64,000 nucleotides of DNA. Origin: Elusimicrobiota bacterium. GTDB taxonomy: Bacteria; Elusimicrobiota; Elusimicrobia; UBA1565; UBA9628. This document shows positions 1-64,000 of this stretch, one piece after another; within the stretch, counting starts at the first letter, position 1; the number at the start of each line of letters is the position of its first letter. A model generated the notes under the pieces. The model saw only the letters and a list, made by a program, of their open reading frames with translations, was not told the origin of the DNA and did no database searches. Location of the stretch: positions 1 to 64,000 of the forward strand of contig JAHFCE010000013.1 in assembly GCA_023249675.1 (NCBI GenBank), written 5' to 3'. The translations under genes were made by a program, and so were the position numbers.

Positions 1-437
1 TGACCGCGATGGGGACCTACCGGACGTTCGAATGGATCCAGCGCCTGCGCCGGCCCGGCCGCGATGACATCGTGCACCGGTGCCTGGCCGACTGCGGAGC
101 GACACATTTGGCGCAACGGCGCTTCAGCGAGCTGTCCGGCGGCCAAAAGCAGCGCGTCCTCATCGCCCGCGCTCTCGCCGCTGAGCCGGAGATTCTCGCG
201 CTCGACGAACCGCTAGCCGGCATCGACATCACGACCCAGCACGCCCTGCTCAAGCTCATGAAGGAACTGAAGGAACACCGCAGACTCACGATCCTGATGG
301 TCAGCCACCGCGTCAGCGCCGAAAAGGGGCTGTTCACTCATATCGCCTGGGTCGATGAGGGGCGCGTGAAGACCGGCCCAGCCGACGAGATGCTGTCGGA
401 GGGCCGGCTCAGCGAAATTTTTAAATCCGAGCTATGA
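1..437 (+). CDS. ABC transporter ATP-binding protein, zinc/manganese type (5' truncated)
   Basis: This is the C-terminal half of an ABC ATPase whose reading frame runs in from the left edge, so the apparent ATG at 9 is not the start. The ABC signature LSGGQKQR, the Walker B ILALDEP and the H-loop histidine in VSHR are all visible; Walker A lies outside the window. The stop overlaps the next start by 4 nt (ATGA), and that gene is an ABC-3 family metal permease. The pair should therefore power metal import (zinc or manganese) across the inner membrane; the substrate-binding protein must be upstream or elsewhere. Choosing between Zn and Mn is not possible from this fragment. Confidence 0.9.
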   Translation, partial: TAMGTYRTFEWIQRLRRPGRDDIVHRCLADCGATHLAQRRFSELSGGQKQRVLIARALAAEPEILALDEPLAGIDITTQHALLKLMKELKEHRRLTILMVSHRVSAEKGLFTHIAWVDEGRVKTGPADEMLSEGRLSEIFKSEL

Positions 438-1351
438 GCTTGATCCTCGAGATGCTCAAGCCTGACTTCCTCCTTCACCACGCCGTGTGGGGCAGCGTCA
501 TGGTGGGCTTCGTCTGCCCTCTCGTCGGGGTCTACTTCGTCCTGCGGCGGCTCGTGTTCTGGGGCGTGGCCCTGCCCCAGGTCTCAGCCTCCGGAATCGC
601 CTTTGCCTTCATGCTTCAAGGCCTCGGTCTTAATTTTTTGGCGGGCAACGAGAGCCAGGAGAAGCATCTGGCCATCGTCGGATCGATCATTTTTACGTTA
701 GGCACGATCCTCATCCTCGCCGCGCTCGAGCGCCGCGGGACCGGACTCTCCGAGGGACGCATCGGCGCCCTGTATGCTCTCGCCTGGGCGGCATCAATTC
801 TCTTCGTGGCCTGGAACGCCGCCGGCGAGACCGAGATGCTCGGCCTGCTCAAGGGCGAGATCGTCTCGATCTCCGAGTCGGACTTCCACGCGATGCTCGA
901 CGTCTTCGGTGCGGTGACCGTCTGCATGTTTCTGTTTCAGCGCGAGTTCACTCTTGTTTCCTACGACCGGGACATGGCCGTAACCTTGGGCCGCAATGTC
1001 CTCGTCTGGGACGTCCTGTTGTATCTCATCATCGGCGTGACCATCTCTCTGGGCGTGATGACGGTCGGACCCTTGGTGATCTTCGGCTTTCTCGTCATCC
1101 CCCCGCTGGCGGCCCTGCCGTGGGCCCGGGGCATGGCGTCTGTCTCGATCCTAGCCTCTGTTCTCGGCGGCCTGAGCGCGTTCGCCGGCTTCTACCTTTC
1201 CTATAAGTACGATCTGCCGCTCGGGCCGGTCGTCATTTGCGTTGCCTGCGGCGTCTACACCCTATCCTCGGCCGCCCGTCTCATCGTTCCCAAGTCCAAA
1301 TTGGCCTTCTTCGGCACGCGAAAGCCAGGGCACACGCCGTCAGCAGGCTGA
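434..1351 (+). CDS. ABC-3 family metal-ion permease (ZnuB/MntB type)
   Basis: A 305-residue polytopic inner-membrane protein with roughly eight hydrophobic segments, of the ABC-3 family that carries Zn2+, Mn2+ or Fe2+. Typical family stretches include VYFVLRRLVFWGVALPQVSA near the N-terminus and the glycine-rich GVMTVGPLVIFGFLVIPPL in the second half. Its ATG overlaps the ATPase stop, so the two are translationally coupled. The 3' end overlaps the convergent YfhO-like gene by 71 nt. Family assignment is firm; the metal is inferred only as Zn or Mn. Confidence 0.9.
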   Translation: MSLILEMLKPDFLLHHAVWGSVMVGFVCPLVGVYFVLRRLVFWGVALPQVSASGIAFAFMLQGLGLNFLAGNESQEKHLAIVGSIIFTLGTILILAALERRGTGLSEGRIGALYALAWAASILFVAWNAAGETEMLGLLKGEIVSISESDFHAMLDVFGAVTVCMFLFQREFTLVSYDRDMAVTLGRNVLVWDVLLYLIIGVTISLGVMTVGPLVIFGFLVIPPLAALPWARGMASVSILASVLGGLSAFAGFYLSYKYDLPLGPVVICVACGVYTLSSAARLIVPKSKLAFFGTRKPGHTPSAG

Positions 1352-3155
1352 TCAGCACGCCGACGAGAACTGATAATGGCCTAAAAACAAACAAAACATC
1401 GTGTCCGCCGGCGGGGACCACGATGGATGGGAATGCACCCGCAAAGAGTGATTTCGCAACGGGCGCTCCATCCAAGAAAACGCGCCACCCGGGATAATCC
1501 ATCTCCGCAAGAACGACCCCGCTCTCACCCGCGATGTCGACTCTTGCCGCCACCCGTCCCGGACGGTAGGACGCTATCCGCAAAGCGCCTGCGTCTGGAC
1601 GTTCGAGAAAAACTCGAGATCGAGCAGGACCCCGAGAAGTCAGTCCTATGCTTTCCCGGCTGACGCGCCGGGCGCCTCGCTTGAGACCCACGACCATCTC
1701 AATGCCGGCCCAATCGACCCGCGGGGAGCGGGGGCCTTCCCGCGACATTCGATCCAGATACTCGTTTGCCGTCTTGAGGCGTAAGGTCTGGTATGAGCTC
1801 GCCTCGGAAATCCCGAACGCCGCCCCATAGGACGGCGCCAAAAAATCACGCATGAGAAGGTAGTCGTCTTCCGTTTCCAACACGCCGCTCTCCCAGACGC
1901 GGCGCAGTTCTTCCGTGTGATAGATTCGCGCCAAGGAACGCTCTCCGTGAAACGATGAGGCGACGGCAGGGAACTCGCTCAGAAACGACGGACGAGACCA
2001 AGCCGCACGCGGAGCCTGCGCGAAGATGACCAAATCCAAGATCAGAACCGAGACCGCCGCCCACCTCCAGGCCGTTGCACGCAGTCCGGCGACGCCTGAG
2101 GCGACCAAAAGAGCGAGGGACGCCGTCGCCAAATACAGCCAGTTTGCGGGAAAACGGAATATCCGCAAGAACACCATCGCATCGAAACCCGGGAGATGCC
2201 CGCCAAGACTCAGAAGCAAGGCCGCCGCGCAGCCAGCACCCAGAGCCACCTCCCGCCTGCCCCCGCGCACGACCGCCCAAACCGCAAGCCCCCACGCGAC
2301 CAGCCCCACATAGAAACAAACGATCGCAGGATCTCCGCCGACGAGTGGAGAGAAATGAATCCATTGCGGGACGAACGCTTCTTTGAGAAGCTGCAGCGGG
2401 GCCACAGAATACTGCCGCGCCATGGCTGGATCGAGAACCAGCCTGCGGCTGGCTTGCCCCATCAATTCCAGAAATGGAATCCACTGCACCGCGGCAAGAC
2501 CCAATGCCCAGAGACCTCCCTGAATCAGGCATTTCAAGCCTTGACGCCCCTGGCCGCAGGCCCAAACCGACACAGCCAATACGCTGAGCAGGGAGAACGG
2601 CGGAAAACCCGCAAACCACTGCATGGCCATGCTCACCCCCAATCCGACAGGTGAAAGTTCTTGTTGGAAGTAGAGGATCGCCGGCAGCCAAGCGGCGGCG
2701 GCAAAATGATTTGGAAACGTCACTCGACCCGTGAAGGTTCCGTTGAACCCCGACAGAACCGCGGCCGCCGCGGCGGCGGCCGTGGATTTATGCAGACGCC
2801 ATGCCAATGCGCCCATAAAAAATGCGGCCAACAACGTATGGAGGACCACCCATAGACGCAGAAACGCCGAGAAATCCGAAAGGCCGCACAGCAGACGCAT
2901 CACCGGATAGACTGCCATGGTCTGAGGATCCGCAAGGAATGGCTCCCCCATGTCGCGCCAGGGATTCCAAGCCGGCAGAAGGCAGCCCGCTCCCAAGCTT
3001 CGCGTCATGCTCCAGTTGGGATAAGACAGGGTAATCATGTTGCCATCCAACGGCACCAAGCCGCCGAGAAGCAAGGGGCCCCACACGCCGCAGAGCACCG
3101 CCAAAGTCGCGGCCAGCGCAAACCATGCTGGAAGAGAGAAAGCGCCTCGAGTCAC
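1281..3155 (-). CDS. YfhO-like polytopic membrane protein
   Basis: A 624-residue protein with an N-terminal hydrophobic segment, about ten further membrane helices in the first two thirds and a soluble C-terminal domain followed by a last helix (SVLVGVLISLLTACALAFAC). The N-terminal pattern, a conserved Asp after the first helix (PLDGNMITLSYPNW) and WNPWRDMGEPFLADPQTM, is that of YfhO-type proteins, GT-C-like membrane proteins implicated in glycosylation of cell-envelope polymers. The start is GTG at 3155; a weak TACGCT hexamer lies 8 nt before it. The 3' end overlaps the metal permease gene. Enzymatic function is not shown by the sequence. Confidence 0.75.
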   Translation of the reverse strand: MTRGAFSLPAWFALAATLAVLCGVWGPLLLGGLVPLDGNMITLSYPNWSMTRSLGAGCLLPAWNPWRDMGEPFLADPQTMAVYPVMRLLCGLSDFSAFLRLWVVLHTLLAAFFMGALAWRLHKSTAAAAAAAVLSGFNGTFTGRVTFPNHFAAAAWLPAILYFQQELSPVGLGVSMAMQWFAGFPPFSLLSVLAVSVWACGQGRQGLKCLIQGGLWALGLAAVQWIPFLELMGQASRRLVLDPAMARQYSVAPLQLLKEAFVPQWIHFSPLVGGDPAIVCFYVGLVAWGLAVWAVVRGGRREVALGAGCAAALLLSLGGHLPGFDAMVFLRIFRFPANWLYLATASLALLVASGVAGLRATAWRWAAVSVLILDLVIFAQAPRAAWSRPSFLSEFPAVASSFHGERSLARIYHTEELRRVWESGVLETEDDYLLMRDFLAPSYGAAFGISEASSYQTLRLKTANEYLDRMSREGPRSPRVDWAGIEMVVGLKRGARRVSRESIGLTSRGPARSRVFLERPDAGALRIASYRPGRVAARVDIAGESGVVLAEMDYPGWRVFLDGAPVAKSLFAGAFPSIVVPAGGHDVLFVFRPLSVLVGVLISLLTACALAFACRRRPIWTWER

Positions 3156-3215
3156 AGACGCCTAGCGTAGCATTCCGAAACCGCAAAGCAATACCGAGGC
3201 GATTGAGGCAAATTA

Positions 3216-3221
3216 TATACT
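3216..3221 (+). promoter_or_regulatory. -10 element (TATACT) 9 nt before a start codon
   Basis: TATACT matches the sigma70 -10 consensus at five of six positions and ends 9 nt before the ATG at 3231. No clear -35 is visible. A transcript starting about 7 nt downstream would have almost no 5' leader. Confidence 0.4.
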
Positions 3222-3230
3222 CTCCTGGCT

Positions 3231-4328
3231 ATGAGTCTGGCCACCTGTGTGTTTTTTCTGGCGTTGCACGCCGCTGCGCACGAAGGCTACCCGATCTCCC
3301 CGGCCTATGCGACGCTCCGCATGGAGCCGGATCGAACCGTCGCGGACCTCCGGGTCGATTCTATTTTCTGGATCGAAGAGGTCTCGGGCCTGAATCCCAT
3401 GCCCGCCCAAAATTGGCCCGATGAGAGCCGAGCTCGAGTCGAATCCTACGTCAACGCGCACTTTCATCTTTCAGCCGGCGGCGGCTTATTGAACGGCAAG
3501 CTCGTTGAAGCCCGCTACCGCCAACTGCCCTGGGAAGTCAACGAAGAAGGCTCGTTCTTTTTGCGCATGCTGTATCCGCTGGTCCCCAGCGGGGCGGCGC
3601 TGTCCGTCCGCGCGCACTTCTATGAAGAATACCGCCGCGAGATGATGGCCCAGTACCAAGGCCGAAAAATTCCCTTTGCCAACGACTACCGGACTTTCGT
3701 CGACATTCCCGGTCGTCATCCTCTTCGCCTGACTTTGACGCCCGACGCCCCCTCGTTCACCGTCCCCGCCGATGAAACCAGGCGAACCGCTTTTGCGATG
3801 GCGCGCGAAGCGCTCTTACGCGGAGCGCAAGCGGCGCTTGGCGCGGCCGCGGGGTTTCCGACCCTGCTCGCGATCGTACTCTGCCTTGGAGCCGGGCCTC
3901 CGGATCGGGCGACGTGCGCGATTCTATGCGCATCGGCCGCATCGGGATTCGCCGCCGGAAGATTCCTCAACGCGCCGCCCTGGCTGATCTGGGCTGCGAC
4001 ACTCGGCGGGGCTCTCGCGGCCCAACGCCGGCACGCGGCCCTCATGAGTGGCGCGGCCGTCTGCGCCCTCGGCCTCACCTGGTGCACCGCCGCCAAGCCC
4101 CTGCTCCCCCACTGCGCTCTGGCGTTCCCGTCCGCCCTGATCGGCGTTCTAGCCGCAGGCGCTGCACTGCTATGCGTCGCTTGGTGCGGCCTACGCGCCG
4201 AATACCGGCGCTTGACCACGGTCTGCGAATCGCGCGTCGACGAGCTGTTCGCGCGACGCGTGCGCCTGACCGCCACGGTCCTGGCCATGGTCGGAGCCTA
4301 TGGTTTGTGGCAGTCCCTCCAGAGGTGA
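3231..4328 (+). CDS. Unknown exported/membrane protein, first gene of an ABC-exporter unit
   Basis: A 365-residue protein with an N-terminal signal-like segment (CVFFLALHAAAH), a soluble region of about 170 residues rich in Trp, Tyr and Phe, then five or six hydrophobic helices from about residue 195 to the end. The layout (extracytoplasmic domain then a compact membrane bundle) loosely recalls HupE/UreJ-type proteins, but I do not see their metal-binding motifs and make no functional claim. The stop TGA forms part of the ribosome-binding site of the ABC ATPase gene 4 nt downstream, so the genes are co-expressed and this protein probably works with the exporter. Confidence 0.7.
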   Translation: MSLATCVFFLALHAAAHEGYPISPAYATLRMEPDRTVADLRVDSIFWIEEVSGLNPMPAQNWPDESRARVESYVNAHFHLSAGGGLLNGKLVEARYRQLPWEVNEEGSFFLRMLYPLVPSGAALSVRAHFYEEYRREMMAQYQGRKIPFANDYRTFVDIPGRHPLRLTLTPDAPSFTVPADETRRTAFAMAREALLRGAQAALGAAAGFPTLLAIVLCLGAGPPDRATCAILCASAASGFAAGRFLNAPPWLIWAATLGGALAAQRRHAALMSGAAVCALGLTWCTAAKPLLPHCALAFPSALIGVLAAGAALLCVAWCGLRAEYRRLTTVCESRVDELFARRVRLTATVLAMVGAYGLWQSLQR

Positions 4329-4332
4329 ACGC

Positions 4333-5097
4333 ATGAGCGCCATCCAATTTCAGAGAGTCTCCAAAATCTACCGCCGCTCGCATCTCGGGCGCACGACCGA
4401 GACGGCCGGCCTCATCGAGCTCGACCTTGATATTTCTCGGGGAGAGGTCTTCGGTCTTCTCGGCCTCAACGGCTCGGGCAAGACCACCGCGATCAAGCTC
4501 CTCATGGGCCTGCACCTCCCCACCAAAGGAGAGGTCGAGACCTTGGGCCGCCGCGCCCCCAACATCGAGGTTCTCGCGCGCATCGGCTACACGCCCGAAG
4601 CGGCCTACCTCAACAAGACTTTAACGGGCCGAGAAAGTCTGCGCCTGTTCGCCGCGCTCTCAGGGATTCCTCGCGCAGAACGCGAAAAACGTGTGTCGGA
4701 TATCTTGAGGAAAGTTGGCCTCGATAAAGCCCTGGATGTGCGGCTGGCCGACTATTCGAAAGGCATGCTGCAGCGCACCAGCCTCGCCCAGGCGCTCGTC
4801 CACGACCCTGAACTCATCATCCTCGATGAACCCGTGACCGGCCTCGACCCGCTCGCGATCAAGGAGGTCCGCGCTTTGATCCTCTGGCTCAAGTCCAAGG
4901 GCAAGACCGTGCTCTTCTCCTCTCACGACATCTCCGAAGTCGAACGCGTCTGCGACCGCATCGGCATCCTGAGCGGCGGGCGCCTCGTGAAGGTCATGAG
5001 GCAGGACGAGTGGCGCGGCAAAGCCGACGCCCTCGAGACCGCATTCGCGGCCGCCGTCGCACGGACCGACGGCGTCGGTCCAATCCGCATGGAGTGA
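4333..5097 (+). CDS. ABC-2 type exporter ATP-binding protein
   Basis: A 254-residue ABC ATPase with Walker A GLNGSGKTT, a variant signature YSKGMLQR typical of ABC-2 drug/polysaccharide/NosF-like exporters, Walker B LIILDEP and H-loop SSHD. I chose the ATG at 4333 over the in-frame upstream start at 4300 because it follows a good Shine-Dalgarno (AGAGGTGA) and begins the conserved region (MSAIQFQRVSKIY). The permease gene starts 1 nt after its stop. Together with the permease it should form an exporter or a NosFY-like maturation transporter. The substrate is unknown. Confidence 0.9.
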   Translation: MSAIQFQRVSKIYRRSHLGRTTETAGLIELDLDISRGEVFGLLGLNGSGKTTAIKLLMGLHLPTKGEVETLGRRAPNIEVLARIGYTPEAAYLNKTLTGRESLRLFAALSGIPRAEREKRVSDILRKVGLDKALDVRLADYSKGMLQRTSLAQALVHDPELIILDEPVTGLDPLAIKEVRALILWLKSKGKTVLFSSHDISEVERVCDRIGILSGGRLVKVMRQDEWRGKADALETAFAAAVARTDGVGPIRME

Positions 5098-5098
5098 T

Positions 5099-5863
5099 AT
5101 GCAGACCATCTCGCCCGTCTTCGCGTACACATTTAAAGAGCTCGTCCGTCGGAAAGCTTGGTTGTCATCAGCAGTCTTCGGCCTCGTATTACTTGGAGGC
5201 GCTCTCATCGTCTCGGCCCTCGGCCAGGATGAACGCGCGCGACTTATGCTCGACCTCGGCCTAGCCGCGATCGAGGCGATTTCGCTTATCGGAGTCGTGT
5301 TCCTGACCGTGAGCCTGATCCTGCAGGAAGTCGAATCGCGCGTGATCTTCCTCATCCTCAGCCACCCCGTGCGGCGCGCGGACTACCTGCTCGGCCGGTA
5401 TCTTGGCACCCTCGCGGCGGTGACGCTCAGCATGGCCGGCATGGCCCTGCTGCACGCGGCCCTGCTGAGCCTGTACGGCTGGTGGGAACCGGGCCGCTAC
5501 CTCGCCGCCCTGGTCTGCATGGCCGGCAAAACCGCAGTGATGGGAGCTCTCTCTCTATTGCTGTCGCTCGCGCTGACGTCCGAGGCCGCCGCGATGGCGT
5601 TCGCCCTGTTCTTCTGGGTGCTGGGGCACTTCTCATCGGAGATGCGCTTCCTCGCGGACCGCTCCGGCAGCGCATTCCTCAAGACAACGCTCATCGCCTT
5701 TTCGCACGCGGCGCCGGACTTCGCCCACTTCAACTACCGCGACTTCTGGCATGCGCCCGCGCCCGCCGCAGGCTGGCTCGCGTGGGCGGTCGTCTACGCG
5801 CTCGCCTACACGACCGCGTGCCTCGCGCTCGCGGTCCAGCTCTTCGAGCAGAAGGAATTCTAG
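5099..5863 (+). CDS. ABC-2 type exporter permease
   Basis: A 254-residue membrane protein with six predicted helices and a short cytoplasmic N-terminus (MQTISPVFAYTFKELVRRK) that is characteristic of ABC-2 permeases of the NosY kind. The loop LSHPVRRADYLLGRYLGT after the second helix is a common feature of that family. It sits directly behind its ATPase with a 1-nt gap. It is the membrane-spanning partner of the ATPase at 4333-5097. Confidence 0.85.
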   Translation: MQTISPVFAYTFKELVRRKAWLSSAVFGLVLLGGALIVSALGQDERARLMLDLGLAAIEAISLIGVVFLTVSLILQEVESRVIFLILSHPVRRADYLLGRYLGTLAAVTLSMAGMALLHAALLSLYGWWEPGRYLAALVCMAGKTAVMGALSLLLSLALTSEAAAMAFALFFWVLGHFSSEMRFLADRSGSAFLKTTLIAFSHAAPDFAHFNYRDFWHAPAPAAGWLAWAVVYALAYTTACLALAVQLFEQKEF

Positions 5864-5919
5864 ATGCGACTCGGCCCTCCTCTGCCGCATCTGTGCCGAG
5901 CCCGAAGAGCCGAGGCCTC

Positions 5920-6627
5920 ATGAGGCTGCGCTGGCTCCTGGTCGCGGCCGCCGCTTTCGCCCTGGCGCTGTTCGCCGGGTCGCGCATGCGCCGCCTCCAC
6001 GAGCCGCGCTTCCCCCATTTGGCCGAACTCAAGACCGGCCCGTTCTCCTTCCAAGATGCCGCGCTCGCCGTCGCCGGCTTTCGCGCCCCGGCGGCGGATC
6101 TCGCCTGGATTCAGCTCCTGCAGTACGCGGCGGGCGGCGTGCCCGAACTTCCCGATCGGCCGGGACACCCGTATGAGCATCTCGCCGGACTGAGCCTGCG
6201 GGTCGCACGCCTCGACCCTTCCCTCCACCGAGCCGTCCTCTTCGCCTCCGGAATCCTCGCTTGGTTCCACGGCATCGAACGCCCCGACGAAGCCGCGGAG
6301 CTGCTCAACGAAGGCATGCTCCGCTCCCCGGAGCAGCCGCTCTACGCGCTGTACCTCGCCGCACTCGCCTACAAGAAGCAGGGCGACACGGACCGCATGA
6401 TCGCCCTGCTCGAATCGAGCTTCGACCTTCCCGAAACCCCCAGTACGATGAAGGCCATCCTGGCCAATCTGCGCCAATCGCGCGGCGAATACCGGCAAGC
6501 TCTCTCGCTGTGGAAACGCATCCAAGAGAACGACCGAGACGCTTCCGAACACGCGCGCGCGCGGATTAAGATCGCCGAGCTGAAGATCTTGCTGGCCCAA
6601 TCCGGGCCCACGCCGAAAAAATATTAG
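5920..6627 (+). CDS. Membrane-anchored TPR protein
   Basis: A 235-residue protein with an N-terminal signal anchor (LRWLLVAAAAFALALFAGS) and tetratricopeptide-like helical repeats from about residue 95 to 220 (for example LYALYLAALAYKKQGDTDRM and GEYRQALSLWKRIQENDRD). The frame is open much further upstream, but the overlap with the permease gene is not credible coding. The ATG at 5920 follows GAGG and starts the hydrophobic anchor. It is the last gene of the exporter unit, 56 nt after the permease stop, and is probably a periplasmic scaffold. Confidence 0.75.
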   Translation: MRLRWLLVAAAAFALALFAGSRMRRLHEPRFPHLAELKTGPFSFQDAALAVAGFRAPAADLAWIQLLQYAAGGVPELPDRPGHPYEHLAGLSLRVARLDPSLHRAVLFASGILAWFHGIERPDEAAELLNEGMLRSPEQPLYALYLAALAYKKQGDTDRMIALLESSFDLPETPSTMKAILANLRQSRGEYRQALSLWKRIQENDRDASEHARARIKIAELKILLAQSGPTPKKY

Positions 6628-6640
6628 TCGGAGTCGGTTT

Positions 6641-7318
6641 TTATTTGGCGAGCGCCTTCATGACGGCAAAGAGAAGGTCGAAGTCCGTGTCATCGAGACG
6701 AAGCCGGTACAGCATCTGGCGGATGCGGCGCTGTCTGACTTCCGTCAGTCGCGGCGCGGCCGCGAGCCGCGGCTGAAGATAATCCCAAAGGGCCAGCATG
6801 CGATCCAGCGAAGCCGCCGGAGGCGTTTGCGGGCGTTCCACGCCGATAGGCGCCGTCAAAGAAAATAAAGCCACGGCAACCGCCTGCCCTAGGTTGAGAC
6901 TGATGCCGTCTTCGCAGGGAATGCGGGCGAGATGCGGACACAGCACCGACTCCGCGCGTGAAAGGCCGGTCGACTCGCGCCCGAAGACGAGGGCCGCGCG
7001 CCCATTTAAGTTCGGGGACGCGCAAAGAGCCGGCAAGGTGAACGAATCCTGGCGCAGGGCCGTGGGACGGCGGCTGAACGCGATCGCCGTGTCGCACCCG
7101 CGCAGCGCCGCGGCGAGCCCCGCCTCAAAACGCGCTCCATCGAGAATGTCCAGAGCGCAAACGCCGGTGACGCGGACTTCGGCAGGCAACGTCCTCCAAG
7201 ACGACGACACCACGACCAGGTCCGTGACGCCGAACGCCCGCATCGCGCGGGCGACAAAGCCCACGTTTAGGGGATTTTCCGGATCGACCAGTACGACGCG
7301 TAAGTCCTGCGATCTCAG
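6641..7318 (-). CDS. TrmJ/TrmH-like SPOUT RNA methyltransferase, apparent CTG start
   Basis: A SPOUT-superfamily 2'-O-methyltransferase acting on tRNA or rRNA. The trefoil-knot SAM-binding motifs are clear: LVFGRESTGLSRAE and SLNLGQAVAVALFSL. The C-terminal extension (about 70 residues) fits the TrmJ subgroup. The conserved N-terminus (LRVVLVDPENPLNVGFVARA) lies upstream of the first GTG at 7264, so that GTG cannot be the start. Between that motif and the in-frame stop at 7354-7352 there is no ATG, GTG or TTG; CTG at 7318 is the best candidate. It overlaps the upstream stop as CTGA, the same geometry as the common ATGA coupling. The gene follows the Spy-like gene in the same unit. Confidence 0.8.
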   Translation of the reverse strand: MRSQDLRVVLVDPENPLNVGFVARAMRAFGVTDLVVVSSSWRTLPAEVRVTGVCALDILDGARFEAGLAAALRGCDTAIAFSRRPTALRQDSFTLPALCASPNLNGRAALVFGRESTGLSRAESVLCPHLARIPCEDGISLNLGQAVAVALFSLTAPIGVERPQTPPAASLDRMLALWDYLQPRLAAAPRLTEVRQRRIRQMLYRLRLDDTDFDLLFAVMKALAK

Positions 7319-7881
7319 TCGTCGCCGCCGTGCTCGGGCCCGTCGTGATGCTCAACGTCCGGACGCTCGTCGCCGCCTTCCTCTACGTGCTTGCCGCCGC
7401 GCATGCCCCCGCCCGTCCTCCCGCGGCCGCGCATGTCGCCTCCGTGCTCCTTCATCGCGACGGCCATCTTCGCGCGCTGGGTCGGGGTCAGGATCGAGCT
7501 GAGCGAAGCTTCAAACGCCTCCTCCGCGGCGCGCATCGTCTTACGGGCGGCCGCGATCTTGTCGAGCGTCGCCGCAAGATCCGCCTCGGAGGCCTTGTCC
7601 TCGAGCTGGTCCTGCAGCGTGCGCGTCGCCGCTGCGAGCTCCGCGAACGCCGCGGCGGACGCGTCGCGCTTCACCCGGCGCGCCGCCTTCAACTTGTCTT
7701 CCTGCTCCTCGGAAATCCCAAGCTTCTCGCGCATACGCGAGGCGAACGCTTCCTTGCCGCCTTTCTCGCCGCGCGCCTGCTCCCCGCCTTCGGGCGCGCC
7801 CTCAGCCCGCAACGTCGCCGGAAGCGAAAACGCCCCCGCGAATAGGCCCGCCGCCATCGCCGCCGAAATGATCCGCTTCAT
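7315..7881 (-). CDS. Spy/CpxP-like periplasmic LTXXQ protein with metal-binding-like tail
   Basis: A 188-residue exported protein: signal peptide of about 26 residues, then a helical region with the LTPTQRAKM motif of the LTXXQ (Spy/CpxP/CnrX-related) family, and a low-complexity C-terminus rich in Gly, His, Asp and Glu (HVEEGGDERPDVEHHDGPEH). Spy-type proteins are periplasmic chaperones or metal-stress sensors; the acidic histidine tail suggests divalent-metal binding, which is inference. I chose ATG 7881 rather than GTG 7887 because GGAGG lies 8 nt before it. The stop overlaps the CTG start of the methyltransferase gene. Confidence 0.75.
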   Translation of the reverse strand: MKRIISAAMAAGLFAGAFSLPATLRAEGAPEGGEQARGEKGGKEAFASRMREKLGISEEQEDKLKAARRVKRDASAAAFAELAAATRTLQDQLEDKASEADLAATLDKIAAARKTMRAAEEAFEASLSSILTPTQRAKMAVAMKEHGGDMRGRGRTGGGMRGGKHVEEGGDERPDVEHHDGPEHGGDD

Positions 7882-7982
7882 GTGCACGACCTCCCGGGCC
7901 TCTTGGGGCCCTCCGCATCGTATAATTTAGTAACGTTGCAAAACCGATGACAGAGGACACGCACCGCCGTCTGCACCTATGC

Positions 7983-7988
7983 TAAAAT
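7983..7988 (+). promoter_or_regulatory. Possible -10 (TAAAAT) of the tRNA-Ser unit
   Basis: TAAAAT ends 28 nt before the mature tRNA 5' end, a reasonable distance for a tRNA promoter. No -35 match was found, so this is a weak call. Confidence 0.25.
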
Positions 7989-8016
7989 CCCCGCTCAACC
8001 GCCGACGCAAGTTCAC

Positions 8017-8103
8017 GGAAGGGTGACCGAGCGGTTGAAGGTAGCAGTCTCGAAAACTGCCAGGGATGCAAGTCCCTCGAGGGTTCGAATCCCTCCCCTT
8101 CCG
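8017..8103 (+). tRNA. tRNA-Ser (anticodon CGA)
   Basis: An 87-nt class II tRNA. The acceptor arms GGAAGGG and CCCTTCC pair perfectly with G as discriminator; the anticodon stem GCAGT/ACTGC closes loop CTCGAAA with anticodon CGA; a long variable arm (GGGATGCAAGTCCC) and the T arm GAGGG-TTCGAAT-CCCTC follow. CCA is not encoded. The start codon of the SEC-C gene lies 14 nt after the 3' end. Confidence 0.95.
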
Positions 8104-8116
8104 CCGTTTTTCAACT

Positions 8117-8524
8117 ATGTCCTGGCTCTCGAAAATAAAAAATCCGTTCAAGAAAGAGACGGCGCCCGCCGCAGACGCCGCCTCCATGCCTGCGGGCATG
8201 CCGCCCCTTCCTCCCGAAATCGCGAACGATCCCAAGATGAAGGGCATGATGGGCACGTTCTTCCGCAAGTGGAAGGACCCGGCGTTCCTCAAGCAACTAC
8301 GCACGCTCGCGGGGCATATGCAGCGCGAGGGCGTGGACATCAAGGACAGGACGGCCGTCCAAGCGTGGCTCGAGAAGAACAAGGAGCGCGTCGAGAAGGG
8401 TGATTTCAAGGAGGAAGCACAAAAACCCGGCGAGACGTTCGTCAAGACCGGACCCGACATCGGCCGCAACGATCCCTGCCACTGCGGCTCCGGCAAGAAG
8501 TTCAAAAAGTGCCACGGAGCCTAG
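8117..8524 (+). CDS. SEC-C motif protein
   Basis: A 135-residue soluble protein with a helical middle region and a C-terminal SEC-C zinc-binding motif ([18 protein letters not shown]) like that at the end of SecA. Such small SEC-C proteins are of uncertain function; some interact with ribosome or Sec components. The ATG at 8117 is 14 nt downstream of the tRNA-Ser 3' end and has no Shine-Dalgarno, so its mRNA is likely released by tRNA 3' processing. The stop overlaps the GTG of the next gene (TAGTG). Confidence 0.8.
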
Positions 8525-8931
8525 TGCTCCTCAACCTTGAGCGCGCGGCACTCCTGGCCTGCGTGGGCGTGGCCGCCGAAGTGGTCTTCACCGCGCTGAC
8601 GTCCGACAAGTGCGGCAGCCGTCTGACCGGCTACTCCTACGCCTGGATGTTCCCCGTTTACGCCCTGCTGTACCCGGGCTTCCGGCTCCTGCTCCCTCAT
8701 ATCGGCGGCTGGGCTTGGCCGGCGAGGGCGGCGTCTTACGCGGTCCTGATCATGATCGGCGAACTGCTGACCGGCCTCGTGCTGCACGCCGCGCTCGGCG
8801 AGGCTCCCTGGGAGCCGGAATACCGCGGCAAGCGGTGGGCCGTCCTGAACCTCGTGCGCCTAGACTTCTTTCCGGCCTGGGCGCTGGGCGCTCTCGTATT
8901 CGAGCGCGCCTACCGCCTCATCGTCGTCTAG
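8524..8931 (+). CDS. Small polytopic membrane protein, unknown function
   Basis: About 135 residues with three or four membrane helices (LLACVGVAAEVVFTAL, FPVYALLYPGFRLLLPHIGG, YAVLIMIGELLTGLVLHAAL, FPAWALGALVFERAYRLI). The pattern of a conserved Glu and Gly in GELLTG followed by PWEPEYRGKRWAVLNLVRLDFFP recalls the family of putative four-helix permeases (CmpB-like), without certainty. The start is GTG 8524, overlapping the SEC-C stop with GGAG upstream, or GTG 8509 fifteen nt earlier. The 3' end overlaps the convergent SRPBCC gene by 4 nt. Confidence 0.65.
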   Translation: MLLNLERAALLACVGVAAEVVFTALTSDKCGSRLTGYSYAWMFPVYALLYPGFRLLLPHIGGWAWPARAASYAVLIMIGELLTGLVLHAALGEAPWEPEYRGKRWAVLNLVRLDFFPAWALGALVFERAYRLIVV

Positions 8932-9380
8932 GCCTCGAGGACTTGGAGCTGAAGGCGCCGATTGAGGGCCTCGGCGCGCTCTTTGATGACGTCGAGCTCG
9001 GTCTCGAGGGTGTGGTTAAGCCAACGGCGGACCAACGGACGCAACGGCCTCAGAAAGAGGGGCAGCTTGTATTCTTCAGCGTGCTCAAGCATCGTGCCGC
9101 CGTTGACAGGGCGAAGCATCACGCGGCACTCCATATGCTTGAGCGGTCCGGACAGCATCACGCCGCGGTAGCCGCCGTCCGGCGCGAACTGAAAACTGAA
9201 GGTGCCGCGCCACGGTATCCCCAAAAAGCGGCCCGAGGCCTCCGCCGATTCGCCGGCGGGAGAGATCGCGATGGAGTCCACCTTGGGCTCGTAGTGCACG
9301 ATCTCGCCGAGGTCGCGCAGGTAGCTGCGGACCGACTCGTGGGGAGCGCTGATCAGAATGCGGCGGTTGACGTTCAACAT
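8928..9380 (-). CDS. SRPBCC/START-like ligand-binding domain protein
   Basis: A 150-residue soluble protein. Its beginning (NRRILISAPHESVRSYLRDL) and the alternating beta pattern ending in a long C-terminal helix (RWLNHTLETELDVIKERAEA) are those of the SRPBCC helix-grip fold, found in polyketide cyclases, CoQ-binding proteins and START-like lipid binders. The ligand is unknown. The frame stays open upstream through tRNA-Gly, but coding through a tRNA is not credible; the ATG at 9380 lies 14 nt downstream of the tRNA CCA end and has no Shine-Dalgarno. Confidence 0.75.
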   Translation of the reverse strand: MLNVNRRILISAPHESVRSYLRDLGEIVHYEPKVDSIAISPAGESAEASGRFLGIPWRGTFSFQFAPDGGYRGVMLSGPLKHMECRVMLRPVNGGTMLEHAEEYKLPLFLRPLRPLVRRWLNHTLETELDVIKERAEALNRRLQLQVLEA

Positions 9381-9394
9381 TGTCGGGGGAAATT

Positions 9395-9468
9395 TGGAGC
9401 GGGCGAAGGGAATCGAACCCTCGTCTGATCCTTGGCAAGGACCCGTTCTACCATTGAACCACGCCCGC
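9395..9468 (-). tRNA. tRNA-Gly (anticodon GCC), CCA encoded
   Basis: A 74-nt tRNA on the minus strand with acceptor pair GCGGGCG/CGCCCGC, D arm, anticodon GCC in loop TTGCCAA, T arm GAGGG-TTCGATT-CCCTT and an encoded CCA end. The start codon of the SRPBCC gene follows 14 nt downstream on the same strand. Confidence 0.96.
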
Positions 9469-9480
9469 GGTTCGGGGGTG

Positions 9481-9509
9481 ATTCTAGCAAGAATCCGTCC
9501 CGATGGAAA
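9481..9509 (-). promoter_or_regulatory. Promoter of tRNA-Gly
   Basis: On the minus strand TTTCCA (-35, four of six consensus) and TAGAAT (-10, five of six) are separated by exactly 17 nt. The -10 ends 12 nt before the tRNA 5' end. It sits just downstream of the HD-GYP gene stop. Confidence 0.55.
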
Positions 9510-9513
9510 GGCG

Positions 9514-10692
9514 CTAAGCCGGCTTCGGGGCCTGCGGCAGCGGGAAGTGCTGTTGGAGAGAAGCGGCCTCGTCCACGACCATGCGCCGGTTCTCCTCATC
9601 GCGGGCTTCGAGAATCTCGGCGAATTTTTCGACGAGCACGGCGACCACTTTCGGGTCGAACTGCTGTCCGGAACGCTCTTGAATGTACTTGAGGGCGTCC
9701 TCGACGGTCCACTCGCCTTTGTACACGCGCTTCGATGACAGCGCGTCGAAGACGTCGGCGACGGTGACGATGCGCGCCTCGAGCGGAATCGCCTCGCCCT
9801 TGAGCGCGTACGGGTAGCCGCTGCCATCCCACCACTCATGGTGGCCGACGGCGATCTTGGCGGCCAAGCGCAGGAGGCGGCTCTCGGCGTTGGCGAGCAT
9901 CTTCGCGCCGTAAACCGTGTGCTTCTTCATCTCCTCGAACTCCTCCGGCGTGAGCTTCGCCGGCTTGCGGAGAATCGAGTCGGGAATGGCGACCTTGCCG
10001 ATGTCGTGCAGGGGCGCGGCATAGCGGATGTCCTCGGCCTCGAGAAACGAGAGGCCCATGCCCTGCGCGAGGATGCCGGAAAAGCGGCTCATGCGGCGCA
10101 GGTGGCGGCCGGTGTCCTCCTGGTCGCGGTACTCGGCCACAAGCGCCATGCGGTAGATGGTCTCGAGGTGCGAGCGGCGCAGGTCGTCGTAGAGCGTCGC
10201 GTTCTCGATGAACGTCGCCGCCATCGTGGCGAGAATGCGCAGCAGCCCCTCGTCTTCCTCGGTGAAGGAGCCCTTGGCCTTGTTGAGCACCTCGAAAACG
10301 CCCAGCGCCTTGCCGTCGCGGCCGCGCAGCGGCACGGCAAGCACGCTGCGCGTCTGGTAGCCGGTGATGCGATCGAGGTCCTGCGCGAAGCGAGTGTCCT
10401 TATAGGCGTCGCGGATGTTGACCGCCGAGCCGGTGCGCGCGACGAAGCCCGCGATGCCCTGGCCGATCGGGATGCGCAGGACTTTCTCCTCCATGCCAAG
10501 CGCAATCTTCGTCCACAGCTCGCCCTTGTAGAAGTCCACGAGAAACACCGAACAGCGGTCGGCGGAAAGGATGTTGCGCACCTCCTCGGCGATGATGCCA
10601 AGAAGAGTGTCGAGGCTCGTCTCGGCGGCGACCATGCGACCAAACCGAGCCAGAAGGGACTGACGCTGCTCGAGCTCTTGTCTACGTCCCAT
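9514..10692 (-). CDS. GAF / HD-GYP domain protein (cyclic-di-GMP phosphodiesterase family)
   Basis: A 392-residue cytoplasmic protein: GAF sensor domain at about residues 25-165 (CSVFLVDFYKGELWTKIALG; IPIGQGIAGFVARTG), then an HD-GYP domain at about 180-370. The metal-binding HD (PLHDIGKVAIPD), the HH pair and the GYP signature (HHEWWDGSGYP) and VTVADVFDAL are all intact, so c-di-GMP hydrolysis to pGpG/GMP is expected. The ATG overlaps the upstream glcF-like stop by 11 nt, so it is translated with that gene. The GAF ligand is unknown. Confidence 0.9.
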   Translation of the reverse strand: MGRRQELEQRQSLLARFGRMVAAETSLDTLLGIIAEEVRNILSADRCSVFLVDFYKGELWTKIALGMEEKVLRIPIGQGIAGFVARTGSAVNIRDAYKDTRFAQDLDRITGYQTRSVLAVPLRGRDGKALGVFEVLNKAKGSFTEEDEGLLRILATMAATFIENATLYDDLRRSHLETIYRMALVAEYRDQEDTGRHLRRMSRFSGILAQGMGLSFLEAEDIRYAAPLHDIGKVAIPDSILRKPAKLTPEEFEEMKKHTVYGAKMLANAESRLLRLAAKIAVGHHEWWDGSGYPYALKGEAIPLEARIVTVADVFDALSSKRVYKGEWTVEDALKYIQERSGQQFDPKVVAVLVEKFAEILEARDEENRRMVVDEAASLQQHFPLPQAPKPA

Positions 10693-11974
10693 GTTTTTTT
10701 TCGAGGGCCCCGGCGACGAACTCGGAGAGGTGGAGCGCCTTCGCGTCAGGATAGTATTTCCTCAATCCACGGGCAAGCTGGATCAGGCACGACGTCGAGC
10801 TCGTCAAGATCAGCCCCGCCTGCGCGGCCGCGGCGTTGCCGACCTTCGTTTTGAGCAGCTCATCAGAAAGCTCCTCATGCACAAACCCGAAGGCCCCCGC
10901 ACCTCCGCAGCAGGCGTCCGCGCCCGCCATCTCGCAGTACGATCCGCCCGCCACCCTTTTGGCGGCGCGGCGCGGCTGATCCTTGATGCCCTGAGGATTG
11001 ATCGCACGACACGAATCGTGATAGGTCGTTGCGACGCCTGCGGCGACATTCAGCGGCAGCTGATCGGCGCATTCACCATAGATCTCGATGACATCGCGCA
11101 CGCGCGCCGCAAAAGCGACGGCGCGCGCTCGCCACGCGGCGTCCTCCGGTTTGAGGAACAACTGCGGGTACGTTTTTAGAAAGGCCACGCAGGACGAACA
11201 GTCCCCGATAATGGGCTCGGCTCCATTTTTTTCCGCGTGCTCGATATTTTTCTTGGCCAGTTCGCGAGCGTCCGACAATTCCCCGTAGTTATGGGCCAGG
11301 AGTCCGCAGCATGGATTATTGAGATACGCCCCTTTGCCTTTCAGCTCGTCCAACGCGAACATCGTTGCCGTGCCGACGCGAGGGTAGAGATAACGGGAAC
11401 CGCACGGCGCGAAATAGCGATACGCTGGAGTTTCTGGATTTTTTCTCTTCTTTGTCAGATCGTCGAGATTGCGCAGCGGCGCCTCGTTGGTGTGCTCATC
11501 CATCGCGGCCAGCACGGGCAGGCCGACGGCGCGCAGAAGCGGCCTCCCCAGTTTCGACAGGCCCGTTTTCTTGAAGAAGAACCCGATTTTCAGAAGAACG
11601 GCAAAGGATTTTGGACTCGCGATCATGACGCGACAGATCTTTCTCACCAACCAATGTGTCTCGCCCTTCAGCATCCGCCGTCCTTCAAGCACGATGTCGA
11701 CGACGGGCACCTTCGCGTAGCACGCCGTCGTGCATGCGCCGCACCCCAAACATGTCGACAGCGCCTCCAGGGCATACGTCGTATCGTTGAGCTTGCCCTC
11801 GAGCATCAGGCGCACGATCTGGTTGCGCCCGCGCGGCGATTTGGACTCGTCGCCGGTGGCGACGTAGGTGGGACAAGCCTGCTCGCAGTAGCCGCAGCGG
11901 GAGCACTGGCTCACCGCATCGTAGGTGGAGCGCTCGCCGAGATCGGTGATCAGGCGCCCGAGAGATTCGGCCAT
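10682..11974 (-). CDS. glcF: Glycolate oxidase iron-sulfur subunit (GlcF-like)
   Basis: A 430-residue protein with two N-terminal [4Fe-4S] motifs (CSRCGYCEQACP and CLGCGACTTACY) and two CCG domains (NNPCCGLLAHNYG and ADACCGGAGAF) that bind further cofactors in the GlcF/heterodisulfide-reductase family. With the GlcD-GlcE fusion at 12625-14619 it would form a 2-hydroxy-acid dehydrogenase (glycolate or D-lactate) feeding electrons to the membrane. A toxin-antitoxin pair now separates the two genes. A TATAAT hexamer ends 6 nt before its ATG, inside the tail of the toxin unit, giving it its own promoter. Confidence 0.88.
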   Translation of the reverse strand: MAESLGRLITDLGERSTYDAVSQCSRCGYCEQACPTYVATGDESKSPRGRNQIVRLMLEGKLNDTTYALEALSTCLGCGACTTACYAKVPVVDIVLEGRRMLKGETHWLVRKICRVMIASPKSFAVLLKIGFFFKKTGLSKLGRPLLRAVGLPVLAAMDEHTNEAPLRNLDDLTKKRKNPETPAYRYFAPCGSRYLYPRVGTATMFALDELKGKGAYLNNPCCGLLAHNYGELSDARELAKKNIEHAEKNGAEPIIGDCSSCVAFLKTYPQLFLKPEDAAWRARAVAFAARVRDVIEIYGECADQLPLNVAAGVATTYHDSCRAINPQGIKDQPRRAAKRVAGGSYCEMAGADACCGGAGAFGFVHEELSDELLKTKVGNAAAAQAGLILTSSTSCLIQLARGLRKYYPDAKALHLSEFVAGALEKKHGT

Positions 11975-11980
11975 CCCCTC

Positions 11981-11986
11981 ATTATA
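11981..11986 (-). promoter_or_regulatory. -10 element (TATAAT) 6 nt before glcF start
   Basis: A perfect TATAAT on the minus strand is followed by GAGGGG and then ATG at 11974. The RNA would start at or within a base or two of the start codon, so GAGGGG would not be transcribed as a Shine-Dalgarno. No good -35 was seen. Confidence 0.5.
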
Positions 11987-11991
11987 CCGCG

Positions 11992-12249
11992 CTAACGCCG
12001 ATAGACTTCGCGGCGATGACCGATCCGGTAGATCCGAACCAGACGCGACGCATCGTCAACGGTGTAAAGGACGCGGTAATCGCCTTTACGTACGCGCCAG
12101 CCGTCGCTTCCCGATAGTTTCTTGGCGCCCGGCGGACGCGGATTGCTCTCGAGATCGTCCAGAACGGCAGAGATCAGTTCCCGGCGCTCCCGCGGAAGGC
12201 TCTTCAGCTCCTTAAGCGCTCGCGTCTCGAGCTCCAGCCGATAGGCCAC
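11992..12249 (-). CDS. relE: RelE/ParE-family toxin
   Basis: An 85-residue toxin of the RelE superfamily (ribosome-dependent mRNA interferases and relatives). The family core is plain: YRLELETRALKELKSLP, then WRVRKGDYRVLYTV, then the C-terminal IYRIGHRREVYR with the catalytic-type Arg/Tyr cluster. The start GTG at 12249 lies 1 nt after the antitoxin stop; an upstream in-frame extension overlaps the antitoxin and is rejected. Toxin and antitoxin sit between two subunits of one oxidase, suggesting insertion. Confidence 0.88.
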   Translation of the reverse strand: MAYRLELETRALKELKSLPRERRELISAVLDDLESNPRPPGAKKLSGSDGWRVRKGDYRVLYTVDDASRLVRIYRIGHRREVYRR

Positions 12250-12250
12250 C

Positions 12251-12469
12251 TTACTTGAGGTCCTTCTTGACAGAACTCCACGCGTGAAAGCCCGTGGCTT
12301 CCTTGACCGCCTGGCGCAGGTCATGGGCGTCCATAAGGTCCTCGAGCTTCTCGCGAATGGCCTCCTCGACCACGAAGTTCTTCTTCAGGCCGAGGCTTTC
12401 GCAGACGAGGCTGATCTGACGCTTCAGCTCGCCGGGTATCTTCGTGGCGAAGACCTCGTTCTTTTTCAT
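12251..12469 (-). CDS. Ribbon-helix-helix antitoxin
   Basis: A 72-residue protein whose N-terminal strand (EVFATKIPGELKRQISLVCE) and two helices fit a CopG-type ribbon-helix-helix DNA-binding fold; the C-terminal third should wrap the toxin. It precedes the RelE-family gene by 1 nt, the usual antitoxin-first order. The promoter and an 18-bp perfect operator palindrome lie immediately upstream and the -10 ends only 6 nt before the ATG, predicting a leaderless, self-repressed mRNA. Confidence 0.85.
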   Translation of the reverse strand: MKKNEVFATKIPGELKRQISLVCESLGLKKNFVVEEAIREKLEDLMDAHDLRQAVKEATGFHAWSSVKKDLK

Positions 12470-12475
12470 AACTAA

Positions 12476-12504
12476 AGTTTACCTTGGTAAACTATGGTTG
12501 TCAA
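12476..12504 (-). promoter_or_regulatory. Toxin-antitoxin promoter with overlapping palindromic operator
   Basis: On the minus strand a perfect -35 TTGACA (12504-12499) and a -10 TAAACT (12481-12476) are 17 nt apart. The perfect palindrome AGTTTACC-TT-GGTAAACT (12476-12493) covers the -10 and part of the spacer, as expected for repression by the RHH antitoxin or antitoxin-toxin complex. Confidence 0.85.
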
Positions 12505-12624
12505 TAGACCCGATACAGTGAATAGTTTTCTATCCGCCGCTTTGGCAGCGAGAGAGCTTTCCCAAGGCACGGCACTTCACAGATTTCCGCGCAGCGCAAA
12601 CCCTGGCGCCGCAGGCAATAGCGC

Positions 12625-14619
12625 CTATCGTTCCGCCAGCCCGGGGTTGAGGCGGCCGTCGGGATCGAAGGCTTTGCGCACGACGCGCGCCCACGGCGAA
12701 AACTTCGGCGGCTTCGGCGCCGACACGATCGCAGGAACATCGACCGGACGGGCGTGGAGCTTCATCGTGGCTTCGAGAATCACTCCGCAAGTCCCCCACG
12801 AGCCGAGCAGAAGGCGGGAGAGATCGTAACCCGCCACGTTCTTGACCACCTTCCCCCCCAACTCGACGACGTCGCCGTTGGAGAGAAGCACGCGCAGTCC
12901 CAGGATATCCTCGCGCAGACCGGTCCACGGCCGCGTCGCGAGCAGGCCGCCGAGCGTGCCGCCGCACTTGGGCAGGCGCACGAACGTGCCTTGGCTTCCC
13001 AGCTCGCGGTGCAAAACGTCCATCGAGACGCCGGCCTCGACGGTGAGCGTGTAGTTGCGCTTGTCGAGGTCGACGATGCGGCATAAGCCCGTGGTCAGAA
13101 GTTCGACGGCCCCGTTAGGTGTCGCGTCCTTCCAGCGCGTGGAGGCGCCGCGCACGCGGAACTCAACGCCGACGGGCGCCGAACGGACTTGATCGACGAG
13201 CCTGGCGGCGTCTTCAGACAGCGCGCCGGCGGGCGGACGCACGAAGCCAGGGCCCGGCTTGGAGCCCGGAATCGGGAATAATTTATCAGGATTGGACAGA
13301 TGGCCCGGATCGACCGCATCTTTGACCCGATGGAACAATTTGAGGGTTTCATCGGTAAACAGCCAGGCCATCGCGTCGCGCTTGTCGAGGCCGATGCCGT
13401 GCTCGCCGGACAGCGAGCCGCCGAGCTCCACGCAGGCCTGAAGCATCTCATGGCCCGCGGCCTTGACGCGCGCGGTCAAGGCTTCGTCGCGCTCATCATA
13501 GGCGATGTTCGGGTGGATGTTGCCGTCGCCCGCATGGAAGAGCAGGTACGCCTTGACCTGATGTTTGGCCGCTATCTCCTGGATGCGGCGCACGACATCG
13601 GGCAGCTTGTCGCGCGGAACGACCCCATCCTCGACGAGCACGTTGGGTGCTAAGCGCGCGAGCGCCGCGTAGGCGCCGCGGCGGCCTTCCCACAGGCGCT
13701 CGCGCTCGGCCGGATCGGTCGCGGCGCGCACCGAGGCCGCGCCCGACTCCCGGCACAGGCGCTCGACCGCCGCGGCCTCGCGCGCGCAGTCAGCACGCGG
13801 GCCGTCGAGCTCGATAAGCAGGATCGCCGGATCCTTCGGGTAGCCGAGCGGACGACCGACTTCGACGGACTCGACGGTGGGACGGTCCATCGCCTCCAGG
13901 CAGCGCGGCACCACCCCCGCCGCGATGATCGACGACACGCAGGCGACGGCGGCGTCGATGGAGGCAAAGCCCGCGAGGATCGTGCGCGTGTCCTCCGGCA
14001 GCGGCGTGAGCTTGACCCACAACTTGACGAGGATGCCGAGCGTGCCTTCGGCGCCGATGAGCAGGCTGAGGAGCTCGGGGCCATCGTCATCAAGAGAAAA
14101 TTTGGCGACCGAACCATCGGGCATCACGGCCTCGGCCGCGAGAATATGGTTCGTCGTCACGCCGTACTTGAGGCAGCGCGGCCCCCCCGCGTTTTCGGCC
14201 GCGTTGCCGCCGATCGTCGAGACCTTAAAGCTCGCCGGATCAGGCGCGTAAAACAGGCCGACCTTCTCGGCTTCGCGCTGAAGCGCGAGATTGATCACCC
14301 CGGGCTCCACGCAGGCGACGCCGCGGGCCGCGTCAAGCGACAAGATCCGGTTGAGATGTGCCAGCGCGATCACGAGTCCGCCCTTGACCGGGATGCAGCC
14401 GCCGGACAGGTTTGTCCCAGCACCCCGGGCGATGAAAGGGACTTGATTCGCCGCGCACCAGGCCACCGCGCGGCGGACGTCCGACACGCTGCGCGCGATG
14501 AGAACGGCATCGGGACGCGCCCGATCAAGCGCTCCATCGTAGGAATACACCGAGAGCTCGGTCGGCGAGCAAAGAAGGGAACCGGGCGCCACCTGCACCT
14601 CAAGCTCGGCAAGGCGCAT
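12625..14619 (-). CDS. glcD: GlcD-GlcE fusion: FAD-linked 2-hydroxy-acid oxidase
   Basis: A 664-residue protein joining the catalytic flavoprotein GlcD (about residues 1-450: FAD-binding motif PFIARGAGTNLSGG, GGNAAENAGGPRCLKYG and C-terminal FAD-oxidase domain with HAGDGNIHPN and GEHGIG) to a second FAD-binding GlcE-like domain (about 490-664: PKCGGTLGGLLATRPWTG, KVVKNVAGYDLSRL). In E. coli these are separate subunits of glycolate oxidase. The start is ATG 14619, overlapping the kinase stop as ATGA; the open frame upstream lies within the kinase gene and is not coding. The partner FeS subunit is at 10682-11974. Confidence 0.9.
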   Translation of the reverse strand: MRLAELEVQVAPGSLLCSPTELSVYSYDGALDRARPDAVLIARSVSDVRRAVAWCAANQVPFIARGAGTNLSGGCIPVKGGLVIALAHLNRILSLDAARGVACVEPGVINLALQREAEKVGLFYAPDPASFKVSTIGGNAAENAGGPRCLKYGVTTNHILAAEAVMPDGSVAKFSLDDDGPELLSLLIGAEGTLGILVKLWVKLTPLPEDTRTILAGFASIDAAVACVSSIIAAGVVPRCLEAMDRPTVESVEVGRPLGYPKDPAILLIELDGPRADCAREAAAVERLCRESGAASVRAATDPAERERLWEGRRGAYAALARLAPNVLVEDGVVPRDKLPDVVRRIQEIAAKHQVKAYLLFHAGDGNIHPNIAYDERDEALTARVKAAGHEMLQACVELGGSLSGEHGIGLDKRDAMAWLFTDETLKLFHRVKDAVDPGHLSNPDKLFPIPGSKPGPGFVRPPAGALSEDAARLVDQVRSAPVGVEFRVRGASTRWKDATPNGAVELLTTGLCRIVDLDKRNYTLTVEAGVSMDVLHRELGSQGTFVRLPKCGGTLGGLLATRPWTGLREDILGLRVLLSNGDVVELGGKVVKNVAGYDLSRLLLGSWGTCGVILEATMKLHARPVDVPAIVSAPKPPKFSPWARVVRKAFDPDGRLNPGLAER

Positions 14620-16577
14620 CAGGCCGCCGGCGGCGCCTTCGGGATCGGCAACTTGAAGAAAAAGAACGAGCCCACGCCCGGCGCGGACTCGATGCCCATC
14701 TCGCCGCCGTGCATCTGCACGATCTCGCGCGCGATCTTCAGGCCGAGGCCGAAGCCGCCCTTGCGCATCACCTGCGCCTCCTTCGTTTGGAAGAAGCGAT
14801 CCCAAATGCGCGGCAAGTCCTCTTTTGAGATGCCGACGCCGGTGTCGCGCACGCCCACGATGACCCAGTCGGGCGAGGCCGCGACTTCAATAGTGACCTT
14901 GCCGCCTTCCTTCGTGTACTGAACGGCGTTCGTGCACAGATTCTGGATGACCTGGCCGATGCGGTTCGGATCGCCTCGCAACTCAGGGATCGAAGCCGGC
15001 AGTGCTACCGCGAACTGGATCTGCTTGCGCGCGGCGACGACATCCACGCGCGACTTGACCTCGGAGACGACCGCGGCGAGGTCCAGCGCGCCGATGTCGA
15101 CGCGCAGCTTGCCGGACTCGATGGCGGCCAAGTCCACGAGGTCGGAGACGAGCAGGTTCATCGTCTTCGCCGCGTTGTGGATGTGCGAGGCGCACTTCAG
15201 CTCATCGGGCTTATCCTTGAGGCGCATGCCGAGCACCTCGCTGTAGCCGAGGATGGCGGTGAGCGGGTTCTTGACGTCGTGCGCGACGGTCGCGAAGAAC
15301 TTGGTCTGGAAGCCGTTGACCTCGGCGAGCCTCTGCGCGGACAACTCAGCCGCCTTGCGCAAGCGGGTATTCTCCAGGAGCAGGAAACGGCGCTCGAGCG
15401 CGCGTTCGATCGAGAGCAGCAGGCGCGAGACGTCGATCGGCTTGAGGATGGCGTCATCGAGGCCCAGCTCGACCGCGCGGCTCACACCCTTGAGCGCGTC
15501 TTGGGCCGGGAACTGGTCGATCATGAGCACGATGCGCAGATCCTTGTCCTTCTCGCGCAGCGCGAGCGCCAATTTAGCGCCCGCGAGCTTGGTCGCCTCG
15601 AGCGCGCTGCCGCCGATGGCCGCGAGCGCGAAAGGCTTCTTCTGCATGAGGCGCAGGCCCTCCTCGCCATCCATGGTCGTCGCGACCTCGTAGCCGCGAG
15701 ACAGCAGGACCTCGGACAAACGCGCGAGCGTGCCCATCTCGTTGTCGACGATGAGGATGCGCTCCACCTCGCGCGGGCCCGAGCGCGCGGCCGAGAGACC
15801 CTCGGTCAGAATCTCGGCGACGCGGACCGCGGCCTCGCGCGGCAGGAGCGCGGGAAGGCCGCCCTTGACCGCGGCGCTCGCGCTGCGGACCCAGTCGACG
15901 GTCGTCACCGCGTAGGCGACGGCGTTTGGAATCGTCTTGCGCAGGTGGGCGTCGAGCGCCACGGCATCGGCCCAGGACTGGACGAAACGCACGACCGCCA
16001 CCTTGCCGAGCATGGCCTGCGACGCCCCTGTTTGCTCGCCTTTGCCGGCAAGGCGCCCCCAAAAACCGACCGGCTTGGCGCGCGCCTGCTCCTCGGCCAA
16101 GCGATTTTGATCGGCCAGCAGTTCAACGAGGCCGATCGGCGTTTCCATCGGAATGAACGCGACCCCGGACTGCCGCAAGGCGTTCTGAAGCGCCTGCGTG
16201 ATGTAAAGCGTCTGATCAAGGAGGAACACGACGGGAACCTCGACGGCGCGGACCTGATCGAGGAAGCCCTGGGGCAGAGGCCACGCCAGACGCCGCAGAG
16301 GTGCTGGCTGCGCGGGCGAGAGCACGGTCGCGGGCTCGAGCACGATCAGCGCAAAGCCCCCTTTCTCCTTCTGCAGCGCGGCGAGCGACGAACGGTCCGC
16401 CGGCGGCACGCGGGCCGCATCGAGCACGACGGCCGAAAACGCCTCGGTCGCCAGGCGCGCGGCGGCCGCCCGGACGTCGGCCGCCGCGAGCAGCTCGAAT
16501 TCGCGTCCGGCCGGAGACGACGCCATTTCGTTGGCGAGCGCGGGGTCAACCCCGACAAGAAGGATTCGCCCCTTCAA
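14619..16577 (-). CDS. Cytoplasmic hybrid histidine kinase with degenerate internal receiver
   Basis: A 652-residue protein with no membrane segment. Residues 1-115 look like a receiver domain with a candidate phospho-Asp (VVLDAARVP, D53). Residues 272-395 form a second receiver-like domain (RILIVDNEMGTL; ILKP lysine at 379), but the phospho-acceptor position is replaced (FALAAIGGS), so it should be a pseudo-receiver. HisKA carries His433 in VAHDVKNPLTAILGYSE, and the ATPase has N box, DTGVGI and GFGLGLKIA. The ATG overlaps the lyase stop by 4 nt and its stop overlaps glcD, placing it in the same unit as the lyase and oxidase. Confidence 0.88.
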   Translation of the reverse strand: MKGRILLVGVDPALANEMASSPAGREFELLAAADVRAAAARLATEAFSAVVLDAARVPPADRSSLAALQKEKGGFALIVLEPATVLSPAQPAPLRRLAWPLPQGFLDQVRAVEVPVVFLLDQTLYITQALQNALRQSGVAFIPMETPIGLVELLADQNRLAEEQARAKPVGFWGRLAGKGEQTGASQAMLGKVAVVRFVQSWADAVALDAHLRKTIPNAVAYAVTTVDWVRSASAAVKGGLPALLPREAAVRVAEILTEGLSAARSGPREVERILIVDNEMGTLARLSEVLLSRGYEVATTMDGEEGLRLMQKKPFALAAIGGSALEATKLAGAKLALALREKDKDLRIVLMIDQFPAQDALKGVSRAVELGLDDAILKPIDVSRLLLSIERALERRFLLLENTRLRKAAELSAQRLAEVNGFQTKFFATVAHDVKNPLTAILGYSEVLGMRLKDKPDELKCASHIHNAAKTMNLLVSDLVDLAAIESGKLRVDIGALDLAAVVSEVKSRVDVVAARKQIQFAVALPASIPELRGDPNRIGQVIQNLCTNAVQYTKEGGKVTIEVAASPDWVIVGVRDTGVGISKEDLPRIWDRFFQTKEAQVMRKGGFGLGLKIAREIVQMHGGEMGIESAPGVGSFFFFKLPIPKAPPAA

Positions 16578-17962
16578 GCGAGGACCTCGGGCGCCAGCCT
16601 CGCGGTGAAATGCGCCAGGCGCGACGGCGCCGACAGCAGGCGCAGCGGGCGGATCATTTTGGCGCGCGCAGCGACGTCGGCGACGACCTCGATCAGGAAG
16701 TCCATGTGGCTTTGCGTGTACACGCGGCGCGGGATCGCCAGGCGCACGAGCTCCATGCGCGCGGGCAGGAAGGCCCCGTTCTCGCGGCGGCCGAACATCA
16801 GCGAGCCGATCTCGACGGAGCGCACGCCCGCGGTCAGGTACAGCTCGCAGGCCAGCGCCTGGGCCGGGTAACCGGAGGGCGGAATGTGCGGCAGGAGCCT
16901 CGTCGCGTCGAGGTAAACGGCGTGGCCGCCCGGAGGCTCGACGATCGGAACACCGGCCGCTCTCAGGCCGTCGCCCAGATATTCGATCGAGCGGATGCGG
17001 TACTCGAGGTAGTGCTCATCGAGCGCCTCGCGCAGGCCGACCGCCATGGCCTCGAGGTCGCGCCCGGCCAGGCCGCCGTAGGTCGTGAAGCCCTCGCCGA
17101 GAATCAGGGTTTCTCTCGCCGCCATGGTCCAGCGCTCGTCATTCATCGCCAGGAACCCGCCGATATTGACGAACGCGTCCTTCTTGGCGCTCATCCAGCA
17201 GCCGTCGGCATAGGAGAACATCTCGCGGACGATCTCGCGCACCGGACGCGTCGCATAGCCGATCTCGCGGCGCTTGATGAACCACGCGTTCTCGGCAAAG
17301 CGGGCGATGTCGAGAAAAAGCGGAACGCGGTAATGTTGGGCGATCTCGGAGGCCGCCCGCAGGTTCGCCATCGAGACGGGCTGGCCGCCCAGGGAGTTGT
17401 TCGTGAGCGTCATGACGATCATCGCGACTCGCGCCGCGCCGAGCTCGCGCAGCTTCTCTTCGAGCGCGCGCAGGTCGATGTCCCCCTTGAAGTCCCCGGG
17501 CGAAGCGAAGTCGAGAGCCTCGGGCACGGGCAGGTCGATCGCCTCGGCGCCGGACGCCTCAACGTTGGCACGCGTCGTGTCGAAATGGGAGTTCGAGAGC
17601 ACGACCTTGCCCTTGCCCCCCGCGACGGAGAAAAGCACGCGCTCGGCGGCGCGCCCCTGATGGACGGGCATGACAAAACGCAGACCGGTCAGGTCGCGCA
17701 CCGTCTTTTCAAGCTCATAGAAACTGCGCGCTCCCGCGTACGACTCGTCACCGCGCATGATCGCGGCCCATTGCTCGGCGGACATCGCCGACGTGCCGGA
17801 GTCGGTCAGAAGGTCGATGAGAACTTTATCGGCCGGAATGGAGAAAAGATTGTAGTCCGCGTCGTGCAGAGCCTTCTCGCGCTCGCCGCGCGTCGTAAAC
17901 CCGAGAGGCTCCACGCTCTTGATCTTGAACGGCTCGATGATCGTCTTCCAGACCGGTTCCAT
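16574..17962 (-). CDS. tnaA: Tryptophanase / tyrosine phenol-lyase family beta-eliminating lyase, tryptophanase-like active site
   Basis: A 462-residue PLP enzyme. The family core is complete: ADGCWMSAKKDAFVNIGGFL with the PLP lysine, LDIARFAENAWFIKRREIG and GGLAGRDLEAMAVGLRE. Two positions that separate the substrates favour indole formation from tryptophan: VRSVEIGS has Ile385 where tyrosine phenol-lyase has a substrate-binding Arg, and LAHFTARL has His451 as in tryptophanase rather than Phe. Products would be indole, pyruvate and ammonia. The start ATG 17962 overlaps the DUF971 stop (TAATG); the longer open frame upstream overlaps that gene. Confidence 0.85.
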   Translation of the reverse strand: MEPVWKTIIEPFKIKSVEPLGFTTRGEREKALHDADYNLFSIPADKVLIDLLTDSGTSAMSAEQWAAIMRGDESYAGARSFYELEKTVRDLTGLRFVMPVHQGRAAERVLFSVAGGKGKVVLSNSHFDTTRANVEASGAEAIDLPVPEALDFASPGDFKGDIDLRALEEKLRELGAARVAMIVMTLTNNSLGGQPVSMANLRAASEIAQHYRVPLFLDIARFAENAWFIKRREIGYATRPVREIVREMFSYADGCWMSAKKDAFVNIGGFLAMNDERWTMAARETLILGEGFTTYGGLAGRDLEAMAVGLREALDEHYLEYRIRSIEYLGDGLRAAGVPIVEPPGGHAVYLDATRLLPHIPPSGYPAQALACELYLTAGVRSVEIGSLMFGRRENGAFLPARMELVRLAIPRRVYTQSHMDFLIEVVADVAARAKMIRPLRLLSAPSRLAHFTARLAPEVLA

Positions 17963-18312
17963 TAGTTGGTCTCCGAGCCCGGATGGTGCTCGCAGTCCTT
18001 GCAGTGGCATAATTTGCGGAGCATCTCGAAGGTGTAGATGCCGGTGCCGTGCCCATCGCTGAAAGAAAAGCTCAAGGCGTAGTTGCCCACGACATCCGCG
18101 CGCGTAGCGCCCAGCGTCTCGGGCACCGCGCCGGGGTCGAGCAGGGATTCGCCCGTCCACTCATCCTTGCAGAGGGCGCAGGGACAGTGCCGACGCAGCA
18201 CGGCGAAAGGAAGTTCGGTCTGGTGGCCATCGTCCCAAACGATGCGCAGACGGGCGTCCTCGACCTTCTCGATGGAGCGTGGGGTGAAATTCAGAATGAC
18301 AGGCGTCCTCAG
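17962..18312 (-). CDS. DUF971 protein (gamma-butyrobetaine hydroxylase N-terminal-like), non-canonical start
   Basis: A small protein with the Zn-binding-like Cys/His pattern of DUF971 (RRHCPCALCKDEWTGE and LRKLCHCKDC) and the typical GNYALSFSFSDGHGTGIY. The family N-terminus (LRIVWDDGHQTELPFAVLRR) is in frame upstream of the GTG at 18201, so the protein starts earlier. No ATG, GTG or TTG exists there; candidates are CTG 18312 (about 7 nt after a TATAAT), ATT 18297 (9 nt after GAGG) or CTG 18294. DUF971 domains are linked to FeS-protein assembly or 2-oxoglutarate enzymes. It is the first gene of the lyase-kinase-oxidase unit. Confidence 0.7.
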   Translation of the reverse strand: MRTPVILNFTPRSIEKVEDARLRIVWDDGHQTELPFAVLRRHCPCALCKDEWTGESLLDPGAVPETLGATRADVVGNYALSFSFSDGHGTGIYTFEMLRKLCHCKDCEHHPGSETN

Positions 18313-18323
18313 AATTTTATTAT
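18296..18323 (+). promoter_or_regulatory. Promoter of the parvulin gene
   Basis: ATGACA (five of six -35 consensus) and TATTAT (-10) are 16 nt apart, giving a start near 18330 and a 25-nt leader that holds an AGGGAG Shine-Dalgarno before ATG 18355. Confidence 0.45.
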
Positions 18324-18324
18324 A
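18319..18324 (-). promoter_or_regulatory. Divergent -10 (TATAAT) for the DUF971 unit
   Basis: A perfect TATAAT on the minus strand overlaps the plus-strand -10, so the two units share one short control region. Seven nt downstream is the CTG at 18312, which would make that codon the 5' end of the RNA. Confidence 0.45.
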
Positions 18325-18354
18325 TCATCTCTGCACTATCTTAAGGGAGAGCCC

Positions 18355-19233
18355 ATGTTCCACGCCATCGCTGCCGCCGTATCGCTTGCCGCCGCCGCTC
18401 ATGCCGCCGTCCCCGGCGACTTCGACGTCGTACGCGTCAACGGCGTGGCCATCCGGCAGTCCGAGGTGATCGAACGCCTCTGGAAACGCTACGGCTCGCA
18501 AACGCTTGAAGAAATGGTCGATGAGCTGCTCCTACGCCAGGCCGCGGCCTCTAAAAAAATCACGGCTTCGAACGCCGACATCGACCGCCGCTTCGCTCGA
18601 CTGGAAGCCCAGTTCGGCAGCCGCGAACTTTTCGTCAGCCAGCTCGAACAGGCTGGAACCACCGTCGCCAAGGTCAAGGAAGACCTCGCCGACGAAATCG
18701 TGCGCGAGCGCCTCATCATGGACGCGAAAGGCATCAAGGTCGGCGACGACGACCTCAAAAAGGCTTTCGACGCCAACAAGGACAAACTCGGCAAGCCCGA
18801 GGCCGCGCACCTGCGCCACATCCTGGCGAAGACCGAAGCCGAGGCGAATGAACTCGTCGCCAAGGTCAAAGCCGGCGCCGATTTCTCGGCTTTGGCCCGC
18901 GAGAAGTCCTTGGCCGCCAGCGGCAAGGCGGCGGGAGGCGACTACGGGTTCGTCTCGCGCGGCATGCTGCCTCCCGAAATCGACGACGTCGCCTTCTCGC
19001 TCAAGCCCGGCGAGATCAAGATCATCGCCGGCCCGCGCGGCTGGCACATCCTCCAGGTCATCGAGAGGCGCGCCGCCCAAGGCGCCTCCTTTGACGAAGT
19101 GAAGAGCGATCTCCGCGAGATGCTCCTCGCTGATAAGCTCAAGGACGCCTCGAGCGCTTTCGTGCTCGAACTGCGCCGCAAGGCCGATATCAAGACGCCC
19201 AGCCGCCCCAGAACCGCCTCCAAAGGCACGTAA
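18355..19233 (+). CDS. Periplasmic parvulin-type peptidyl-prolyl isomerase (PpiC/SurA family)
   Basis: A 292-residue exported protein: signal peptide (MFHAIAAAVSLAAAAHAA), SurA-like N-terminal chaperone helices (about 25-140) and a parvulin domain (about 150-245) with HLRHILAKTEAEANELVAKV, FSALAREKSLAASGKAAGG and GFVSRGMLPPEIDDVAFSL, ending in a helical tail. Role: folding of outer-membrane or exported proteins. The ATG at 18355 follows AGGGAG; the longer open frame upstream runs antisense through the DUF971 gene and is rejected. Confidence 0.9.
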   Translation: MFHAIAAAVSLAAAAHAAVPGDFDVVRVNGVAIRQSEVIERLWKRYGSQTLEEMVDELLLRQAAASKKITASNADIDRRFARLEAQFGSRELFVSQLEQAGTTVAKVKEDLADEIVRERLIMDAKGIKVGDDDLKKAFDANKDKLGKPEAAHLRHILAKTEAEANELVAKVKAGADFSALAREKSLAASGKAAGGDYGFVSRGMLPPEIDDVAFSLKPGEIKIIAGPRGWHILQVIERRAAQGASFDEVKSDLREMLLADKLKDASSAFVLELRRKADIKTPSRPRTASKGT

Positions 19234-19243
19234 ATAGGTCATC

Positions 19244-19268
19244 GGGCCCGAGACGCCCCGGGCCCTTT
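19244..19268 (+). terminator. Possible terminator after the parvulin gene
   Basis: GGGCCCG (19244-19250) and CGGGCCC (19259-19265) form a 7-bp GC stem with an 8-nt loop, followed only by TTT. The U tract is short, so the call is moderate. Confidence 0.4.
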
Positions 19269-19320
19269 GCCGAGGCGATATTGGGCCCTCGACCTTCTCC
19301 GACTCTAGGGAAACACAGGC

Positions 19321-19326
19321 TATACT
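19321..19326 (+). promoter_or_regulatory. -10 element (TATACT) 7 nt before the PLD gene start
   Basis: TATACT is followed by 7 nt and ATG 19334, placing the expected RNA start at the start codon. No consensus -35 is seen at 16-18 nt. Confidence 0.45.
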
Positions 19327-19333
19327 GGACGCA

Positions 19334-22177
19334 ATGCGCCGAATGTGGCGGCTCTCACTCGCCCTCGTCGTCGCCGGACCCGGGCCCGTCTTCGCCCAGG
19401 TCGTGGCTCCGGTCTCAGTCCACCTCGTTACCCCGATCGCGCCGGTCTCCGGCTCTCTTAGTGCGCCAGGCCCCCTCGCGCCGGAACTGACGACACCCAC
19501 CCCGAGTCTTTCCGCGCCTCTGCCCTTGGCGACCGCTCTCAACGCTCCAACGCCACGACCGGTCGCCGCCGTGATGCCAGACAAGCTCCCCAGAACCGCG
19601 CTGCAGGGACTGAGGACCGAGCTTCCAGGTCCAAATCCCGCCGCCGAAGATTTCGTCGGCGGACGCGAGCACGCGGCGCGCTCCTTCGAGGCCAAGCTCG
19701 GCCTCCTGTCGCCCGTGCCCGCAGCGCTCGCCGCCTTCACCGAGGGAGCGTTCCACCCGCTCGCCAAGGTCAAGACGCCTCCGCCGGCACGGCCCGGCGA
19801 TGACGGCGGCGGCCCGACGCGGTCCCGCCCCGTCGAATTCAACGGCGACAATTTTCCCTCGGTCGCCCACCGCCCCAACGAGCCCGTCGAGTCGCACATC
19901 ATCCGCGCGATCGAGCGTTCGAGGCAATCCATTCAGATATCACTGTACGAGTTCACCTCGCGCGGCATCCTCAAGGCCCTGCTCGCCGCCAAGACGCACG
20001 GGGTCAATATCGAGATCATCCTCGATGACACGAGCGTCAACCCGCGCAACGAGCCCGACGCCGACTACACGCGCTACCGCAGCGAGCAGATCTGGTCGTT
20101 GATCCGCAACGGTTTCAACGTCACCGTGATCGGCCGCCCAACCAAGTACGGCATCAATCACCATAAGTTCGCGATCTTCGATGGCAAGATGGCCGAGTTC
20201 GGATCGTACAACTGGACCTACACCTCCGAAAAGAACCACTACGAGAACGTGCTGTTCTCGACCGACGCCGACCGGGTCAAGGCCTATCGGGACGAGTGGA
20301 AGCGCCTGCGCGGACTCAGCGTCTCCGTCGCGGAATCCGCGACGAAGCAATGGCCGCTCGACGTGCCCGCACCGCCCTCCGATGCCCAGAAACGGATCTC
20401 GTTCAACGGCATCAAGCTTCCCGCCTGGATCTTCAACCCCAGCGAGCTGTTTGAGGACTCGATCGCGGCCGCCATCGACGCGTCCAAAGACACCATCGAC
20501 GTCGGACAGTTCGTCCTTGAGTCGCGCAAGATCGCCGACGCCCTCGAGCGCGCGCTCGCGCGCAAAGTGCGGGTCCGCGTCGTCGCCGACAAGAGTCAGG
20601 CCGCCTACGATCACGTCCAGTTGTTCCTCGGCTTCCTGCAGCGCCGCGGGGCGCAGGTCCGCATCCGCGGCGGCCCGAACGGCGAGGACAGCGACTACCC
20701 GCTCGCCGAGAAGATGCACAACAAGTACTTCATCTTCGACGGCAAGCTCATCGAGACCGGCTCCGCCAATGCGACCAAGAACGCGGGCGTCAATAATTTC
20801 GAGAACGCAAACTTCCTTGACGACCCGACCGACGTGGCGTCCTTCGCGGCGACCTTCCAGCATATGTTCGACGTCGCGGAAACCGCGCCCGCCTATCCCG
20901 AGGGCGAGCTGCCGAGCGACCAGAAGATGCGCGAGGACGCGCTGGCGCCCCGCGGCCCGCCGGCGCTACCCGAGCCGGGCCATGAGCCGCTGCCGGCCGC
21001 GCGCCGCATCGCCTTCAACGGCGTGGATTTCCCCTCCAGCGCGCTGCGCCCCAATGAGCCCATCGAACCCGAAATCATCAAGGCCATCGACAGCGCGGAC
21101 CAAACGCTGCGCATCGCGATGTACGAGTTCAACCAGCAGGGCGTCTGGGACGCGCTGCAGCGCGCCAAGACGCGCAAGATCAGGATCGAGGTCGTGCTCG
21201 ACCGCAGCCACGTGTACACCAGCGGCTACGAGGACGACGGCGTGACGCCCCGCAAACCGAAGCAGATGGTGGTCGACCTCATCAAGGACGGGGGCTTCAG
21301 CGTGCTCCTGCTCAAGGGCCGCAACGGCGGCATCATGCACAGCAAATTCATCGTCGTGGACGACGGCCTGGTCGAATTCGGCTCCTACAACTACACCCAG
21401 CAGTCCGAGGACGACCACTACGAGAACGTCTTCTTCCGAACCGAGGCGGGGCGCGTGAAAGGCTACATCCGCAACTTCGAGCACATGCGCAGCCAGAGCG
21501 AAGAGCCGGACCTGCTGAAGCTCGACGAGGTCGTCAACCGGACCGAGGCCGGTGTGCCCGAGGACGAGAATGACGCCGAACCGGAGATGGCCGGACGCAA
21601 AAAACCATTGCCCCCCGATCCGCCGCAGGAGACCGAGACGCCCATCGAGCTCAACGGCGAGCATTTCCCCCTGCAGATGTTCTCGCCGAACGCGGGCATC
21701 GAGCAGGCGCTGATCCGCGCGATCGAGGCCACGCAGAACACAATCCAGATCGCTATGTTCAGCTTCTTCTCCCAGCCGATCGCCGAGGCCTTGCTGCGCG
21801 CCAAAAACCGCAACGTGCACGTCTCGATCGTCATGGACAGGAGCCAGACCGGCACCTCCAAGCTCGATGAATGGTTCGCCTGGCATGGCTTCGACCTGCG
21901 CCTGAGCGGCGGCCCCGACCGCACGCGCGATCCGCGCTACCAGAAGATGCACCACAAGTTCGCGATCTTCGACGGCAAGATGCTGGAAAGCGGATCGTTC
22001 AACTACTCGACGCGTGCCGACACCTTGAGCTTCGAGAACGCCAACTTCTTCAACGACCCCGATGAAATCGCGCGCTTGGCCGTCCAGTTCCTCCAGATGT
22101 TCGAGCGCGGCGTCGCCCCGAAACCGCCGAAGCGCGAGCCGAAGTTCGCCGCCCCCGCCGTCGAGCCCGAAGCGTAG
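19334..22177 (+). CDS. Secreted protein with four tandem phospholipase D (HKD) domains
   Basis: A 947-residue protein with a signal peptide (MWRLSLALVVAGPGPVFAQ), a Pro-rich linker to about residue 165, then four PLD-like domains of about 200 residues. Each carries the HxKx4D part of an HKD motif followed by a Ser/Asn motif: HHKFAIFDGKMAEFGSYN (about residue 275), MHNKYFIFDGKLIETGSAN (about 460), MHSKFIVVDDGLVEFGSYN (about 667) and MHHKFAIFDGKMLESGSFN (about 870). Classical PLDs use two motifs per active site, so four would make two pseudo-symmetric sites. Substrate could be phospholipid, nucleic acid or cell-wall polymer; the export signal argues for an extracytoplasmic role. Confidence 0.88.
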   Translation: MRRMWRLSLALVVAGPGPVFAQVVAPVSVHLVTPIAPVSGSLSAPGPLAPELTTPTPSLSAPLPLATALNAPTPRPVAAVMPDKLPRTALQGLRTELPGPNPAAEDFVGGREHAARSFEAKLGLLSPVPAALAAFTEGAFHPLAKVKTPPPARPGDDGGGPTRSRPVEFNGDNFPSVAHRPNEPVESHIIRAIERSRQSIQISLYEFTSRGILKALLAAKTHGVNIEIILDDTSVNPRNEPDADYTRYRSEQIWSLIRNGFNVTVIGRPTKYGINHHKFAIFDGKMAEFGSYNWTYTSEKNHYENVLFSTDADRVKAYRDEWKRLRGLSVSVAESATKQWPLDVPAPPSDAQKRISFNGIKLPAWIFNPSELFEDSIAAAIDASKDTIDVGQFVLESRKIADALERALARKVRVRVVADKSQAAYDHVQLFLGFLQRRGAQVRIRGGPNGEDSDYPLAEKMHNKYFIFDGKLIETGSANATKNAGVNNFENANFLDDPTDVASFAATFQHMFDVAETAPAYPEGELPSDQKMREDALAPRGPPALPEPGHEPLPAARRIAFNGVDFPSSALRPNEPIEPEIIKAIDSADQTLRIAMYEFNQQGVWDALQRAKTRKIRIEVVLDRSHVYTSGYEDDGVTPRKPKQMVVDLIKDGGFSVLLLKGRNGGIMHSKFIVVDDGLVEFGSYNYTQQSEDDHYENVFFRTEAGRVKGYIRNFEHMRSQSEEPDLLKLDEVVNRTEAGVPEDENDAEPEMAGRKKPLPPDPPQETETPIELNGEHFPLQMFSPNAGIEQALIRAIEATQNTIQIAMFSFFSQPIAEALLRAKNRNVHVSIVMDRSQTGTSKLDEWFAWHGFDLRLSGGPDRTRDPRYQKMHHKFAIFDGKMLESGSFNYSTRADTLSFENANFFNDPDEIARLAVQFLQMFERGVAPKPPKREPKFAAPAVEPEA

Positions 22178-22200
22178 CTCTCGGAAGCCGCCAACTATCG

Positions 22201-22206
22201 TATGAT
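22201..22206 (+). promoter_or_regulatory. -10 element (TATGAT) 7 nt before the RRM gene start
   Basis: TATGAT matches five of six consensus bases and is followed by 7 nt and ATG 22214. No -35 match was found. Confidence 0.35.
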
Positions 22207-22213
22207 GGCCCTC

Positions 22214-22702
22214 ATGGCGAACAACATCTATGTCGGCGGCTTCCCCTATAAGACCACGAAGGAAGACTTGGCCAAGCTTTTCTCCGCGTGCGGCACCGTC
22301 TTGAACGCCAAGGTCATCCTCGACCGCGCAACCGGCCGGCCGAAAGGCTTCGGCTTCGTTGAGATGGCGACAGACGCCGAGGCTAAAATCGCCGTCGAGA
22401 AACTCAACGGCGCGTTCATGGGAGATCGCAAAATATTCGTCGTCGAGGGCCGCCCGCAGAAGGACCGCCCCCAGGGCTATACGCCCAAGCCCAGCTTCAC
22501 CCCGAAACCCGGCGCCGCCAAGAAGCCCGGCTTTGTCGAGCGCCGCTCCGGCAATGACCGCCGCCGACAGACCGGCGTCGCCCCCGCCGGCGACCGACGC
22601 GACTCCACGCCTGCCCCCGCTCCCGCCGCGCCGGTCGCGAAGAAGCCCTTCGCACGCAAACCCCCCGCTCGCGGCCTGAAGTGGATTCCTCGGGAGAAGT
22701 AA
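22214..22702 (+). CDS. RRM-domain RNA-binding protein
   Basis: A 162-residue cytoplasmic protein with one RNA recognition motif at residues 3-80: RNP2 IYVGGF and RNP1 KGFGFVEM are intact. The rest is a disordered Pro/Lys/Arg-rich tail (PKPGAAKKPGFVERRSGND; KKPFARKPPARGLKW). It resembles the bacterial glycine-rich or cold-inducible RRM proteins. ATGs at 22202 and 22205 are in frame, but 22214 begins the family's MANNIYVGG and lies 7 nt after a -10-like hexamer. RNA-chaperone function is inferred. Confidence 0.88.
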   Translation: MANNIYVGGFPYKTTKEDLAKLFSACGTVLNAKVILDRATGRPKGFGFVEMATDAEAKIAVEKLNGAFMGDRKIFVVEGRPQKDRPQGYTPKPSFTPKPGAAKKPGFVERRSGNDRRRQTGVAPAGDRRDSTPAPAPAAPVAKKPFARKPPARGLKWIPREK

Positions 22703-22705
22703 CGA

Positions 22706-22727
22706 CAGCTGTTTCCGGAAACAGTTG
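22706..22727. repeat. Perfect palindrome between RRM and EamA genes
   Basis: CTGTTTCC-GGAAACAG (22709-22724) is a perfect 16-bp palindrome, extended by C-G, A-T and one G-T pair on the flanks. It is 6 nt after the RRM stop. No U tract follows, so it may be a weak terminator, an mRNA 3' stabiliser or a protein-binding site for the EamA gene downstream. Confidence 0.5.
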
Positions 22728-22779
22728 AAACGGAAGCCCGATTGAATCCCGTCATAAATAATTTAAGATTCGTATTTGC

Positions 22780-22785
22780 GATAAT
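22780..22785 (+). promoter_or_regulatory. -10 element (GATAAT) 6 nt before the EamA gene start
   Basis: GATAAT (five of six) is followed by GCGCGC and ATG 22792. The 35 bases upstream are unusually AT-rich for this window, consistent with a promoter; no TTGACA-like -35 is evident. Confidence 0.45.
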
Positions 22786-22791
22786 GCGCGC

Positions 22792-23691
22792 ATGACGCCG
22801 CTTGCGGCACTCGTTCTCGATTGGGCCATCACCGCGCTGTGGCCGCTGATCGGCGCATTCGGCATGCGGCATTACTCGGGCGCCTTGTTTGTGACCGGCG
22901 GCCTCATCGTCGGCCTGCTCGCGATGGCGCCGTGGCTGCTGATCACGGGCCGCTGGCGGCGGCTGCTCTCGCGCAAGATCGCCCCATCGCTGGCGATGAT
23001 GGGCCTGTGCAGCGGGGCGGCCACGGTCCTCTACATCTCAGCACTCGCCCACACCACGCCCGCCAATGCCGCGATCGTGGCACAGGTCGAGGTCCTGTAC
23101 TCCGCCGCGTTGACCGCATGGCTGCTGGGCGAGCGTCCATCGCTCAAACTCGGCCTCGCCGCGCTTCTGGTCATGAGCGGCACAGCACTCATCATGCTCC
23201 ACGACCTCTCCTCGCCGCGCTGGCGAGGCGACCTCATGATCCTCTGCACGCCGTGGCTATACCAGGTCTCCCACATCTTCGCCAAGCGCCTGCCCCGCGA
23301 CCTCGACGCGTTGACCTTGTCCGGCGGCCGCGTGTTCTACGGCATCCTCGCGATGGCGCCGGTCTGCGCGTGGTCGCTCCTGCATGGCGGCCGCTGGTCC
23401 TGGTCGTCCGGCGCGCTCGCGATCCTCATCCTGCAGGGCCTGCTGATGTCGTCGCTCAACTTCGTCCTCTGGTATAAGGCGATCCGCAACATGGAGCTCT
23501 CGAAAGCCACGGCCTTCATGCTCTCCTACCCGGCGCTGACCCTCGTGTTCTCCTGGGCGCTCGGCCGCGACGCGATACAAGGCGCGCAGATTCTCGGGCT
23601 CGCCTGCTCATTTTCGGGCGCGGTCTGGACCGCGCGCCTCACCCAACAAGCCCGCAAGCACGCCGCCGACGCCCTGCCAGTCGCGCTCTGA
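22792..23691 (+). CDS. EamA/DMT-family transporter
   Basis: A 299-residue polytopic inner-membrane protein with about ten helices arranged as two EamA repeats, of the drug/metabolite transporter superfamily. Features include the first-repeat end (NAAIVAQVEVLYSAALTAWLLGERPS) with the usual Glu-Arg-Pro after helix 5, and the second-repeat equivalent (SKATAFMLSYPALTLVFSWALGRD). The substrate is unknown. The ferredoxin gene starts 6 nt after its stop. Confidence 0.88.
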   Translation: MTPLAALVLDWAITALWPLIGAFGMRHYSGALFVTGGLIVGLLAMAPWLLITGRWRRLLSRKIAPSLAMMGLCSGAATVLYISALAHTTPANAAIVAQVEVLYSAALTAWLLGERPSLKLGLAALLVMSGTALIMLHDLSSPRWRGDLMILCTPWLYQVSHIFAKRLPRDLDALTLSGGRVFYGILAMAPVCAWSLLHGGRWSWSSGALAILILQGLLMSSLNFVLWYKAIRNMELSKATAFMLSYPALTLVFSWALGRDAIQGAQILGLACSFSGAVWTARLTQQARKHAADALPVAL

Positions 23692-23697
23692 TCAATC

Positions 23698-23988
23698 ATG
23701 GACAAAAAAATAGTCCCCTATAAGAAAACCGTCTTCGTGTGCACGAACGTCCGCGCGGACGGGCGCGTCGCCTGCGGCAACCCCGGCCGCGGCGGCCTCG
23801 AGCTGTGCGCGGCCCTCAAGGACGCGGTGAAGGACAAAGGCCTCAAAGGCAAGATCCGCGTCGCGCGCGCCGGCTGCCTCGACCTGTGCGCGCAAGGCCC
23901 CAACGCGTTCCTTTATCCCGATGGCGAATGGCTGTCGGGCGTGACCGCCGCCGACGTGCCCGAGATCCTCAAGAAACTGACCGAGTGA
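23698..23988 (+). CDS. Thioredoxin-like [2Fe-2S] ferredoxin
   Basis: A 96-residue protein of the thioredoxin-fold ferredoxin family. Cysteines in VFVCTNVR, RVACGNPGRGG and the pair in RVARAGCLDLCAQGPN give the four cluster ligands expected (first Cys, about 11 later, then CxxxC). It probably acts as a soluble electron carrier. It follows the EamA gene by 6 nt and precedes the regulator gene by 12 nt. Confidence 0.85.
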   Translation: MDKKIVPYKKTVFVCTNVRADGRVACGNPGRGGLELCAALKDAVKDKGLKGKIRVARAGCLDLCAQGPNAFLYPDGEWLSGVTAADVPEILKKLTE

Positions 23989-24000
23989 GGCCTCCAAAAA

Positions 24001-24732
24001 ATGGCATCATCACCGGCAATGACGGATTTCCGGGTCTGGGTCGTCATCCACGAACCAACGCGCATCGAGAATTGGCGCCGCGTCATGGCCTTGTCCGGCT
24101 GGCCGGTGGAACCTATCGACCTGGCTGCGTTCTCCCGTAAAACGGCCGAGACCCTCTCCGGCCTGGCCTTGATCGACCTGGCGGTCTTAAACCCCCAACC
24201 CCAAGCCCGCGTCCGCGAACTCAAGGCCGCAGCACCCGCGGTCCCGCTCCTGCTGACCTACGCCGCCCCCATCCCCGACGCGGCCCTCATCGACATGTTC
24301 GAGGCGGGCATCGATGATTACCTGCCCGAATCCTTGGACCCCCGCCTGGCCCTGGCCAAACTTAATTCCCATCTGCGCCGCGTCCTGCCCCGCGTCGCGG
24401 AGTCCCTGGAAGTCATCTTCGCTCCGGGCGGCGACATCCGGCTGCAGCGGACGGGCCGTCGCCTGAGCATCAAGGGCCCGCGCGGAAAATGGGATGAGTC
24501 TCCAACGCTCACCCCGAAGGAGGCCAAGATGCTGGCCTTATTCCTGGAGCATCCGGGCATGGTCCTGGAGCGCCGCTTCCTGCTGGAGACGGTCTGGCGC
24601 GGCGAGGCGGAAGCCATACTGCCCGGCACCGTGGACAAGCACGTGGAATCCCTGCGCCGCAAGCTGGGCGCGAAGGGCAGCCGCATCCGCACGGTCTACG
24701 GCTCCGGCTATCTCTTCAAGGAGCACGCCTAA
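24001..24732 (+). CDS. OmpR/PhoB-type regulator with degenerate receiver domain
   Basis: A 243-residue protein with a receiver-like N-terminal domain (about 10-130) and an intact winged-helix DNA-binding domain (about 145-240: LTPKEAKMLALFLEHPGMVL, TVDKHVESLRRKLG, IRTVYGSGYLF). The receiver lacks the acidic pair (VVIHEP), has no clear phospho-Asp (LALIDLAVLNPQP) and has DYLPES where DYLxKP is normal. It is thus probably a phosphorylation-independent DNA-binding regulator. Its stop overlaps the ATG of the CheY-like gene (TAATG). It converges on the MotB gene and may control the 25-50 kb unit, whose upstream region holds PhoB-type direct repeats. Confidence 0.85.
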   Translation: MASSPAMTDFRVWVVIHEPTRIENWRRVMALSGWPVEPIDLAAFSRKTAETLSGLALIDLAVLNPQPQARVRELKAAAPAVPLLLTYAAPIPDAALIDMFEAGIDDYLPESLDPRLALAKLNSHLRRVLPRVAESLEVIFAPGGDIRLQRTGRRLSIKGPRGKWDESPTLTPKEAKMLALFLEHPGMVLERRFLLETVWRGEAEAILPGTVDKHVESLRRKLGAKGSRIRTVYGSGYLFKEHA

Positions 24733-25106
24733 TGAGAACCATACTGGTCGCCGACGACGACGAGATGTTCCGGGAGCTCGCCATCGAGATCGTGTCGAGC
24801 TCGGGCTACACGGTCCTAGCGGCCAAGGACGGCCAGGAGGCCTGGGAGCTGATCCAGAAGACTCCGGCCGACATGGCGGTCCTCGATCTCAACATGCCGC
24901 GCATGGACGGCATGGAGCTCACCCGCCGCATCCGCGCCGATGAGCGTTTCCGAAAGATGCCCATCCTCATGCTCACCATCCGCGCTTTGGTCGACGACCA
25001 GGTCTCCGGCTTCGAGCGCGGCGCCGACGACTATCTGACCAAGCCCTTCGACCAGAAGATGCTCCTCGCCCGCCTGCGCATACTCGAGAGACGCATCCTG
25101 GACTAA
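24732..25106 (+). CDS. Single-domain response regulator (CheY-like)
   Basis: A 124-residue stand-alone receiver: acidic triad VADDDEM, phospho-Asp52 in VLDLNMPRMDG, Thr/Ser switch in LTIRA and Lys in DDYLTKPF are all present, so phosphorylation should work. It has no output domain, as for CheY. The start overlaps the stop of the preceding regulator by 1 nt. It lies 13 nt from the convergent MotB gene, and a histidine kinase fused to FliF/FliG parts is encoded in the opposing unit, so a kinase-to-receiver-to-rotor circuit is a natural hypothesis. Confidence 0.9.
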   Translation: MRTILVADDDEMFRELAIEIVSSSGYTVLAAKDGQEAWELIQKTPADMAVLDLNMPRMDGMELTRRIRADERFRKMPILMLTIRALVDDQVSGFERGADDYLTKPFDQKMLLARLRILERRILD

Positions 25107-25119
25107 TCCCCGCCGCGGG

Positions 25120-25815
25120 TCAATCCGCCCGCAGCAGGTCGACCTCGATGCGCCGATTCTTGGCCCGGCCTTCCGGCGTCTTGTTGTCCGCTATGGGGTG
25201 GTGCTCGCCGTAGCCGCTGCCCGAGAGGCGCTGCGGGGGCACGCCGTGGGTCTCGAGGAAACGCATCACCGAGTAGGCCCGGGCCATGGAGAGCTCCCAG
25301 TTGGAGCTGTAGCGGCCCGCACGGACCGGGACGTCGTCGGTGTGCCCCTCGATGACGATGGGGTTGGGCACGGTGCGCAGCTGCTCGGTCACCGTGGTCA
25401 AAATGTGCAAAGCCCCCGGCCGCAAGTCCGCCTTTCCCGAATCGAACAGAACGCCCTCGGCGAGAACCAGACGGATTTTCTTGTCCCAGGTTTCGATCTT
25501 GGCGTATTGGGAAAGGTCCTGGCGGTCCATGGCCTCCTTGAGCTGTGCGACCATGGATTCCTCCTTCTCGCGCTTGACCGCACGCTCGAAGGCCGCAGAA
25601 CTGCCCTTGCCCCCGAATATCTTCTGGATGCCGATCAAGGTTTCCTGGAGCCGACGATCCTTGGAGCTCGCGGTGCTCGGCCGGCTGATGCCGAAGGAGA
25701 ACAAGATGAGGAAAAAGATCATGAGGTAGCTCATGAGGTCCCCGTAGGTCACCGCCCACAAGGCCCCGCGGTTCAGCTGGTTTTCCAACTCCTCGCTGCG
25801 TAGTCTTCTGACCAT
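25120..25815 (-). CDS. motB: MotB-like stator protein
   Basis: A 231-residue protein: short cytoplasmic N-terminus, one membrane helix (WAVTYGDLMSYLMIFFLIL) with the proton-carrying Asp26 in the MotB position, a linker of about 90 residues and an OmpA/MotB peptidoglycan-binding domain (VIEGHTDDVPV; NWELSMARAYSVMRFL; GYGEHHPIADNKTPEGRAKN). It anchors the stator to the cell wall. It is the last gene of the long minus-strand unit, 6 nt after motA. Confidence 0.92.
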   Translation of the reverse strand: MVRRLRSEELENQLNRGALWAVTYGDLMSYLMIFFLILFSFGISRPSTASSKDRRLQETLIGIQKIFGGKGSSAAFERAVKREKEESMVAQLKEAMDRQDLSQYAKIETWDKKIRLVLAEGVLFDSGKADLRPGALHILTTVTEQLRTVPNPIVIEGHTDDVPVRAGRYSSNWELSMARAYSVMRFLETHGVPPQRLSGSGYGEHHPIADNKTPEGRAKNRRIEVDLLRAD

Positions 25816-25821
25816 GGCGGC

Positions 25822-26559
25822 CTACCGGTAGGACCGGAGCTTGCGCTCGATGACCAAGGGCACGGTCCCGCGCAGCATCATGACGACCCCCTCGGCGACC
25901 ATGGTCTTGGCTTGCAGCTCCTCGATGTTGCGGCTGCGCAGCTTGCCGGCCACCGGCACGCAGATGGTGTTGGCAAGCGCGATCCCGTAGAAGGCGGTGG
26001 TCATGGAAATGGCCATGGAACTTCCCACCTTCTCGGGGTTGGAGAGCTCGCGCAGGACCGAGACGATGCCGATAAGGGTTCCCAGAAGACCGAACATGGG
26101 CGCGAGTATGCTCATGGTCCGGTAGACGTTGGCCATCTCGTTGTTGTGGTCGTAGGAGCTGTTGATCTCGGTTTCCAATATCTGCCAGACCAGGTCCGGA
26201 TTGTTGTACTCAATGGCCACGCCCGCGGCCTGGCCCAGGTAGCCGCCCACGGCGCGGGCGTCCACCTCCTGCAGGGCCGAAACTCCCCGGCCATGGACGC
26301 GCTCCGCGACCTCCATGATCGCGGTCACGATGCGCTCCTTGGAGGAATAGCGGTTTCCACGAAAGAATACGGCCAGGGCCGCCAAGGCTCCGCGCACGTC
26401 CGCCAAAGGCGTGTTGATGAGCATGGCACCGATAGTCCCGCCCAGAACGATGGCGAGGCCGTGCCAGTTGAGGAAGAAGGCGGGCAGTTCACCGGTGCCC
26501 ACCCCTAGGGCCACCATGCCCGCCAGCGCGCCGATTCCAAGCAATGTTGTGATGTCCAT
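25822..26559 (-). CDS. motA: MotA-like stator protein
   Basis: A 245-residue four-helix membrane protein of the MotA/ExbB/TolQ superfamily. It has the MotA-specific layout: large cytoplasmic loop (about 60-150) and two conserved prolines in LAPMFGLLGTLIGIVSVL and FYGIALANTICVPVAGKL. With MotB it forms an ion-driven torque unit. The start has a good Shine-Dalgarno (GAGGAG). No flagellar structural gene lies nearby; the candidate rotor partner is the FliF/FliG-containing fusion encoded upstream in the unit. Confidence 0.92.
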   Translation of the reverse strand: MDITTLLGIGALAGMVALGVGTGELPAFFLNWHGLAIVLGGTIGAMLINTPLADVRGALAALAVFFRGNRYSSKERIVTAIMEVAERVHGRGVSALQEVDARAVGGYLGQAAGVAIEYNNPDLVWQILETEINSSYDHNNEMANVYRTMSILAPMFGLLGTLIGIVSVLRELSNPEKVGSSMAISMTTAFYGIALANTICVPVAGKLRSRNIEELQAKTMVAEGVVMMLRGTVPLVIERKLRSYR

Positions 26560-26572
26560 GATGTCTCCTCGG

Positions 26573-26929
26573 CTACTTGAGCCTTTCTTCCAATCTCAAT
26601 ATGCGCCCCAGAAGTTCGCCGGCGACGCGATCCTCCCAAGCCTTCTGCCGCTCGCGACTCTCCTGTATTGCCGCGGCGAATAGCGCCTCCTGAGCCGCCG
26701 TCCGGCTCAAAATCTCTTCGATACGCTTCAAGAGAAGGGCGCGCGCGGAATCCGCCGCCTCGGCCGCCTCCGCTGGACCGGCGCTCAGCTGGGTCTCGAT
26801 CTTCTCCAACCGCTCCAGGACCGGCTGCAGGGACGGCTCCTGCGCCACGGGGGTCGCCGACGCCAGCGGCGGCTCCGAGGCTCGGCGTAGAGCGCCAAAA
26901 AGCGAACCTTTGCCCGTTTCAGCTTCCAT
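26573..26929 (-). CDS. Small Ala/Glu-rich coiled-coil protein of the motor unit
   Basis: A 118-residue soluble protein with a disordered N-terminus and long amphipathic helices (LQPVLERLEKIETQLS; ARALLLKRIEEILSRTAAQE; WEDRVAGELLGRILRLEERL). No family recognised. Its ATG overlaps the stop of the kinase-FliF-FliG gene by 11 nt and MotA follows 13 nt later, so it is made with the motor proteins; it could bridge FliG-like and stator parts the way FliH- or FliM-type helpers do, which is speculation. Confidence 0.75.
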   Translation of the reverse strand: MEAETGKGSLFGALRRASEPPLASATPVAQEPSLQPVLERLEKIETQLSAGPAEAAEAADSARALLLKRIEEILSRTAAQEALFAAAIQESRERQKAWEDRVAGELLGRILRLEERLK

Positions 26930-29441
26930 GACTTTCCTCCCCCTCGCTCATTTCTAGTTTTTTAGGCTCGCGACCCGCAAGATCCCCCACCCGCCCCGCA
27001 ACGATCAGGGCCGCGACGGTCTTGGCGACCTTGTCCTGCGCTGCGCGGCGTAACACCGCATCGCCCGGACGGGCCGCGATCATCTGACCCAAAACCTTGC
27101 GCGCCGCTGCAGGAGCGTTGGCGAGCAGAGCCGAGGCGGCCACGGCAGGCCCCTCGGCCAGGGCCAAGGCCCAGTCCTCATGGCTCACGCGCGACTGCAC
27201 CAAAGACCACTCCTCCGCAGTGAGGTTCGCCAGGTTCTCCATGAGGAATATCCGCCGGCGCAGCCGCTCCCCGAGGCCCGGATCTTGGACCGCGATGGCG
27301 TCGATCATGCGCTTGCGCTCGGACAGATCCGCCTCATCGAGCATGGCCGCGACCTTGCCCAAACCTCCCACCGCGCCCGCAAGCCTGCGCTCGAGCTCCT
27401 CCTTGAGATTGAGGATGAGGTCCGGCTCCACATAGCGCAGCCGGCCGAGGTTCACGAAAACCGCCTCGCGAGACTGCGGAGGCAAAGCGGCCAGGAGCAT
27501 GGCGCGAACTTCAGTATCCAAACGCTCCACCACCAAAGCCACGTTGGCCGGGTCCTCCCCGCTCATCATGTCGGCCAGGATTTCCACCTGATCCGGCCGA
27601 ACCGCGAAGCGCACGACATCCGCCCCCAGGCCCGCCGCCGCGCCGGATCCGGGTCCGGGTCCGGCCAAGGCACCCGCCGATGGGGCCCGCTCGCCCTCCA
27701 AGACCTGCGGCTCCCCGAAAGCGCCGCCCGAGGCCCCGCCTCCGGGACCCACATCCATGGTCAACGTGGTCTTCTGCGCCACGGCCATGTCGCGCATAGC
27801 TCCGGACAGCTTGAGAAGACTGATAGCCACGACGACCAAGGTCAGGAGCGCGAGCACGCTGACCAATGAGTACTTCACCACGATCCCCGCCATCTCCGGC
27901 TCCTGCCAGATCGTCTTCCACAACGGCATGAAAGATGATTTCACGATGGTCAAGGTGTCGCCGCGCATCGGTGTGATGTCCAATATCTCGGTCACGATGG
28001 CGCGCACATCCTCGGCCTGTTTGGCGTCCACGGAGTTCTCCAGTATGACCGTGACCGCCAGGCGCTTGAGGAAGTCCGCGGCGAAGGAGTTGCGGCGCTC
28101 GTAATTGCGCGGCCGGCCCCCGGCTTGGAGGATGCCTCCGAGACTGCCTCCGGCCGCGGGCACGCCGGGCAGGAGCTCGGCCTGGGCCGTGCCCGAGGCG
28201 TCCTGCATGTCTCCCCACAGATAAGGCAAAGAGCGCTCGGAACGCGCCGTGGTCGTGCCCTCGTTGCTCTCGAACTTCTCGATGCGCGTGAAGTCCACGG
28301 TGGCCTCGACCACGACCTTGTAGCGGTTGGGCCCGAGCATGCGCAGCAGGACTCCCTCCACGCGCTTTTCCAACGCGGACTCATACTTGGCCTTGTCTTC
28401 CAGGGGCAGATTCTGAGCGCGCAGCGCGGGGACCGCGGCCAGCATGAGGAGAAACCCCGCGACGGCCGCACGAACGAACGTTGGACGCGCCCGGTGCTGA
28501 GGCTTCACGGGCACTCGCACCCAAAAAGTCGAGCCCTTACCCAGGCCCGGGCTCTCCACGCCGATCTGCCCGCCGTGGTTGCGCACGATCTCCTCGGAGA
28601 TGGCCAGTCCCAGTCCCCAACCCGCGGCCGCGGCCTTGGCGTCCTTCGTGTACGTGGACTGGTAAAATTTCTGAAATATCTTGAGGCGCTCCGAAGGGTG
28701 AATGCCGGGCCCCGTGTCCTTGACGAAAAAGGTGACCCAGCCTCCCGTCAGGCGCACCCGCAGTTCCACGCGGCCCCCGGACGGAGTGAACTTGACCGCG
28801 TTGCCGAGCAGATTCTGCAGGACCCGACCCAGCCGGAAGCGGTCCGCGGTCAGAGCCGTGCCGACGGGGACCTCGCCCACGATGAGCTGCACGCCCTTCT
28901 GCTGCGCGACGAAGCTTGTCGTCGGCGCGATGTCGCCGACGACGTCGTTCAAATCGAAACTCGACATCTCGAGCCGATACTTGCCCGCCTCGATCAAGGC
29001 CAGGTCGGTCAGGTCGCCCACGAGCCGATTGATCTGCTCGGAGGCCCGGCTGATATAGGTCGCAAAACGCTTCTCCTTGGGACCCAAAGTAGGGCTCTTG
29101 CCCAGCATCTCGCTAAATCCCTTCACCGAGGCCAGCGGCGTGCGCACGTCGTGCACGGCCATGGAGAGAAACTTGGTCTTCAACGTGTTGAGGCGGGCGA
29201 GCTCCTCGTTGTTGAGCCGCAGCCGCGCGGAGAGAACCTCCAGCTCCCGACTGCGCCGCGCCAGCTGGGTCTGGGCCAGGGCCATCTGCTCGATGAAGCG
29301 CTGGATGATTCCGGAGTTGCGCCTCTGGCGCGCGGAAAAGCGCGAGAACTGGAGGAAGCCGGACAGCTGGCTGACCACCAGCATGGAGACAGCCAGCAGG
29401 AGAAAGACGAACGGCACAAGTCCGATCAGCACAAGTTCCAT
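26919..29441 (-). CDS. Fusion of sensor histidine kinase, FliF C-terminal domain and FliG-like domain
   Basis: An 840-residue protein in one open frame. Residues 1-26: membrane helix. 85-312: complete kinase (His97 in VHDVRTPLASVKGFSEML; N box LLGNAVKFTP; KDTGPGI; GWGLGLAISEEIV). 325-343: second helix that looks like a former signal peptide (VRAAVAGFLLMLAAVPALRA). 345-505: FliF C-terminal RBM3-type periplasmic domain (YESALEKRVEGVLLRMLGP, KVVVEATVDFTRIEKFE, DFLKRLAVTVILEN, RGDTLTIVKSSF). 520-546: third helix. 612-820: FliG-like helices (RPDQVEILADMMSGEDPANV, RRRIFLMENLANLTAEEWSL). RBM1/RBM2 of FliF are missing. GTG at 28508 could allow separate translation of the FliF-FliG part. GAGG precedes the ATG. 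The MotAB genes follow. Confidence 0.85.
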   Translation of the reverse strand: MELVLIGLVPFVFLLLAVSMLVVSQLSGFLQFSRFSARQRRNSGIIQRFIEQMALAQTQLARRSRELEVLSARLRLNNEELARLNTLKTKFLSMAVHDVRTPLASVKGFSEMLGKSPTLGPKEKRFATYISRASEQINRLVGDLTDLALIEAGKYRLEMSSFDLNDVVGDIAPTTSFVAQQKGVQLIVGEVPVGTALTADRFRLGRVLQNLLGNAVKFTPSGGRVELRVRLTGGWVTFFVKDTGPGIHPSERLKIFQKFYQSTYTKDAKAAAAGWGLGLAISEEIVRNHGGQIGVESPGLGKGSTFWVRVPVKPQHRARPTFVRAAVAGFLLMLAAVPALRAQNLPLEDKAKYESALEKRVEGVLLRMLGPNRYKVVVEATVDFTRIEKFESNEGTTTARSERSLPYLWGDMQDASGTAQAELLPGVPAAGGSLGGILQAGGRPRNYERRNSFAADFLKRLAVTVILENSVDAKQAEDVRAIVTEILDITPMRGDTLTIVKSSFMPLWKTIWQEPEMAGIVVKYSLVSVLALLTLVVVAISLLKLSGAMRDMAVAQKTTLTMDVGPGGGASGGAFGEPQVLEGERAPSAGALAGPGPGSGAAAGLGADVVRFAVRPDQVEILADMMSGEDPANVALVVERLDTEVRAMLLAALPPQSREAVFVNLGRLRYVEPDLILNLKEELERRLAGAVGGLGKVAAMLDEADLSERKRMIDAIAVQDPGLGERLRRRIFLMENLANLTAEEWSLVQSRVSHEDWALALAEGPAVAASALLANAPAAARKVLGQMIAARPGDAVLRRAAQDKVAKTVAALIVAGRVGDLAGREPKKLEMSEGEESHGS

Positions 29442-29462
29442 GGTGTCCTCACTTGATGACGG

Positions 29463-31010
29463 TCATCTTGATCGCGGGAAATTTTCTTCAACGAAGCTCC
29501 TCAACTTAACATTTGCCGGCTCCAACTGCAGAGCCTTGCGGTAGGCCTCCAAGGATTTCTCCCTGTTGCCGGAAGCGAAATAGGCGGAGCCCAGCTGGGT
29601 CCAGGTCAGGGCGTCGTCGGGAACCACAAGCAGGGAATCCGTCAGGCTGCGCACCGCCGCGTCGTAGCGTCGGGCCCGGACCGCCTCGACGGCCCGGCTC
29701 TGGCGCGCCTGCATGAAGGCGGTGGGTGCTATGATGTCCTCGCGCGTGATATTCACTCCCGTGGCCTTGGCCATGGATGTCAGGAACCTCATGTAGACCG
29801 AGCTGCGCCCGGACGTCCCGACGGCCACGTGGGCCAAGGTCATGGCCTCATTGAACTCGCCGTCGATGTAGCGGCTGATGCTGCGGCCGGCGAGCGCGGC
29901 GGCCTCGCTTCCAGACTTCAGCTCCTCGACGTCGGGCGACCCGGCGGAGAGGTCCATGCCCTCCAAGAGCTGGCGCAGGCGAACGGCCTTGCGCTTCCAT
30001 TCCCGGCCGCCCACGGCCAAGTCCATGCCGAGCGAGGTCTCGATGCTGGAGAGAGCCTTGGGGTAATCCCGCGCGGCAAGTTCGGAGCGGCCGTTGCCGA
30101 GATATTCCCCGGCCAAAGACGAGGTCTTCGCGGGCTTGCGCGCGCCGAAACGGTAGCCCAGAGACAGGCGCTGGGCCATGCCCAAGGCCGGGCTGTTGAC
30201 CACGGCCAGATCCAGGGAGAAGGCCTTGCGGAAGAGGAACCCGCCCCCGAAGGAGATGCCTTCGGGCGCGTAGCCGGCGCGCAGGGCCATGAGGCCGAAG
30301 TCGTACTCCGCGCCGACGCGCAGTTCCTGGACGCTGGAAACATCGAGGGACACGCTCATCGGCCCGAAGATCTTGTAGGAGGCGCCCGCGCGCAACGAGG
30401 TCGGCAGCTTGTCGGCCGTGTCGCCCGAACTCATGGAGAACGCGTTGCGCGCGACGAGGCCCACCATGAGGCGTTCGTCGGCCAGGGGGCCGTACTGGGC
30501 GCCCAGGTCCGCGCCGATCAGCCGGTCCGATGAGGAACCGAGAGAGCGGGTGAGAACCTTCAAGCCCGCGCCCAAAGACAACTGCGGCAAGAACACGCCG
30601 CGCCAACCCGTGCCGAAGGCAAGGCCCGTCTCCGAGTAGGTGAAGCCCCCGGCGGAGTTGTTGAGCGCGTCGCGGCCCTCGCCTCCGGACGCGGATAGAC
30701 GCACGAGCTGCACGCCCCAACCGCCCGATCCCTTGCGGCGGTTCTGAGCGTAGCCCAAGTAGTCCATGGAGGCGCCCCCGTAGAGGTTGGCCCGCATGAA
30801 GGCCACCTGGCGGCCCTCGAGGAGCCCCATACCCGCGGGGTTGTAGTAGAGGGAAGAGACGTCCCGCACCGCGGCCGTGTAGGCGCTGCCCATGCCCGGA
30901 CCCCGGCCGCCGGCCCCGATCTCGAAGATCTGGCCCGCGCCGGCAGACTGCGCCCGCGCCCCGGTCGAGGCGAGGAGAACGAGCAGTCCGGCGAGGCGGA
31001 TAGTCTTCAT
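29463..31010 (-). CDS. PorV-like outer-membrane beta-barrel with C-terminal TPR domain
   Basis: A 515-residue exported protein: signal peptide (LAGLLVLLASTGARAQ), a beta-barrel of the PorV/PorQ (UPF0164) type at about 22-300 beginning with GRGPGMGSAYTAAVRDVSS and YYNPAGMG, then helical repeats to the end, with a clear TPR at about 455-500 (ALTWTQLGSAYFASGNREKS). PorV in type IX secretion receives cargo with a C-terminal sorting domain at the outer membrane. The giant protein encoded 1 nt upstream ends in such a domain, so the two probably form a cargo-shuttle pair. The TPR extension is not part of standard PorV. Confidence 0.82.
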   Translation of the reverse strand: MKTIRLAGLLVLLASTGARAQSAGAGQIFEIGAGGRGPGMGSAYTAAVRDVSSLYYNPAGMGLLEGRQVAFMRANLYGGASMDYLGYAQNRRKGSGGWGVQLVRLSASGGEGRDALNNSAGGFTYSETGLAFGTGWRGVFLPQLSLGAGLKVLTRSLGSSSDRLIGADLGAQYGPLADERLMVGLVARNAFSMSSGDTADKLPTSLRAGASYKIFGPMSVSLDVSSVQELRVGAEYDFGLMALRAGYAPEGISFGGGFLFRKAFSLDLAVVNSPALGMAQRLSLGYRFGARKPAKTSSLAGEYLGNGRSELAARDYPKALSSIETSLGMDLAVGGREWKRKAVRLRQLLEGMDLSAGSPDVEELKSGSEAAALAGRSISRYIDGEFNEAMTLAHVAVGTSGRSSVYMRFLTSMAKATGVNITREDIIAPTAFMQARQSRAVEAVRARRYDAAVRSLTDSLLVVPDDALTWTQLGSAYFASGNREKSLEAYRKALQLEPANVKLRSFVEENFPRSR

Positions 31011-31011
31011 G

Positions 31012-34000
31012 TCAATGGATCACGCCGATCTTCAAAATTTCCTTCGCGCCGCCCGCAGTGATGACCGCGAGGTAAACGCCCTTCGACACCTTCCCGGAGT
31101 CGCCCGAACCGTCCCAGACCACGACGTTGGTCCCCGCGACGCCCGCGACGCTGAGCTCCTTGAGCGTGACGCCGTAGATGGAGAATATCTTGATGGAGAC
31201 ATCGGAGGATGAGGCCAGGTTGAAGACGATGGTCGCATTGCCCTTGCGGCTGTCGAAAGGATTGGGGTAGGCCGCGACCCCGCTCAGGGCGGTGGCAGAC
31301 AGGCCGCCGTTCTGTATGCGCACCTCCTCCGATGTCGGCCCCAGCGTGCCCGCGCCGGACACCGCCCGGGTGCGGAAAATGAGAGTCCCCGAAGGCAGGC
31401 CGACCGCCACGAGGGGCGGCGAAGCCAGATCCGAGTCGGCCACGGACTGCGGACCGACGCCGGCGAGCGCCAACGCGCTCGCCGCCTTGGTCCGCGCGTT
31501 GAACCAACTCGGGCTCTCCGCCTTGCGATACTCCACGACATAACCCTTGATTCCCGATGAGCCGGCAGCGACCGGGGTCCAGTTGACGAGCAAAGAGTTC
31601 TGTCCGACCTGCACCGAGGGCGCCACAGGTCTGGCCGGCACGGCCGAGTCCACCATCTGGCCCGCGCTCAGACCCGCAGCGCTCGTAAACCCGAAGCTCG
31701 AGGTCGCGCGCACCGAGACATAGTAGGTGCTCCCGTTGAGAAGGGTCAGGCCCGAGGCCGTCACGGCGCTGAGCGTCGGGCTCAACGCGGTCCAGGCCAA
31801 GGTCTGCGCCCCCCCCGCGGTCGTGCCCACGCAGTACTCGGCCGACTGGAGGCTCCCCAACGCGACGCTGGAGGTCCACACAAAACGGATGGACTCGAAC
31901 GACGACCCATACGCGCCATCCGGCAAGGTCACGACCGGCACGGTCGGAGTCTTGGCGTCAAGCACGCTGACCAAGGACGTCTGGACCGGCAGGTTTGAAG
32001 CCGCGACCGAGTCCGGCGAGGCGACGGTGAAGTACGAGGCGTCCTGCATCGACAGCCCGATCGTCGCACCCACCGTGGCGTTTGAGTCCAAGGCCAGGGC
32101 CGCAAAGTAAGTCCCTGTCGCCGTGGCCACGGTCTGGGCCGAGGACAGGAGCACGGTCGAGACTCCCGAGGAGAAAGTCCCCGTGCCGATCAAGAGATCC
32201 GCCCCGCCCAGGACCGAGTCGCCGTCCGCATCCTTGTAGATGCGGACCTGAGTGACGCCCGAGTCGGCCAAGGTCCCCGATTTCTGGAGCTTGACCGTGG
32301 TCCAGGTCAGGCTCTGCCGCGAAGCCCAGGCCAGGATCTTGAACGCCGCGAACTGCGAGCCCTGGATCACGTTGCCCGACAGGAGCGCTGTGGTGTTGAC
32401 AGTGAGCGTGTCGGGCACCTTGGCGATGGGCGAAACAGAGGAGTCCATAGGGAACCCGGAGTTCACCACGTAGTTCGGGGAAGTCACGCTCAAGGACGCG
32501 GTCGACGCCACCCGGACGCCGAATGTCTTCGCATAATTCGCGAAAGCGGCCATGTCCGCGGCGACCAGAAGCCGGAGGTTGGAAGGCGCGGCCGCGGGAA
32601 CCGGGGAAAGCCCCACCACGGCCTTGCCGCCCAAGAACGGGTTCGCAGCCGAGGCCAGCTCCTGGTCCCCGGCATCTAAGAGCCCGTTGGCGTTGTTGTC
32701 CGAATAGACCCTCAGGCGCGCGATATCCGCGTCTGCGGCGGTCCCCAAGGCGCTGAACTCGATGGAGGCCAGCGGCACCGCATTGGACGTGGTGTTGAGC
32801 AACAAGCTCATCATGAGCTGGGCCGTCGCGCCCTGCGCCAGCGAGGCCGGAGCCTTGTCTTGAATGCTGACGGACACCCCATTCTGCGTCGGGTCGATGC
32901 GAGTCAAGCCCGATGAAACGGGGAAACCCGAAGCCGCCACGCTGTGAGGGGAGGCGATATTGATGGAACCCGGCGTGCCGATCGCCGCACCCACGGTGTT
33001 GCCGGACACGGCCGTTGCGGCGATGTCGTAGGCGACGAACCAAGTCTTCGTCGAGGTCGTCACGGTCCGAGCCGCGAAAGACAGGGCCGCGTAGCCGCCG
33101 GAGAATGCGGCCGTGGCGAACTGGGTGTCTGAAAACGCGCTGAGCACGCCGTCCCCATCGTCCTCGTAGAGCCGCACGCGGCTGATGTCAGAGTCCTGCC
33201 CGCTTCCGCTGCGGGCCACCGTGAGGCCCGACACCAGGCCCGAGTACTGCTCCATGCGCAAGGCAAGAGACAGCATCGGCCTGTTGATGTCGCTCTGGAA
33301 CGCCGAGGCCGGCGCTGAAGCATAGGCCAGCATGTAAAGCTTCTTCGGCGGAGCGCTCACGGACACCGCCGGGGACTCGAAGGAGGTCGTCGCCATCACG
33401 TTGGGCGCGGCCACCGTAAAGTAGGTCTTGTCGGAAGCGCGGACCGACACGGTGTGCCCGGGCGCGGCCGAGGTGGAGAAGTCCACGACCACGAAATAGC
33501 GCTTGGAGGCCGTGTTCAAGGTCTGCGTCGGAGAAATCGCCAAGGTCACGACGCTGGGAGTGCCCTGGCTGCCGAAAGTCAAAGCACTCGAGGTCACCAA
33601 TTGGTAATTTCCGATGTTGTTGGCGTCAAAGGTTCCAGCGCCGTTGATGTCGTAGTAGACCTTGGCGGCCTTCACGTCCGCGTCCGCGCCGGAGCCTCCC
33701 CGGTAGAGCTGCAAGGAAGTCCAGCCGGCGTCCGAAACGTCCGTATGCAGGAGCAAAGCGACCATGGGCACGTTCGCGGCCCCCGGATCCGCGGAAGCCG
33801 GTGCGACGGCGGAGCTGGAAACGGAAACCGTATCCGCGTACTCCGCGATCGACACCGGAACCGTGTCGAACGGATAGTTCGGAGGGCCGGTGGACACGAT
33901 GTTGGGGCTGTTGACGCCGAAGGCCGCGGTCGTGGACACCCGCACACCCACGGTGGCGTTCACCAGGGCCGAGGGGCTGAGGTCCACGGCGACGAAATAC

Positions 34001-37000
34001 GCGTGGGCGGTGGCGGTCGCGCTCTGCGGCGAGGAGAAACCCAACGTCGCCGCGCCGCCCGAGAAAACATCCCCGCCCGAACTCACCAGGCTGTCCGTGC
34101 TGGTCTGCAAGACCCCGTCGCCGTTCTCATCCCGGTACACCTTGACCGCCGAGATCGCGGAATCAGCGGCCGTTCCCAACCTCGTGAGGGCCAGCGACGA
34201 CCATGTGATCGGATTGTTGTTGGATTGCACCGTCAGGCGCAGAAGTGCGACGTTCGTCGCGCCCTGAAGAAGGCTTCCGGGAGACTGATCGAGCGGAGTC
34301 GCCGTCAAGGTGTTCACCACGGCTCGAACGGTGCCGGTCGAGCTTGCAAACGGGAAGTTGCCGGCCACCGTGGTATACGCACTCGCCGCCCGCACGTACG
34401 AGGCGCTCAACAGGCTCGCGCTCAACGTATCGCCGGCATTGGCCGAGGCCGCAACCTCGTAGACCACGAACAGCGCCGCAGTCGAGCCCGCGTTCAAGGT
34501 CACGGTCGTGATATTCACCACGGCCGAAGCGCCCGAGAACGCGGCCTGGCCCCGAAGGCTGTCGCTGACCGAGTCCCAGGCCCCCCCGTCCATGACCGCA
34601 TCCAGGTAAACCTTGACCGCGACCACATCCGCGTCCGCGCCCGCGCCCGTCCGGTTGACCGTAATCCTGTTCACCTGGGCCGAGCCGGTGTTGACGGTCA
34701 TGGAGGCCCGGAGCACCGCGTAGGAAAGTCCCTGGGCCAGATCGGCCGGCGCTAGGTCCGCCAAGGTGACGCTCACCGTATTGGGCGTCTGGACCGAGGA
34801 AACGCCCGAGGCCATGGGAGTCGTTGAGAAAATCACCGTGTCCAGCGGCGTGTCCAGGTGGAACTCGGTGGGCGTGGCCACCCGCACCGTGAACGTGCTT
34901 CCGGCCGGCGCGTCCGCGGCCAGGCTCACGGACACGAACAGCCTTGTCGAGGGGGCGTCAGAGACCGTGCGGGACGACTGCGAGGCCGCAAACGCCAGGG
35001 TGGCGACCTTGGCCGAAAAGAGGTCGGCGCCCGAAGACCAGAGCAGGTCCGAGCTCGGCTCGAAAGTCCCGTTTCCGTTGACGTCCTGGAACACCTTGAC
35101 CGCGGTCACCTTATTCGACGGCAAAGACCCATCCAGGTAAAGGACCAGGTCCTTCAGGATGCTCGTCCCGCCGGCGGAGGCGGTCGCCGTGAGCTTGAGC
35201 ATGCCCACGTTCGTGTCGCCGGGGACGATCAAGGTCGGCGCTAAGCTCGCGGGCGTGACCGTCAGATCGCTCGCCCCGTCTCCGATCGTCCCGAGGCTCG
35301 AGGCCGCGAGCAAAGCGCCGGTGGAAACGTAGGGGGAGTCGAACGCAATATCGGTCGAGACATGGATGTCGGCGCCAAGCGTATTGCCCACGACGGCCTG
35401 CGTCTGGATCTGGTAGACGGCGAAGAAGGTCTTGGTCGAGGAGGTCAGCGCCGAGGCATTCACGCCCAGATCGACCGACGCCTTTCCCGACGCCATCGCG
35501 GCGGCCCCGAGCGGAACGTCCAGGCTCGCGCTGAAAGCGCCGTTGCCGTCGGCGTCGTAGTAGACCTTGACGGAGGACACGGCCGAGTCGGGCGCCGTGC
35601 CGGTCTTGTACACCGTCAGGCTGCGGAAGGTCGTCGTGCTGTCGACGGGCGAGCGCAGGGAGAGTTTGAGCATGGCGTTCTCGCTGCCCTGCAGGAGGCT
35701 CGCCGAAGCCGCGTTGGCCGAGGAGACGGTCACCACGGTCGCGTCCTGAGTGCGCGTCGAGCCGAGAACGACGAAATCGTTGGCGGCGCCGATCGCGTTG
35801 AGCGCGCGCACCCGGGCGTAATAGGTCGCGGCGGGCGTCAAGTCGTTGGCCGCGATGCTGAGGCCGCTGCTGGAGAACGACTCGAGGACGGGGACGAAAT
35901 CGGAGCGCGTGGAAATCTGCACCTGGTAGCTGGCGCCGGACGCGTTGTAGGCGCCGCTCACGGGGCCCGAGGCCCAGGAAACCGTCAGCACCGAGAAGGT
36001 GGCCTGGGAGACCCGCGTCAGCGCGATGCCGGAGGCGGGCAAGGTGGCCACGGCCAAGGTGTAGGTGGAGACCGTCGGCGACTCCACGCCCAGACGTCCG
36101 GCGCTGTTGCGCGCCTGGGCCTTGAAGGAATACTGCGTGTTGGGCGTCAGCCCCGTGAACTGGCGAGAGAAGCCGGGGTCGTACTCCTCGTTGACGGCCA
36201 ACGTTCCGTTTCCTCCGAGGGCGTATATTTTTCCGCTCACGGCGGCCGCGGCGAGGAAGGTGCGCGCCGTGGGCAGGCCGGACCGGGGGGACCAACTGTT
36301 GGGGATCGGGTCGTATTCCTCGTTGGCGACGCCGTTGTTGCCTCCGAAAGCGTAGAGTTTTCCGCCCACCGCCGCCGCGGCCAGCCTCTCGCGCGCCGTG
36401 GGCATGGCCGCCTTCGTGGTCCAACTGTTGGCCGCCGGGTCGTACTCCTCATTGACGGCCAAGCTGGAGCCGCCGTTTCCTCCGACAACGTAAAGCTTGC
36501 CGCCCACAACCGCCGCGGCCGGAGAATAGCGCGCCGTCGACATGGCGGCCTTGGTCGACCAGCTGTTGGTCGCCGGATCATACGCCTCGTTCTCCGCCCG
36601 ATTGGAGCCGCTGTCTCCTCCGACGGCGTAGAGCTTGCCGCCCATAACGGCCGCGACCAGGTAGCCGCGCCCCGTGGGCAGGGCGGCCTTGGTGGACCAG
36701 CTGTTGGCCGCCGGATCGTACTCCTCGTTGGCCGTCGGGTAGGCGGCTCCGGTGTAGCCTCCGACGGCGTAGAGCTTGCCGCCCACGGCCGCCGCGGCCA
36801 GGTAGCCGCGCACCGTGGGCACGACAGCCTTCGTCGTCCAACTGTTGGCCGCCGGGTCGTACTCCTCGTTGGTCGCCAGGTAGGAACCATTGTTGCCTCC
36901 GACCGCGTAGAGCTTGCCGCCCACGACGGTCACGGCCAGACCCTGGCGCCCCGTCGATATGACGGCCTTCGTCGTCCACGCGTCCCCCGAGCGCCAGCCC

Positions 37001-40000
37001 GCATAATTGCCGTCTCGCGCCACGTTGATCCCCGATGAACCCACGCTTTGGTTGGCGAAGGCCGGGGTGGGCGCGTAGGCCGAGGCCGTGATCGTCCCGG
37101 CGAAGACCTCGTCAAAGACAATCGTCGTGGGCGTCGCGGCCGCGTTGAAGGTCGTGAGGACCACGCTGTAGCCGATGTCCGACGCGGTGGAGAGCTTGAC
37201 CTTGAAGTAATAGGTCGTGTTGTCGGCCACGGCATAGGTCGTGGTCTGCAGGCCCACCGTCCCCAAGGCCGAGCTCAAGTTGACGCTGAAGTTGCTCATC
37301 GTCGAGAGCACCACCAAGGGCGTCTCCGAGGCCGGCGTGTCCAAGGTCCAAGAGGCGACCAAGGTGTTGCTGGCGATGAAGGTGAACTGCACGTTGGTCG
37401 GCCCGACGGCGAGCGTCGTGGTCGAGCCCAGCACGTAAGGATCGCTGGCCGTTCCCAGGACGTTGCTGGGCCGGACCCGCAAGTAGTAGGCCGTCCCGGA
37501 CGCGAGCCCGGTGATGTCCGCGGACAGGTTCGCTGTCTGAGAAGAGGAGGCGACGGGAACGAAGTCCGAGCGCGTCGAGGCCTGGACCAGGTAGGAGGCG
37601 CCGGGACCGTTGAAGCCGCCGGCGGCGGTGCCGGAGGACCATAAGACGCTGACTTTGTTCCATTCGACGAACGTGACGGCCGACCCGGTCAGGGGGCTTG
37701 AGGCCGCGGCCAAGGTGTAGGTGGAGACCGTCGGCGACTCTTCGGAAAGTCGGCCGGCGCTGTTGCGCGACCGGGCCTTGAAGGCGTACTGGGTGTTGGG
37801 CGTCAGGCCCGTGAAGGCCGCCGCCGTGCCCGGGTCGTATTCCTCGTTCTGGCTACTCCCCCCATCTCCACCGAGAACGTAGAGCTTGCCGCCCACGACC
37901 CCGGCAGTGGCGGGCAAATACCAGCGCGAGGTCGGCACCGGCGCCCGGGTCGCCCAGGCGTTGGCTGCGGGGTCGTATTCCTCATTTTTTCCGTTGCCTG
38001 GAGTCCCCCCCAGCACGTACAGCTTGCCGCTCACGGTTCCAACGGATGAGAGGGCCCGGCCGGTCGGCATGGCCGCCTTGGTCGCCCAGGAGTTGGCCGC
38101 CGGGTCGTATTCCTCGTTCTGATTCTGCGCCCCGACATCCCCGCCCACCACATACATCTTGCCGCCCACGACCCCGGCCACGGCCGAGGACCGGCCGGTC
38201 GGCAGCGCGGCCTTGGTCGTCCACGTATTGAGCGCGGGGTCATAGGCCTCATTCTGCGTCGGGTATCCGCCATCGTACCCGGCCGTCACATACATCTTGC
38301 CGCCCAGCACGGCGATAACCTGGGTTCTTCGCACGGTCGGCGCCGGCGCTCGAGTCGCCCAGGAGTTGGCCGCGGGATCGTATTCTTCATTTTTGGTCAA
38401 GTTGGACGCCCCGTCATACCCACCCACCACATAAATCTTGCCGTCCACGACTCCAGTCGCCAAATACCACCGCGCAGTCGGCAGATCGGCCCTGGTGACC
38501 CAGGAATTGGCCACGGGATCGTATTCCTCGTTCTTGATCTTGGGCGTGGCTCCCTCTCCCCCGATCACGTAGATCTTGCCCCCCACGACCGCGACGCCGG
38601 CACGGGTGGAACGAGCGGTCGGTATCGCGGCCCGGGTGGCCCAGCTGTCCCCCGAACGCCAGCCCGCGTAGGTGCCGTCGCGCGCCACGTTGATCGCCGA
38701 TTGGCCCACGCTTTGGTTGGCGAAGGCCGGGGTGGGCGCGTAAGCCGAGGCGACAATCGCCGCCGTCGAGATCTCGTCGAAGGCGATCGTCGTCGGCGTG
38801 GCCGCCGCGTTGAAGGTCGAAAGAGCGACGGTGTAGCCCGAATCCGACGCGGTGGTGAGCTTGACCTTGAAGTAATAGGTCGTGTTGTCGGCCACGGCAT
38901 ACGTCGTCGTCTGCAGGCCCAAGGTCCCCGCGGCCGAGCTCAGGTTGGTATTGAAGTTGCTCGTCGTGGAGAGCACCACGAGCGGCGTCTCCGAGGCCGT
39001 GCTGTCCAAGGTCCAGGAGACGACCAAGGTATTGCTCGAGATGAAGGAGAACTGCGTATTGGTCGGCCGCGTCGTCGGAGTCGTCGTCGAGCCCAGCACG
39101 TAGGGGTCGCTCACCGTTCCCAACGCGTTGATGGGCTTGACCCGGAAATAGTAGAGCGTCTGTCCCAAGAGCCCGGAGACGTCGGCGGAAAGGTTGGCCG
39201 TCTGGGAAGAGGAGGTGACGGGAACGAAGTCCGAGCGCGTCGAGGCCTGGACCAAGTAGGAAGCGCCAGGGCCGTTGAAGCCGCCGGCGGCGGAGCCCGA
39301 GGACCACGCGACGGTGACCGTATTCCACTCGACAAAGGTGAAGGTCTGCCCGGACAAAGAGGTCGAGGCCGCGGCCAAGGTATAGGTGGAGACCGTCGCC
39401 GACTCGACGCCCAGCCGCCCGGCGCTGTTGCGCGCCTGAGCCTTGAAAGAATACTGGACGTTGGGAGACAGGCCCGCGAACTTCTGCGAGAAACCGGGGT
39501 CATACTCCTCGTTGACGGCCAGGCCGGAGCCTCCCCCTCCGATCGCATACAGCTTGCCGCCCACGGCCGCCGCGGCCAGGTTGTAGCGCACGGTCGGCAT
39601 GGCGGATCGGGTGGCCCAGCTGTTGGAGGCTGGATCGTATTCCTCATTGACGGATCCTCCGACCGCGTACAGCTTGCCGCCCACGACCGTCGCGGCCAGG
39701 TTCGCGCGCGCCGTGGGCATGACCGCCCTCGTCGCCCAGCTGTTGGTCGCCGGGTTGTATTCCTCGTTGGTCCTCAAAGTGGAGCCGCCGTCTCCTCCGA
39801 CGGCGTAGAGCTTGCCGCCCACGGCCGCCGCGGCCAGGCCGGAACGCGCCGTCGACATGGCGGACCTGGCGGTCCAACTATTAGTCGCCGGGTCGTACTC
39901 CTCGTTGGTCGTCAGGTTGGAGCCGCCGAAGTAGCCTCCAACGGCATAGAGCTTGCCGCCCACGTTGACCGCGGCCAGGTTATTGCGCGCGCTGAGGGCC

Positions 40001-43000
40001 GCCTTGGTGGACCAGCTGTTGGCCGCCGGGTCGTACTCCTCGTTGGTCGTCAGATTGGTGTCGACGCCGTTGTAGCCTGCGAGGGCGTAGAGTTTGCCGC
40101 CCGCGGCCGCCGCGGCCAGCAACGTGCGCGCCGTGGGCATGGCGGACTTCGTCGCCCAGCTGTTGGCCGCCGGGTCGTACTCCTCGTTGAGCGTCGTCGC
40201 GGCGGCGCCGGTGTTGTAGCCTCCAACCGCGTAGAGCTTGCCGCCCACGACCGCCGCGGCCAGGTTATAGCGCGCCGTGGGCATGACCGCCTTCGTCGTC
40301 CAACCGTCCCCCGAGCGCCAACCAGCGTAAGTACCGTCTCGCGCCACGTTGACCGCCGATTGACCCACGCTTAAGTTGGCGAAGGCCGGGGTGGGCGCGT
40401 AGGCCGAGGCGGTGATGGCCGCCGTCGAGATCTCGTCGAAGGCGATCGTCGTGGGCATGGCGGCCGCGTTGAAGGTCGTGACGACGACGCTGTAGCCCGC
40501 GTCCGACGCGGTGGCGAGCTTGACCTTGAAGTAATAGGTGGTGTTGTCGGCCACGACATAAGTCGTCGTCTGCAGGCCCAGGGTCCCCGTCGACGCGCTC
40601 AGATTGACGCTGAAATTAGGCGTCGTGGAAAGCACCACCAGCGGCGTGTCTCCGGCCGGAATGCCCAAGGTCCAGGAAGCGACCAAGGTGCTGCTTGAGA
40701 TGAAGGAGAACTGCACGTTGGCCGGTATGATGGCGGGCGTCCGAGTCGAGCCGAGAACGTAGGGCACGTTGGCCGTTCCAAGAACGTTGGTGGCCCGGAC
40801 CTGGAAGTAGTAGGTCGTGTCGGAGACGAGCCCGGAGACGTCGGCGGAGAGGTTCGCCGTCTGGGAGGAAGCGTAGACGGGAACGAAATCCGCGCTGGTC
40901 GAGGCCGAAACCAAGTAGGAGGCGCCGGGGCCGTTGAAGCCGCCGGCCGTGGTGCCGGAGGACCACGAGACGGTGACCTGGTTCAAACCGATGGAGGTGA
41001 AAGCCGACCCGGACAAGGGGCTTGAAGCCGAGGCCAAGGTGTAGGTCGAAACCGTGGGCGACTCGGCGCTGAACCGGCCGGCGCTGTTGCGCGCCTGGGC
41101 CTTGAAGGAATACTGAACGTTGGGCGACAGACCCGTGAATGAACGGGAGAAGCCGGGATCGTACTCCTCGTTGGTCGCCAGGACGCCGGCATTGTAGCCT
41201 CCAACCGCATAGAGCTTGCCCCCCACCGCCGCCGCGGCCAGGGCATCGCGCGCGGTGGACGCAGCGGACTTCGAGGACCAGATGTTGGCCGCCGGATCAT
41301 ACTCCTCGTTGGCCGTCAACGTGGAGCCGCCCACGGCGTAGAGCTTGCCGCCCGCAACCGCGGCGGCCAGGCCATAGCGCGCGGTCGGCATGACCGCCTT
41401 CGTCGCCCAGGCGTTGGCCGTGGGGTCGTACTCCTCGTTGGTCGCCAGGTTGGAGCCGTTGTAGCCTCCGACCGCATAGAGCTTGCCACCCACGGCCGCC
41501 GCGGCCAGCTGATTGCGCGCCGTGGACATGGCCGCCTTGGTGGTCCAGGCGTTGGCCGCCGGGTCGTACTCCTCATTGGTCGTCTTATAGCCGCTGTTGT
41601 CTCCTCCGACGACATAGAGCTTGCCCCCCACGCTCGCCGCGGCCAAGTTGATGCGCGCCGCGGGCATGGCGGACTTGGTGGACCAGCTGTTGGCCGCGGG
41701 GTCGTACTCCTCGTTGGTCGCCAGGTTGCTGGTGCCGTTGTAGCCTCCGATCGCGTAGAGCTTGCCTCCCGCAGCCGCCGCAGCCAGCCTCTCGCGCGCG
41801 CTGGGCATGACGGACCTGGTGGACCAGCTGTTGGAAGCCGGATCGTACTCCTCATTGGTCGCCAGGCGAGCGCTCCCGCTGTTTCCTCCGATGGCGTAGA
41901 GCCGACCACCCACAACCGCCACGGCCAGGTTATAGCGCGCCGTGGACATGGCGGACTTCGTCGTCCAAGCGTCTCCCGAGCGCCAGCCCGCATAGTTGCC
42001 GTCACGCGCCACGTTGATCCCCGATGAACCCACGCTTTGGTTGGCGAAAGCCGGGGTCGGCGCGTAGGCCGAGGCCGTGATGGCCGCCGTCGAGATCTCA
42101 TCGAAGGCGATCGTCGTCGGCGTCGCGGCCGCGTTGAAGGTGGCGATGGCCACGCTGTAGCCCGCATCCGACGCGGTGGTCAGCTTGACCTTGAAGTAAT
42201 AGGTCGTGTTGTCGGCCACGACATAGGTCGTCGTTTGCAGGCCCACAGTCCCCGCAGCCGAGCTCAAGTTGACGCTGAAGTCGCTCATCGTGGAGAGCAC
42301 CACGAACGGCGTCTCCGAGGCCGGGCTGTCCAAGGTCCAGGAAGTCATCAAGGTGTTGCTTGAAATAAAGGAGAACTGCACGTTGCTCACCAAGGTCGGC
42401 TGGAGGGTCACCGTCGAGCCCAGCACGTAGGGATCGTTGGCCGTTCCCAAAACGTTGAGAGCTTGCACACGCAGATAGAACGTCGTCAGGTTGCTCAAGG
42501 CGGACAGCGTCGCCGAAAGATTGGCCGTCAGCGAGGAGACAGAGATCGGAATGAAGTCCGCGCGGGTCGAGGCCTGAACCAAGTAGGAGGCGCCGGGACC
42601 GTTGAAGCCGCCGGCCAAGGAACCGGAGGACCACGAAACGGCGATCGTGCTCAACCCGACGGAGCTGAAAGTCGGCCCGGACAGGACGCTCGAGGCCACG
42701 GCCAAGGTGTATGTGGAGACCGACGTCGACTCGACGCCCAGCCGACCGGCGCTGTTGCGCGCCAAGGCCTTGAAGGCATACTGAACGTTGGGCGCCAACC
42801 CTGCAAACTTCTGCGAGAAGCCGGGGTCATACTCCTCGTTGGTCGCCCGGTAGGCGCCGTCGTAGCCTCCTATGGCATAGAGCTTACCGCCCACGGCCGC
42901 CACAGCCAAGGAATAGCGCGCCATGGGCATGGCGGACCTCGCGGCCCAGATGTTGGCCGCCGGATCGTACTCCTCATTGGCGGCCACGGCCACCGAGCCG

Positions 43001-46000
43001 TTGTTGCCTCCGACCGCGTAGAGCTTGCCGCCCAAGACAGGGGCGGCCAGGTAATAGCGCCCTGTGGGCATGACGGACTTGGTCGCCCAACTATTGGCCG
43101 CCGGGTCGTACTCCTCATTGACGGTCAAGGCAGACGCGCCGTTGTTGCCTCCGACCGCATAAAGCTTGCCGCCCACGGCCGCCGCGCCCATGCCATGGCG
43201 CGCCGTGGACATGACGGCCCTGGTGGTCCAGGCGTTGGTCGCCGGATCGTACTCTTCATTGGTCGTCAGATTGAAGCCGTTGTTTCCTCCGACAACATAG
43301 AGCTTGCCGCCCACAACCGCCGCCGCCAGGTAATTGCGCGCCGTGGGCATGCCTCTCTTGGCGGTCCAGGCGTTGGCCGCCGGGTCGTACTCCTCGTTGG
43401 TCGTCAGGTAGGCGGCGCCGCTATTGCCCCCAATCGCATACAGCTTGCCGCCCACGACCGCCATGGCCAGTTGGTTGCGCGCCGTGGACATGGCCGCCTT
43501 GGTGGTCCAGACGTTGGCCGCCGGGTCGTACTCCTCATTGGTCGTCAGGTCGGCGGCGCCGTTGTAGCCTCCGACCGCATAGAGCTTGCCGCCCACGACC
43601 GCCGCGGACAGGCCATAGCGCGCCGTGGACATGGCGGCTTTCGTCGTCCAGCCGTCGCCCGAGCGCCAGCCCGCGTAGTTGCCGTCACGCGCCACGTTGA
43701 TCGCTGATTGGCCCACGCCTTGGTTGGCGAAGGCCGGGGTGGGCGCGTAGGCCGAGGCGGTGATGGCCGCCGTCGAGATCTCATCGAAGGCGATCGTGGT
43801 CGGCATCGCGGCCGCGTTGAAGGTCGTGATGGCCACGGTGTAGCCCGAATCCGACGCGGTGGCGAGCTTGACCTTGAAATAGTAAGTCGTGTTGTCGGCC
43901 ACGGCATAGGTCGTCGTCTGCAGGCCCACGGTCCCCGACACCGAGCTCAGGTTGACGCTGAAGTCGCTCATCGTGGAGAGCACCACGAGCGGCGTCTCGG
44001 AGGCCGGAGCATCCAAGGTCCAGGAAGCGACGAGCGTGCCGCTCGAGATGAAGGAGAACTGCGCGCTGGCCGGCACCGCCGGCGAGGTCGCCGTCGAGCC
44101 CAGCACATAGGGATCGTTGGCCGTTCCCAGGACGTTCAGAGGCCGGACCCGGAAAGAGTAGACCCTTTCGGCGGCGAGCCCGGAGACGATGGCGGACAGG
44201 TTGGCCGTCTGGGAGGAGGAGAAGACGGGAACGAAGTCCGAGCGAGTCGAAGCCTGGACCAAATAGGAGGCGCCGAGACCGTTGAAGCCGCCGGCGGCGG
44301 AGCCCGAGGACCACGAGACAGTGACCGTATTCGATGTGATGGACGCGAAGGTCGACCCGGACAAGGAGCTTGAGGCCGCGGCCAAGGTGTAGGTGGAGAC
44401 CGTCGGTGACTCTTCGGAAAGACGGCCGGCGCTGTTGCGCGCCCGGGCCTTGAAGGAATAAGACGTGTTGGGCGTCAGACTCGTGAACTTCTGCGAGAAG
44501 CCGGGGTCATACTCCTCGTTCTGGACCCCGCCCCCCACCGCGTAAATCTTGCCGCCGACCACCCCGGCGGCCAAGGCATAACGCGCAGTCGGCATCAGAG
44601 CCCTGGTCGCCCAGGTATTGGCCGCGGGGTCGTATTCCTCGTTCTCCTTTTGCGAACCGCCAACCCCACCCAGAGCGTAAATCTTGCCGCCAATGACCGC
44701 GACGGTCAAACGATCCCGCGCCGTCGGCAGCGGGGCCTTGGTCGCCCAGGAGTTGGCCGCGGGGTCATACTCCTCGTTCTTCGCAGCGCCTCCAGCTCCC
44801 CCCAACGCGTAAATCTTGCCCCCCACGACTCCAGCCCCGAGGTCATAGCGCGCCGTGGGCATGACGGCCCTGGCGGTCCAGGCATTGGCCGCGGGGTCGT
44901 ACTCTTGGTTCTGGTTTTGGGCGCCGGCAAATCCCCCCAGCGCGTAAATCTTGCCCCCCACCACTCCGGCCGCTAGGTTCTCCTGCGCGATCGGCAGCGG
45001 GGCCTTGGTCGCCCAGGTATTGGCCGCGGGGTCGTATTCCTCGTTTTGGCTGCGGGCTCCCGCATTATCCCCGCCCAGCGCGTAAAGCTTGCCCCCCACC
45101 ACTCCGACGGCGAGAGCTTGCCGCCCGGTCGGCATATTGGCCTTGGTCGACCAACTATTGGCCGCGGGGTCGTATTCCAGGTTGTTGTCTTGGGAACCAG
45201 CACTCCCCCCTACCACGTAAACCTTGCCGCCCACCACGCTGGCGGCTACGTAGCCATCTCCGAGCGGCCTCGCGGCCTTCGTCGTCCAGGCGTCCCCCGA
45301 GCGCCAGCCCGCGTAGCTGCCGTCTCGCGCCACGTTGATCGCCGATTGGCCCACGCTCAAATTGGCGAAGGCCGGGGTGGGCGCGTAGGCCGAGGCGGTG
45401 ATGGCCGCCGTCGAGATCTCGTCGAAAGCGATCGTCGTGGGCGTTCCGGCCGCGTTGAAGGTGGCGATAGCCACCGTGTAGCCCGTGTCCGACGCGGTGG
45501 CCAGCTTCACCTTGAAGTAATAGGTCGTGTTGTCGGCCACGGCGTAGGTCGTCGTCTGCAGGCCCACGGTCCCCGACGCCGAGCTCAAGGTGACGCTGAA
45601 GTCGCTCATGGTGGAGAGCACCACGAGAGGCGTCTCGGAGGCCGGAGCATCCAAGGTCCAGGAAGCGACCAAGGTGTTGCTCGCGATGAAGGTGAACTGC
45701 ACGCCGGCCGGCAGCACCGGCAAGGTCACTGTCGAGCCCAGCACGTAGGGGTCGTTCGCCGTTCCAAGAACGTTGAGAGGCCGGACCCGGAAGTAGTAAT
45801 TCGTCTGGACGGAAAGACCGGAGATGTCGGCGGAGAGGTTGGCCGTCTGGGAGGAGGCGGCGACCGGGACGAAGTCCGAGCGGGTCGAGACTTGAACCAA
45901 GTAGGCGGCGCCGGGACCGTTGAAGCCGCCGACGGCGGAGCCCGAGGACCACGCGACGGTGACCGTGTTCGATGCGACGGACGTGAAGGCCGACCCGGTG

Positions 46001-49000
46001 AGCGGGCTTGAAGCCGCGGCCAAGGTATAGGTGGAGACCGAAGGCGACTCCTCGGAGACCCGCCCGGCGCTGTTGCGCGCCTGGGCTTTAAAGGAATACG
46101 ACGTGTTGGGCGTCAGGCTCGTGAACTTCTGAGAAAAGCCGGGGTCGTACACCTCGTTCATGGCCACGGAGTTGTAGCCTCCGATCGCATAGAGCTTGCC
46201 GCCCACGGTCGCTACGCCCGGGTTCTGGCGCGCCGTGAACATGGCCGTTCTTGTGATCCAGGCATTGGCCGCCGGGTCGTATTCCTCGTTGAGGGCCGTG
46301 ATGGGGCTTCCTCCGACAGCGTAAAACTTGCCGCCCAGGACCGCCGCGGCCAAGTTATAGCGCGCGGTGGGCATGGCGGACTTGGTCGCCCAACTGTTGG
46401 CCGCCGGGTCGTACGCCTCGTTGGTCGCCACGGCGGAGGTGCCGTTGTGGCCTCCAACGGCGTAGATCTTTCCGCTCACGGCCATCGCGGCCAGACCGTA
46501 GCGCGCGGTGGACATGGCGGTCCTTGTGGTCCAAGCGTTGGTCGCCGGATCGTACTCCTCGTTGTACGCAAAGACGCCGCCGCTTCCTCCAATAGCGTAG
46601 AGCTTGCCGCCCAAAGCCGCCACGGCATGGCTGGAGCGGCCTGAGGGCATGGGCGCCTTCGTCGTCCAGCTATTGGCGACCGGGTCGTACTCCTCGTTTT
46701 CCTTCGCGGTGTTGGTCCCGTTGTAGCCTCCGACTATGTAGATCTTGCCGCCCACGGCCGCCCCAAGCAGGCCGCCGCGCGCCGTGGGCATGTCGGCCCT
46801 GGTCACCCAACTGTTGGCCGCCGGGTCGTACTCCTCGTTTTTCGTCAAATCAGGGCCGGAATAGCCTCCGATCAGATAGATCTTGCCGCCCGCGACGACG
46901 GCACTCGGGGCAGTGCGCGCTTTGGGCATGGCCGCCTTCGTCGTCCAACTGTCCCCCGAGCGCCAGCCCGCGTAAGTGCCTCCGATCGCCACGTTGATCG
47001 ACGATATCCTGAGATTGGCGAAGGCCGGGGTGGGCGCGTAGGCCGAGGCCGTGATCGTCCCGGCTAAAATCTCGTCGAAGACGATCGTCGTCGGCGTGGC
47101 GGCCGCGTTCAAAGTCGTGATGACGACGCTGTAGCCCGCATCCGCCGCGGTGGTCAGCTTGACCTTAAGGTAATAGGTCGTGTTGTCGGCCACGGCATAG
47201 CTCGTCGTCAGCAGGCCCAAGGTCCCCACGGCCGAGCTCAGATTGACGCTGAAGTCGCTCATCGTCGAGAGCACCACCAAAGGCGTCTCCGAGGCCGCGC
47301 TGTCCAAGGTCCAGGAGGCGACCAACGTGTTGCTGGCGATGAAGGTGAACTGGACGTTGGTCGGCCGCGTGGGTGGAGTCGTCGTCGAGCCCAGCACGTA
47401 GGGGTCGTTGGCCGTTCCCAGGACGTTGAGAGGCCGGACGCGGAAGTAATAGGTCGTCAGGCCCAAAAGCCCGGAAATGTCGGCGGAGAGGTTGGCCGTC
47501 TGGGAGGAGGCCCAGACGGGAACGAAGTCCGAGCGCGTCGAAGCCTGGACCAGATAGGAGGCGCCGGGACCGTTGAAGCCGCTGGCGGCAGTGCCGGAAG
47601 ACCAGGCGACGGTGACCAGGTTCCATTCGACGGAAGTGAAGGCCGACCCGGTCAGGGGGCTTGAGGCCGCGGCCAAGGTGTAAGTGGAGACCGCCGCCGA
47701 CTCGACGCCCAGCCGCCCGGCGCTGTTGCGCGCCTGGGCTTTGAAGGAATACGATGTGTTCGGCGTCAGGCTCGTGAACTTCTGCGAGAAGCCGGGGTCG
47801 TACTCCTCGAAAATCGTCAGGGCGCCGCCGTTTCCTCCGATCGCGTACAGCTTGCCGCCCACGGCCGCCGCGGAGAGGGCATAGTGGTCTGTGGGCAGGA
47901 CGGACCGGGTGGCCCAGGCATTGGCCGCCGGGTCGTACTCCTCGTTGACGGTGCCGCTGGTTCCCGCGACGGCATAGAGCTTGCCGCCCACGACCGCCGC
48001 GGCCATGCCGTAGCGCCCCGTGGGCATGGGGGCCTTGGTGGCCCAGCTGTTGGCCGCCGGATCGTATTCCTCGTTGGCGGTCAGCTTGGCGGAACTGGGG
48101 GTTCCTCCGACGACGTAGATCTTGCCGCTGATAGCCCCCAGGCCAAAGATATAGCGCCCCGTGGGCATGGCGGCCCGGGTCGTCCAAACATTGGTCGCCG
48201 GGTCGTACTCCTCGTTGACCGTCTTCGCGCCGCCGTCCGCTCCGATCACATAGAGCTTGCCGCCCACGGCCGCCCCGGACATGGACCCGCGCGCGGTCGG
48301 CATGGCCGCCCTGGTGGCCCAGCTGTTGGACGCCGGATCGTACTCCTCGTTGGCCGTCTTGTAACCGGAGTCGTATCCTCCGATGGCATAGAGCCTGCCG
48401 GCCACGACCGCCGCGGCCAGACCATTGCGCGCCGTGGGCATGGCAGCTTTAGTGGTCCAAGCGTTGGTCGCCGGGTCGTACTCCTCGTTGACCGTCTGGT
48501 TGCCGCCGCCGGTGTTTCCTCCGACCACATAAAGCTTGCCGCCCACGGCCCCCGCGCCCGTGTAATAGCGCCCGGTGGACATGGCGGCCCGAGTCGTCCA
48601 ACTGTTGCCCGAGCGCCAGCCCGCGTAGACGCCGCCGATCGCCACGTTGACGCTCGAAAGCCCCACGTTCAAGTTGGCGAAGGCCGGAGTGGGCGCGTAG
48701 GCCGAGGCCGTGATCGTCCCGGTGAAGATCTCGTCGAAGACGATCGTCGTCGGCGTGGCCGCCGCGTTGAAGGTCGTGAGGACCACGCTGTAGCCCGCGT
48801 CCGAGGCGGTGGCAAGCTTCACCTTGAAGTAATAGGTCGTGTTGTCGGCCACGGCATAGGTCGTCGTCTGCAGGCCCACGGTCCCCGACGCCGAGCTCAG
48901 GTTGGTATTGAAGTTGCTCGTCGTGGAGAGCACCACCAGCGGCGTCGCATCCGAAGAAGGCAAGGTCCATGCGGCGATCAACGTATTGCTTGAGATGAAG

Positions 49001-50748
49001 GAGAACTGCACGCTAGTCGGCACGGTCGGCGCGAGGGTCACCGTCGAGCCTAGAACGTAGGGATCGTTGGCCGTTCCCAACGTGTTGATGGCTTGCACGC
49101 GCAGGTAGAAGGTCGTCGAGGTGCCCAGGCCGGACACCGTCGCCGAGAGGTTGGCCGTCAGCGATGAGGCGTAAACGGGAACGAAGTCCGAACGGGTCGA
49201 GGCCGAGACCAAGTAGGTGGCGCCGGGGCCGTTGAAGCCGCCGGCGACGGTGCCGGAGGACCACGCGACGGTCATCTGGGTCCATTCAACGGAGGTAAAG
49301 GCCGACCCGGATAGGGGGCTCGAGGCGGCAGCCAAGGTGTAGGTGGAGACCGTGGGCGACTCATTGGAAACCCGACCGATACTGTCGCGCGCCTGGGCCT
49401 TGAAGGAATACGACGTGTTGGGCGTCAAGCCCGTAAAGGCCTGGGCCTCGCCCGGGTCGTATTCCTCGTTCTTGGTGCTGCCCCCGTCTCCACCCAGAAC
49501 GTAGAGCTTGCCGCCCGCGGCCCCGGCGGCCAAATACCAGCGCGGGGTCAGCATCGCGGCCCGAGTTGCCCAGGTGTTGGAGGCAGGGTCGTATTCCTCG
49601 TTCTCGGTGCTGGGAGATCCTCCGATGACATACATCTTGCCGCCCACGACTCCGCCGGCGAGGATATACCGGCCGGTCGGCAGCAGGGCCTTGGTGGCCC
49701 AGGAATTTGCCACAGGGTCGTACTCCTCGTTCTGATTTTTTGGGTCGACATCCCCCCCCGCCACATAAACCTTGCCGCCCACGACTCCGACCGCGGCCGC
49801 GCCCCGCCCGGTCGACATCGCGGCCTTGGTCGCCCAGGTGTTGGTCGCGGGGTCGTATTGCTCGTTCTTCTGGGAGCTGGCATTGCCCCCCACCAGGTAA
49901 ATCTTGCCGCTCACGACCGCCGCGGACAAGTTATGGCGCGCGGTCGGCATCGCGGCCCGAGTCGCCCAGGAGTTGGCCGCGGGGTCGTATTCCTCGTTCG
50001 TGGAGAGTGTGCTCCCGTTGGTGCCGCCCACAATGTAGATCTTGGCCGCCACGACTCCAGCCGCAAGATACCACCGCCCGGTCGGCAGATCGGCCTTGGT
50101 GGTCCAGGAATTGGCCGCCGGGTCGTATTCCTCGTTCTTGATGCTGGGCGTGGCGCCCTCCCCTCCGATCACATAGATCTTGCCCCCCACGACGCCGACG
50201 CCGAAACGGGTGGACCGGCCGGTCGGTATCGCGGCCTTCGTCGTCCACCGGTCCCCCGAGCGCCAGCCCGCGTAAGTGCCGTCACGCGCCACGTTGATGC
50301 TCGATAGCCCCACGCTGAGATTGGCAAAGGCCGGGGTGGGCGCATAGGCCGAGGCCGTAATGGCCGCCGTCGATATCTCATCGAAGACGATCGTCGTGGG
50401 TGTCGCGGCCGCCGTCTGCGAGGACACGGACGCCGAATAATTCGCATCGGATTCCGTGGACACCTTGACCTTGAAGTAATAGGTCGTGTTGTTAATGGCG
50501 GCGTAGGTCGTGGTCTGCAGGCCGAGGGCGCCGGTGACCGAGGCCGTGACCACGCTGAAATCGGACATGGTCGAAAGGACCACCAGAGGGCTTTCGCTGG
50601 CCGGAGTATCCAAAGTCCAGCTCACGGTCACCGTCGTGCTGGAGAAGCTGAGGAACTGGACGCCGGTGGGAGGCGTGGCCGCGGCCGGGCGGGCATAAAA
50701 AAAGCCGAGCGCCACGGCCAAGAAGCAGGCTGCTCTCCCTTTTACCAT
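31012..50748 (-). CDS. Giant exported Kelch-propeller/Fn3 surface protein with T9SS-like C-terminal domain
   Basis: A 6578-residue protein. Start ATG 50748 follows GGGAGG and begins a signal peptide (VKGRAACFLAVALGFFYARP). The bulk is nine tandem modules of about 550 residues. Each has Fn3-like domains flanking six Kelch motifs (consensus VVGGKLYAVGG...NEEYDPAANSWATKAAMPTAR), so 54 Kelch blades in nine six-bladed propellers. Then come eight repeats of about 157 residues with DADGNG-like loops, an Fn3-like domain (NSLLVNWTPVAAGSSGIKGY) and a C-terminal domain (AAYPNPFDSRKGNATIVFNL ... SKGVYLAVITAGG) like FlgD-Ig/T9SS type A sorting domains. It is probably an adhesin or surface fibre. The downstream genes encode a PorV-like protein and the motor parts. 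Confidence 0.9.
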   Translation of the reverse strand: MVKGRAACFLAVALGFFYARPAAATPPTGVQFLSFSSTTVTVSWTLDTPASESPLVVLSTMSDFSVVTASVTGALGLQTTTYAAINNTTYYFKVKVSTESDANYSASVSSQTAAATPTTIVFDEISTAAITASAYAPTPAFANLSVGLSSINVARDGTYAGWRSGDRWTTKAAIPTGRSTRFGVGVVGGKIYVIGGEGATPSIKNEEYDPAANSWTTKADLPTGRWYLAAGVVAAKIYIVGGTNGSTLSTNEEYDPAANSWATRAAMPTARHNLSAAVVSGKIYLVGGNASSQKNEQYDPATNTWATKAAMSTGRGAAAVGVVGGKVYVAGGDVDPKNQNEEYDPVANSWATKALLPTGRYILAGGVVGGKMYVIGGSPSTENEEYDPASNTWATRAAMLTPRWYLAAGAAGGKLYVLGGDGGSTKNEEYDPGEAQAFTGLTPNTSYSFKAQARDSIGRVSNESPTVSTYTLAAASSPLSGSAFTSVEWTQMTVAWSSGTVAGGFNGPGATYLVSASTRSDFVPVYASSLTANLSATVSGLGTSTTFYLRVQAINTLGTANDPYVLGSTVTLAPTVPTSVQFSFISSNTLIAAWTLPSSDATPLVVLSTTSNFNTNLSSASGTVGLQTTTYAVADNTTYYFKVKLATASDAGYSVVLTTFNAAATPTTIVFDEIFTGTITASAYAPTPAFANLNVGLSSVNVAIGGVYAGWRSGNSWTTRAAMSTGRYYTGAGAVGGKLYVVGGNTGGGNQTVNEEYDPATNAWTTKAAMPTARNGLAAAVVAGRLYAIGGYDSGYKTANEEYDPASNSWATRAAMPTARGSMSGAAVGGKLYVIGADGGAKTVNEEYDPATNVWTTRAAMPTGRYIFGLGAISGKIYVVGGTPSSAKLTANEEYDPAANSWATKAPMPTGRYGMAAAVVGGKLYAVAGTSGTVNEEYDPAANAWATRSVLPTDHYALSAAAVGGKLYAIGGNGGALTIFEEYDPGFSQKFTSLTPNTSYSFKAQARNSAGRLGVESAAVSTYTLAAASSPLTGSAFTSVEWNLVTVAWSSGTAASGFNGPGASYLVQASTRSDFVPVWASSQTANLSADISGLLGLTTYYFRVRPLNVLGTANDPYVLGSTTTPPTRPTNVQFTFIASNTLVASWTLDSAASETPLVVLSTMSDFSVNLSSAVGTLGLLTTSYAVADNTTYYLKVKLTTAADAGYSVVITTLNAAATPTTIVFDEILAGTITASAYAPTPAFANLRISSINVAIGGTYAGWRSGDSWTTKAAMPKARTAPSAVVAGGKIYLIGGYSGPDLTKNEEYDPAANSWVTRADMPTARGGLLGAAVGGKIYIVGGYNGTNTAKENEEYDPVANSWTTKAPMPSGRSSHAVAALGGKLYAIGGSGGVFAYNEEYDPATNAWTTRTAMSTARYGLAAMAVSGKIYAVGGHNGTSAVATNEAYDPAANSWATKSAMPTARYNLAAAVLGGKFYAVGGSPITALNEEYDPAANAWITRTAMFTARQNPGVATVGGKLYAIGGYNSVAMNEVYDPGFSQKFTSLTPNTSYSFKAQARNSAGRVSEESPSVSTYTLAAASSPLTGSAFTSVASNTVTVAWSSGSAVGGFNGPGAAYLVQVSTRSDFVPVAASSQTANLSADISGLSVQTNYYFRVRPLNVLGTANDPYVLGSTVTLPVLPAGVQFTFIASNTLVASWTLDAPASETPLVVLSTMSDFSVTLSSASGTVGLQTTTYAVADNTTYYFKVKLATASDTGYTVAIATFNAAGTPTTIAFDEISTAAITASAYAPTPAFANLSVGQSAINVARDGSYAGWRSGDAWTTKAARPLGDGYVAASVVGGKVYVVGGSAGSQDNNLEYDPAANSWSTKANMPTGRQALAVGVVGGKLYALGGDNAGARSQNEEYDPAANTWATKAPLPIAQENLAAGVVGGKIYALGGFAGAQNQNQEYDPAANAWTARAVMPTARYDLGAGVVGGKIYALGGAGGAAKNEEYDPAANSWATKAPLPTARDRLTVAVIGGKIYALGGVGGSQKENEEYDPAANTWATRALMPTARYALAAGVVGGKIYAVGGGVQNEEYDPGFSQKFTSLTPNTSYSFKARARNSAGRLSEESPTVSTYTLAAASSSLSGSTFASITSNTVTVSWSSGSAAGGFNGLGASYLVQASTRSDFVPVFSSSQTANLSAIVSGLAAERVYSFRVRPLNVLGTANDPYVLGSTATSPAVPASAQFSFISSGTLVASWTLDAPASETPLVVLSTMSDFSVNLSSVSGTVGLQTTTYAVADNTTYYFKVKLATASDSGYTVAITTFNAAAMPTTIAFDEISTAAITASAYAPTPAFANQGVGQSAINVARDGNYAGWRSGDGWTTKAAMSTARYGLSAAVVGGKLYAVGGYNGAADLTTNEEYDPAANVWTTKAAMSTARNQLAMAVVGGKLYAIGGNSGAAYLTTNEEYDPAANAWTAKRGMPTARNYLAAAVVGGKLYVVGGNNGFNLTTNEEYDPATNAWTTRAVMSTARHGMGAAAVGGKLYAVGGNNGASALTVNEEYDPAANSWATKSVMPTGRYYLAAPVLGGKLYAVGGNNGSVAVAANEEYDPAANIWAARSAMPMARYSLAVAAVGGKLYAIGGYDGAYRATNEEYDPGFSQKFAGLAPNVQYAFKALARNSAGRLGVESTSVSTYTLAVASSVLSGPTFSSVGLSTIAVSWSSGSLAGGFNGPGASYLVQASTRADFIPISVSSLTANLSATLSALSNLTTFYLRVQALNVLGTANDPYVLGSTVTLQPTLVSNVQFSFISSNTLMTSWTLDSPASETPFVVLSTMSDFSVNLSSAAGTVGLQTTTYVVADNTTYYFKVKLTTASDAGYSVAIATFNAAATPTTIAFDEISTAAITASAYAPTPAFANQSVGSSGINVARDGNYAGWRSGDAWTTKSAMSTARYNLAVAVVGGRLYAIGGNSGSARLATNEEYDPASNSWSTRSVMPSARERLAAAAAGGKLYAIGGYNGTSNLATNEEYDPAANSWSTKSAMPAARINLAAASVGGKLYVVGGDNSGYKTTNEEYDPAANAWTTKAAMSTARNQLAAAAVGGKLYAVGGYNGSNLATNEEYDPTANAWATKAVMPTARYGLAAAVAGGKLYAVGGSTLTANEEYDPAANIWSSKSAASTARDALAAAAVGGKLYAVGGYNAGVLATNEEYDPGFSRSFTGLSPNVQYSFKAQARNSAGRFSAESPTVSTYTLASASSPLSGSAFTSIGLNQVTVSWSSGTTAGGFNGPGASYLVSASTSADFVPVYASSQTANLSADVSGLVSDTTYYFQVRATNVLGTANVPYVLGSTRTPAIIPANVQFSFISSSTLVASWTLGIPAGDTPLVVLSTTPNFSVNLSASTGTLGLQTTTYVVADNTTYYFKVKLATASDAGYSVVVTTFNAAAMPTTIAFDEISTAAITASAYAPTPAFANLSVGQSAVNVARDGTYAGWRSGDGWTTKAVMPTARYNLAAAVVGGKLYAVGGYNTGAAATTLNEEYDPAANSWATKSAMPTARTLLAAAAAGGKLYALAGYNGVDTNLTTNEEYDPAANSWSTKAALSARNNLAAVNVGGKLYAVGGYFGGSNLTTNEEYDPATNSWTARSAMSTARSGLAAAAVGGKLYAVGGDGGSTLRTNEEYNPATNSWATRAVMPTARANLAATVVGGKLYAVGGSVNEEYDPASNSWATRSAMPTVRYNLAAAAVGGKLYAIGGGGSGLAVNEEYDPGFSQKFAGLSPNVQYSFKAQARNSAGRLGVESATVSTYTLAAASTSLSGQTFTFVEWNTVTVAWSSGSAAGGFNGPGASYLVQASTRSDFVPVTSSSQTANLSADVSGLLGQTLYYFRVKPINALGTVSDPYVLGSTTTPTTRPTNTQFSFISSNTLVVSWTLDSTASETPLVVLSTTSNFNTNLSSAAGTLGLQTTTYAVADNTTYYFKVKLTTASDSGYTVALSTFNAAATPTTIAFDEISTAAIVASAYAPTPAFANQSVGQSAINVARDGTYAGWRSGDSWATRAAIPTARSTRAGVAVVGGKIYVIGGEGATPKIKNEEYDPVANSWVTRADLPTARWYLATGVVDGKIYVVGGYDGASNLTKNEEYDPAANSWATRAPAPTVRRTQVIAVLGGKMYVTAGYDGGYPTQNEAYDPALNTWTTKAALPTGRSSAVAGVVGGKMYVVGGDVGAQNQNEEYDPAANSWATKAAMPTGRALSSVGTVSGKLYVLGGTPGNGKNEEYDPAANAWATRAPVPTSRWYLPATAGVVGGKLYVLGGDGGSSQNEEYDPGTAAAFTGLTPNTQYAFKARSRNSAGRLSEESPTVSTYTLAAASSPLTGSAVTFVEWNKVSVLWSSGTAAGGFNGPGASYLVQASTRSDFVPVASSSQTANLSADITGLASGTAYYLRVRPSNVLGTASDPYVLGSTTTLAVGPTNVQFTFIASNTLVASWTLDTPASETPLVVLSTMSNFSVNLSSALGTVGLQTTTYAVADNTTYYFKVKLSTASDIGYSVVLTTFNAAATPTTIVFDEVFAGTITASAYAPTPAFANQSVGSSGINVARDGNYAGWRSGDAWTTKAVISTGRQGLAVTVVGGKLYAVGGNNGSYLATNEEYDPAANSWTTKAVVPTVRGYLAAAAVGGKLYAVGGYTGAAYPTANEEYDPAANSWSTKAALPTGRGYLVAAVMGGKLYAVGGDSGSNRAENEAYDPATNSWSTKAAMSTARYSPAAAVVGGKLYVVGGNGGSSLAVNEEYDPAANSWTTKAAMPTARERLAAAAVGGKLYAFGGNNGVANEEYDPIPNSWSPRSGLPTARTFLAAAAVSGKIYALGGNGTLAVNEEYDPGFSRQFTGLTPNTQYSFKAQARNSAGRLGVESPTVSTYTLAVATLPASGIALTRVSQATFSVLTVSWASGPVSGAYNASGASYQVQISTRSDFVPVLESFSSSGLSIAANDLTPAATYYARVRALNAIGAANDFVVLGSTRTQDATVVTVSSANAASASLLQGSENAMLKLSLRSPVDSTTTFRSLTVYKTGTAPDSAVSSVKVYYDADGNGAFSASLDVPLGAAAMASGKASVDLGVNASALTSSTKTFFAVYQIQTQAVVGNTLGADIHVSTDIAFDSPYVSTGALLAASSLGTIGDGASDLTVTPASLAPTLIVPGDTNVGMLKLTATASAGGTSILKDLVLYLDGSLPSNKVTAVKVFQDVNGNGTFEPSSDLLWSSGADLFSAKVATLAFAASQSSRTVSDAPSTRLFVSVSLAADAPAGSTFTVRVATPTEFHLDTPLDTVIFSTTPMASGVSSVQTPNTVSVTLADLAPADLAQGLSYAVLRASMTVNTGSAQVNRITVNRTGAGADADVVAVKVYLDAVMDGGAWDSVSDSLRGQAAFSGASAVVNITTVTLNAGSTAALFVVYEVAASANAGDTLSASLLSASYVRAASAYTTVAGNFPFASSTGTVRAVVNTLTATPLDQSPGSLLQGATNVALLRLTVQSNNNPITWSSLALTRLGTAADSAISAVKVYRDENGDGVLQTSTDSLVSSGGDVFSGGAATLGFSSPQSATATAHAYFVAVDLSPSALVNATVGVRVSTTAAFGVNSPNIVSTGPPNYPFDTVPVSIAEYADTVSVSSSAVAPASADPGAANVPMVALLLHTDVSDAGWTSLQLYRGGSGADADVKAAKVYYDINGAGTFDANNIGNYQLVTSSALTFGSQGTPSVVTLAISPTQTLNTASKRYFVVVDFSTSAAPGHTVSVRASDKTYFTVAAPNVMATTSFESPAVSVSAPPKKLYMLAYASAPASAFQSDINRPMLSLALRMEQYSGLVSGLTVARSGSGQDSDISRVRLYEDDGDGVLSAFSDTQFATAAFSGGYAALSFAARTVTTSTKTWFVAYDIAATAVSGNTVGAAIGTPGSINIASPHSVAASGFPVSSGLTRIDPTQNGVSVSIQDKAPASLAQGATAQLMMSLLLNTTSNAVPLASIEFSALGTAADADIARLRVYSDNNANGLLDAGDQELASAANPFLGGKAVVGLSPVPAAAPSNLRLLVAADMAAFANYAKTFGVRVASTASLSVTSPNYVVNSGFPMDSSVSPIAKVPDTLTVNTTALLSGNVIQGSQFAAFKILAWASRQSLTWTTVKLQKSGTLADSGVTQVRIYKDADGDSVLGGADLLIGTGTFSSGVSTVLLSSAQTVATATGTYFAALALDSNATVGATIGLSMQDASYFTVASPDSVAASNLPVQTSLVSVLDAKTPTVPVVTLPDGAYGSSFESIRFVWTSSVALGSLQSAEYCVGTTAGGAQTLAWTALSPTLSAVTASGLTLLNGSTYYVSVRATSSFGFTSAAGLSAGQMVDSAVPARPVAPSVQVGQNSLLVNWTPVAAGSSGIKGYVVEYRKAESPSWFNARTKAASALALAGVGPQSVADSDLASPPLVAVGLPSGTLIFRTRAVSGAGTLGPTSEEVRIQNGGLSATALSGVAAYPNPFDSRKGNATIVFNLASSSDVSIKIFSIYGVTLKELSVAGVAGTNVVVWDGSGDSGKVSKGVYLAVITAGGAKEILKIGVIH
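31960..35740 (-). repeat. Eight tandem ~157-residue repeats with calcium-loop-like motifs
   Basis: Within the giant gene, eight units about 470-480 nt long each start near an S/LLQGS or equivalent and carry an aspartate-rich loop: YYDADGNGAFS, FQDVNGNGTFE, YLDAVMDGGAW (degenerate), YRDENGDGVLQ, YYDINGAGTFD, YEDDGDGVLS, YSDNNANGLLD and YKDADGDSVLG. Such loops resemble EF-hand/dockerin Ca2+ sites. Boundaries are approximate. Confidence 0.7.
35740..50670 (-). repeat. Nine tandem ~1.66-kb Fn3-Kelch modules
   Basis: The marker YAGWRSG recurs nine times, near 50256, 48608, 46956, 45295, 43648, 41976, 40310, 38652 and 36985, giving periods of about 1647-1672 nt. Long stretches are near identical in DNA; for example the 75 bases at about 40381 and 45367 differ at one position. 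Each module holds six Kelch motifs. Boundaries are approximate. Confidence 0.9.
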
Positions 50749-50781
50749 ATAGCCTCCCAAGTGTAAGGGAGCGGCCCGGGA

Positions 50782-50802
50782 AATCACGAAGCAATCACGA
50801 AG
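50782..50802. promoter_or_regulatory. PhoB-type direct repeat upstream of the giant gene
   Basis: AATCACGAAG occurs twice (50782-50791 and 50793-50802), separated by one base, an 11-bp period. OmpR/PhoB winged-helix regulators bind such tandem half-sites. It lies 34-54 bp upstream of the giant gene start. Confidence 0.45.
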
Positions 50803-50842
50803 AACGGCTATGATGGCGGTTTCTTGATCACGCCCCTCAAAT

Positions 50843-50866
50843 AATTGTCTATTAAAATAGACAATT
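50843..50866. repeat. 11-bp inverted repeat with 2-bp centre (REP/MITE-like)
   Basis: AATTGTCTATT-AA-AATAGACAATT is perfect and is followed by GGGGACGGTGTCC (50869-50881), itself hairpin-forming. It sits between the YgjP gene end and the giant gene start. It may terminate the YgjP transcript or be a dispersed REP-like element. Confidence 0.6.
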
Positions 50867-50897
50867 GAAGGGGACGGTGTCCGGCGCCGGGCCGGGT

Positions 50898-51368
50898 TTA
50901 CGGCCTCAACGCGGCATGAAGAGCGGCCGCATTCTTGCGCAGCCAGCGGCGATGCGAACGGTGCGCGGGACAGACCCGCTCCACGATCTCCCAGAAGCGG
51001 CGGGAATGGTTCATCTGCGCGCGGTGCGCGAGCTCATGCACGATCAGGTAGTCGAGGACCGCGTCGGGCGCCAACGCCAGCCGCCAAGAGAAGTTGAGGT
51101 TCCCCTCCCGCGTGCATGAACCCCAGAGGGTGCGCTGGTCCTTGACGCAAATACGGCCGAACGACACCCCGAGCAGCGGCGCCCAGCGCTCCGCGCGGGA
51201 ACGGAAAAGAACGACGAGATCGCCCGTGGGAACGGCAACCTTGATTGGGGCATCGACGGCCACAGGCGCAATGCAAGAAGACGGCGACGCCTCGGGCCGA
51301 TCCATCCTTAAGGAGGCAAGAAAGTCTCGGACCTCATTGAGGAGGGACGACGTCGCGGTCGGTTCCAT
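50898..51368 (-). CDS. YgjP-like zinc metallopeptidase
   Basis: A 156-residue protein with the zincin motif HELAHRAQMNHSRRFWEIV (HExxH plus downstream Glu) preceded by the family's TLWGSCTREGNLNFSWRL and YLIVHE. This is the YgjP/SprT-like M48-related family, here without the usual longer N-terminal domain. Physiological substrate unknown. The minus-strand TATAAA ends 9 nt before its ATG and overlaps the promoter of the divergent PAP2-type gene. Confidence 0.85.
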   Translation of the reverse strand: MEPTATSSLLNEVRDFLASLRMDRPEASPSSCIAPVAVDAPIKVAVPTGDLVVLFRSRAERWAPLLGVSFGRICVKDQRTLWGSCTREGNLNFSWRLALAPDAVLDYLIVHELAHRAQMNHSRRFWEIVERVCPAHRSHRRWLRKNAAALHAALRP

Positions 51369-51377
51369 CGGCGGGAT

Positions 51378-51383
51378 TTTATA
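51378..51383 (-). promoter_or_regulatory. -10 element (TATAAA) of the YgjP-like gene
   Basis: TATAAA on the minus strand ends 9 nt before ATG 51368. It overlaps the plus-strand -10 of the divergent gene, so the two promoters should compete. Confidence 0.4.
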
Positions 51384-51385
51384 TC
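51380..51385 (+). promoter_or_regulatory. -10 element (TATATC) of the PAP2-type gene
   Basis: TATATC is followed by 8 nt and ATG 51394; TTATAT one base earlier is an alternative. No strong -35 on either side of this divergent region. Confidence 0.35.
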
Positions 51386-51393
51386 ATCCCGAC

Positions 51394-52176
51394 ATGACTC
51401 CGCCCGAATTGAATCCGCTCGAAGAAAAACTCGAAGAGCTTGAGAGGCGCTTCATGGACTCCGCGCGCGAGATCAAGGAGCTGCGCAGGCATCTTCCCCG
51501 CGCCGCGCGGCGCGAGATCGCGGAGATCAAGGACGAGTGGCACGGCGTCCACTACAAATGGTGGATCTGCACGCTCGCCGGCGCCCTGTTCCTGTTCTGC
51601 CTCAGCTACGCGCTGTACACAAAGCTCGGCTGGGTCGCCGACCAGCGCGCCCTGCCGATCGGCAACGACTGGCTCCTGCGGCGCCTGCCGCTCGTCAACA
51701 CCTTGCCGATCCTATCCTGGGGTTGGTTCGCGCTCAACCTCTACGCGGCCGGCGCGGCCGTCGCGTACCACCCGCGGCGCATCCCCTTCCTCATTTTTTT
51801 ATTGACGGTGTATATGGTCGTGCGCACCGCGTTCGTCTTCCTGTCGCCGATCGGAGCTCCCTCGGACATGGTGGACATGCGCCTGCACGACGTGATTTTC
51901 TCCCGCATCCTGGGGACCTGGACCTTCATGAACGAGTTCGTGTTCTCCGGCCACACCGCGATCCCGTTTCTGTTCTATCTCTTCTTCCGCACGCCGGGAC
52001 TCAAGCGTCTGATGCTCGCAGGGTCCGTGGTGATGGCGGCAAGCGTGCTGCTCTCGCGCAATCACTACACCGTGGACGTGCTCGCCGCGTTCTTCACGTC
52101 CTACTCGGTGTACGCGCTCGCCACGGCCGGCTACGAGCGGCTGATCGAGCCCCTGTTCAAGACGACCTCGGTTTAG
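51394..52176 (+). CDS. PAP2/sphingomyelin-synthase-like membrane enzyme
   Basis: A 260-residue protein with an N-terminal coiled coil (about 8-45) and six membrane helices. The active-site motifs FSGHTAIPFLFYLFF and SRNHYTVDVLAAFFTSY match the C(x)SGHT and HYTxDV motifs of the PAP2_C / sphingomyelin-synthase-related family, where the two His and the Asp catalyse phospho-head-group transfer or hydrolysis. It is probably a lipid phosphatase or head-group transferase of the inner membrane. The ATG at 51394 is chosen because the open frame upstream is antisense to the YgjP gene. Confidence 0.8.
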   Translation: MTPPELNPLEEKLEELERRFMDSAREIKELRRHLPRAARREIAEIKDEWHGVHYKWWICTLAGALFLFCLSYALYTKLGWVADQRALPIGNDWLLRRLPLVNTLPILSWGWFALNLYAAGAAVAYHPRRIPFLIFLLTVYMVVRTAFVFLSPIGAPSDMVDMRLHDVIFSRILGTWTFMNEFVFSGHTAIPFLFYLFFRTPGLKRLMLAGSVVMAASVLLSRNHYTVDVLAAFFTSYSVYALATAGYERLIEPLFKTTSV

Positions 52177-52184
52177 GGCCTTCC

Positions 52185-52213
52185 TTGTAGGCAGCCTTCC
52201 CGAGCCATAAATT
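52185..52213 (+). promoter_or_regulatory. Promoter of the coiled-coil protein gene
   Basis: TTGTAG (-35) and TAAATT (-10) are 17 nt apart, with an expected start near 52220 and a leader of about 48 nt before ATG 52268. Confidence 0.45.
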
Positions 52214-52267
52214 CGTAACAGCGATCAGGCAATATTCCCCTGCGCCGCGCCGACGCGTCGCGGACCC

Positions 52268-54730
52268 ATGGACAATCGCCCCGAGCCGCCGCAGCCTCCC
52301 GAGCAGCCCCCCGCGGAATTCGACGTCTCGACCGTCAACGATCTCGACACCGCCCGACTGGCTTTGCGCTGGGCATTGGAGCGGCTGCACCGACTCGGCG
52401 CCGAGCTGAGCGAAGCCAACGCGGAAGCCGCCAAGTCCAAAGCGGCCCAGGACGAGGCCACGCTCGACAGCCGCGAGAAAGACGAGACGGTCAAGCGCTG
52501 GCGAGAGACGATCAAGGCGTGGGAAGCCTCCGTTTCGGATCACAAAAAAATGGAGGAACAGCTGCGCGAGGAGCTGCGCGGCGAGATCGGCCGGGAGCAG
52601 GATGCGCGCGTTCAGGAGGAGCGCCTCCAGCTCTGCCTGCAAATCGACTCGCTCAAGCGCGAGGTCGCCGCGCGCGAAGCGTCCGTCGGCGGCCTCCGGC
52701 GCGAAGTCATCGACGCGGTCAAGACCGCCCGGCAGGAGGCTGAGCGCGAGCTTGAATCGGCGCTCGCCCACCAGGAAAAAGCGCTCGGCGACACCAAGTC
52801 TTCCCTCCTCGAGCGCCTCAAGATCCAGACGGAAGCTCTGCGCGCGAAGGAGAAGGATCTCGAAAGCCAGCAGCGCCTGCTCGATGAGCAGATCAAGATC
52901 AAGGAAGGCGAGTTCCGGCGCCGCTACGAACGAGACCTCGAGGACATGCTCAAGCACAACCGCGAAGCGATGCAGCGCGAGGAGCAAGCACTCGGCGAGA
53001 AGTTCGAGAAGAAGACCACCCAATTCGAGGACCGCTTGAGACAGAAGGAACAGGTCCTCGAGGACCATCGCCGGCAGCTCGAGGAGGAGCACGCCAAGCG
53101 CCAGGCCGAGCTTGACCGCAATTATCAGCACAAGCACGAGCAGGAGTGGGGCCGCCTACAGGAGCGCCTGGAGGCCGAACGCCGCTTCCTCGAGGAGCAC
53201 TACCGGGAGAAAGAAGCCAGGCTCGACGAGTCCCTCCGGGAGCGCCAAAAAAACGTCCTGTCGGACCACGAGACGCAGCAAGCCGAACTCGTCGCCAAGT
53301 ATCAGCAGCTTCAAGACCAGCTCGTCTTCAAGGAGAATGACGTCTGGAAGCAGCAGCAGAAGCGCCTCGATGACGTCCTCTCCAAGAGCCGCGCCGAGCT
53401 GGCGTCCCAACGCGCCGAAATCGACGCCTCCTTCTCCGTCCGCTGGGCCGAGCGCGAGAAGCTCCTGCAGCAGGAACACCGAAACTCCCTCGAGCTCGCC
53501 CGTTCCGAGTTCGGCGAACAGATCTCCGCGGAGCGCCGCGTCATGGAGGCGGCCGCCTCCAAGCGCGAGGAGGAACTCTCCCTCTCCTTCATGGCCCGCG
53601 AGACTGAGATGCGCCGCGTGCTCGCCGGCGAGCAGGCGCGCTGGAAGAAGACCCATGATGAGGCCGCCGAGACCCTGCGCCAGGAACTCCTGAACAACGC
53701 GCTCGAAGAGGAGGTCCGAAACCAGGCCCAGCGCGAGCAGAAGCTGCAGGCGCTGGAGGCCCAGCTCCGCCGCCGCCTCCTCGAGGAGTCCAAGCGCCAT
53801 GAAGCCGCGCAAAACGCAGTCCTGCGCGAGGCCGAGGGCCGTCTGCGCGCGGAGCGCGCGCACGCGGAGGAAGCCGCCCGCGCCGAACTCGACGCCAAGC
53901 GCGCAGCGCTCGAGGAAGAACGCAAGACCCTGCTGCAGCAGGCCGCGCAGACCCAGGCGCAGCTTGAAGCCGGCTTCGCGCAGAGGGAGCGCGTGCTGCG
54001 CGACGCCGCGTTCGCCCGCGAGGCGCAGGTCAAGAGCGAGGCCGCCGCCCAGGAAGAGCGCTGCCGCAAGGCCTACGAGGAGGCCGTCGCACGCGAGTCC
54101 GTCCTCCACGGCGCGCGCCTGGAGGCCTCGCTACTCGAGAAAGAAGCGGCCGTGCGCAAGGCCATCGATGAGCGCATGGCCGAACTGGCCCGCGCCGAAT
54201 CTGCCCTCCAGCAGGCCTGGATCCGCAAGGAAGGTGAAAGGCAGGAGGAGCTCACCCAGCGAGAGGCGGCCTGGCTCAAGGCCCAGCGCGACCAGATCGA
54301 GCGCGAGCGCAAGCAGTGGGAAGACGAGCGCGACGCGGAACTGCAGCAGCGCCGCCGCGAGTTCGAAGCCTCTCTCGCCCAACGCGAGACATCGTTCGAG
54401 GAAGCGCTGCGCCTTAAAGCGCGCGAGGAATCCGCACGCCGCGAGGCCGCGGCCGCAAGCCGGCGCCGCGAGTTCGAGGCCGGACTCAGCGAAGAGCGCG
54501 AGTCTCTGCTCGCCCAGCATGAGGCCCGCCTCAAAGAACTCGAGGCCGAGATCTCCGAGCGCTACGAGGAGCAGGAACGCCGCCTGCGCCAAGAGCTCAA
54601 TATGGCGAAGATCGAGTACGCCTCGCAGTTCGACGAGAAGCTGCGCAAGCTCGCCGAGGAACGCGAGGCCCTGCGCAGAGACTATGAACAGAAGCTCCGC
54701 GACCTCGAAAACCGCCGCAGGCCGGGCTAA
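52268..54730 (+). CDS. Long Glu/Arg/Ala-rich coiled-coil protein
   Basis: An 820-residue soluble protein with a short Pro-rich head (RPEPPQPPEQPPAEF) and a nearly unbroken charged heptad-type coiled coil from about residue 25 to the end (for example LKIQTEALRAKEKDLESQQR and RRREFEAGLSEERESLLAQH). No globular domain or membrane segment is seen. A cytoskeletal or scaffold role is plausible (an extended rod of about 100 nm if fully coiled), but composition bias makes homology unreliable. There is no clear Shine-Dalgarno. Confidence 0.8.
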   Translation: MDNRPEPPQPPEQPPAEFDVSTVNDLDTARLALRWALERLHRLGAELSEANAEAAKSKAAQDEATLDSREKDETVKRWRETIKAWEASVSDHKKMEEQLREELRGEIGREQDARVQEERLQLCLQIDSLKREVAAREASVGGLRREVIDAVKTARQEAERELESALAHQEKALGDTKSSLLERLKIQTEALRAKEKDLESQQRLLDEQIKIKEGEFRRRYERDLEDMLKHNREAMQREEQALGEKFEKKTTQFEDRLRQKEQVLEDHRRQLEEEHAKRQAELDRNYQHKHEQEWGRLQERLEAERRFLEEHYREKEARLDESLRERQKNVLSDHETQQAELVAKYQQLQDQLVFKENDVWKQQQKRLDDVLSKSRAELASQRAEIDASFSVRWAEREKLLQQEHRNSLELARSEFGEQISAERRVMEAAASKREEELSLSFMARETEMRRVLAGEQARWKKTHDEAAETLRQELLNNALEEEVRNQAQREQKLQALEAQLRRRLLEESKRHEAAQNAVLREAEGRLRAERAHAEEAARAELDAKRAALEEERKTLLQQAAQTQAQLEAGFAQRERVLRDAAFAREAQVKSEAAAQEERCRKAYEEAVARESVLHGARLEASLLEKEAAVRKAIDERMAELARAESALQQAWIRKEGERQEELTQREAAWLKAQRDQIERERKQWEDERDAELQQRRREFEASLAQRETSFEEALRLKAREESARREAAAASRRREFEAGLSEERESLLAQHEARLKELEAEISERYEEQERRLRQELNMAKIEYASQFDEKLRKLAEEREALRRDYEQKLRDLENRRRPG

Positions 54731-54744
54731 GGCGCTGGAGGTGT

Positions 54745-54810
54745 GGTGTCAGGCCTATAGTTACTTCAATAACCCTACCGAGTTATTGAAGTAACTATAG
54801 GCCTGACACC
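54745..54810. repeat. Perfect 28-bp inverted repeat with 10-nt loop
   Basis: The left arm (54745-54772, begins GGTGTCAGGCCTATAGTTAC) is the exact reverse complement of the right arm (54783-54810); the loop is CCCTACCGAG. It lies between convergent gene ends, so it may stop both transcripts, but it has no U tract and resembles mobile REP/MITE palindromes. Confidence 0.85.
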
Positions 54811-54819
54811 TATTTCCCG

Positions 54820-57800
54820 TCAGAGATCCGGACGGCGGAGGAAAAGGAGGCGGAACTCCGCGGATTCGCCCCAGCCGAGACGAATCGCCTCGAGATAAGC
54901 GCGGCCCTGCTCGGCGTACTTGTCGCGGACCCGCGCCGCGGATTTTTCCTCGATACGTTCGCTCTTGAAGTCGGCGACGACGAGCCTCCCGTTCAAGCGG
55001 TACACGAGATCCACGGCTCCGCGCACGATGGTGTGTCCCACGGCGTAGGCGAACGGCGCCTCGCGTCCCAGGATTTCGGCGGACGCCAACTCCCGCGCCG
55101 CGGGCGAGGAGAGAAAAATATTGAGCACGGCCAGCGCCTCACGCTCGGCCTGCTCCCAGCGCGGACCCGGCGCGCTGCGCTCAAGCCGCCCGCGCGCCGC
55201 CGCGCAGGCGGCGGCCGGAGCCTGCGCCCTCGGCCCGGATGCCGCGAAGTCCCAGCCCTGCAGCACAAGATGGCAGAGCCGGCCGACTTCAGCGCCCGCC
55301 AAGCCGCCGGCCTCGCCGTACGGCTCGGCCGTTTCGCGCAAATAGGCGGTCGCGGCGCGCGCGCGCGGCTGATCGGTCCCGGCTCGGAACTTCGCGCGCT
55401 GCGCCCATGCGCGGGCGGTCACGGCTGCGTCGGCGCCGGAGGCACTGCGCACGGCGGGTGCTGCCTCGGGCTCAGCGACCTTGCCGGCTTGGATGAACAG
55501 CGCGGGCAAGCCGCGCGCGAGGCCGGCGCGAGGCCAGGCCTGGGCCGCATCAAGGTGAGAAGCAAGCGAGCCGGACTCCGCCTTTTCACGCCCGAGAAGG
55601 ATCAACTGCTCTTTGGCGCGCGTCATCGCGACGTACAGCAAGCGCACGGACTCGCGCCGCTCCATGAGCTTCTCGCGCTCGTCGGCAAGCGCTGCGGCTA
55701 CGGACGCAGCGCTCCCCACGCGCAAAGCGGTGCGGCCGGTCGTCCAATCTGGGCGCGCCGCCGCCCGCGCTCCGCTCGCGGGGCGTGCGGACACATTGAC
55801 GGCGAACACGATGGGAAACTCGAGCCCCTTCGACTTGTGCACGCTCATGATCCGGACCGCCTCGAGGCGCTCATCGGCGAGCGGGCTTTCCCCCTCGCGC
55901 CGCGATGAACGCGACGATTCCTGAACCTCGGCGACGAAATCCTTGAGCGTGGCGCCTCGCGATTCCGACGCCTCGGCCGCCAGACGCTGGATCTTCAAAA
56001 GATTCGAGACCGTCTGCTGACCGTGGTAGGCTCGGGCCGCGAGTTCCGGCAGGCGCGTCTGGGCCAAAGCGGCGGCGACAAGTTCGCCCAGGGGCATGCG
56101 CCCGGCGCGCGCGCGCAGAAAACGGAGCGTCGCGAACAGGCGGGCGGTCGCACAGCGCTCGTCCTCCGGCAAAGTCCGCGCGGGCGGATCCTTGCGATAG
56201 TCGAGGGCGCCGGCACGCGCGAGACTCAGCAGGCCGTCGTCGCTGAGTGCTGCAAGCGGCGAGCGCAGAAGGCCAGCCGCCGCGATTCGGTCTTCGGGGT
56301 CGTCAAGCGCCCGCAATACATTGAGCAGGTCGCCGACTTCCGGCGCTCCGTAGAAATGCCGTTCGATCTCAACGGCATAGGGAATGCCCGCGCGTTTAAA
56401 CGCCTCAAGAAACGCAGGCAGCGCCGATGAGGAGCGCAGCAGAACGGCGAAATCCTTCAGCGGCCGCGAGGGCTCCGATAAAATGCGCCCCGCGACCCAA
56501 GCCGCCTCCGTGCGCTGGCAGGCCGCCGCGTCCGCCTCTCCCGAAGGATCGCTCACGGCGACGACCCTCACGCCAACGCACTCCGTCCCGCCTCTCTCCG
56601 GCTTCGCCGGAAGAATTCCTTTGTAAGCGGGCTGCACGCCAGCTTCCGCAATCATCACGCGCGAGAACACGTCATTGACCGGACCCACGACGCCGGGCAC
56701 CGAACGAAAATTCGCGGTGAGGTCGCACGCGAGAGCCCCACCGGCGCGCAGCCGCCCGATGAAGCCCTCATAGGCGGCGATGTCTGCGCCGCGAAAGCGG
56801 TAGATCGACTGCTTCGGGTCTCCCACGACAAACAGGCGCCCCGGCGCGGGCACGACGTCGCGCCACACGCGGGCCGAGCGGCCAGGACTTTCTGAAAGAT
56901 AGAGGAGGAGCTCGCCTTGCAGCGGATCGGTGTCCTGGAACTCGTCCACAAGAATCGCGGCGAAGCGGCGCTTGAGTTCCTCGCGCGGGCACCCGGCGTC
57001 GCGCACCAGGTCGCGCGCGCGCCGCAGCAGGCCGTCGAAGGACACCCAGCCGCGCCGCGCGTACTCGCGGCGCAGGCGCGCGGCGAAAGGAGCGAGCAGG
57101 CGCGACGCGCGGCGCGTCACGGCCTCTCCCCGCGGCGACGCGGCCTTCGCGATCAAGGACAGGCGTTCGTACATCTCCGCGGCGGCGACATCCTCCTCCC
57201 AGGCCTTGGGCCACTTGGCGCTGGGGGGTTCGGGCGGCTCGGGCGCGTCCAAAGGGGGCTCTGCGGACTCGGCCGCGGCCGCGGCGACGATCAGACGCTT
57301 CTCAATAGCCGCCAGCGCATCGAGAATGCCGCCGCGCGGCTTGACTCGTCCAAGCGCAAGCTTCGCCGCGCTCTCGGCCAGCGCGCGCAGGGCCGCGGCC
57401 GCGGCGGAATCGGGAGAGCCGACAGACTCAAGATCGAAGCGCTCCGAACCGAGCTCGCGCGCCAAAGACTCGAGCTCCTCGAGGGAAACGGCGCCGAGCA
57501 GCTCGAGCCAGCGCGCGCGCCGCGGCGGGCGCTCGCCGAGCTCGTCATCAAGCCAGCGCGCCCACTCCGAAGCGAACAGCTCCGCGAAGCCCTCGCCCTC
57601 GTCGACCCGGAATCCCGGATCGACACCGGCCTCGATAGGGTAGAGGCGCAGAATCTGGGCGCAGAACGAGTGGATGGTCCCGATCGGCGCCTTGTCGAGA
57701 TCCTCGAGCGCGGCGCGCGCGCGCGCCAGGATGTCCGCGTCGGCGGTCTTGAAGTGCCTGCGCAGCTCTTCAGCGGTCCGCTGCGCCCGTTCGATTCCCG

Positions 57801-58068
57801 CCGCGGACGGCGCCCCGCCGGACAGGAGCGCGGCCAGCTCGGCGAGGCGCTCCGACAAGCGCACCTTGATCTCACCGGCGGCTTTTTCCGTGAACGTCAG
57901 CGCGACGACCTCCTCGATGCGCGCGGGCTTGTCTCCCGCGAGCACGAGAAATAGTATGCGGTCGGTGAGCAACGTGGTCTTGCCGGTTCCCGCCCCGGCC
58001 TCGACGATGACGCTCGCCTCGAGGCTCCAGCGCGCGCGGTCACGGTCGGCTTGGTCGGGAGCGCCCAT
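54820..58068 (-). CDS. addA: AddA-type helicase-nuclease
   Basis: A 1082-residue UvrD/Rep superfamily 1 helicase with C-terminal RecB-type nuclease. Visible motifs: Walker A VEAGAGTGKTT (about 22-32), TFTEKAA motif Ia, VDEFQDTDPLQ motif II, GDPKQSIYRFRGAD motif III, VHKSKGLEFPIV motif V, LYVAMTRAKEQL motif VI and the nuclease core VVADFKSER. With AddB it processes double-strand breaks for RecA. addB is 1.6 kb away in the same orientation, separated by an oppositely oriented gene. A TATAAT lies 5 nt before the ATG. Confidence 0.92.
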   Translation of the reverse strand: MGAPDQADRDRARWSLEASVIVEAGAGTGKTTLLTDRILFLVLAGDKPARIEEVVALTFTEKAAGEIKVRLSERLAELAALLSGGAPSAAGIERAQRTAEELRRHFKTADADILARARAALEDLDKAPIGTIHSFCAQILRLYPIEAGVDPGFRVDEGEGFAELFASEWARWLDDELGERPPRRARWLELLGAVSLEELESLARELGSERFDLESVGSPDSAAAAALRALAESAAKLALGRVKPRGGILDALAAIEKRLIVAAAAAESAEPPLDAPEPPEPPSAKWPKAWEEDVAAAEMYERLSLIAKAASPRGEAVTRRASRLLAPFAARLRREYARRGWVSFDGLLRRARDLVRDAGCPREELKRRFAAILVDEFQDTDPLQGELLLYLSESPGRSARVWRDVVPAPGRLFVVGDPKQSIYRFRGADIAAYEGFIGRLRAGGALACDLTANFRSVPGVVGPVNDVFSRVMIAEAGVQPAYKGILPAKPERGGTECVGVRVVAVSDPSGEADAAACQRTEAAWVAGRILSEPSRPLKDFAVLLRSSSALPAFLEAFKRAGIPYAVEIERHFYGAPEVGDLLNVLRALDDPEDRIAAAGLLRSPLAALSDDGLLSLARAGALDYRKDPPARTLPEDERCATARLFATLRFLRARAGRMPLGELVAAALAQTRLPELAARAYHGQQTVSNLLKIQRLAAEASESRGATLKDFVAEVQESSRSSRREGESPLADERLEAVRIMSVHKSKGLEFPIVFAVNVSARPASGARAAARPDWTTGRTALRVGSAASVAAALADEREKLMERRESVRLLYVAMTRAKEQLILLGREKAESGSLASHLDAAQAWPRAGLARGLPALFIQAGKVAEPEAAPAVRSASGADAAVTARAWAQRAKFRAGTDQPRARAATAYLRETAEPYGEAGGLAGAEVGRLCHLVLQGWDFAASGPRAQAPAAACAAARGRLERSAPGPRWEQAEREALAVLNIFLSSPAARELASAEILGREAPFAYAVGHTIVRGAVDLVYRLNGRLVVADFKSERIEEKSAARVRDKYAEQGRAYLEAIRLGWGESAEFRLLFLRRPDL

Positions 58069-58073
58069 GCCCG

Positions 58074-58079
58074 ATTATA
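58074..58079 (-). promoter_or_regulatory. -10 element (TATAAT) 5 nt before addA start
   Basis: Perfect TATAAT on the minus strand, then CGGGC and ATG 58068. The RNA should start at or just inside the start codon. TTGTCC lies upstream at a 14-nt spacing, too short for a normal -35. Confidence 0.5.
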
Positions 58080-58092
58080 GGAATTCGCGGCC

Positions 58093-58121
58093 TGGACAAC
58101 TTGCGGGGCCCCGGTTATACT
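58093..58121 (+). promoter_or_regulatory. Promoter of the FMN glutamate-synthase-like gene
   Basis: TGGACA (-35) and TATACT (-10) are exactly 17 nt apart; the -10 ends 8 nt before ATG 58130. This is the second-best full promoter in the set and predicts a leader of one or two bases. Confidence 0.65.
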
Positions 58122-58129
58122 TCGAGACC

Positions 58130-59626
58130 ATGTGGATATTCGCGGTCGCCGTCGCGTCGTCCCTCGCGATCCTGTTTGTCCATGACCGCTGGTTCGCGGA
58201 CGACAACATCCTGCGCAATTTCCCCGTGATCGGGCACCTGCGCTACCTGCTCATCGAACTCGGTCCCGAGCTGCGGCAATACATCGTCGCTGGAAACCAT
58301 GAAGAGCTGCCGTTCAACCGCGAGGAGCGCGACTGGATCTACCGCTCGTCGAAAGGCGAGAATAACTACTTCGGTTTCGGCACCGACGACCAGATCCTGG
58401 GCATCGGCTACCCGATCATCAAGCACGCGGTGTTCCCTCACGGCGAGGTCAGCTTCACGGCCTCGGTGCATGACAAGATCCACACTGTGCCCTGCGCGAA
58501 GGTGCTCGGCGAGGTCCGCGGACGCGCGAAGGCCTGGAGGCCGCCCTCGATCGTCAACATCTCGGCGATGAGCTTCGGGTCGCTGGGCGCTAACGCCGTG
58601 AAAGCCTTGAACCTCGGCGCAAAAGCGGCCGGCTGCTGGCACAACACCGGCGAGGGCGGCCTCTCGCCATACCACAACAACGGCGCCGACGTGATCTTCC
58701 AGTTCGGCACCGGCTACTTCGGCTGCCGCGACCTGAACGGAAACTTCTCGATGGATGAGCTGCTGAAGACCGTCGCCAGCTGCCCAACAGTACGCGGCAT
58801 CGAGGTCAAATTGTCCCAGGGCGCTAAGCCCGGCAAAGGAGGCGTGCTTCCGGCGGCGAAGGTGACCGAGGAAATCGCCCGAGCTCGCGGCGTGCGGCCG
58901 CGCACGGACTGCATCAGTCCCAACAACCACCGCGCGTTCAGCGATGTGCGCACGATGATCGATTTCATCGAGCGCATCGCCGCCGCGACGGGCCTGCCAG
59001 TTGGAATCAAGTCGGCGGTCGGGCAGTTGGGTTTTTTCCAGGAACTCGCGCAGGCGATGCGTTCGATGGGCCGCGGCCCCGACTGGATCACCATCGACGG
59101 CGGAGAGGGCGGAACGGGCGCGGCACCCCTGACCTTCGCCGACCACGTCTCGCTGCCTTTTCGCGTCGCCTTCCCCCGCGTCCACAAGATCTTTCTCGAT
59201 GAAAATATGGCCGACCGCGTCGCCTGGATCGCCAGCGCCAAGCTCGGTTTTCCGGACCGGGCCATCGTCGCCTTGTGCCTCGGAGCCGATCTCGTCAATA
59301 TCGCGCGCGAGGCGATGCTGTCGATCGGCTGCATCCAGGCCCAGAAGTGCCACACCGACCGCTGCCCCAGCGGCGTGACGACCCACGACGCTCGCTTACA
59401 GAGCGGGCTTGACTTCCATGTCCAGTCCGCGCGCTTCACGCGGTTCTGCCAGTCGCTGCGCAACGAGATGTTGGCCGTAACCCACGCCTGCGGCTACGAG
59501 CATCCCTGCCAGTTCACCGCCGAGGACGTGGAGGTCAGTGTCGGGCCCGGCCTCTTCAAGACCTTGCGCGAGATCCACGGCTACACGCCCAAGCGTTCCT
59601 GGGCGGGCATCCCCGGCTGGAGCTAG
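58130..59626 (+). CDS. FMN-binding glutamate synthase family protein
   Basis: A 498-residue protein with an N-terminal membrane helix (MWIFAVAVASSLAILFV) followed by the FMN/FeS synthase domain of glutamate synthase: FGSLGANAVKALNLGAK, HNTGEGGLSPYH, TIDGGEGGTGAAPLTFADHV and the cluster cysteines in QKCHTDRCPSGVTTHD. The glutaminase domain is absent, as in the stand-alone GltB2-like family of uncertain reaction. Start at ATG 58130; the open frame upstream is antisense to addA. Confidence 0.9.
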   Translation: MWIFAVAVASSLAILFVHDRWFADDNILRNFPVIGHLRYLLIELGPELRQYIVAGNHEELPFNREERDWIYRSSKGENNYFGFGTDDQILGIGYPIIKHAVFPHGEVSFTASVHDKIHTVPCAKVLGEVRGRAKAWRPPSIVNISAMSFGSLGANAVKALNLGAKAAGCWHNTGEGGLSPYHNNGADVIFQFGTGYFGCRDLNGNFSMDELLKTVASCPTVRGIEVKLSQGAKPGKGGVLPAAKVTEEIARARGVRPRTDCISPNNHRAFSDVRTMIDFIERIAAATGLPVGIKSAVGQLGFFQELAQAMRSMGRGPDWITIDGGEGGTGAAPLTFADHVSLPFRVAFPRVHKIFLDENMADRVAWIASAKLGFPDRAIVALCLGADLVNIAREAMLSIGCIQAQKCHTDRCPSGVTTHDARLQSGLDFHVQSARFTRFCQSLRNEMLAVTHACGYEHPCQFTAEDVEVSVGPGLFKTLREIHGYTPKRSWAGIPGWS

Positions 59627-59703
59627 AAACCCTGCGGCTCGCCGAGAGCCTCCAAATCGGCTGGCAAAACCACCGTCTTAATGCAATAGTTTTATTTTAT
59701 AAG

Positions 59704-62700
59704 TCATGCACTATGTCCGGGGACTGGCGCGCGCAGGGCACGCGCTCGGGATGGTCCGTGAGCCTTGCGGCACACGGTCGGGAACTCGCACCACGAGCAA
59801 TGGCCCCGCTCGCCCTCCTCGGGCCGGATCGGGAAGCGGCCGGAGGCGATCGCCTCCACGCGCTCGGCCAGAATCTTTAGAAACGGTCCTCGCGCAAGCC
59901 CCCAGTCCTCCGCGCTCAGCGCGGCCGAGCGCTCCTCGCCGTTTTCCACTTCGAGGAAAAGAAGTTCCGCGCCGCCGAAGGACCAGGCCGCACCGAGCGC
60001 GCCGCCCGCCAACTCAGCGTAAAAAGGCAGCTGATGCAGCTCGCCCGCCGCGGCCTGCTTCGCAGGGTTCTTCCAGCGCGCGCCCGCGCGCGTCTTATAG
60101 TCCACGACGCGGAATGTCCGCTCGTTCTCATCGACATCAATGCGGTCGACGACGCCTTTCCACGGCACGCCGCCCGGTGCGCCTTCCGGCGGGCCGCCCC
60201 GCAGGCGCGCCTCGTACAGGCGCGGCCTCAACTTCGCCGCGCTCAGGCGCTCGAGATCCCAGCAGATGAAGCCCCTCAGGCGCGCGCTCATGTCGAGGCG
60301 CGCGGCCTCCCACAGCAGCGGATAGAGACCGAGGGAGCGCCAATCATTCTCGCCGAACACAGCCGCGGCCGCCGCGTCGAAAATCGGACCCCAGTCCTCT
60401 TCCGGGCTTCGCCCAAAGAAATCTTTATAGAAGCGCTCGAGCACCGCATGATAGACGAGGCCGCGCGCCTGCGGCGTCAACTCGCCGCGATCCGCGCCTT
60501 CCTCGCGCTCGCCGAGTCCGAGCACCCGCGCCGCGAAATAGCGGAATGGGCAGGTCGCGTACAAGTCGAGCGCCGTCGGCGAAAGGCCGGACTGCTTGAG
60601 CTTGGCGATCTCGGCCGCGATCGGGCGGGTCAGGCCGTCGTGCGCCCCCGGGGCGCCGCGGTCGTTGAGCGCGGCGACGCGGACCAGGCCATTGCCGAGC
60701 GCCTCGACGCCGGGGTCTGCCGCGCGAAGCGCCGAATCGGGCACGCCGCCCTCAAGCACCGCCAGCAGGGACGCTTCGCGCGGAGTGAGCAGTTCGGGAG
60801 GCGTGGAACGCAGGCGCTCAGCGGGCTGGCGCGGCACGCGCCGCGTGTCGCCCTCACCGGGCGCGGGCAAGCCCGCGGCGCGGCACAGCTCGCGCAGGTA
60901 GGTCGAAGGCACCGAGGCCTTTCCCTCCTCATCGGAGCGCGGATAAATGAGCACGAGGCGCTCCTTGGCCGCGGCGACCGCGAGATAGAACAAGAGGCGC
61001 TCCTCCTCGTGGCCGGCGGCCTTTCGGCCGATCCAGTAGCCGGCGGGATGCCGCAGGACCGCGCGCGCGCCGTCGCGCAGCAGGGGATCTTCCAGCACCT
61101 GGCGCGGGAACAGCTTCTCCTTCAAGCCAATCAGCACGACGGCGCCGAAGCGGCTTCCGCGCGCGTCCATCGCGTCAAGCGCGCGCACGCCAAGACGCCC
61201 GTCTCCCGCGTCGAGCGTCGCGCGCGAAAGCTTCCGCTCGAATGCGTCGAGAAAAGACTCCCAGGAGCACGGCTCGCCAAGTCGGTCAAAGCCGGACAGC
61301 TCCTCAAGCGCGTCGTGTACCGCGCTCCAGGCTTGGCGCTCGGCCTCGGAAGCCTCCGCCGGCAGGCGCAGGTGCGCGACGATGAGCGCGCGCGCCGACA
61401 CCGCGCGCGCCGACCATGTCGCCGGCGGCGCGCCGAGCTGCTCGCGCAAGCCATAGACGAAATCCCACAGCGCCTTGACGTCTTCGGCAGCGACGAGTTC
61501 GCCCGCAAGCCCCTCGCGCACGCGGTGCGGCCGCAGCTCGACGCCGCCGCCCACGCGCGCCTCAAGCTTGCCGCGCCACTGCAGCCAGCCCGCGCGGATG
61601 CCCAGCGCATCCACGAGCTGCCGCCACTGCGCCGCCCGACGCGGCGGCGCCGCCGCGAAGTACGGCGAACCTGCGAGGTCCAGGACGGTGCGCGCCGGGA
61701 AGTCGCGCTCGCGCACAGTCAGCAGGTCGAGGGCGGCCTTCGCCGACGGATGGCGCAGGACCGGCTCGCCGCAGGACAAGTCGAGGGGCAAGCCCTCGGC
61801 CGCAAAAACCTCCGCAAGCACCAGGCGATAGGGCTCGAGCGTGCGCGCGACGACCGCGATCTCGTGGGCGGGCACGCCCGCGTTGAGCAGGCGCAGCGTT
61901 TCCTTCGCCGCGGCCCAGGCCTCGTCGCGGGCGCCGGACGCCGACACGACGACGACTTTGCCCGAGGCGACAGGATGAGGCGGCTTTGACGGGTCGAACA
62001 GCGAATCGAGAGAGCGGCCGAGAGCCGTCTCGGCACCGGCGCCTTCCGCGGCGATAAGAGCATGTCCGGACAATCTTTGCTCGAACAATTCATCGGAAAA
62101 ACGGAAGGCGGGATGGCCTTGCCGGTACGGGAAATACAGTTTAGAGGGCCGAGCGCTCGTGACCGCCTCAAAAAAATCCAGCTGGAGTCCGGTTAGGTCG
62201 TAAAAGCCATAATACAGTATCTCGGAAAATTCTGACAGCCACGACGACGCGGGGGCGAGCTCGGCCGCGCGGCGCACGAGGGCCGATGGCGGCGAAACAC
62301 CCAGGCGCTCCAGCTCCTTTTCATACAGCGCGAGCAGGGCGAGCAAGGCATTCAGGCGCGCGGCCTCCTCCTCATTTTTGAGCAAGGTCGAGCCGAAGTG
62401 CTCGGCCACCTGTTTGGGCTCGACGCCAGAGTCGATGAGGTCGCGCAGGCTTGCGCGCACGGCGGACGCGAGCGCCTTCGGCCGCAATTCCTTCGCGATG
62501 CCAAGCGAGGGTGCCCCATCAAGAACGCGGTCCATGACCGCGTCGTGAAAGACGGGGTCCGCCACCAGCGAGAGGCCCGACACCCCCCCCTCCTCAGCGA
62601 GCGCCGCCGCAAGCGAGTGAAACGTATGGAAATGCACGCCGAACAAGGGCAGGCCCTTCTCGACGGCGAGCAGACGCTCAAGCCGATCGGCCAGCACGCG

Positions 62701-62823
62701 GGAGGGCGCGACCACCAGCAGCGGCCGGCCGCCGGCAGAGGGCCTCAGCGCGCGAACGCGCTCTGCGAACGCGTCTTCGAGGGCCTCGAACGGGCCGTGG
62801 ACGACAGTCAAGCCCACGTTCAT
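59704..62823 (-). CDS. addB: AddB-like helicase/nuclease subunit with FeS-cluster cysteines
   Basis: A 1039-residue protein with the AddB/RecC-like degenerate helicase body and a C-terminal PD-(D/E)XK nuclease (FRVVDYKTRAG). Four cysteines expected to bind a [4Fe-4S] cluster frame the nuclease: YATCPFRYFAARVLGL and CSWCEFPTVC. The N-terminus has no intact Walker A (LLVVAPSRVLADRL), normal for some AddB-type partners. It should pair with AddA (54820-58068). A TAGACT hexamer ends 6 nt before the ATG, divergent from hisS. Confidence 0.85.
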   Translation of the reverse strand: MNVGLTVVHGPFEALEDAFAERVRALRPSAGGRPLLVVAPSRVLADRLERLLAVEKGLPLFGVHFHTFHSLAAALAEEGGVSGLSLVADPVFHDAVMDRVLDGAPSLGIAKELRPKALASAVRASLRDLIDSGVEPKQVAEHFGSTLLKNEEEAARLNALLALLALYEKELERLGVSPPSALVRRAAELAPASSWLSEFSEILYYGFYDLTGLQLDFFEAVTSARPSKLYFPYRQGHPAFRFSDELFEQRLSGHALIAAEGAGAETALGRSLDSLFDPSKPPHPVASGKVVVVSASGARDEAWAAAKETLRLLNAGVPAHEIAVVARTLEPYRLVLAEVFAAEGLPLDLSCGEPVLRHPSAKAALDLLTVRERDFPARTVLDLAGSPYFAAAPPRRAAQWRQLVDALGIRAGWLQWRGKLEARVGGGVELRPHRVREGLAGELVAAEDVKALWDFVYGLREQLGAPPATWSARAVSARALIVAHLRLPAEASEAERQAWSAVHDALEELSGFDRLGEPCSWESFLDAFERKLSRATLDAGDGRLGVRALDAMDARGSRFGAVVLIGLKEKLFPRQVLEDPLLRDGARAVLRHPAGYWIGRKAAGHEEERLLFYLAVAAAKERLVLIYPRSDEEGKASVPSTYLRELCRAAGLPAPGEGDTRRVPRQPAERLRSTPPELLTPREASLLAVLEGGVPDSALRAADPGVEALGNGLVRVAALNDRGAPGAHDGLTRPIAAEIAKLKQSGLSPTALDLYATCPFRYFAARVLGLGEREEGADRGELTPQARGLVYHAVLERFYKDFFGRSPEEDWGPIFDAAAAAVFGENDWRSLGLYPLLWEAARLDMSARLRGFICWDLERLSAAKLRPRLYEARLRGGPPEGAPGGVPWKGVVDRIDVDENERTFRVVDYKTRAGARWKNPAKQAAAGELHQLPFYAELAGGALGAAWSFGGAELLFLEVENGEERSAALSAEDWGLARGPFLKILAERVEAIASGRFPIRPEEGERGHCSWCEFPTVCRKAHGPSRARALRAPVPGHSA

Positions 62824-62829
62824 TCTGCG

Positions 62830-62835
62830 AGTCTA
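62830..62835 (-). promoter_or_regulatory. -10-like element (TAGACT) 6 nt before addB start
   Basis: TAGACT shares four of six bases with the consensus and lies 6 nt before ATG 62823. The divergent hisS start has a weaker TAACCT 7 nt upstream (62846-62851). Confidence 0.3.
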
Positions 62836-62858
62836 GCGATTTTGCTAACCTATCCGCC

Positions 62859-64000
62859 ATGGCCATTCCCACCACGCCCCCGTCGGGACTGCGCGACTTT
62901 TTGCCCGATCAGGTCGCCTCCCGCTCCCGCGCCGTCGAGACGATCACCCGCGTCTACCGCTCCTTCGGCTTTGAGCCCGTGGCGACCGCGGCCATCGAAG
63001 ACCTCGCCGTGCTGCAGGGCCTTGGCGGCGGCGAGAACGAAAAGCTGATCTTCAAGATCATGAAGCGCGGCGAGGCCCTGGAGCGCGCCGCCGCGGAAAA
63101 AAGCGAGCTCGCCGACCTCGGCCTGCGCTTCGACCTCACCTTGCCGCTCGCGCGTTGGTACTCCAAGCACGGCTCCCAGCTCCCGCACCCCTTCAAGGCC
63201 TTCCACCTCGGCCCCGTTTGGCGCGCCGAGCGCGCGCAGAAAGGCCGCTACCGCGAGTTCACGCAGTGCGACGTCGACATCATCGGCTCCGACTCGTGGG
63301 GCGCCGAGGTCGAGGTCATCACCGCGATTCTCGCCGTGTTCGGCGCGTTCGGCCTCCAGGGCGTGAAGGTCCACCTCAACGACCGCGGCCTCGTGGACCA
63401 GGCCCTGGCCGCAGCGGGCGTGCCCGAGGAGAAGCGCGGCGCCGTCTGCGTGAGCGTGGACAAGCTCGACAAGATCGGCCGCGACGCGGTCATTGCCGAA
63501 CTCGTCGCCTCCGTCGGCCGTCCCGCGGCCGACGCGCTCGTCAAGACCCTGCTGGCCGAAGGCGGCGTCGCCGCCGATCCTCTCGACAAGATCATCGCCG
63601 CCGTCAAAGCCCTCGTCCCCGCCTCGACGATCGCGGTCGACCCGAGCCTCATGCGCGGCATGGGCTATTACACCGGTCCCGTCTTCGAGTTCCGCCATCC
63701 CTCGTTGTCCGGCTCGCTCGGCGGCGGCGGACGATACGACAAGCTGACCGAGAAGTTCGGCGGCCCGTCCACGCCCGCCTGCGGCGGCTCGATCGGCTTC
63801 GAACGACTCATGCTGATCCTCGAGGAGACGGGCAAGGCCGGCGGCCGCTCAGCGCCTGACGCCGTCGTCACGGTGTTCTCCGACGAGCTGCGCGCCCGCT
63901 CGCTTGAAGTCGGCGCCGCCCTGCGCGCCCAGGGCCTTTCGATCGACGTCTATCCAGGCACCGGCAAGCTGAAGGCCCAGTTCAAGTACGCCGACCAAAA
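62859..64000 (+). CDS. hisS: Histidyl-tRNA synthetase (3' truncated)
   Basis: The first 380 residues of HisRS; the frame is open to the right edge. Class II motif 2 is WRAERAQKGRYREFTQCDVD, the histidine-binding region is RGMGYYTGPVFEF and motif 3 follows GGGRYDKL with GGSIGFERLMLILEE. The start MAIPTTPPSGLRDFLPDQ is typical. The anticodon-binding domain begins at about residue 330 (PDAVVTVFSDELR) and is cut. Confidence 0.95.
   Translation, partial: MAIPTTPPSGLRDFLPDQVASRSRAVETITRVYRSFGFEPVATAAIEDLAVLQGLGGGENEKLIFKIMKRGEALERAAAEKSELADLGLRFDLTLPLARWYSKHGSQLPHPFKAFHLGPVWRAERAQKGRYREFTQCDVDIIGSDSWGAEVEVITAILAVFGAFGLQGVKVHLNDRGLVDQALAAAGVPEEKRGAVCVSVDKLDKIGRDAVIAELVASVGRPAADALVKTLLAEGGVAADPLDKIIAAVKALVPASTIAVDPSLMRGMGYYTGPVFEFRHPSLSGSLGGGGRYDKLTEKFGGPSTPACGGSIGFERLMLILEETGKAGGRSAPDAVVTVFSDELRARSLEVGAALRAQGLSIDVYPGTGKLKAQFKYADQ

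Follow-up and report, generated by a model that had tools for sequence, protein, structure and literature searches.

A TrmJ-like gene with a candidate CTG start overlapping the preceding stop codon in an Elusimicrobiota genome

Non-canonical start codons are in use in Deinococcus deserti. Non-canonical starts controlled by IF3 have been described for infC of E. coli (ATT) and for infC (ATC) and sigR (GTC) of Streptomyces; for Streptomyces sigR, according to the excerpted text of PMC5472188, repression by IF3 has been tested and the gene is translationally coupled to its neighbour. Termination-reinitiation is treated in PMC5972666 and PMC2268962, which include the AUGA/UGAUG type of coupling. 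In the leaderless genes of Deinococcus, as excerpted from PMC12340547, a -10 box adjoins the ORF, with TANNNT about 6-7 bp before it.

Here we describe a TrmJ-like gene on the minus strand of the window, i.e., the whole stretch of 64,000 nucleotides that was analysed. The source genome has a size of 2.6 Mb and a completeness of 98.6%, and among named relatives the closest one found is an Elusimicrobia bacterium assembled from a metagenome. The CTG start proposed for trmJ is of an already known kind. Like the starts of infC and sigR, it lies outside ATG, GTG and TTG in a conserved gene, and sigR is coupled to its neighbour, as trmJ may be; furthermore, the window genome has a sigma factor gene with ATC in place of the ATG of its relatives, and an infC gene without an early canonical start. 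It differs from them, in a comparison drawn from sequence alone, in that the codon is CTG rather than GTC, ATT or ATC, and in that the start would have arisen by loss of an ATG. As in AUGA/UGAUG coupling, the trmJ start overlaps the preceding TGA in the same geometry, whereas it begins with C, a Shine-Dalgarno site was looked for in vain and the coupling is putative. The resemblance to the Deinococcus leaderless genes resides in the trmJ orthologues and in about a sixth of the model-chosen starts in the window genome, which show TANNNT; in contrast, trmJ of the window has lost the box, and the pattern is known here from sequence. The features of the locus are as follows.

6641-7318, minus strand: TrmJ-like SpoU methyltransferase frame, from CTG 7318 to TAA 6643-6641, 225 aa (PF00588, TIGR00050, PDB TrmJ chains, AlphaFold2 model)
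7316-7318, minus strand: CTG, candidate start codon, the sole codon one mismatch off ATG from the in-frame stop to the invariant R7
7315-7317, minus strand: TGA, closing the Spy-like ORF and forming CTGA together with the CTG (sequence reading)
7307-7309, minus strand: CAG, at the codon that is ATG in 7 of 9 congeneric orthologues, the remaining two having ATG 2-3 codons upstream (orthologue alignment)
7308-7314, minus strand: putative deletion junction, at which the relatives' intergenic DNA, -10-like box and start codon are absent, as compared with gaps of 43-73 nt in four relatives
7262-7264, minus strand: GTG, earliest canonical in-frame start, the use of which would cut off the first strand and invariant residues
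7289-7291, minus strand: internal CTG (residue 10), a competing start (sequence reading)
7352-7354, minus strand: TGA, upstream in-frame stop (sequence reading)
7315-7881, minus strand: Spy-like upstream ORF, from ATG 7881 or GTG 7887, with a weak match to the Spy model NF007769 (E 6.7e-4) and, in 5 relatives, tblastn hits upstream of trmJ

The 225-residue protein matches PF00588 (SpoU_methylase) with 80.1 bits against a curated cut-off of 29.7 (E 2.3e-22). TIGR00050, which represents the TrmJ/YjtD subfamily, is the best of the listed models and aligns over the full length, but its 112.2 bits lie below the cut-off of 167.15; thus we name the protein TrmJ-like only. The first-pass annotation had claimed that the conserved N-terminus requires a start upstream of GTG 7264, which is residue 19 of the CTG-started protein, and the comparison bears this out. 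Residues R7, L10, V11 and N18, all of which are encoded upstream of this GTG, are invariant among 22 Elusimicrobiota proteins. The PF00588 alignment begins at residue 6 of the CTG-started protein, and in the PDB, 10 of the 11 matched TrmJ-like sequences have alignments that begin at residues 4-9. In addition, the AlphaFold2 model of the CTG-started protein (mean pLDDT 85.9) has a predicted strand at residues 6-11 and a predicted helix at residues 16-28.

Two further statements of that annotation are exact to the base: no ATG, GTG or TTG occurs from the in-frame stop TGA 7354-7352 to GTG 7264, and CTG 7318 shares two bases with the preceding stop to form CTGA, TGA 7317-7315 being the end of the Spy-like ORF. 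Following TGA 7354-7352, the minus strand reads GCA TCA CGA CGG GCC CGA GCA CGG CGG CGA CGA CTG(7318) AGA TCG CAG GAC TTA CGC. The invariant Arg codon of the TrmJ-like frame is at 7300, and between the stop and this position no near-cognate codon other than CTG 7318 occurs. The conserved residues of trmJ are accordingly preceded by no canonical start back to the previous in-frame stop, and CTG 7318 is the best available start codon for the conserved N-terminus. No Shine-Dalgarno 4-mer was found before CTG 7318 at a spacing of 3-13, and we found no sign of a start buried by RNA structure, the 121-nt start region folding less stably than shuffles (z 1.79). The TrmJ-like peptide stretch DLRVVLVDPENPLNVGFVAR, if present, would imply initiation upstream of 7264. 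The Spy-like protein, as judged by eye, has a signal-peptide-like N-terminus and the appearance of a secreted protein.

The CTGA pattern as such is not improbable; the informative point is that no canonical start lies upstream of the conserved residues. In the -1 register, an upstream TGA makes the overlapping codon NTG by construction, which leaves free only the register, with a chance of about 1 in 3, and the identity of N. Here N is C because the last codon of the Spy-like protein is Asp (GAC followed by TGA). The Spy-like gene of another genome of the genus, G010, also ends GAC TGA. In the window genome, TGA-ended genes outside such overlaps have C before the stop more often than any other base (76/143), but C is scarcer at in-frame NTGA overlaps (17/131), and CTG is thus disfavoured as a start in this genome too. 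The sampled 736 kb of the genome holds 63 ATGA and 41 GTGA in-frame overlaps, and 13 of the 17 CTGA overlaps carry a canonical codon 1-2 codons further on. Three genes, trmJ, HflX and a redoxin gene, combine a CTGA overlap with the lack of a canonical start close by. A fourth CTGA case (L074) and three checked candidates of S. meliloti pSymB were rejected, as a Met 9-19 codons on resembles a real start.

At E 0.001, 14 of the 19 genus genomes match the TrmJ query, and 11 of these 14, the window genome included, carry the close form. Gene 5' ends were compared in nine of the ten other close-form genomes; the gene of G008, cut by a contig end, was left out. All nine congeneric orthologues begin at a free-standing ATG, which in seven is the codon aligned with CAG 7309. 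Each of them has a -10-like TANNNT box within 5-10 nt of the ATG, as in leaderless genes (spacing 7 in eight, spacing 5 in one), and in eight a TG is found one base before the box. Across the window genome, TANNNT occurs at a spacing of 5-10 before 52 of 316 model-chosen starts, as against about 4 expected from internal ATGs; intergenic DNA may be more A+T rich, and the spacing peak is the stronger evidence. A Spy-like gene lies upstream of trmJ in five relatives; in four of them the gap to the ATG measures 43, 45, 55 and 73 nt, and in G016 it measures 876 nt. The trmJ gene of the window has neither the intergenic gap nor the -10-like box nor the ATG.

The CTG of the window is not kept as the trmJ start in relatives, all nine orthologues using ATG at another place, and none of the nine has an ATGA overlap at trmJ. 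The first-pass annotation had regarded CTGA as a stand-in for ATGA coupling and had proposed to align orthologues for an ancestral ATGA. The alignment contradicts this idea: the separate ATG of all nine orthologues and the intergenic gaps (43-73 nt in four cases) rule out ATGA as the ancestral state. The CTGA overlap is probably derived, by deletion. Most simply, we infer one deletion that ended within the ATG; it would account for the TGAGATCGCA/GGACTT junction and would have abutted trmJ onto the Spy-like gene.

We surveyed 736 kb of the window genome (G000), window included, for conserved genes without a start, and in several of them no canonical start lies ahead of the conserved residues. 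In HflX (L053:4972-6249, plus strand), the candidate is a CTG within a CTGA overlap; position 1 of TIGR03156 corresponds to residue 51 of the open frame, in which the first ATG is codon 120. Among the 17 genus genomes with this gene, CTG is the sole reachable start in G000, G007 and G004, whose next canonical codon comes only 45-80 codons later; it is probable in G010 and G012 and ambiguous in G002 (GTG 9 codons on), and the remaining 11 have ATG, TTG or GTG nearby. PyrB, in the 16 genomes listed, has CTG in G000 and G013, TTG at the same codon in three and GTG in two, and the other nine have GTG 1-2 codons on. A permease gene has CTG in G000 and G015. The start codon is thus kept in relatives for HflX, PyrB and the permease, unlike for trmJ. 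For the redoxin gene, which has CTGA in G000, ATG occupies the same codon in four of ten others and the start is 3-4 codons upstream in six.

Codons other than CTG recur as well. A sigma-70 family gene (L053:10446-11477, plus strand) has ATC in G000, ATA in G007 and ATG in 13 of 15; this gene is >90% identical over most of the genus. In infC of G000, no canonical codon precedes the conserved part, and ATC stands at codon 6; at this place ATC or ATT is found in most of the 16 genomes listed; the exceptions include G018, which has TTG, and G009 and G017, each with a GTG close by. The window itself holds a second likely non-canonical start:

17962-18297, minus strand: DUF971-like gene (the name DUF971 being our assumption), with ATT 18297; ATG in 16 of 16 relatives listed

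Farther upstream of this gene, a TATAAT box is common to several relatives. A few other genes of the same organism thus appear to use rare start codons, and these other non-canonical starts, supported by orthologues, make a functional CTG start of trmJ credible.

Our preferred reading, which we hold with somewhat better than even confidence, is that trmJ, deprived of its ancestral ATG and box, now starts at CTG 7318 coupled to the Spy-like gene. The comparison shows the loss of ATG and box, the need for the upstream residues, the uniqueness of CTG 7318, purifying selection over the branch and the existence of other orthologue-supported CTG, ATC and ATT starts in this genome. In the proposed course of events, a deletion would have removed the ATG and the intergenic DNA that carried the -10-like box, placing trmJ right behind the Spy-like gene, and trmJ mRNA would now come from the promoter of the latter. 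Ribosomes ending the Spy-like protein at TGA 7317-7315 would step one base back and re-initiate at CTG 7318 with fMet-tRNA. The enzyme, 225 residues long and with a complete SpoU/TrmJ fold, would be made at a low level. CUG makes up 0.024% of bacterial starts and yields 0.86% of AUG in E. coli, according to the excerpted text of PMC11497404. CTG initiation at trmJ is likely weak, since C is avoided at NTGA overlaps, most CTGA cases have a canonical codon nearby and CUG is poor in E. coli. Weak translation may be enough for a tRNA-modifying enzyme, and the upstream gene would bring ribosomes to the site.

At 127 columns invariant in six relatives, a count that leaves out the start column, the window trmJ has 10 amino-acid changes versus 15 unique synonymous codons. 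This excess of synonymous changes, for which P=0.001 when the neutral nonsynonymous fraction is set at 0.713, points to purifying selection over most of the branch. The gene thus seems to have been constrained for most of that time, and a recent loss of function is possible. Were promoter and ATG lost only recently, trmJ might not be usefully translated and its open frame would be a remnant, which we consider unlikely. Such decay would fit the finding that the window trmJ is the most changed of the seven sequences (11/128 columns, start column counted) and has the highest amino-acid to synonymous ratio of unique changes (0.73 versus 0.25-0.62), the loss of any -10-like box or Shine-Dalgarno site, and a possibly dispensable trmJ, given that 5 of the 19 genus genomes, several of them incomplete, have no match to the query; yet 225 codons persist without a stop, the synonymous bias is pronounced, and the 18 codons that precede GTG 7264 differ from those of G015 mostly by synonymous changes.

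An assembly or sequencing error, with the real genome retaining the ATG and the intergenic stretch, is very unlikely in our estimate: it would have to delete tens of bases and a start codon while both adjoining frames stay open, and other non-canonical starts of this genome are also present in relatives that were assembled separately (HflX in G007 and G004, PyrB in G013, permease in G015). On the other hand, the assembly is of the metagenome type, a single genome represents the species, and a search for the junction 26-mer in viral contigs was negative. Initiation elsewhere, which we regard as quite unlikely, would yield either an enzyme shortened to GTG 7264 or CTG 7291, or a fusion with the Spy-like protein by -1 frameshift. 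No canonical codon comes before GTG 7264, which the codon model picked among canonical starts and which has GGAA 12 nt upstream, and AGGA lies 13 nt upstream of CTG 7291; but the former start loses strand 6-11 together with R7, L10, V11 and N18, the latter loses R7, and the fusion would tie a cytoplasmic enzyme to an apparently secreted protein.

Beyond the CTG start preferred for trmJ, initiation fidelity might be relaxed genus-wide, such that CTG, ATC, ATA and ATT are ordinary starts of housekeeping genes, perhaps via an initiator tRNA without the three G-C pairs in the anticodon stem; we give this extension little credence. Loss of these three pairs weakens discrimination against CUG in an E. 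coli tRNA, according to the excerpted text of PMC11497404. A crude, homology-free count based on codon signal revealed no excess of start-less genes, with 11/581 in the window genome, some of them antisense-like false calls, versus 9/374 in S. meliloti pSymB. G010 (39/369 start-less) is not usable as a control, being a single contig that is frameshift-ridden as from uncorrected indels, with the matches to PyrB and to the AlkA-like gene split too. Absence of an IF3 gene as the cause is ruled out by PF00707, found in 17 of 19 genus genomes, window genome included. The standard initiator-tRNA anticodon arm, GGGCTCATAACCC, gave 16 hits with at most one mismatch in 11 of the 19 genus genomes. In this search, run without a positive control, ARAGORN called no tRNA in the 10 hit loci given to it, and the initiator tRNA was not found in the genus DNA searched; we take this as a hint of an altered anticodon stem. 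On Elusimicrobia start codons, the excerpted text of PMC10783764 contains neither CTG nor CUG.

Read as a CTG start, trmJ would be a comparative case of a gene outliving the loss of its start codon, since a TGA overlap in the -1 register always provides an NTG. Fixed lists of start codons would truncate conserved proteins (HflX, PyrB, sigma factor, TrmJ) in a little-studied phylum. If the wider pattern were true, the genus would be a natural system in which to study initiation fidelity. Two further genes, named by eye, have coding sequence ahead of the first canonical start: a class II aldolase-like gene of G016 (L275:15373-16050, minus strand) and an ABC ATPase-like gene of G007 (L246:8438-9316, minus strand).

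Follow-up and report, generated by a model that had tools for sequence, protein, structure and literature searches.

Background

Flagellar rotor proteins are usually viewed solely as parts of the flagellum. A stretch of 64,000 nucleotides from an Elusimicrobiota bacterium (contig JAHFCE010000013.1; hereafter the window) holds a gene in which a histidine kinase is followed, in a single frame, by relatives of two such proteins, FliF and FliG. A preliminary description of this gene took the product for a rotor or ring scaffold whose assembly or switching is directly coupled to phosphorylation, and framed it in terms of the flagellum. Here we ask whether the fusion is genuine, whether its kinase and rotor parts stay in one chain, and to what kind of machine they may belong.

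Results and Discussion

Domain architecture of the fusion protein

The gene runs without interruption from ATG to stop, and the parts of its product can be assigned as follows (aa, amino acids; TM, transmembrane).

26919..29441, minus strand: histidine kinase - FliF RBM3 - FliG fusion protein, 840 aa (Pfam domains and conserved motifs)
29376..29432, minus strand: N-terminal TM helix of the kinase, residues 4-22 (hydropathy)
28983..29180, minus strand: HisKA domain with His97, residues 88-153 (Pfam; His97 invariant)
28503..28844, minus strand: HATPase_c catalytic domain, residues 200-313 (Pfam; motifs invariant)
28416..28478, minus strand: junction, a signal-peptide-like TM helix ending LRA/QN, residues 322-342 (site common to unfused FliF-FliG signal peptides)
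27930..28346, minus strand: FliF RBM3-like periplasmic domain, residues 366-504 (Pfam, family profile, AlphaFold model, Foldseek)
27813..27869, minus strand: TM helix linking RBM3 and FliG, residues 525-543 (hydropathy; long helix in the model)
27372..27584, minus strand: FliG middle domain, residues 620-690 (Pfam, family profile; FliM-binding EHPQ motif not conserved)
26988..27299, minus strand: FliG C-terminal (torque) domain, residues 715-818 (Pfam, family profile, Foldseek)

All five Pfam domains score above their own cut-offs, in the order HisKA (53.3 bits), HATPase_c (95.6 bits), YscJ_FliF_C (28.0 bits over the entire profile, cut-off 23.8), FliG_M (37.6 bits, cut-off 25) and FliG_C (35.8 bits, cut-off 23.3); the last three are the profiles that the preliminary description had proposed as a check. 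When a family profile of the portion C-terminal to the kinase, made from 12 sequences, was run against solved structures, it retrieved FliG (1lkv, E 2.8e-38) and FliF (9yh6, E 2e-6). An AlphaFold model of the full-length protein (mean pLDDT 67, pTM 0.31) gave kinases only among the 50 Foldseek matches listed, and for this reason the FliF-FliG part was modelled separately, with a 36-sequence alignment (mean pLDDT 78.5, cores well modelled). In this second model the first domain follows the helix-strand-strand / strand-strand-helix-strand order of RBM3, with a disordered insert at the position of the collar, and is succeeded by a long TM helix and then by the helices of FliG. Foldseek placed FliG structures at the top (FliG M-C, 1lkv, E 1.4e-10), followed by the RBM3/collar of Salmonella FliF (6sd1, E 4.7e-6; also 7cg7); SpoIIIAG and PrgK matched weakly.

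The three-domain frame of kinase, FliF C-terminal RBM3 and FliG is thus borne out by Pfam, family profile and Foldseek. Its identification with FliF and FliG holds for RBM3, FliG_M and FliG_C, but does not extend to the remainder of either protein: RBM1 and RBM2 of FliF, with their N-terminal TM helix, were not found by Pfam or in the AlphaFold model, the interval between kinase and RBM3 consisting of the junction helix only, and Pfam gave no FliG_N match in the fusion protein. Since RBM1/2 are missing, assembly of a ring would differ from that of flagellar FliF.

The kinase half is a class I histidine kinase by its H box His, N, G1 and G2 motifs, and its active site is predicted to be intact: His97 and the residues of the N box, DxGxG (G1) and GxGxG (G2) are invariant among 13 fused sequences. 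In its HisKA-HATPase_c core with all motifs it resembles orthodox class I sensor kinases such as HK853 and ZraS, from which it differs in being fused or operon-linked to a motor and in its sensor parts, which comprise one TM helix and a coiled coil, with no periplasmic or PAS sensor domain recognised. The FliF-FliG join is group-wide, and the distinctive trait of the window protein is the added kinase.

Operon and neighbouring genes

On the minus strand, a giant surface protein, a PorV/TPR protein, the fusion, a coiled-coil protein, MotA and MotB are encoded in this order, with short gaps or small overlaps, and two regulator genes lie beyond motB.

31012..50787, minus strand: giant surface protein, 6591 aa, with kelch-like repeats, FN3 and a T9SS type A sorting-like end at 31027-31272 (one base from the PorV gene)
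29463..31010, minus strand: PorV/PorQ-family outer-membrane barrel with C-terminal TPR (NF033709, 79.5 bits, below its 90-bit cut-off)
26573..26929, minus strand: short coiled-coil protein, 118 aa, its start overlapping the end of the fusion gene (ORF, comparison with relatives)
25822..26559, minus strand: MotA stator protein (profile match; P173 and P222 equivalents kept)
25120..25815, minus strand: MotB stator protein with OmpA-type domain (profile match; Asp32 equivalent kept)
24732..25106, plus strand: single-domain response regulator, convergent with motB, candidate kinase partner (Pfam)
24001..24732, plus strand: OmpR-type winged-helix regulator (Pfam)

The C-terminus of the giant protein scores 31.0 bits against TIGR04183, the T9SS type A sorting domain (cut-off 23), and outscores every other match to this domain in the genome, which has five, four of them above the cut-off. 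A protein with such a C-terminal domain is encoded directly upstream of PorV in 13 of the 14 operons of the fused clade for which upstream sequence is available, and the same family was found at this place in none of 24 operons of the sister clade. A gene 67% identical to the single-domain response regulator occupies the same position in G137/L033, and a homologue of the OmpR-type regulator follows motB in several relatives of family f2.

The coiled-coil protein, whose gene separates those of rotor and stators, measures 118 aa here and mostly 300-820 aa in relatives (504 aa in the closest, L033); in many relatives these proteins share an N-terminal S-[IMLF]-F motif. Elsewhere in the window, a 947-aa ORF at 19334-22177 contains repeated phospholipase-D-like HxK motifs, as read by eye.

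Distribution and origin of the fusion

A survey of related genomes for the same domain order, as the preliminary description had suggested, recovered it in 15 Elusimicrobiota genomes from several sequencing projects and from three families of one order. The genomes are metagenome-assembled, and one of them, G024 (= L038/L102), carries two ORFs in place of one, so that an assembly error or frameshift joining two genes might be suspected; with 15 fused ORFs in independent assemblies from different studies, and with a natural ATGA overlap between the two genes of G024, this explanation is practically out of the question, and we reject a frameshift or chimera. The single uninterrupted frame is therefore real.

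In a maximum likelihood tree of the FliF-FliG part the fused sequences all fall on one side of a branch with 100/99 support. On the opposite side stand 30 sequences in which kinase and FliF/FliG are separate genes of a related operon. The exception is G024, which is nested within the fused clade. The simplest history that these sequences suggest, with the root of the tree not fixed, would be a single fusion and one later split. The usual order in the sister clade is PorV-HK-MotA-FF-coiled coil-MotB (HK, kinase; FF, FliF-FliG), and that of the fused clade PorV-[HK-FF]-coiled coil-MotA-MotB; the changed position of motA thus accompanies adjacency of the kinase and FliF-FliG genes, and fusion needs little beyond loss of the kinase stop codon.

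Comparison of close pairs indicates purifying selection on both halves, with dN/dS of about 0.03-0.28 (kinase) and 0.05-0.34 (FliF-FliG); in most pairs the junction is less constrained and changes more quickly than either domain. This copy of the gene is missing from several relatives within the same genus.

One chain or a cut precursor

The unfused FliF-FliG proteins begin with signal peptides, which mostly end in [AG]/Q (the slash marking the cleavage site) before a conserved LP[LF][ED]. Most of the fused proteins retain a hydrophobic helix of like length and place, and its predicted orientation, which places the kinase inside and RBM3 outside, matches the one expected for a signal peptide. 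A scan of the junction in the 15 fused sequences found Ala at -1 in all of them and Gln at +1 in 13. Because most fused copies retain such a helix together with an Ala-x-Ala/Gln-type site, cleavage of the chain may take place in the living cell. The gene product could then be a co-produced precursor which signal peptidase I cleaves at the junction, and whose kinase and RBM3-FliG parts act separately, as in the sister clade. We regard this as a substantial possibility: the [AG]/Q-type site is common to unfused signal peptides and fused junctions, the junction is the fastest-evolving of the three parts in most pairs, and one clade member, G024, has split genes. On the other hand, no stop has interrupted the frame in 15 genomes spanning three families, signal peptides may be cut less readily when internal than when N-terminal, and some of the sites are weaker (PIQA, KTGA); in L033 and L037 the site found by the scan lies within the helix, though a later LRA/QT or ARA site is present. 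Separate translation of FliF-FliG from an internal start found no support, as an ATG lies near the junction in some members, with a poor Shine-Dalgarno match, and is missing in others.

The direct coupling of a rotor to phosphorylation must accordingly be divided into two claims. A link between kinase and rotor is supported by context, since in the sister clade the kinase appears as a separate gene beside those of MotA, FliF/FliG and MotB. Coupling within one chain is uncertain, because of the likely signal-peptidase site at the junction and of the clade member with overlapping genes. If the chain is cut, the motor model set out below stands and one-chain coupling falls, and the fusion would provide equal amounts of kinase and rotor at the same place; if it is uncut, every rotor subunit would bear a kinase.

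A probable motor outside the flagellum

The flagellar framing of the preliminary description did not survive. Neither FlhA of the export gate, for which the control genomes gave matches, nor FliM/FliN of the C-ring had a match in this genome, which is 98.6% complete, and the neighbouring genes point to outer-membrane secretion or surface movement. Among 147 genomes of the class, a FliF-FliG match is present in 88, FlhA in three (two in family f9, one in f2) and FliM/N in two. A flagellar basal body is rejected on these markers, FlhA and FliM/N, which were the flagellar ones searched. The His of the FliM-binding EHPQ motif is lost in 50 of 50 FliG sequences, as expected where there is no FliM.

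The gene might instead be left over from a flagellum since lost, and either persist by chance or be decaying; FliF, FliG, MotA and MotB are all relatives of flagellar proteins, and three class members have a flagellar FlhA. This we consider very unlikely: the operon is conserved across many genomes, dN/dS is low for both halves in close pairs, several paralog types have PorV neighbours, and the FliM-binding motif has been lost yet the proton path is retained. The equivalent of the proton-carrying Asp32 is kept in 41 of 41 operon MotB proteins and those of P173 and P222 in 47 of 47 operon MotA proteins, and the stators accordingly look able to use the proton gradient.

In E. coli, charged residues of FliG and MotA matter at the contact between rotor and stator. 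At the position of FliG R281, 42 of 50 sequences have K or R and the window protein has A; in the operon relatives D288 is replaced by Q or E and D289 mostly by T, S or M, and the position of MotA E98 is mostly K, R or Q. Given the loss of these acidic residues, the predicted contact of stator and rotor, if one exists, is different from the E. coli type.

Taken together with the gene neighbourhood, we think that the protein is probably, though by no means certainly, the rotor subunit of a non-flagellar proton-driven motor that serves the secretion or movement of a giant protein and is linked to signalling by its kinase; ring, rotation, cargo and phosphotransfer are all inferred. The periplasmic RBM3 domain would form or anchor the ring, the following TM helix would span the inner membrane, and the cytoplasmic FliG_M-C part would take up torque from MotAB stators anchored in the peptidoglycan by MotB. 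Motor and PorV/TPR outer-membrane protein could then act on the 6591-aa surface protein, whether to export it, to anchor it or to move it, in the manner of GldLM/PorLM, and a kinase placed at the motor might set its activity, or report its state to a response regulator, for which the products of 24732-25106 and 24001-24732 are candidates. Several points tell against the motor reading: the charged residues of the E. coli contact are not all kept, several relatives in the genus lack this copy, RBM1/2 are missing, SprA-like proteins occur without FliF-FliG as well, and the shortness of the coiled-coil protein suggests that one component has changed or partly decayed in this genome.

A static ring scaffold or pore, comparable to the RBM rings of SpoIIIAG or the injectisome, could likewise organise the kinase and the outer-membrane proteins, with MotAB alone acting as a 5:2 motor that pushes on the envelope. 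The weak Foldseek matches to SpoIIIAG and PrgK and the loss of the acidic residues of the FliG torque helix and of MotA E98 agree with it, whereas a plain scaffold has no need of FliG_C, and both FliG_M and FliG_C persist over long distances alongside the MotA and MotB of the operon; we hold the scaffold to be unlikely.

Other putative motor sets and T9SS-like parts

FliF-FliG paralog types other than the fusion likewise adjoin PorV-family, MotA and MotB genes in genomes of the class. The present genome (G000) encodes a second FliF_C-FliG protein, of 520 aa and without an in-frame kinase (contig C21:1-9260, locus L115); grouped with it are a partial barrel/TPR protein, at least two histidine kinases encoded separately, and MotA and MotB genes in convergent orientation. 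Proteins of ~660-680 aa with FliG domains (L117:8894-10885, L118:8664-10652, L120:9076-11124) represent another paralog type, which also adjoins PorV-family, MotA and MotB genes; L117, in which this was scanned, has C-terminal TPR repeats.

A SprA-like protein is encoded in this genome by a frame of 1871 aa (C14:17125-20655), which is 85% identical to a related protein that matches SprA_N; the SprA_N model itself has no match in this genome. Such proteins occur in 139 of the 147 class genomes, including small ones without FliF-FliG (Pfam SprA_N detects only 16); the motor is thus not needed for SprA-like proteins. GldM was matched in 0 of 147 class genomes in a search whose control was silent too.

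Comparison with known systems

The bacterial flagellar motor shares with this system RBM3, FliG_M, FliG_C and MotA/MotB with the proton-carrying Asp and the prolines. The differences lie in FlhA, FliM, FliN, RBM1/2 and FliG_N, which are absent from this genome or protein, in the single chain of FliF and FliG with an added kinase, and in the outer-membrane and surface protein neighbours. Fusions of FliF and FliG have been engineered in the laboratory, e.g. in Vibrio, within true flagella (PMC11481574); these also place both proteins in one chain, whereas the join described here is natural, lacks FliG_N and RBM1/2 and includes a kinase.

In Bacteroidota, the GldLM motor drives both secretion by the T9SS and the movement of SprB. 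The cytoplasmic part of the T9SS motor protein PorL/GldL is a phosphorylation-dependent binding target of the response regulator PorX (PMC5005315, PMC10951265). Two-component control of a motor of this kind thus has a precedent, which does not prove that it operates here. With the T9SS/gliding system (GldLM/PorLM, SprA, PorV, SprB, PorXY) the present one has in common a predicted proton-driven inner-membrane motor beside a PorV-family protein, a giant protein with a type A-like C-terminal domain, a SprA-like protein in the genome and two-component proteins linked to the motor; in place of GldLM, the operon here encodes MotAB and FliF/FliG.

MotAB-like 5:2 motors outside flagella are also represented by AglRQS of Myxococcus gliding and by ZorAB of Zorya, neither of which is known to use FliF/FliG. 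The MotA of the operon had no PADLOC match, and Zorya defence was rejected, the similarity being confined to that of MotB type to ZorB, with ZorA unmatched among the operon proteins scanned. A search of the literature, from which subscription papers mostly and bioRxiv wholly fell outside, yielded no description of FliF/FliG in Elusimicrobia, of non-flagellar FliG homologues or of non-flagellar FliF-FliG motors or fusions. The parts are individually known; their combination appears to be new.

Conclusions

More tentatively, the Elusimicrobiota may possess a new class of rotary nanomachine, in which MotAB and FliF-RBM3/FliG have been freed from export gate and C-ring and, in more than one paralog type, coupled to giant surface proteins through outer-membrane proteins of PorV type, and in which a kinase on each rotor subunit would link motor state and phosphorylation in one ring. 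The wide occurrence of FliF/FliG/MotAB operons in genomes that lack export gate and C-ring would demonstrate that the torque engine of the flagellum is reusable, and maybe older as a module, which bears on the origin of the flagellum and on how non-flagellar motors power secretion and gliding. Because the kinase shares the operon, and in the window protein even the chain, it would allow the route by which signals reach such motors to be tested directly.
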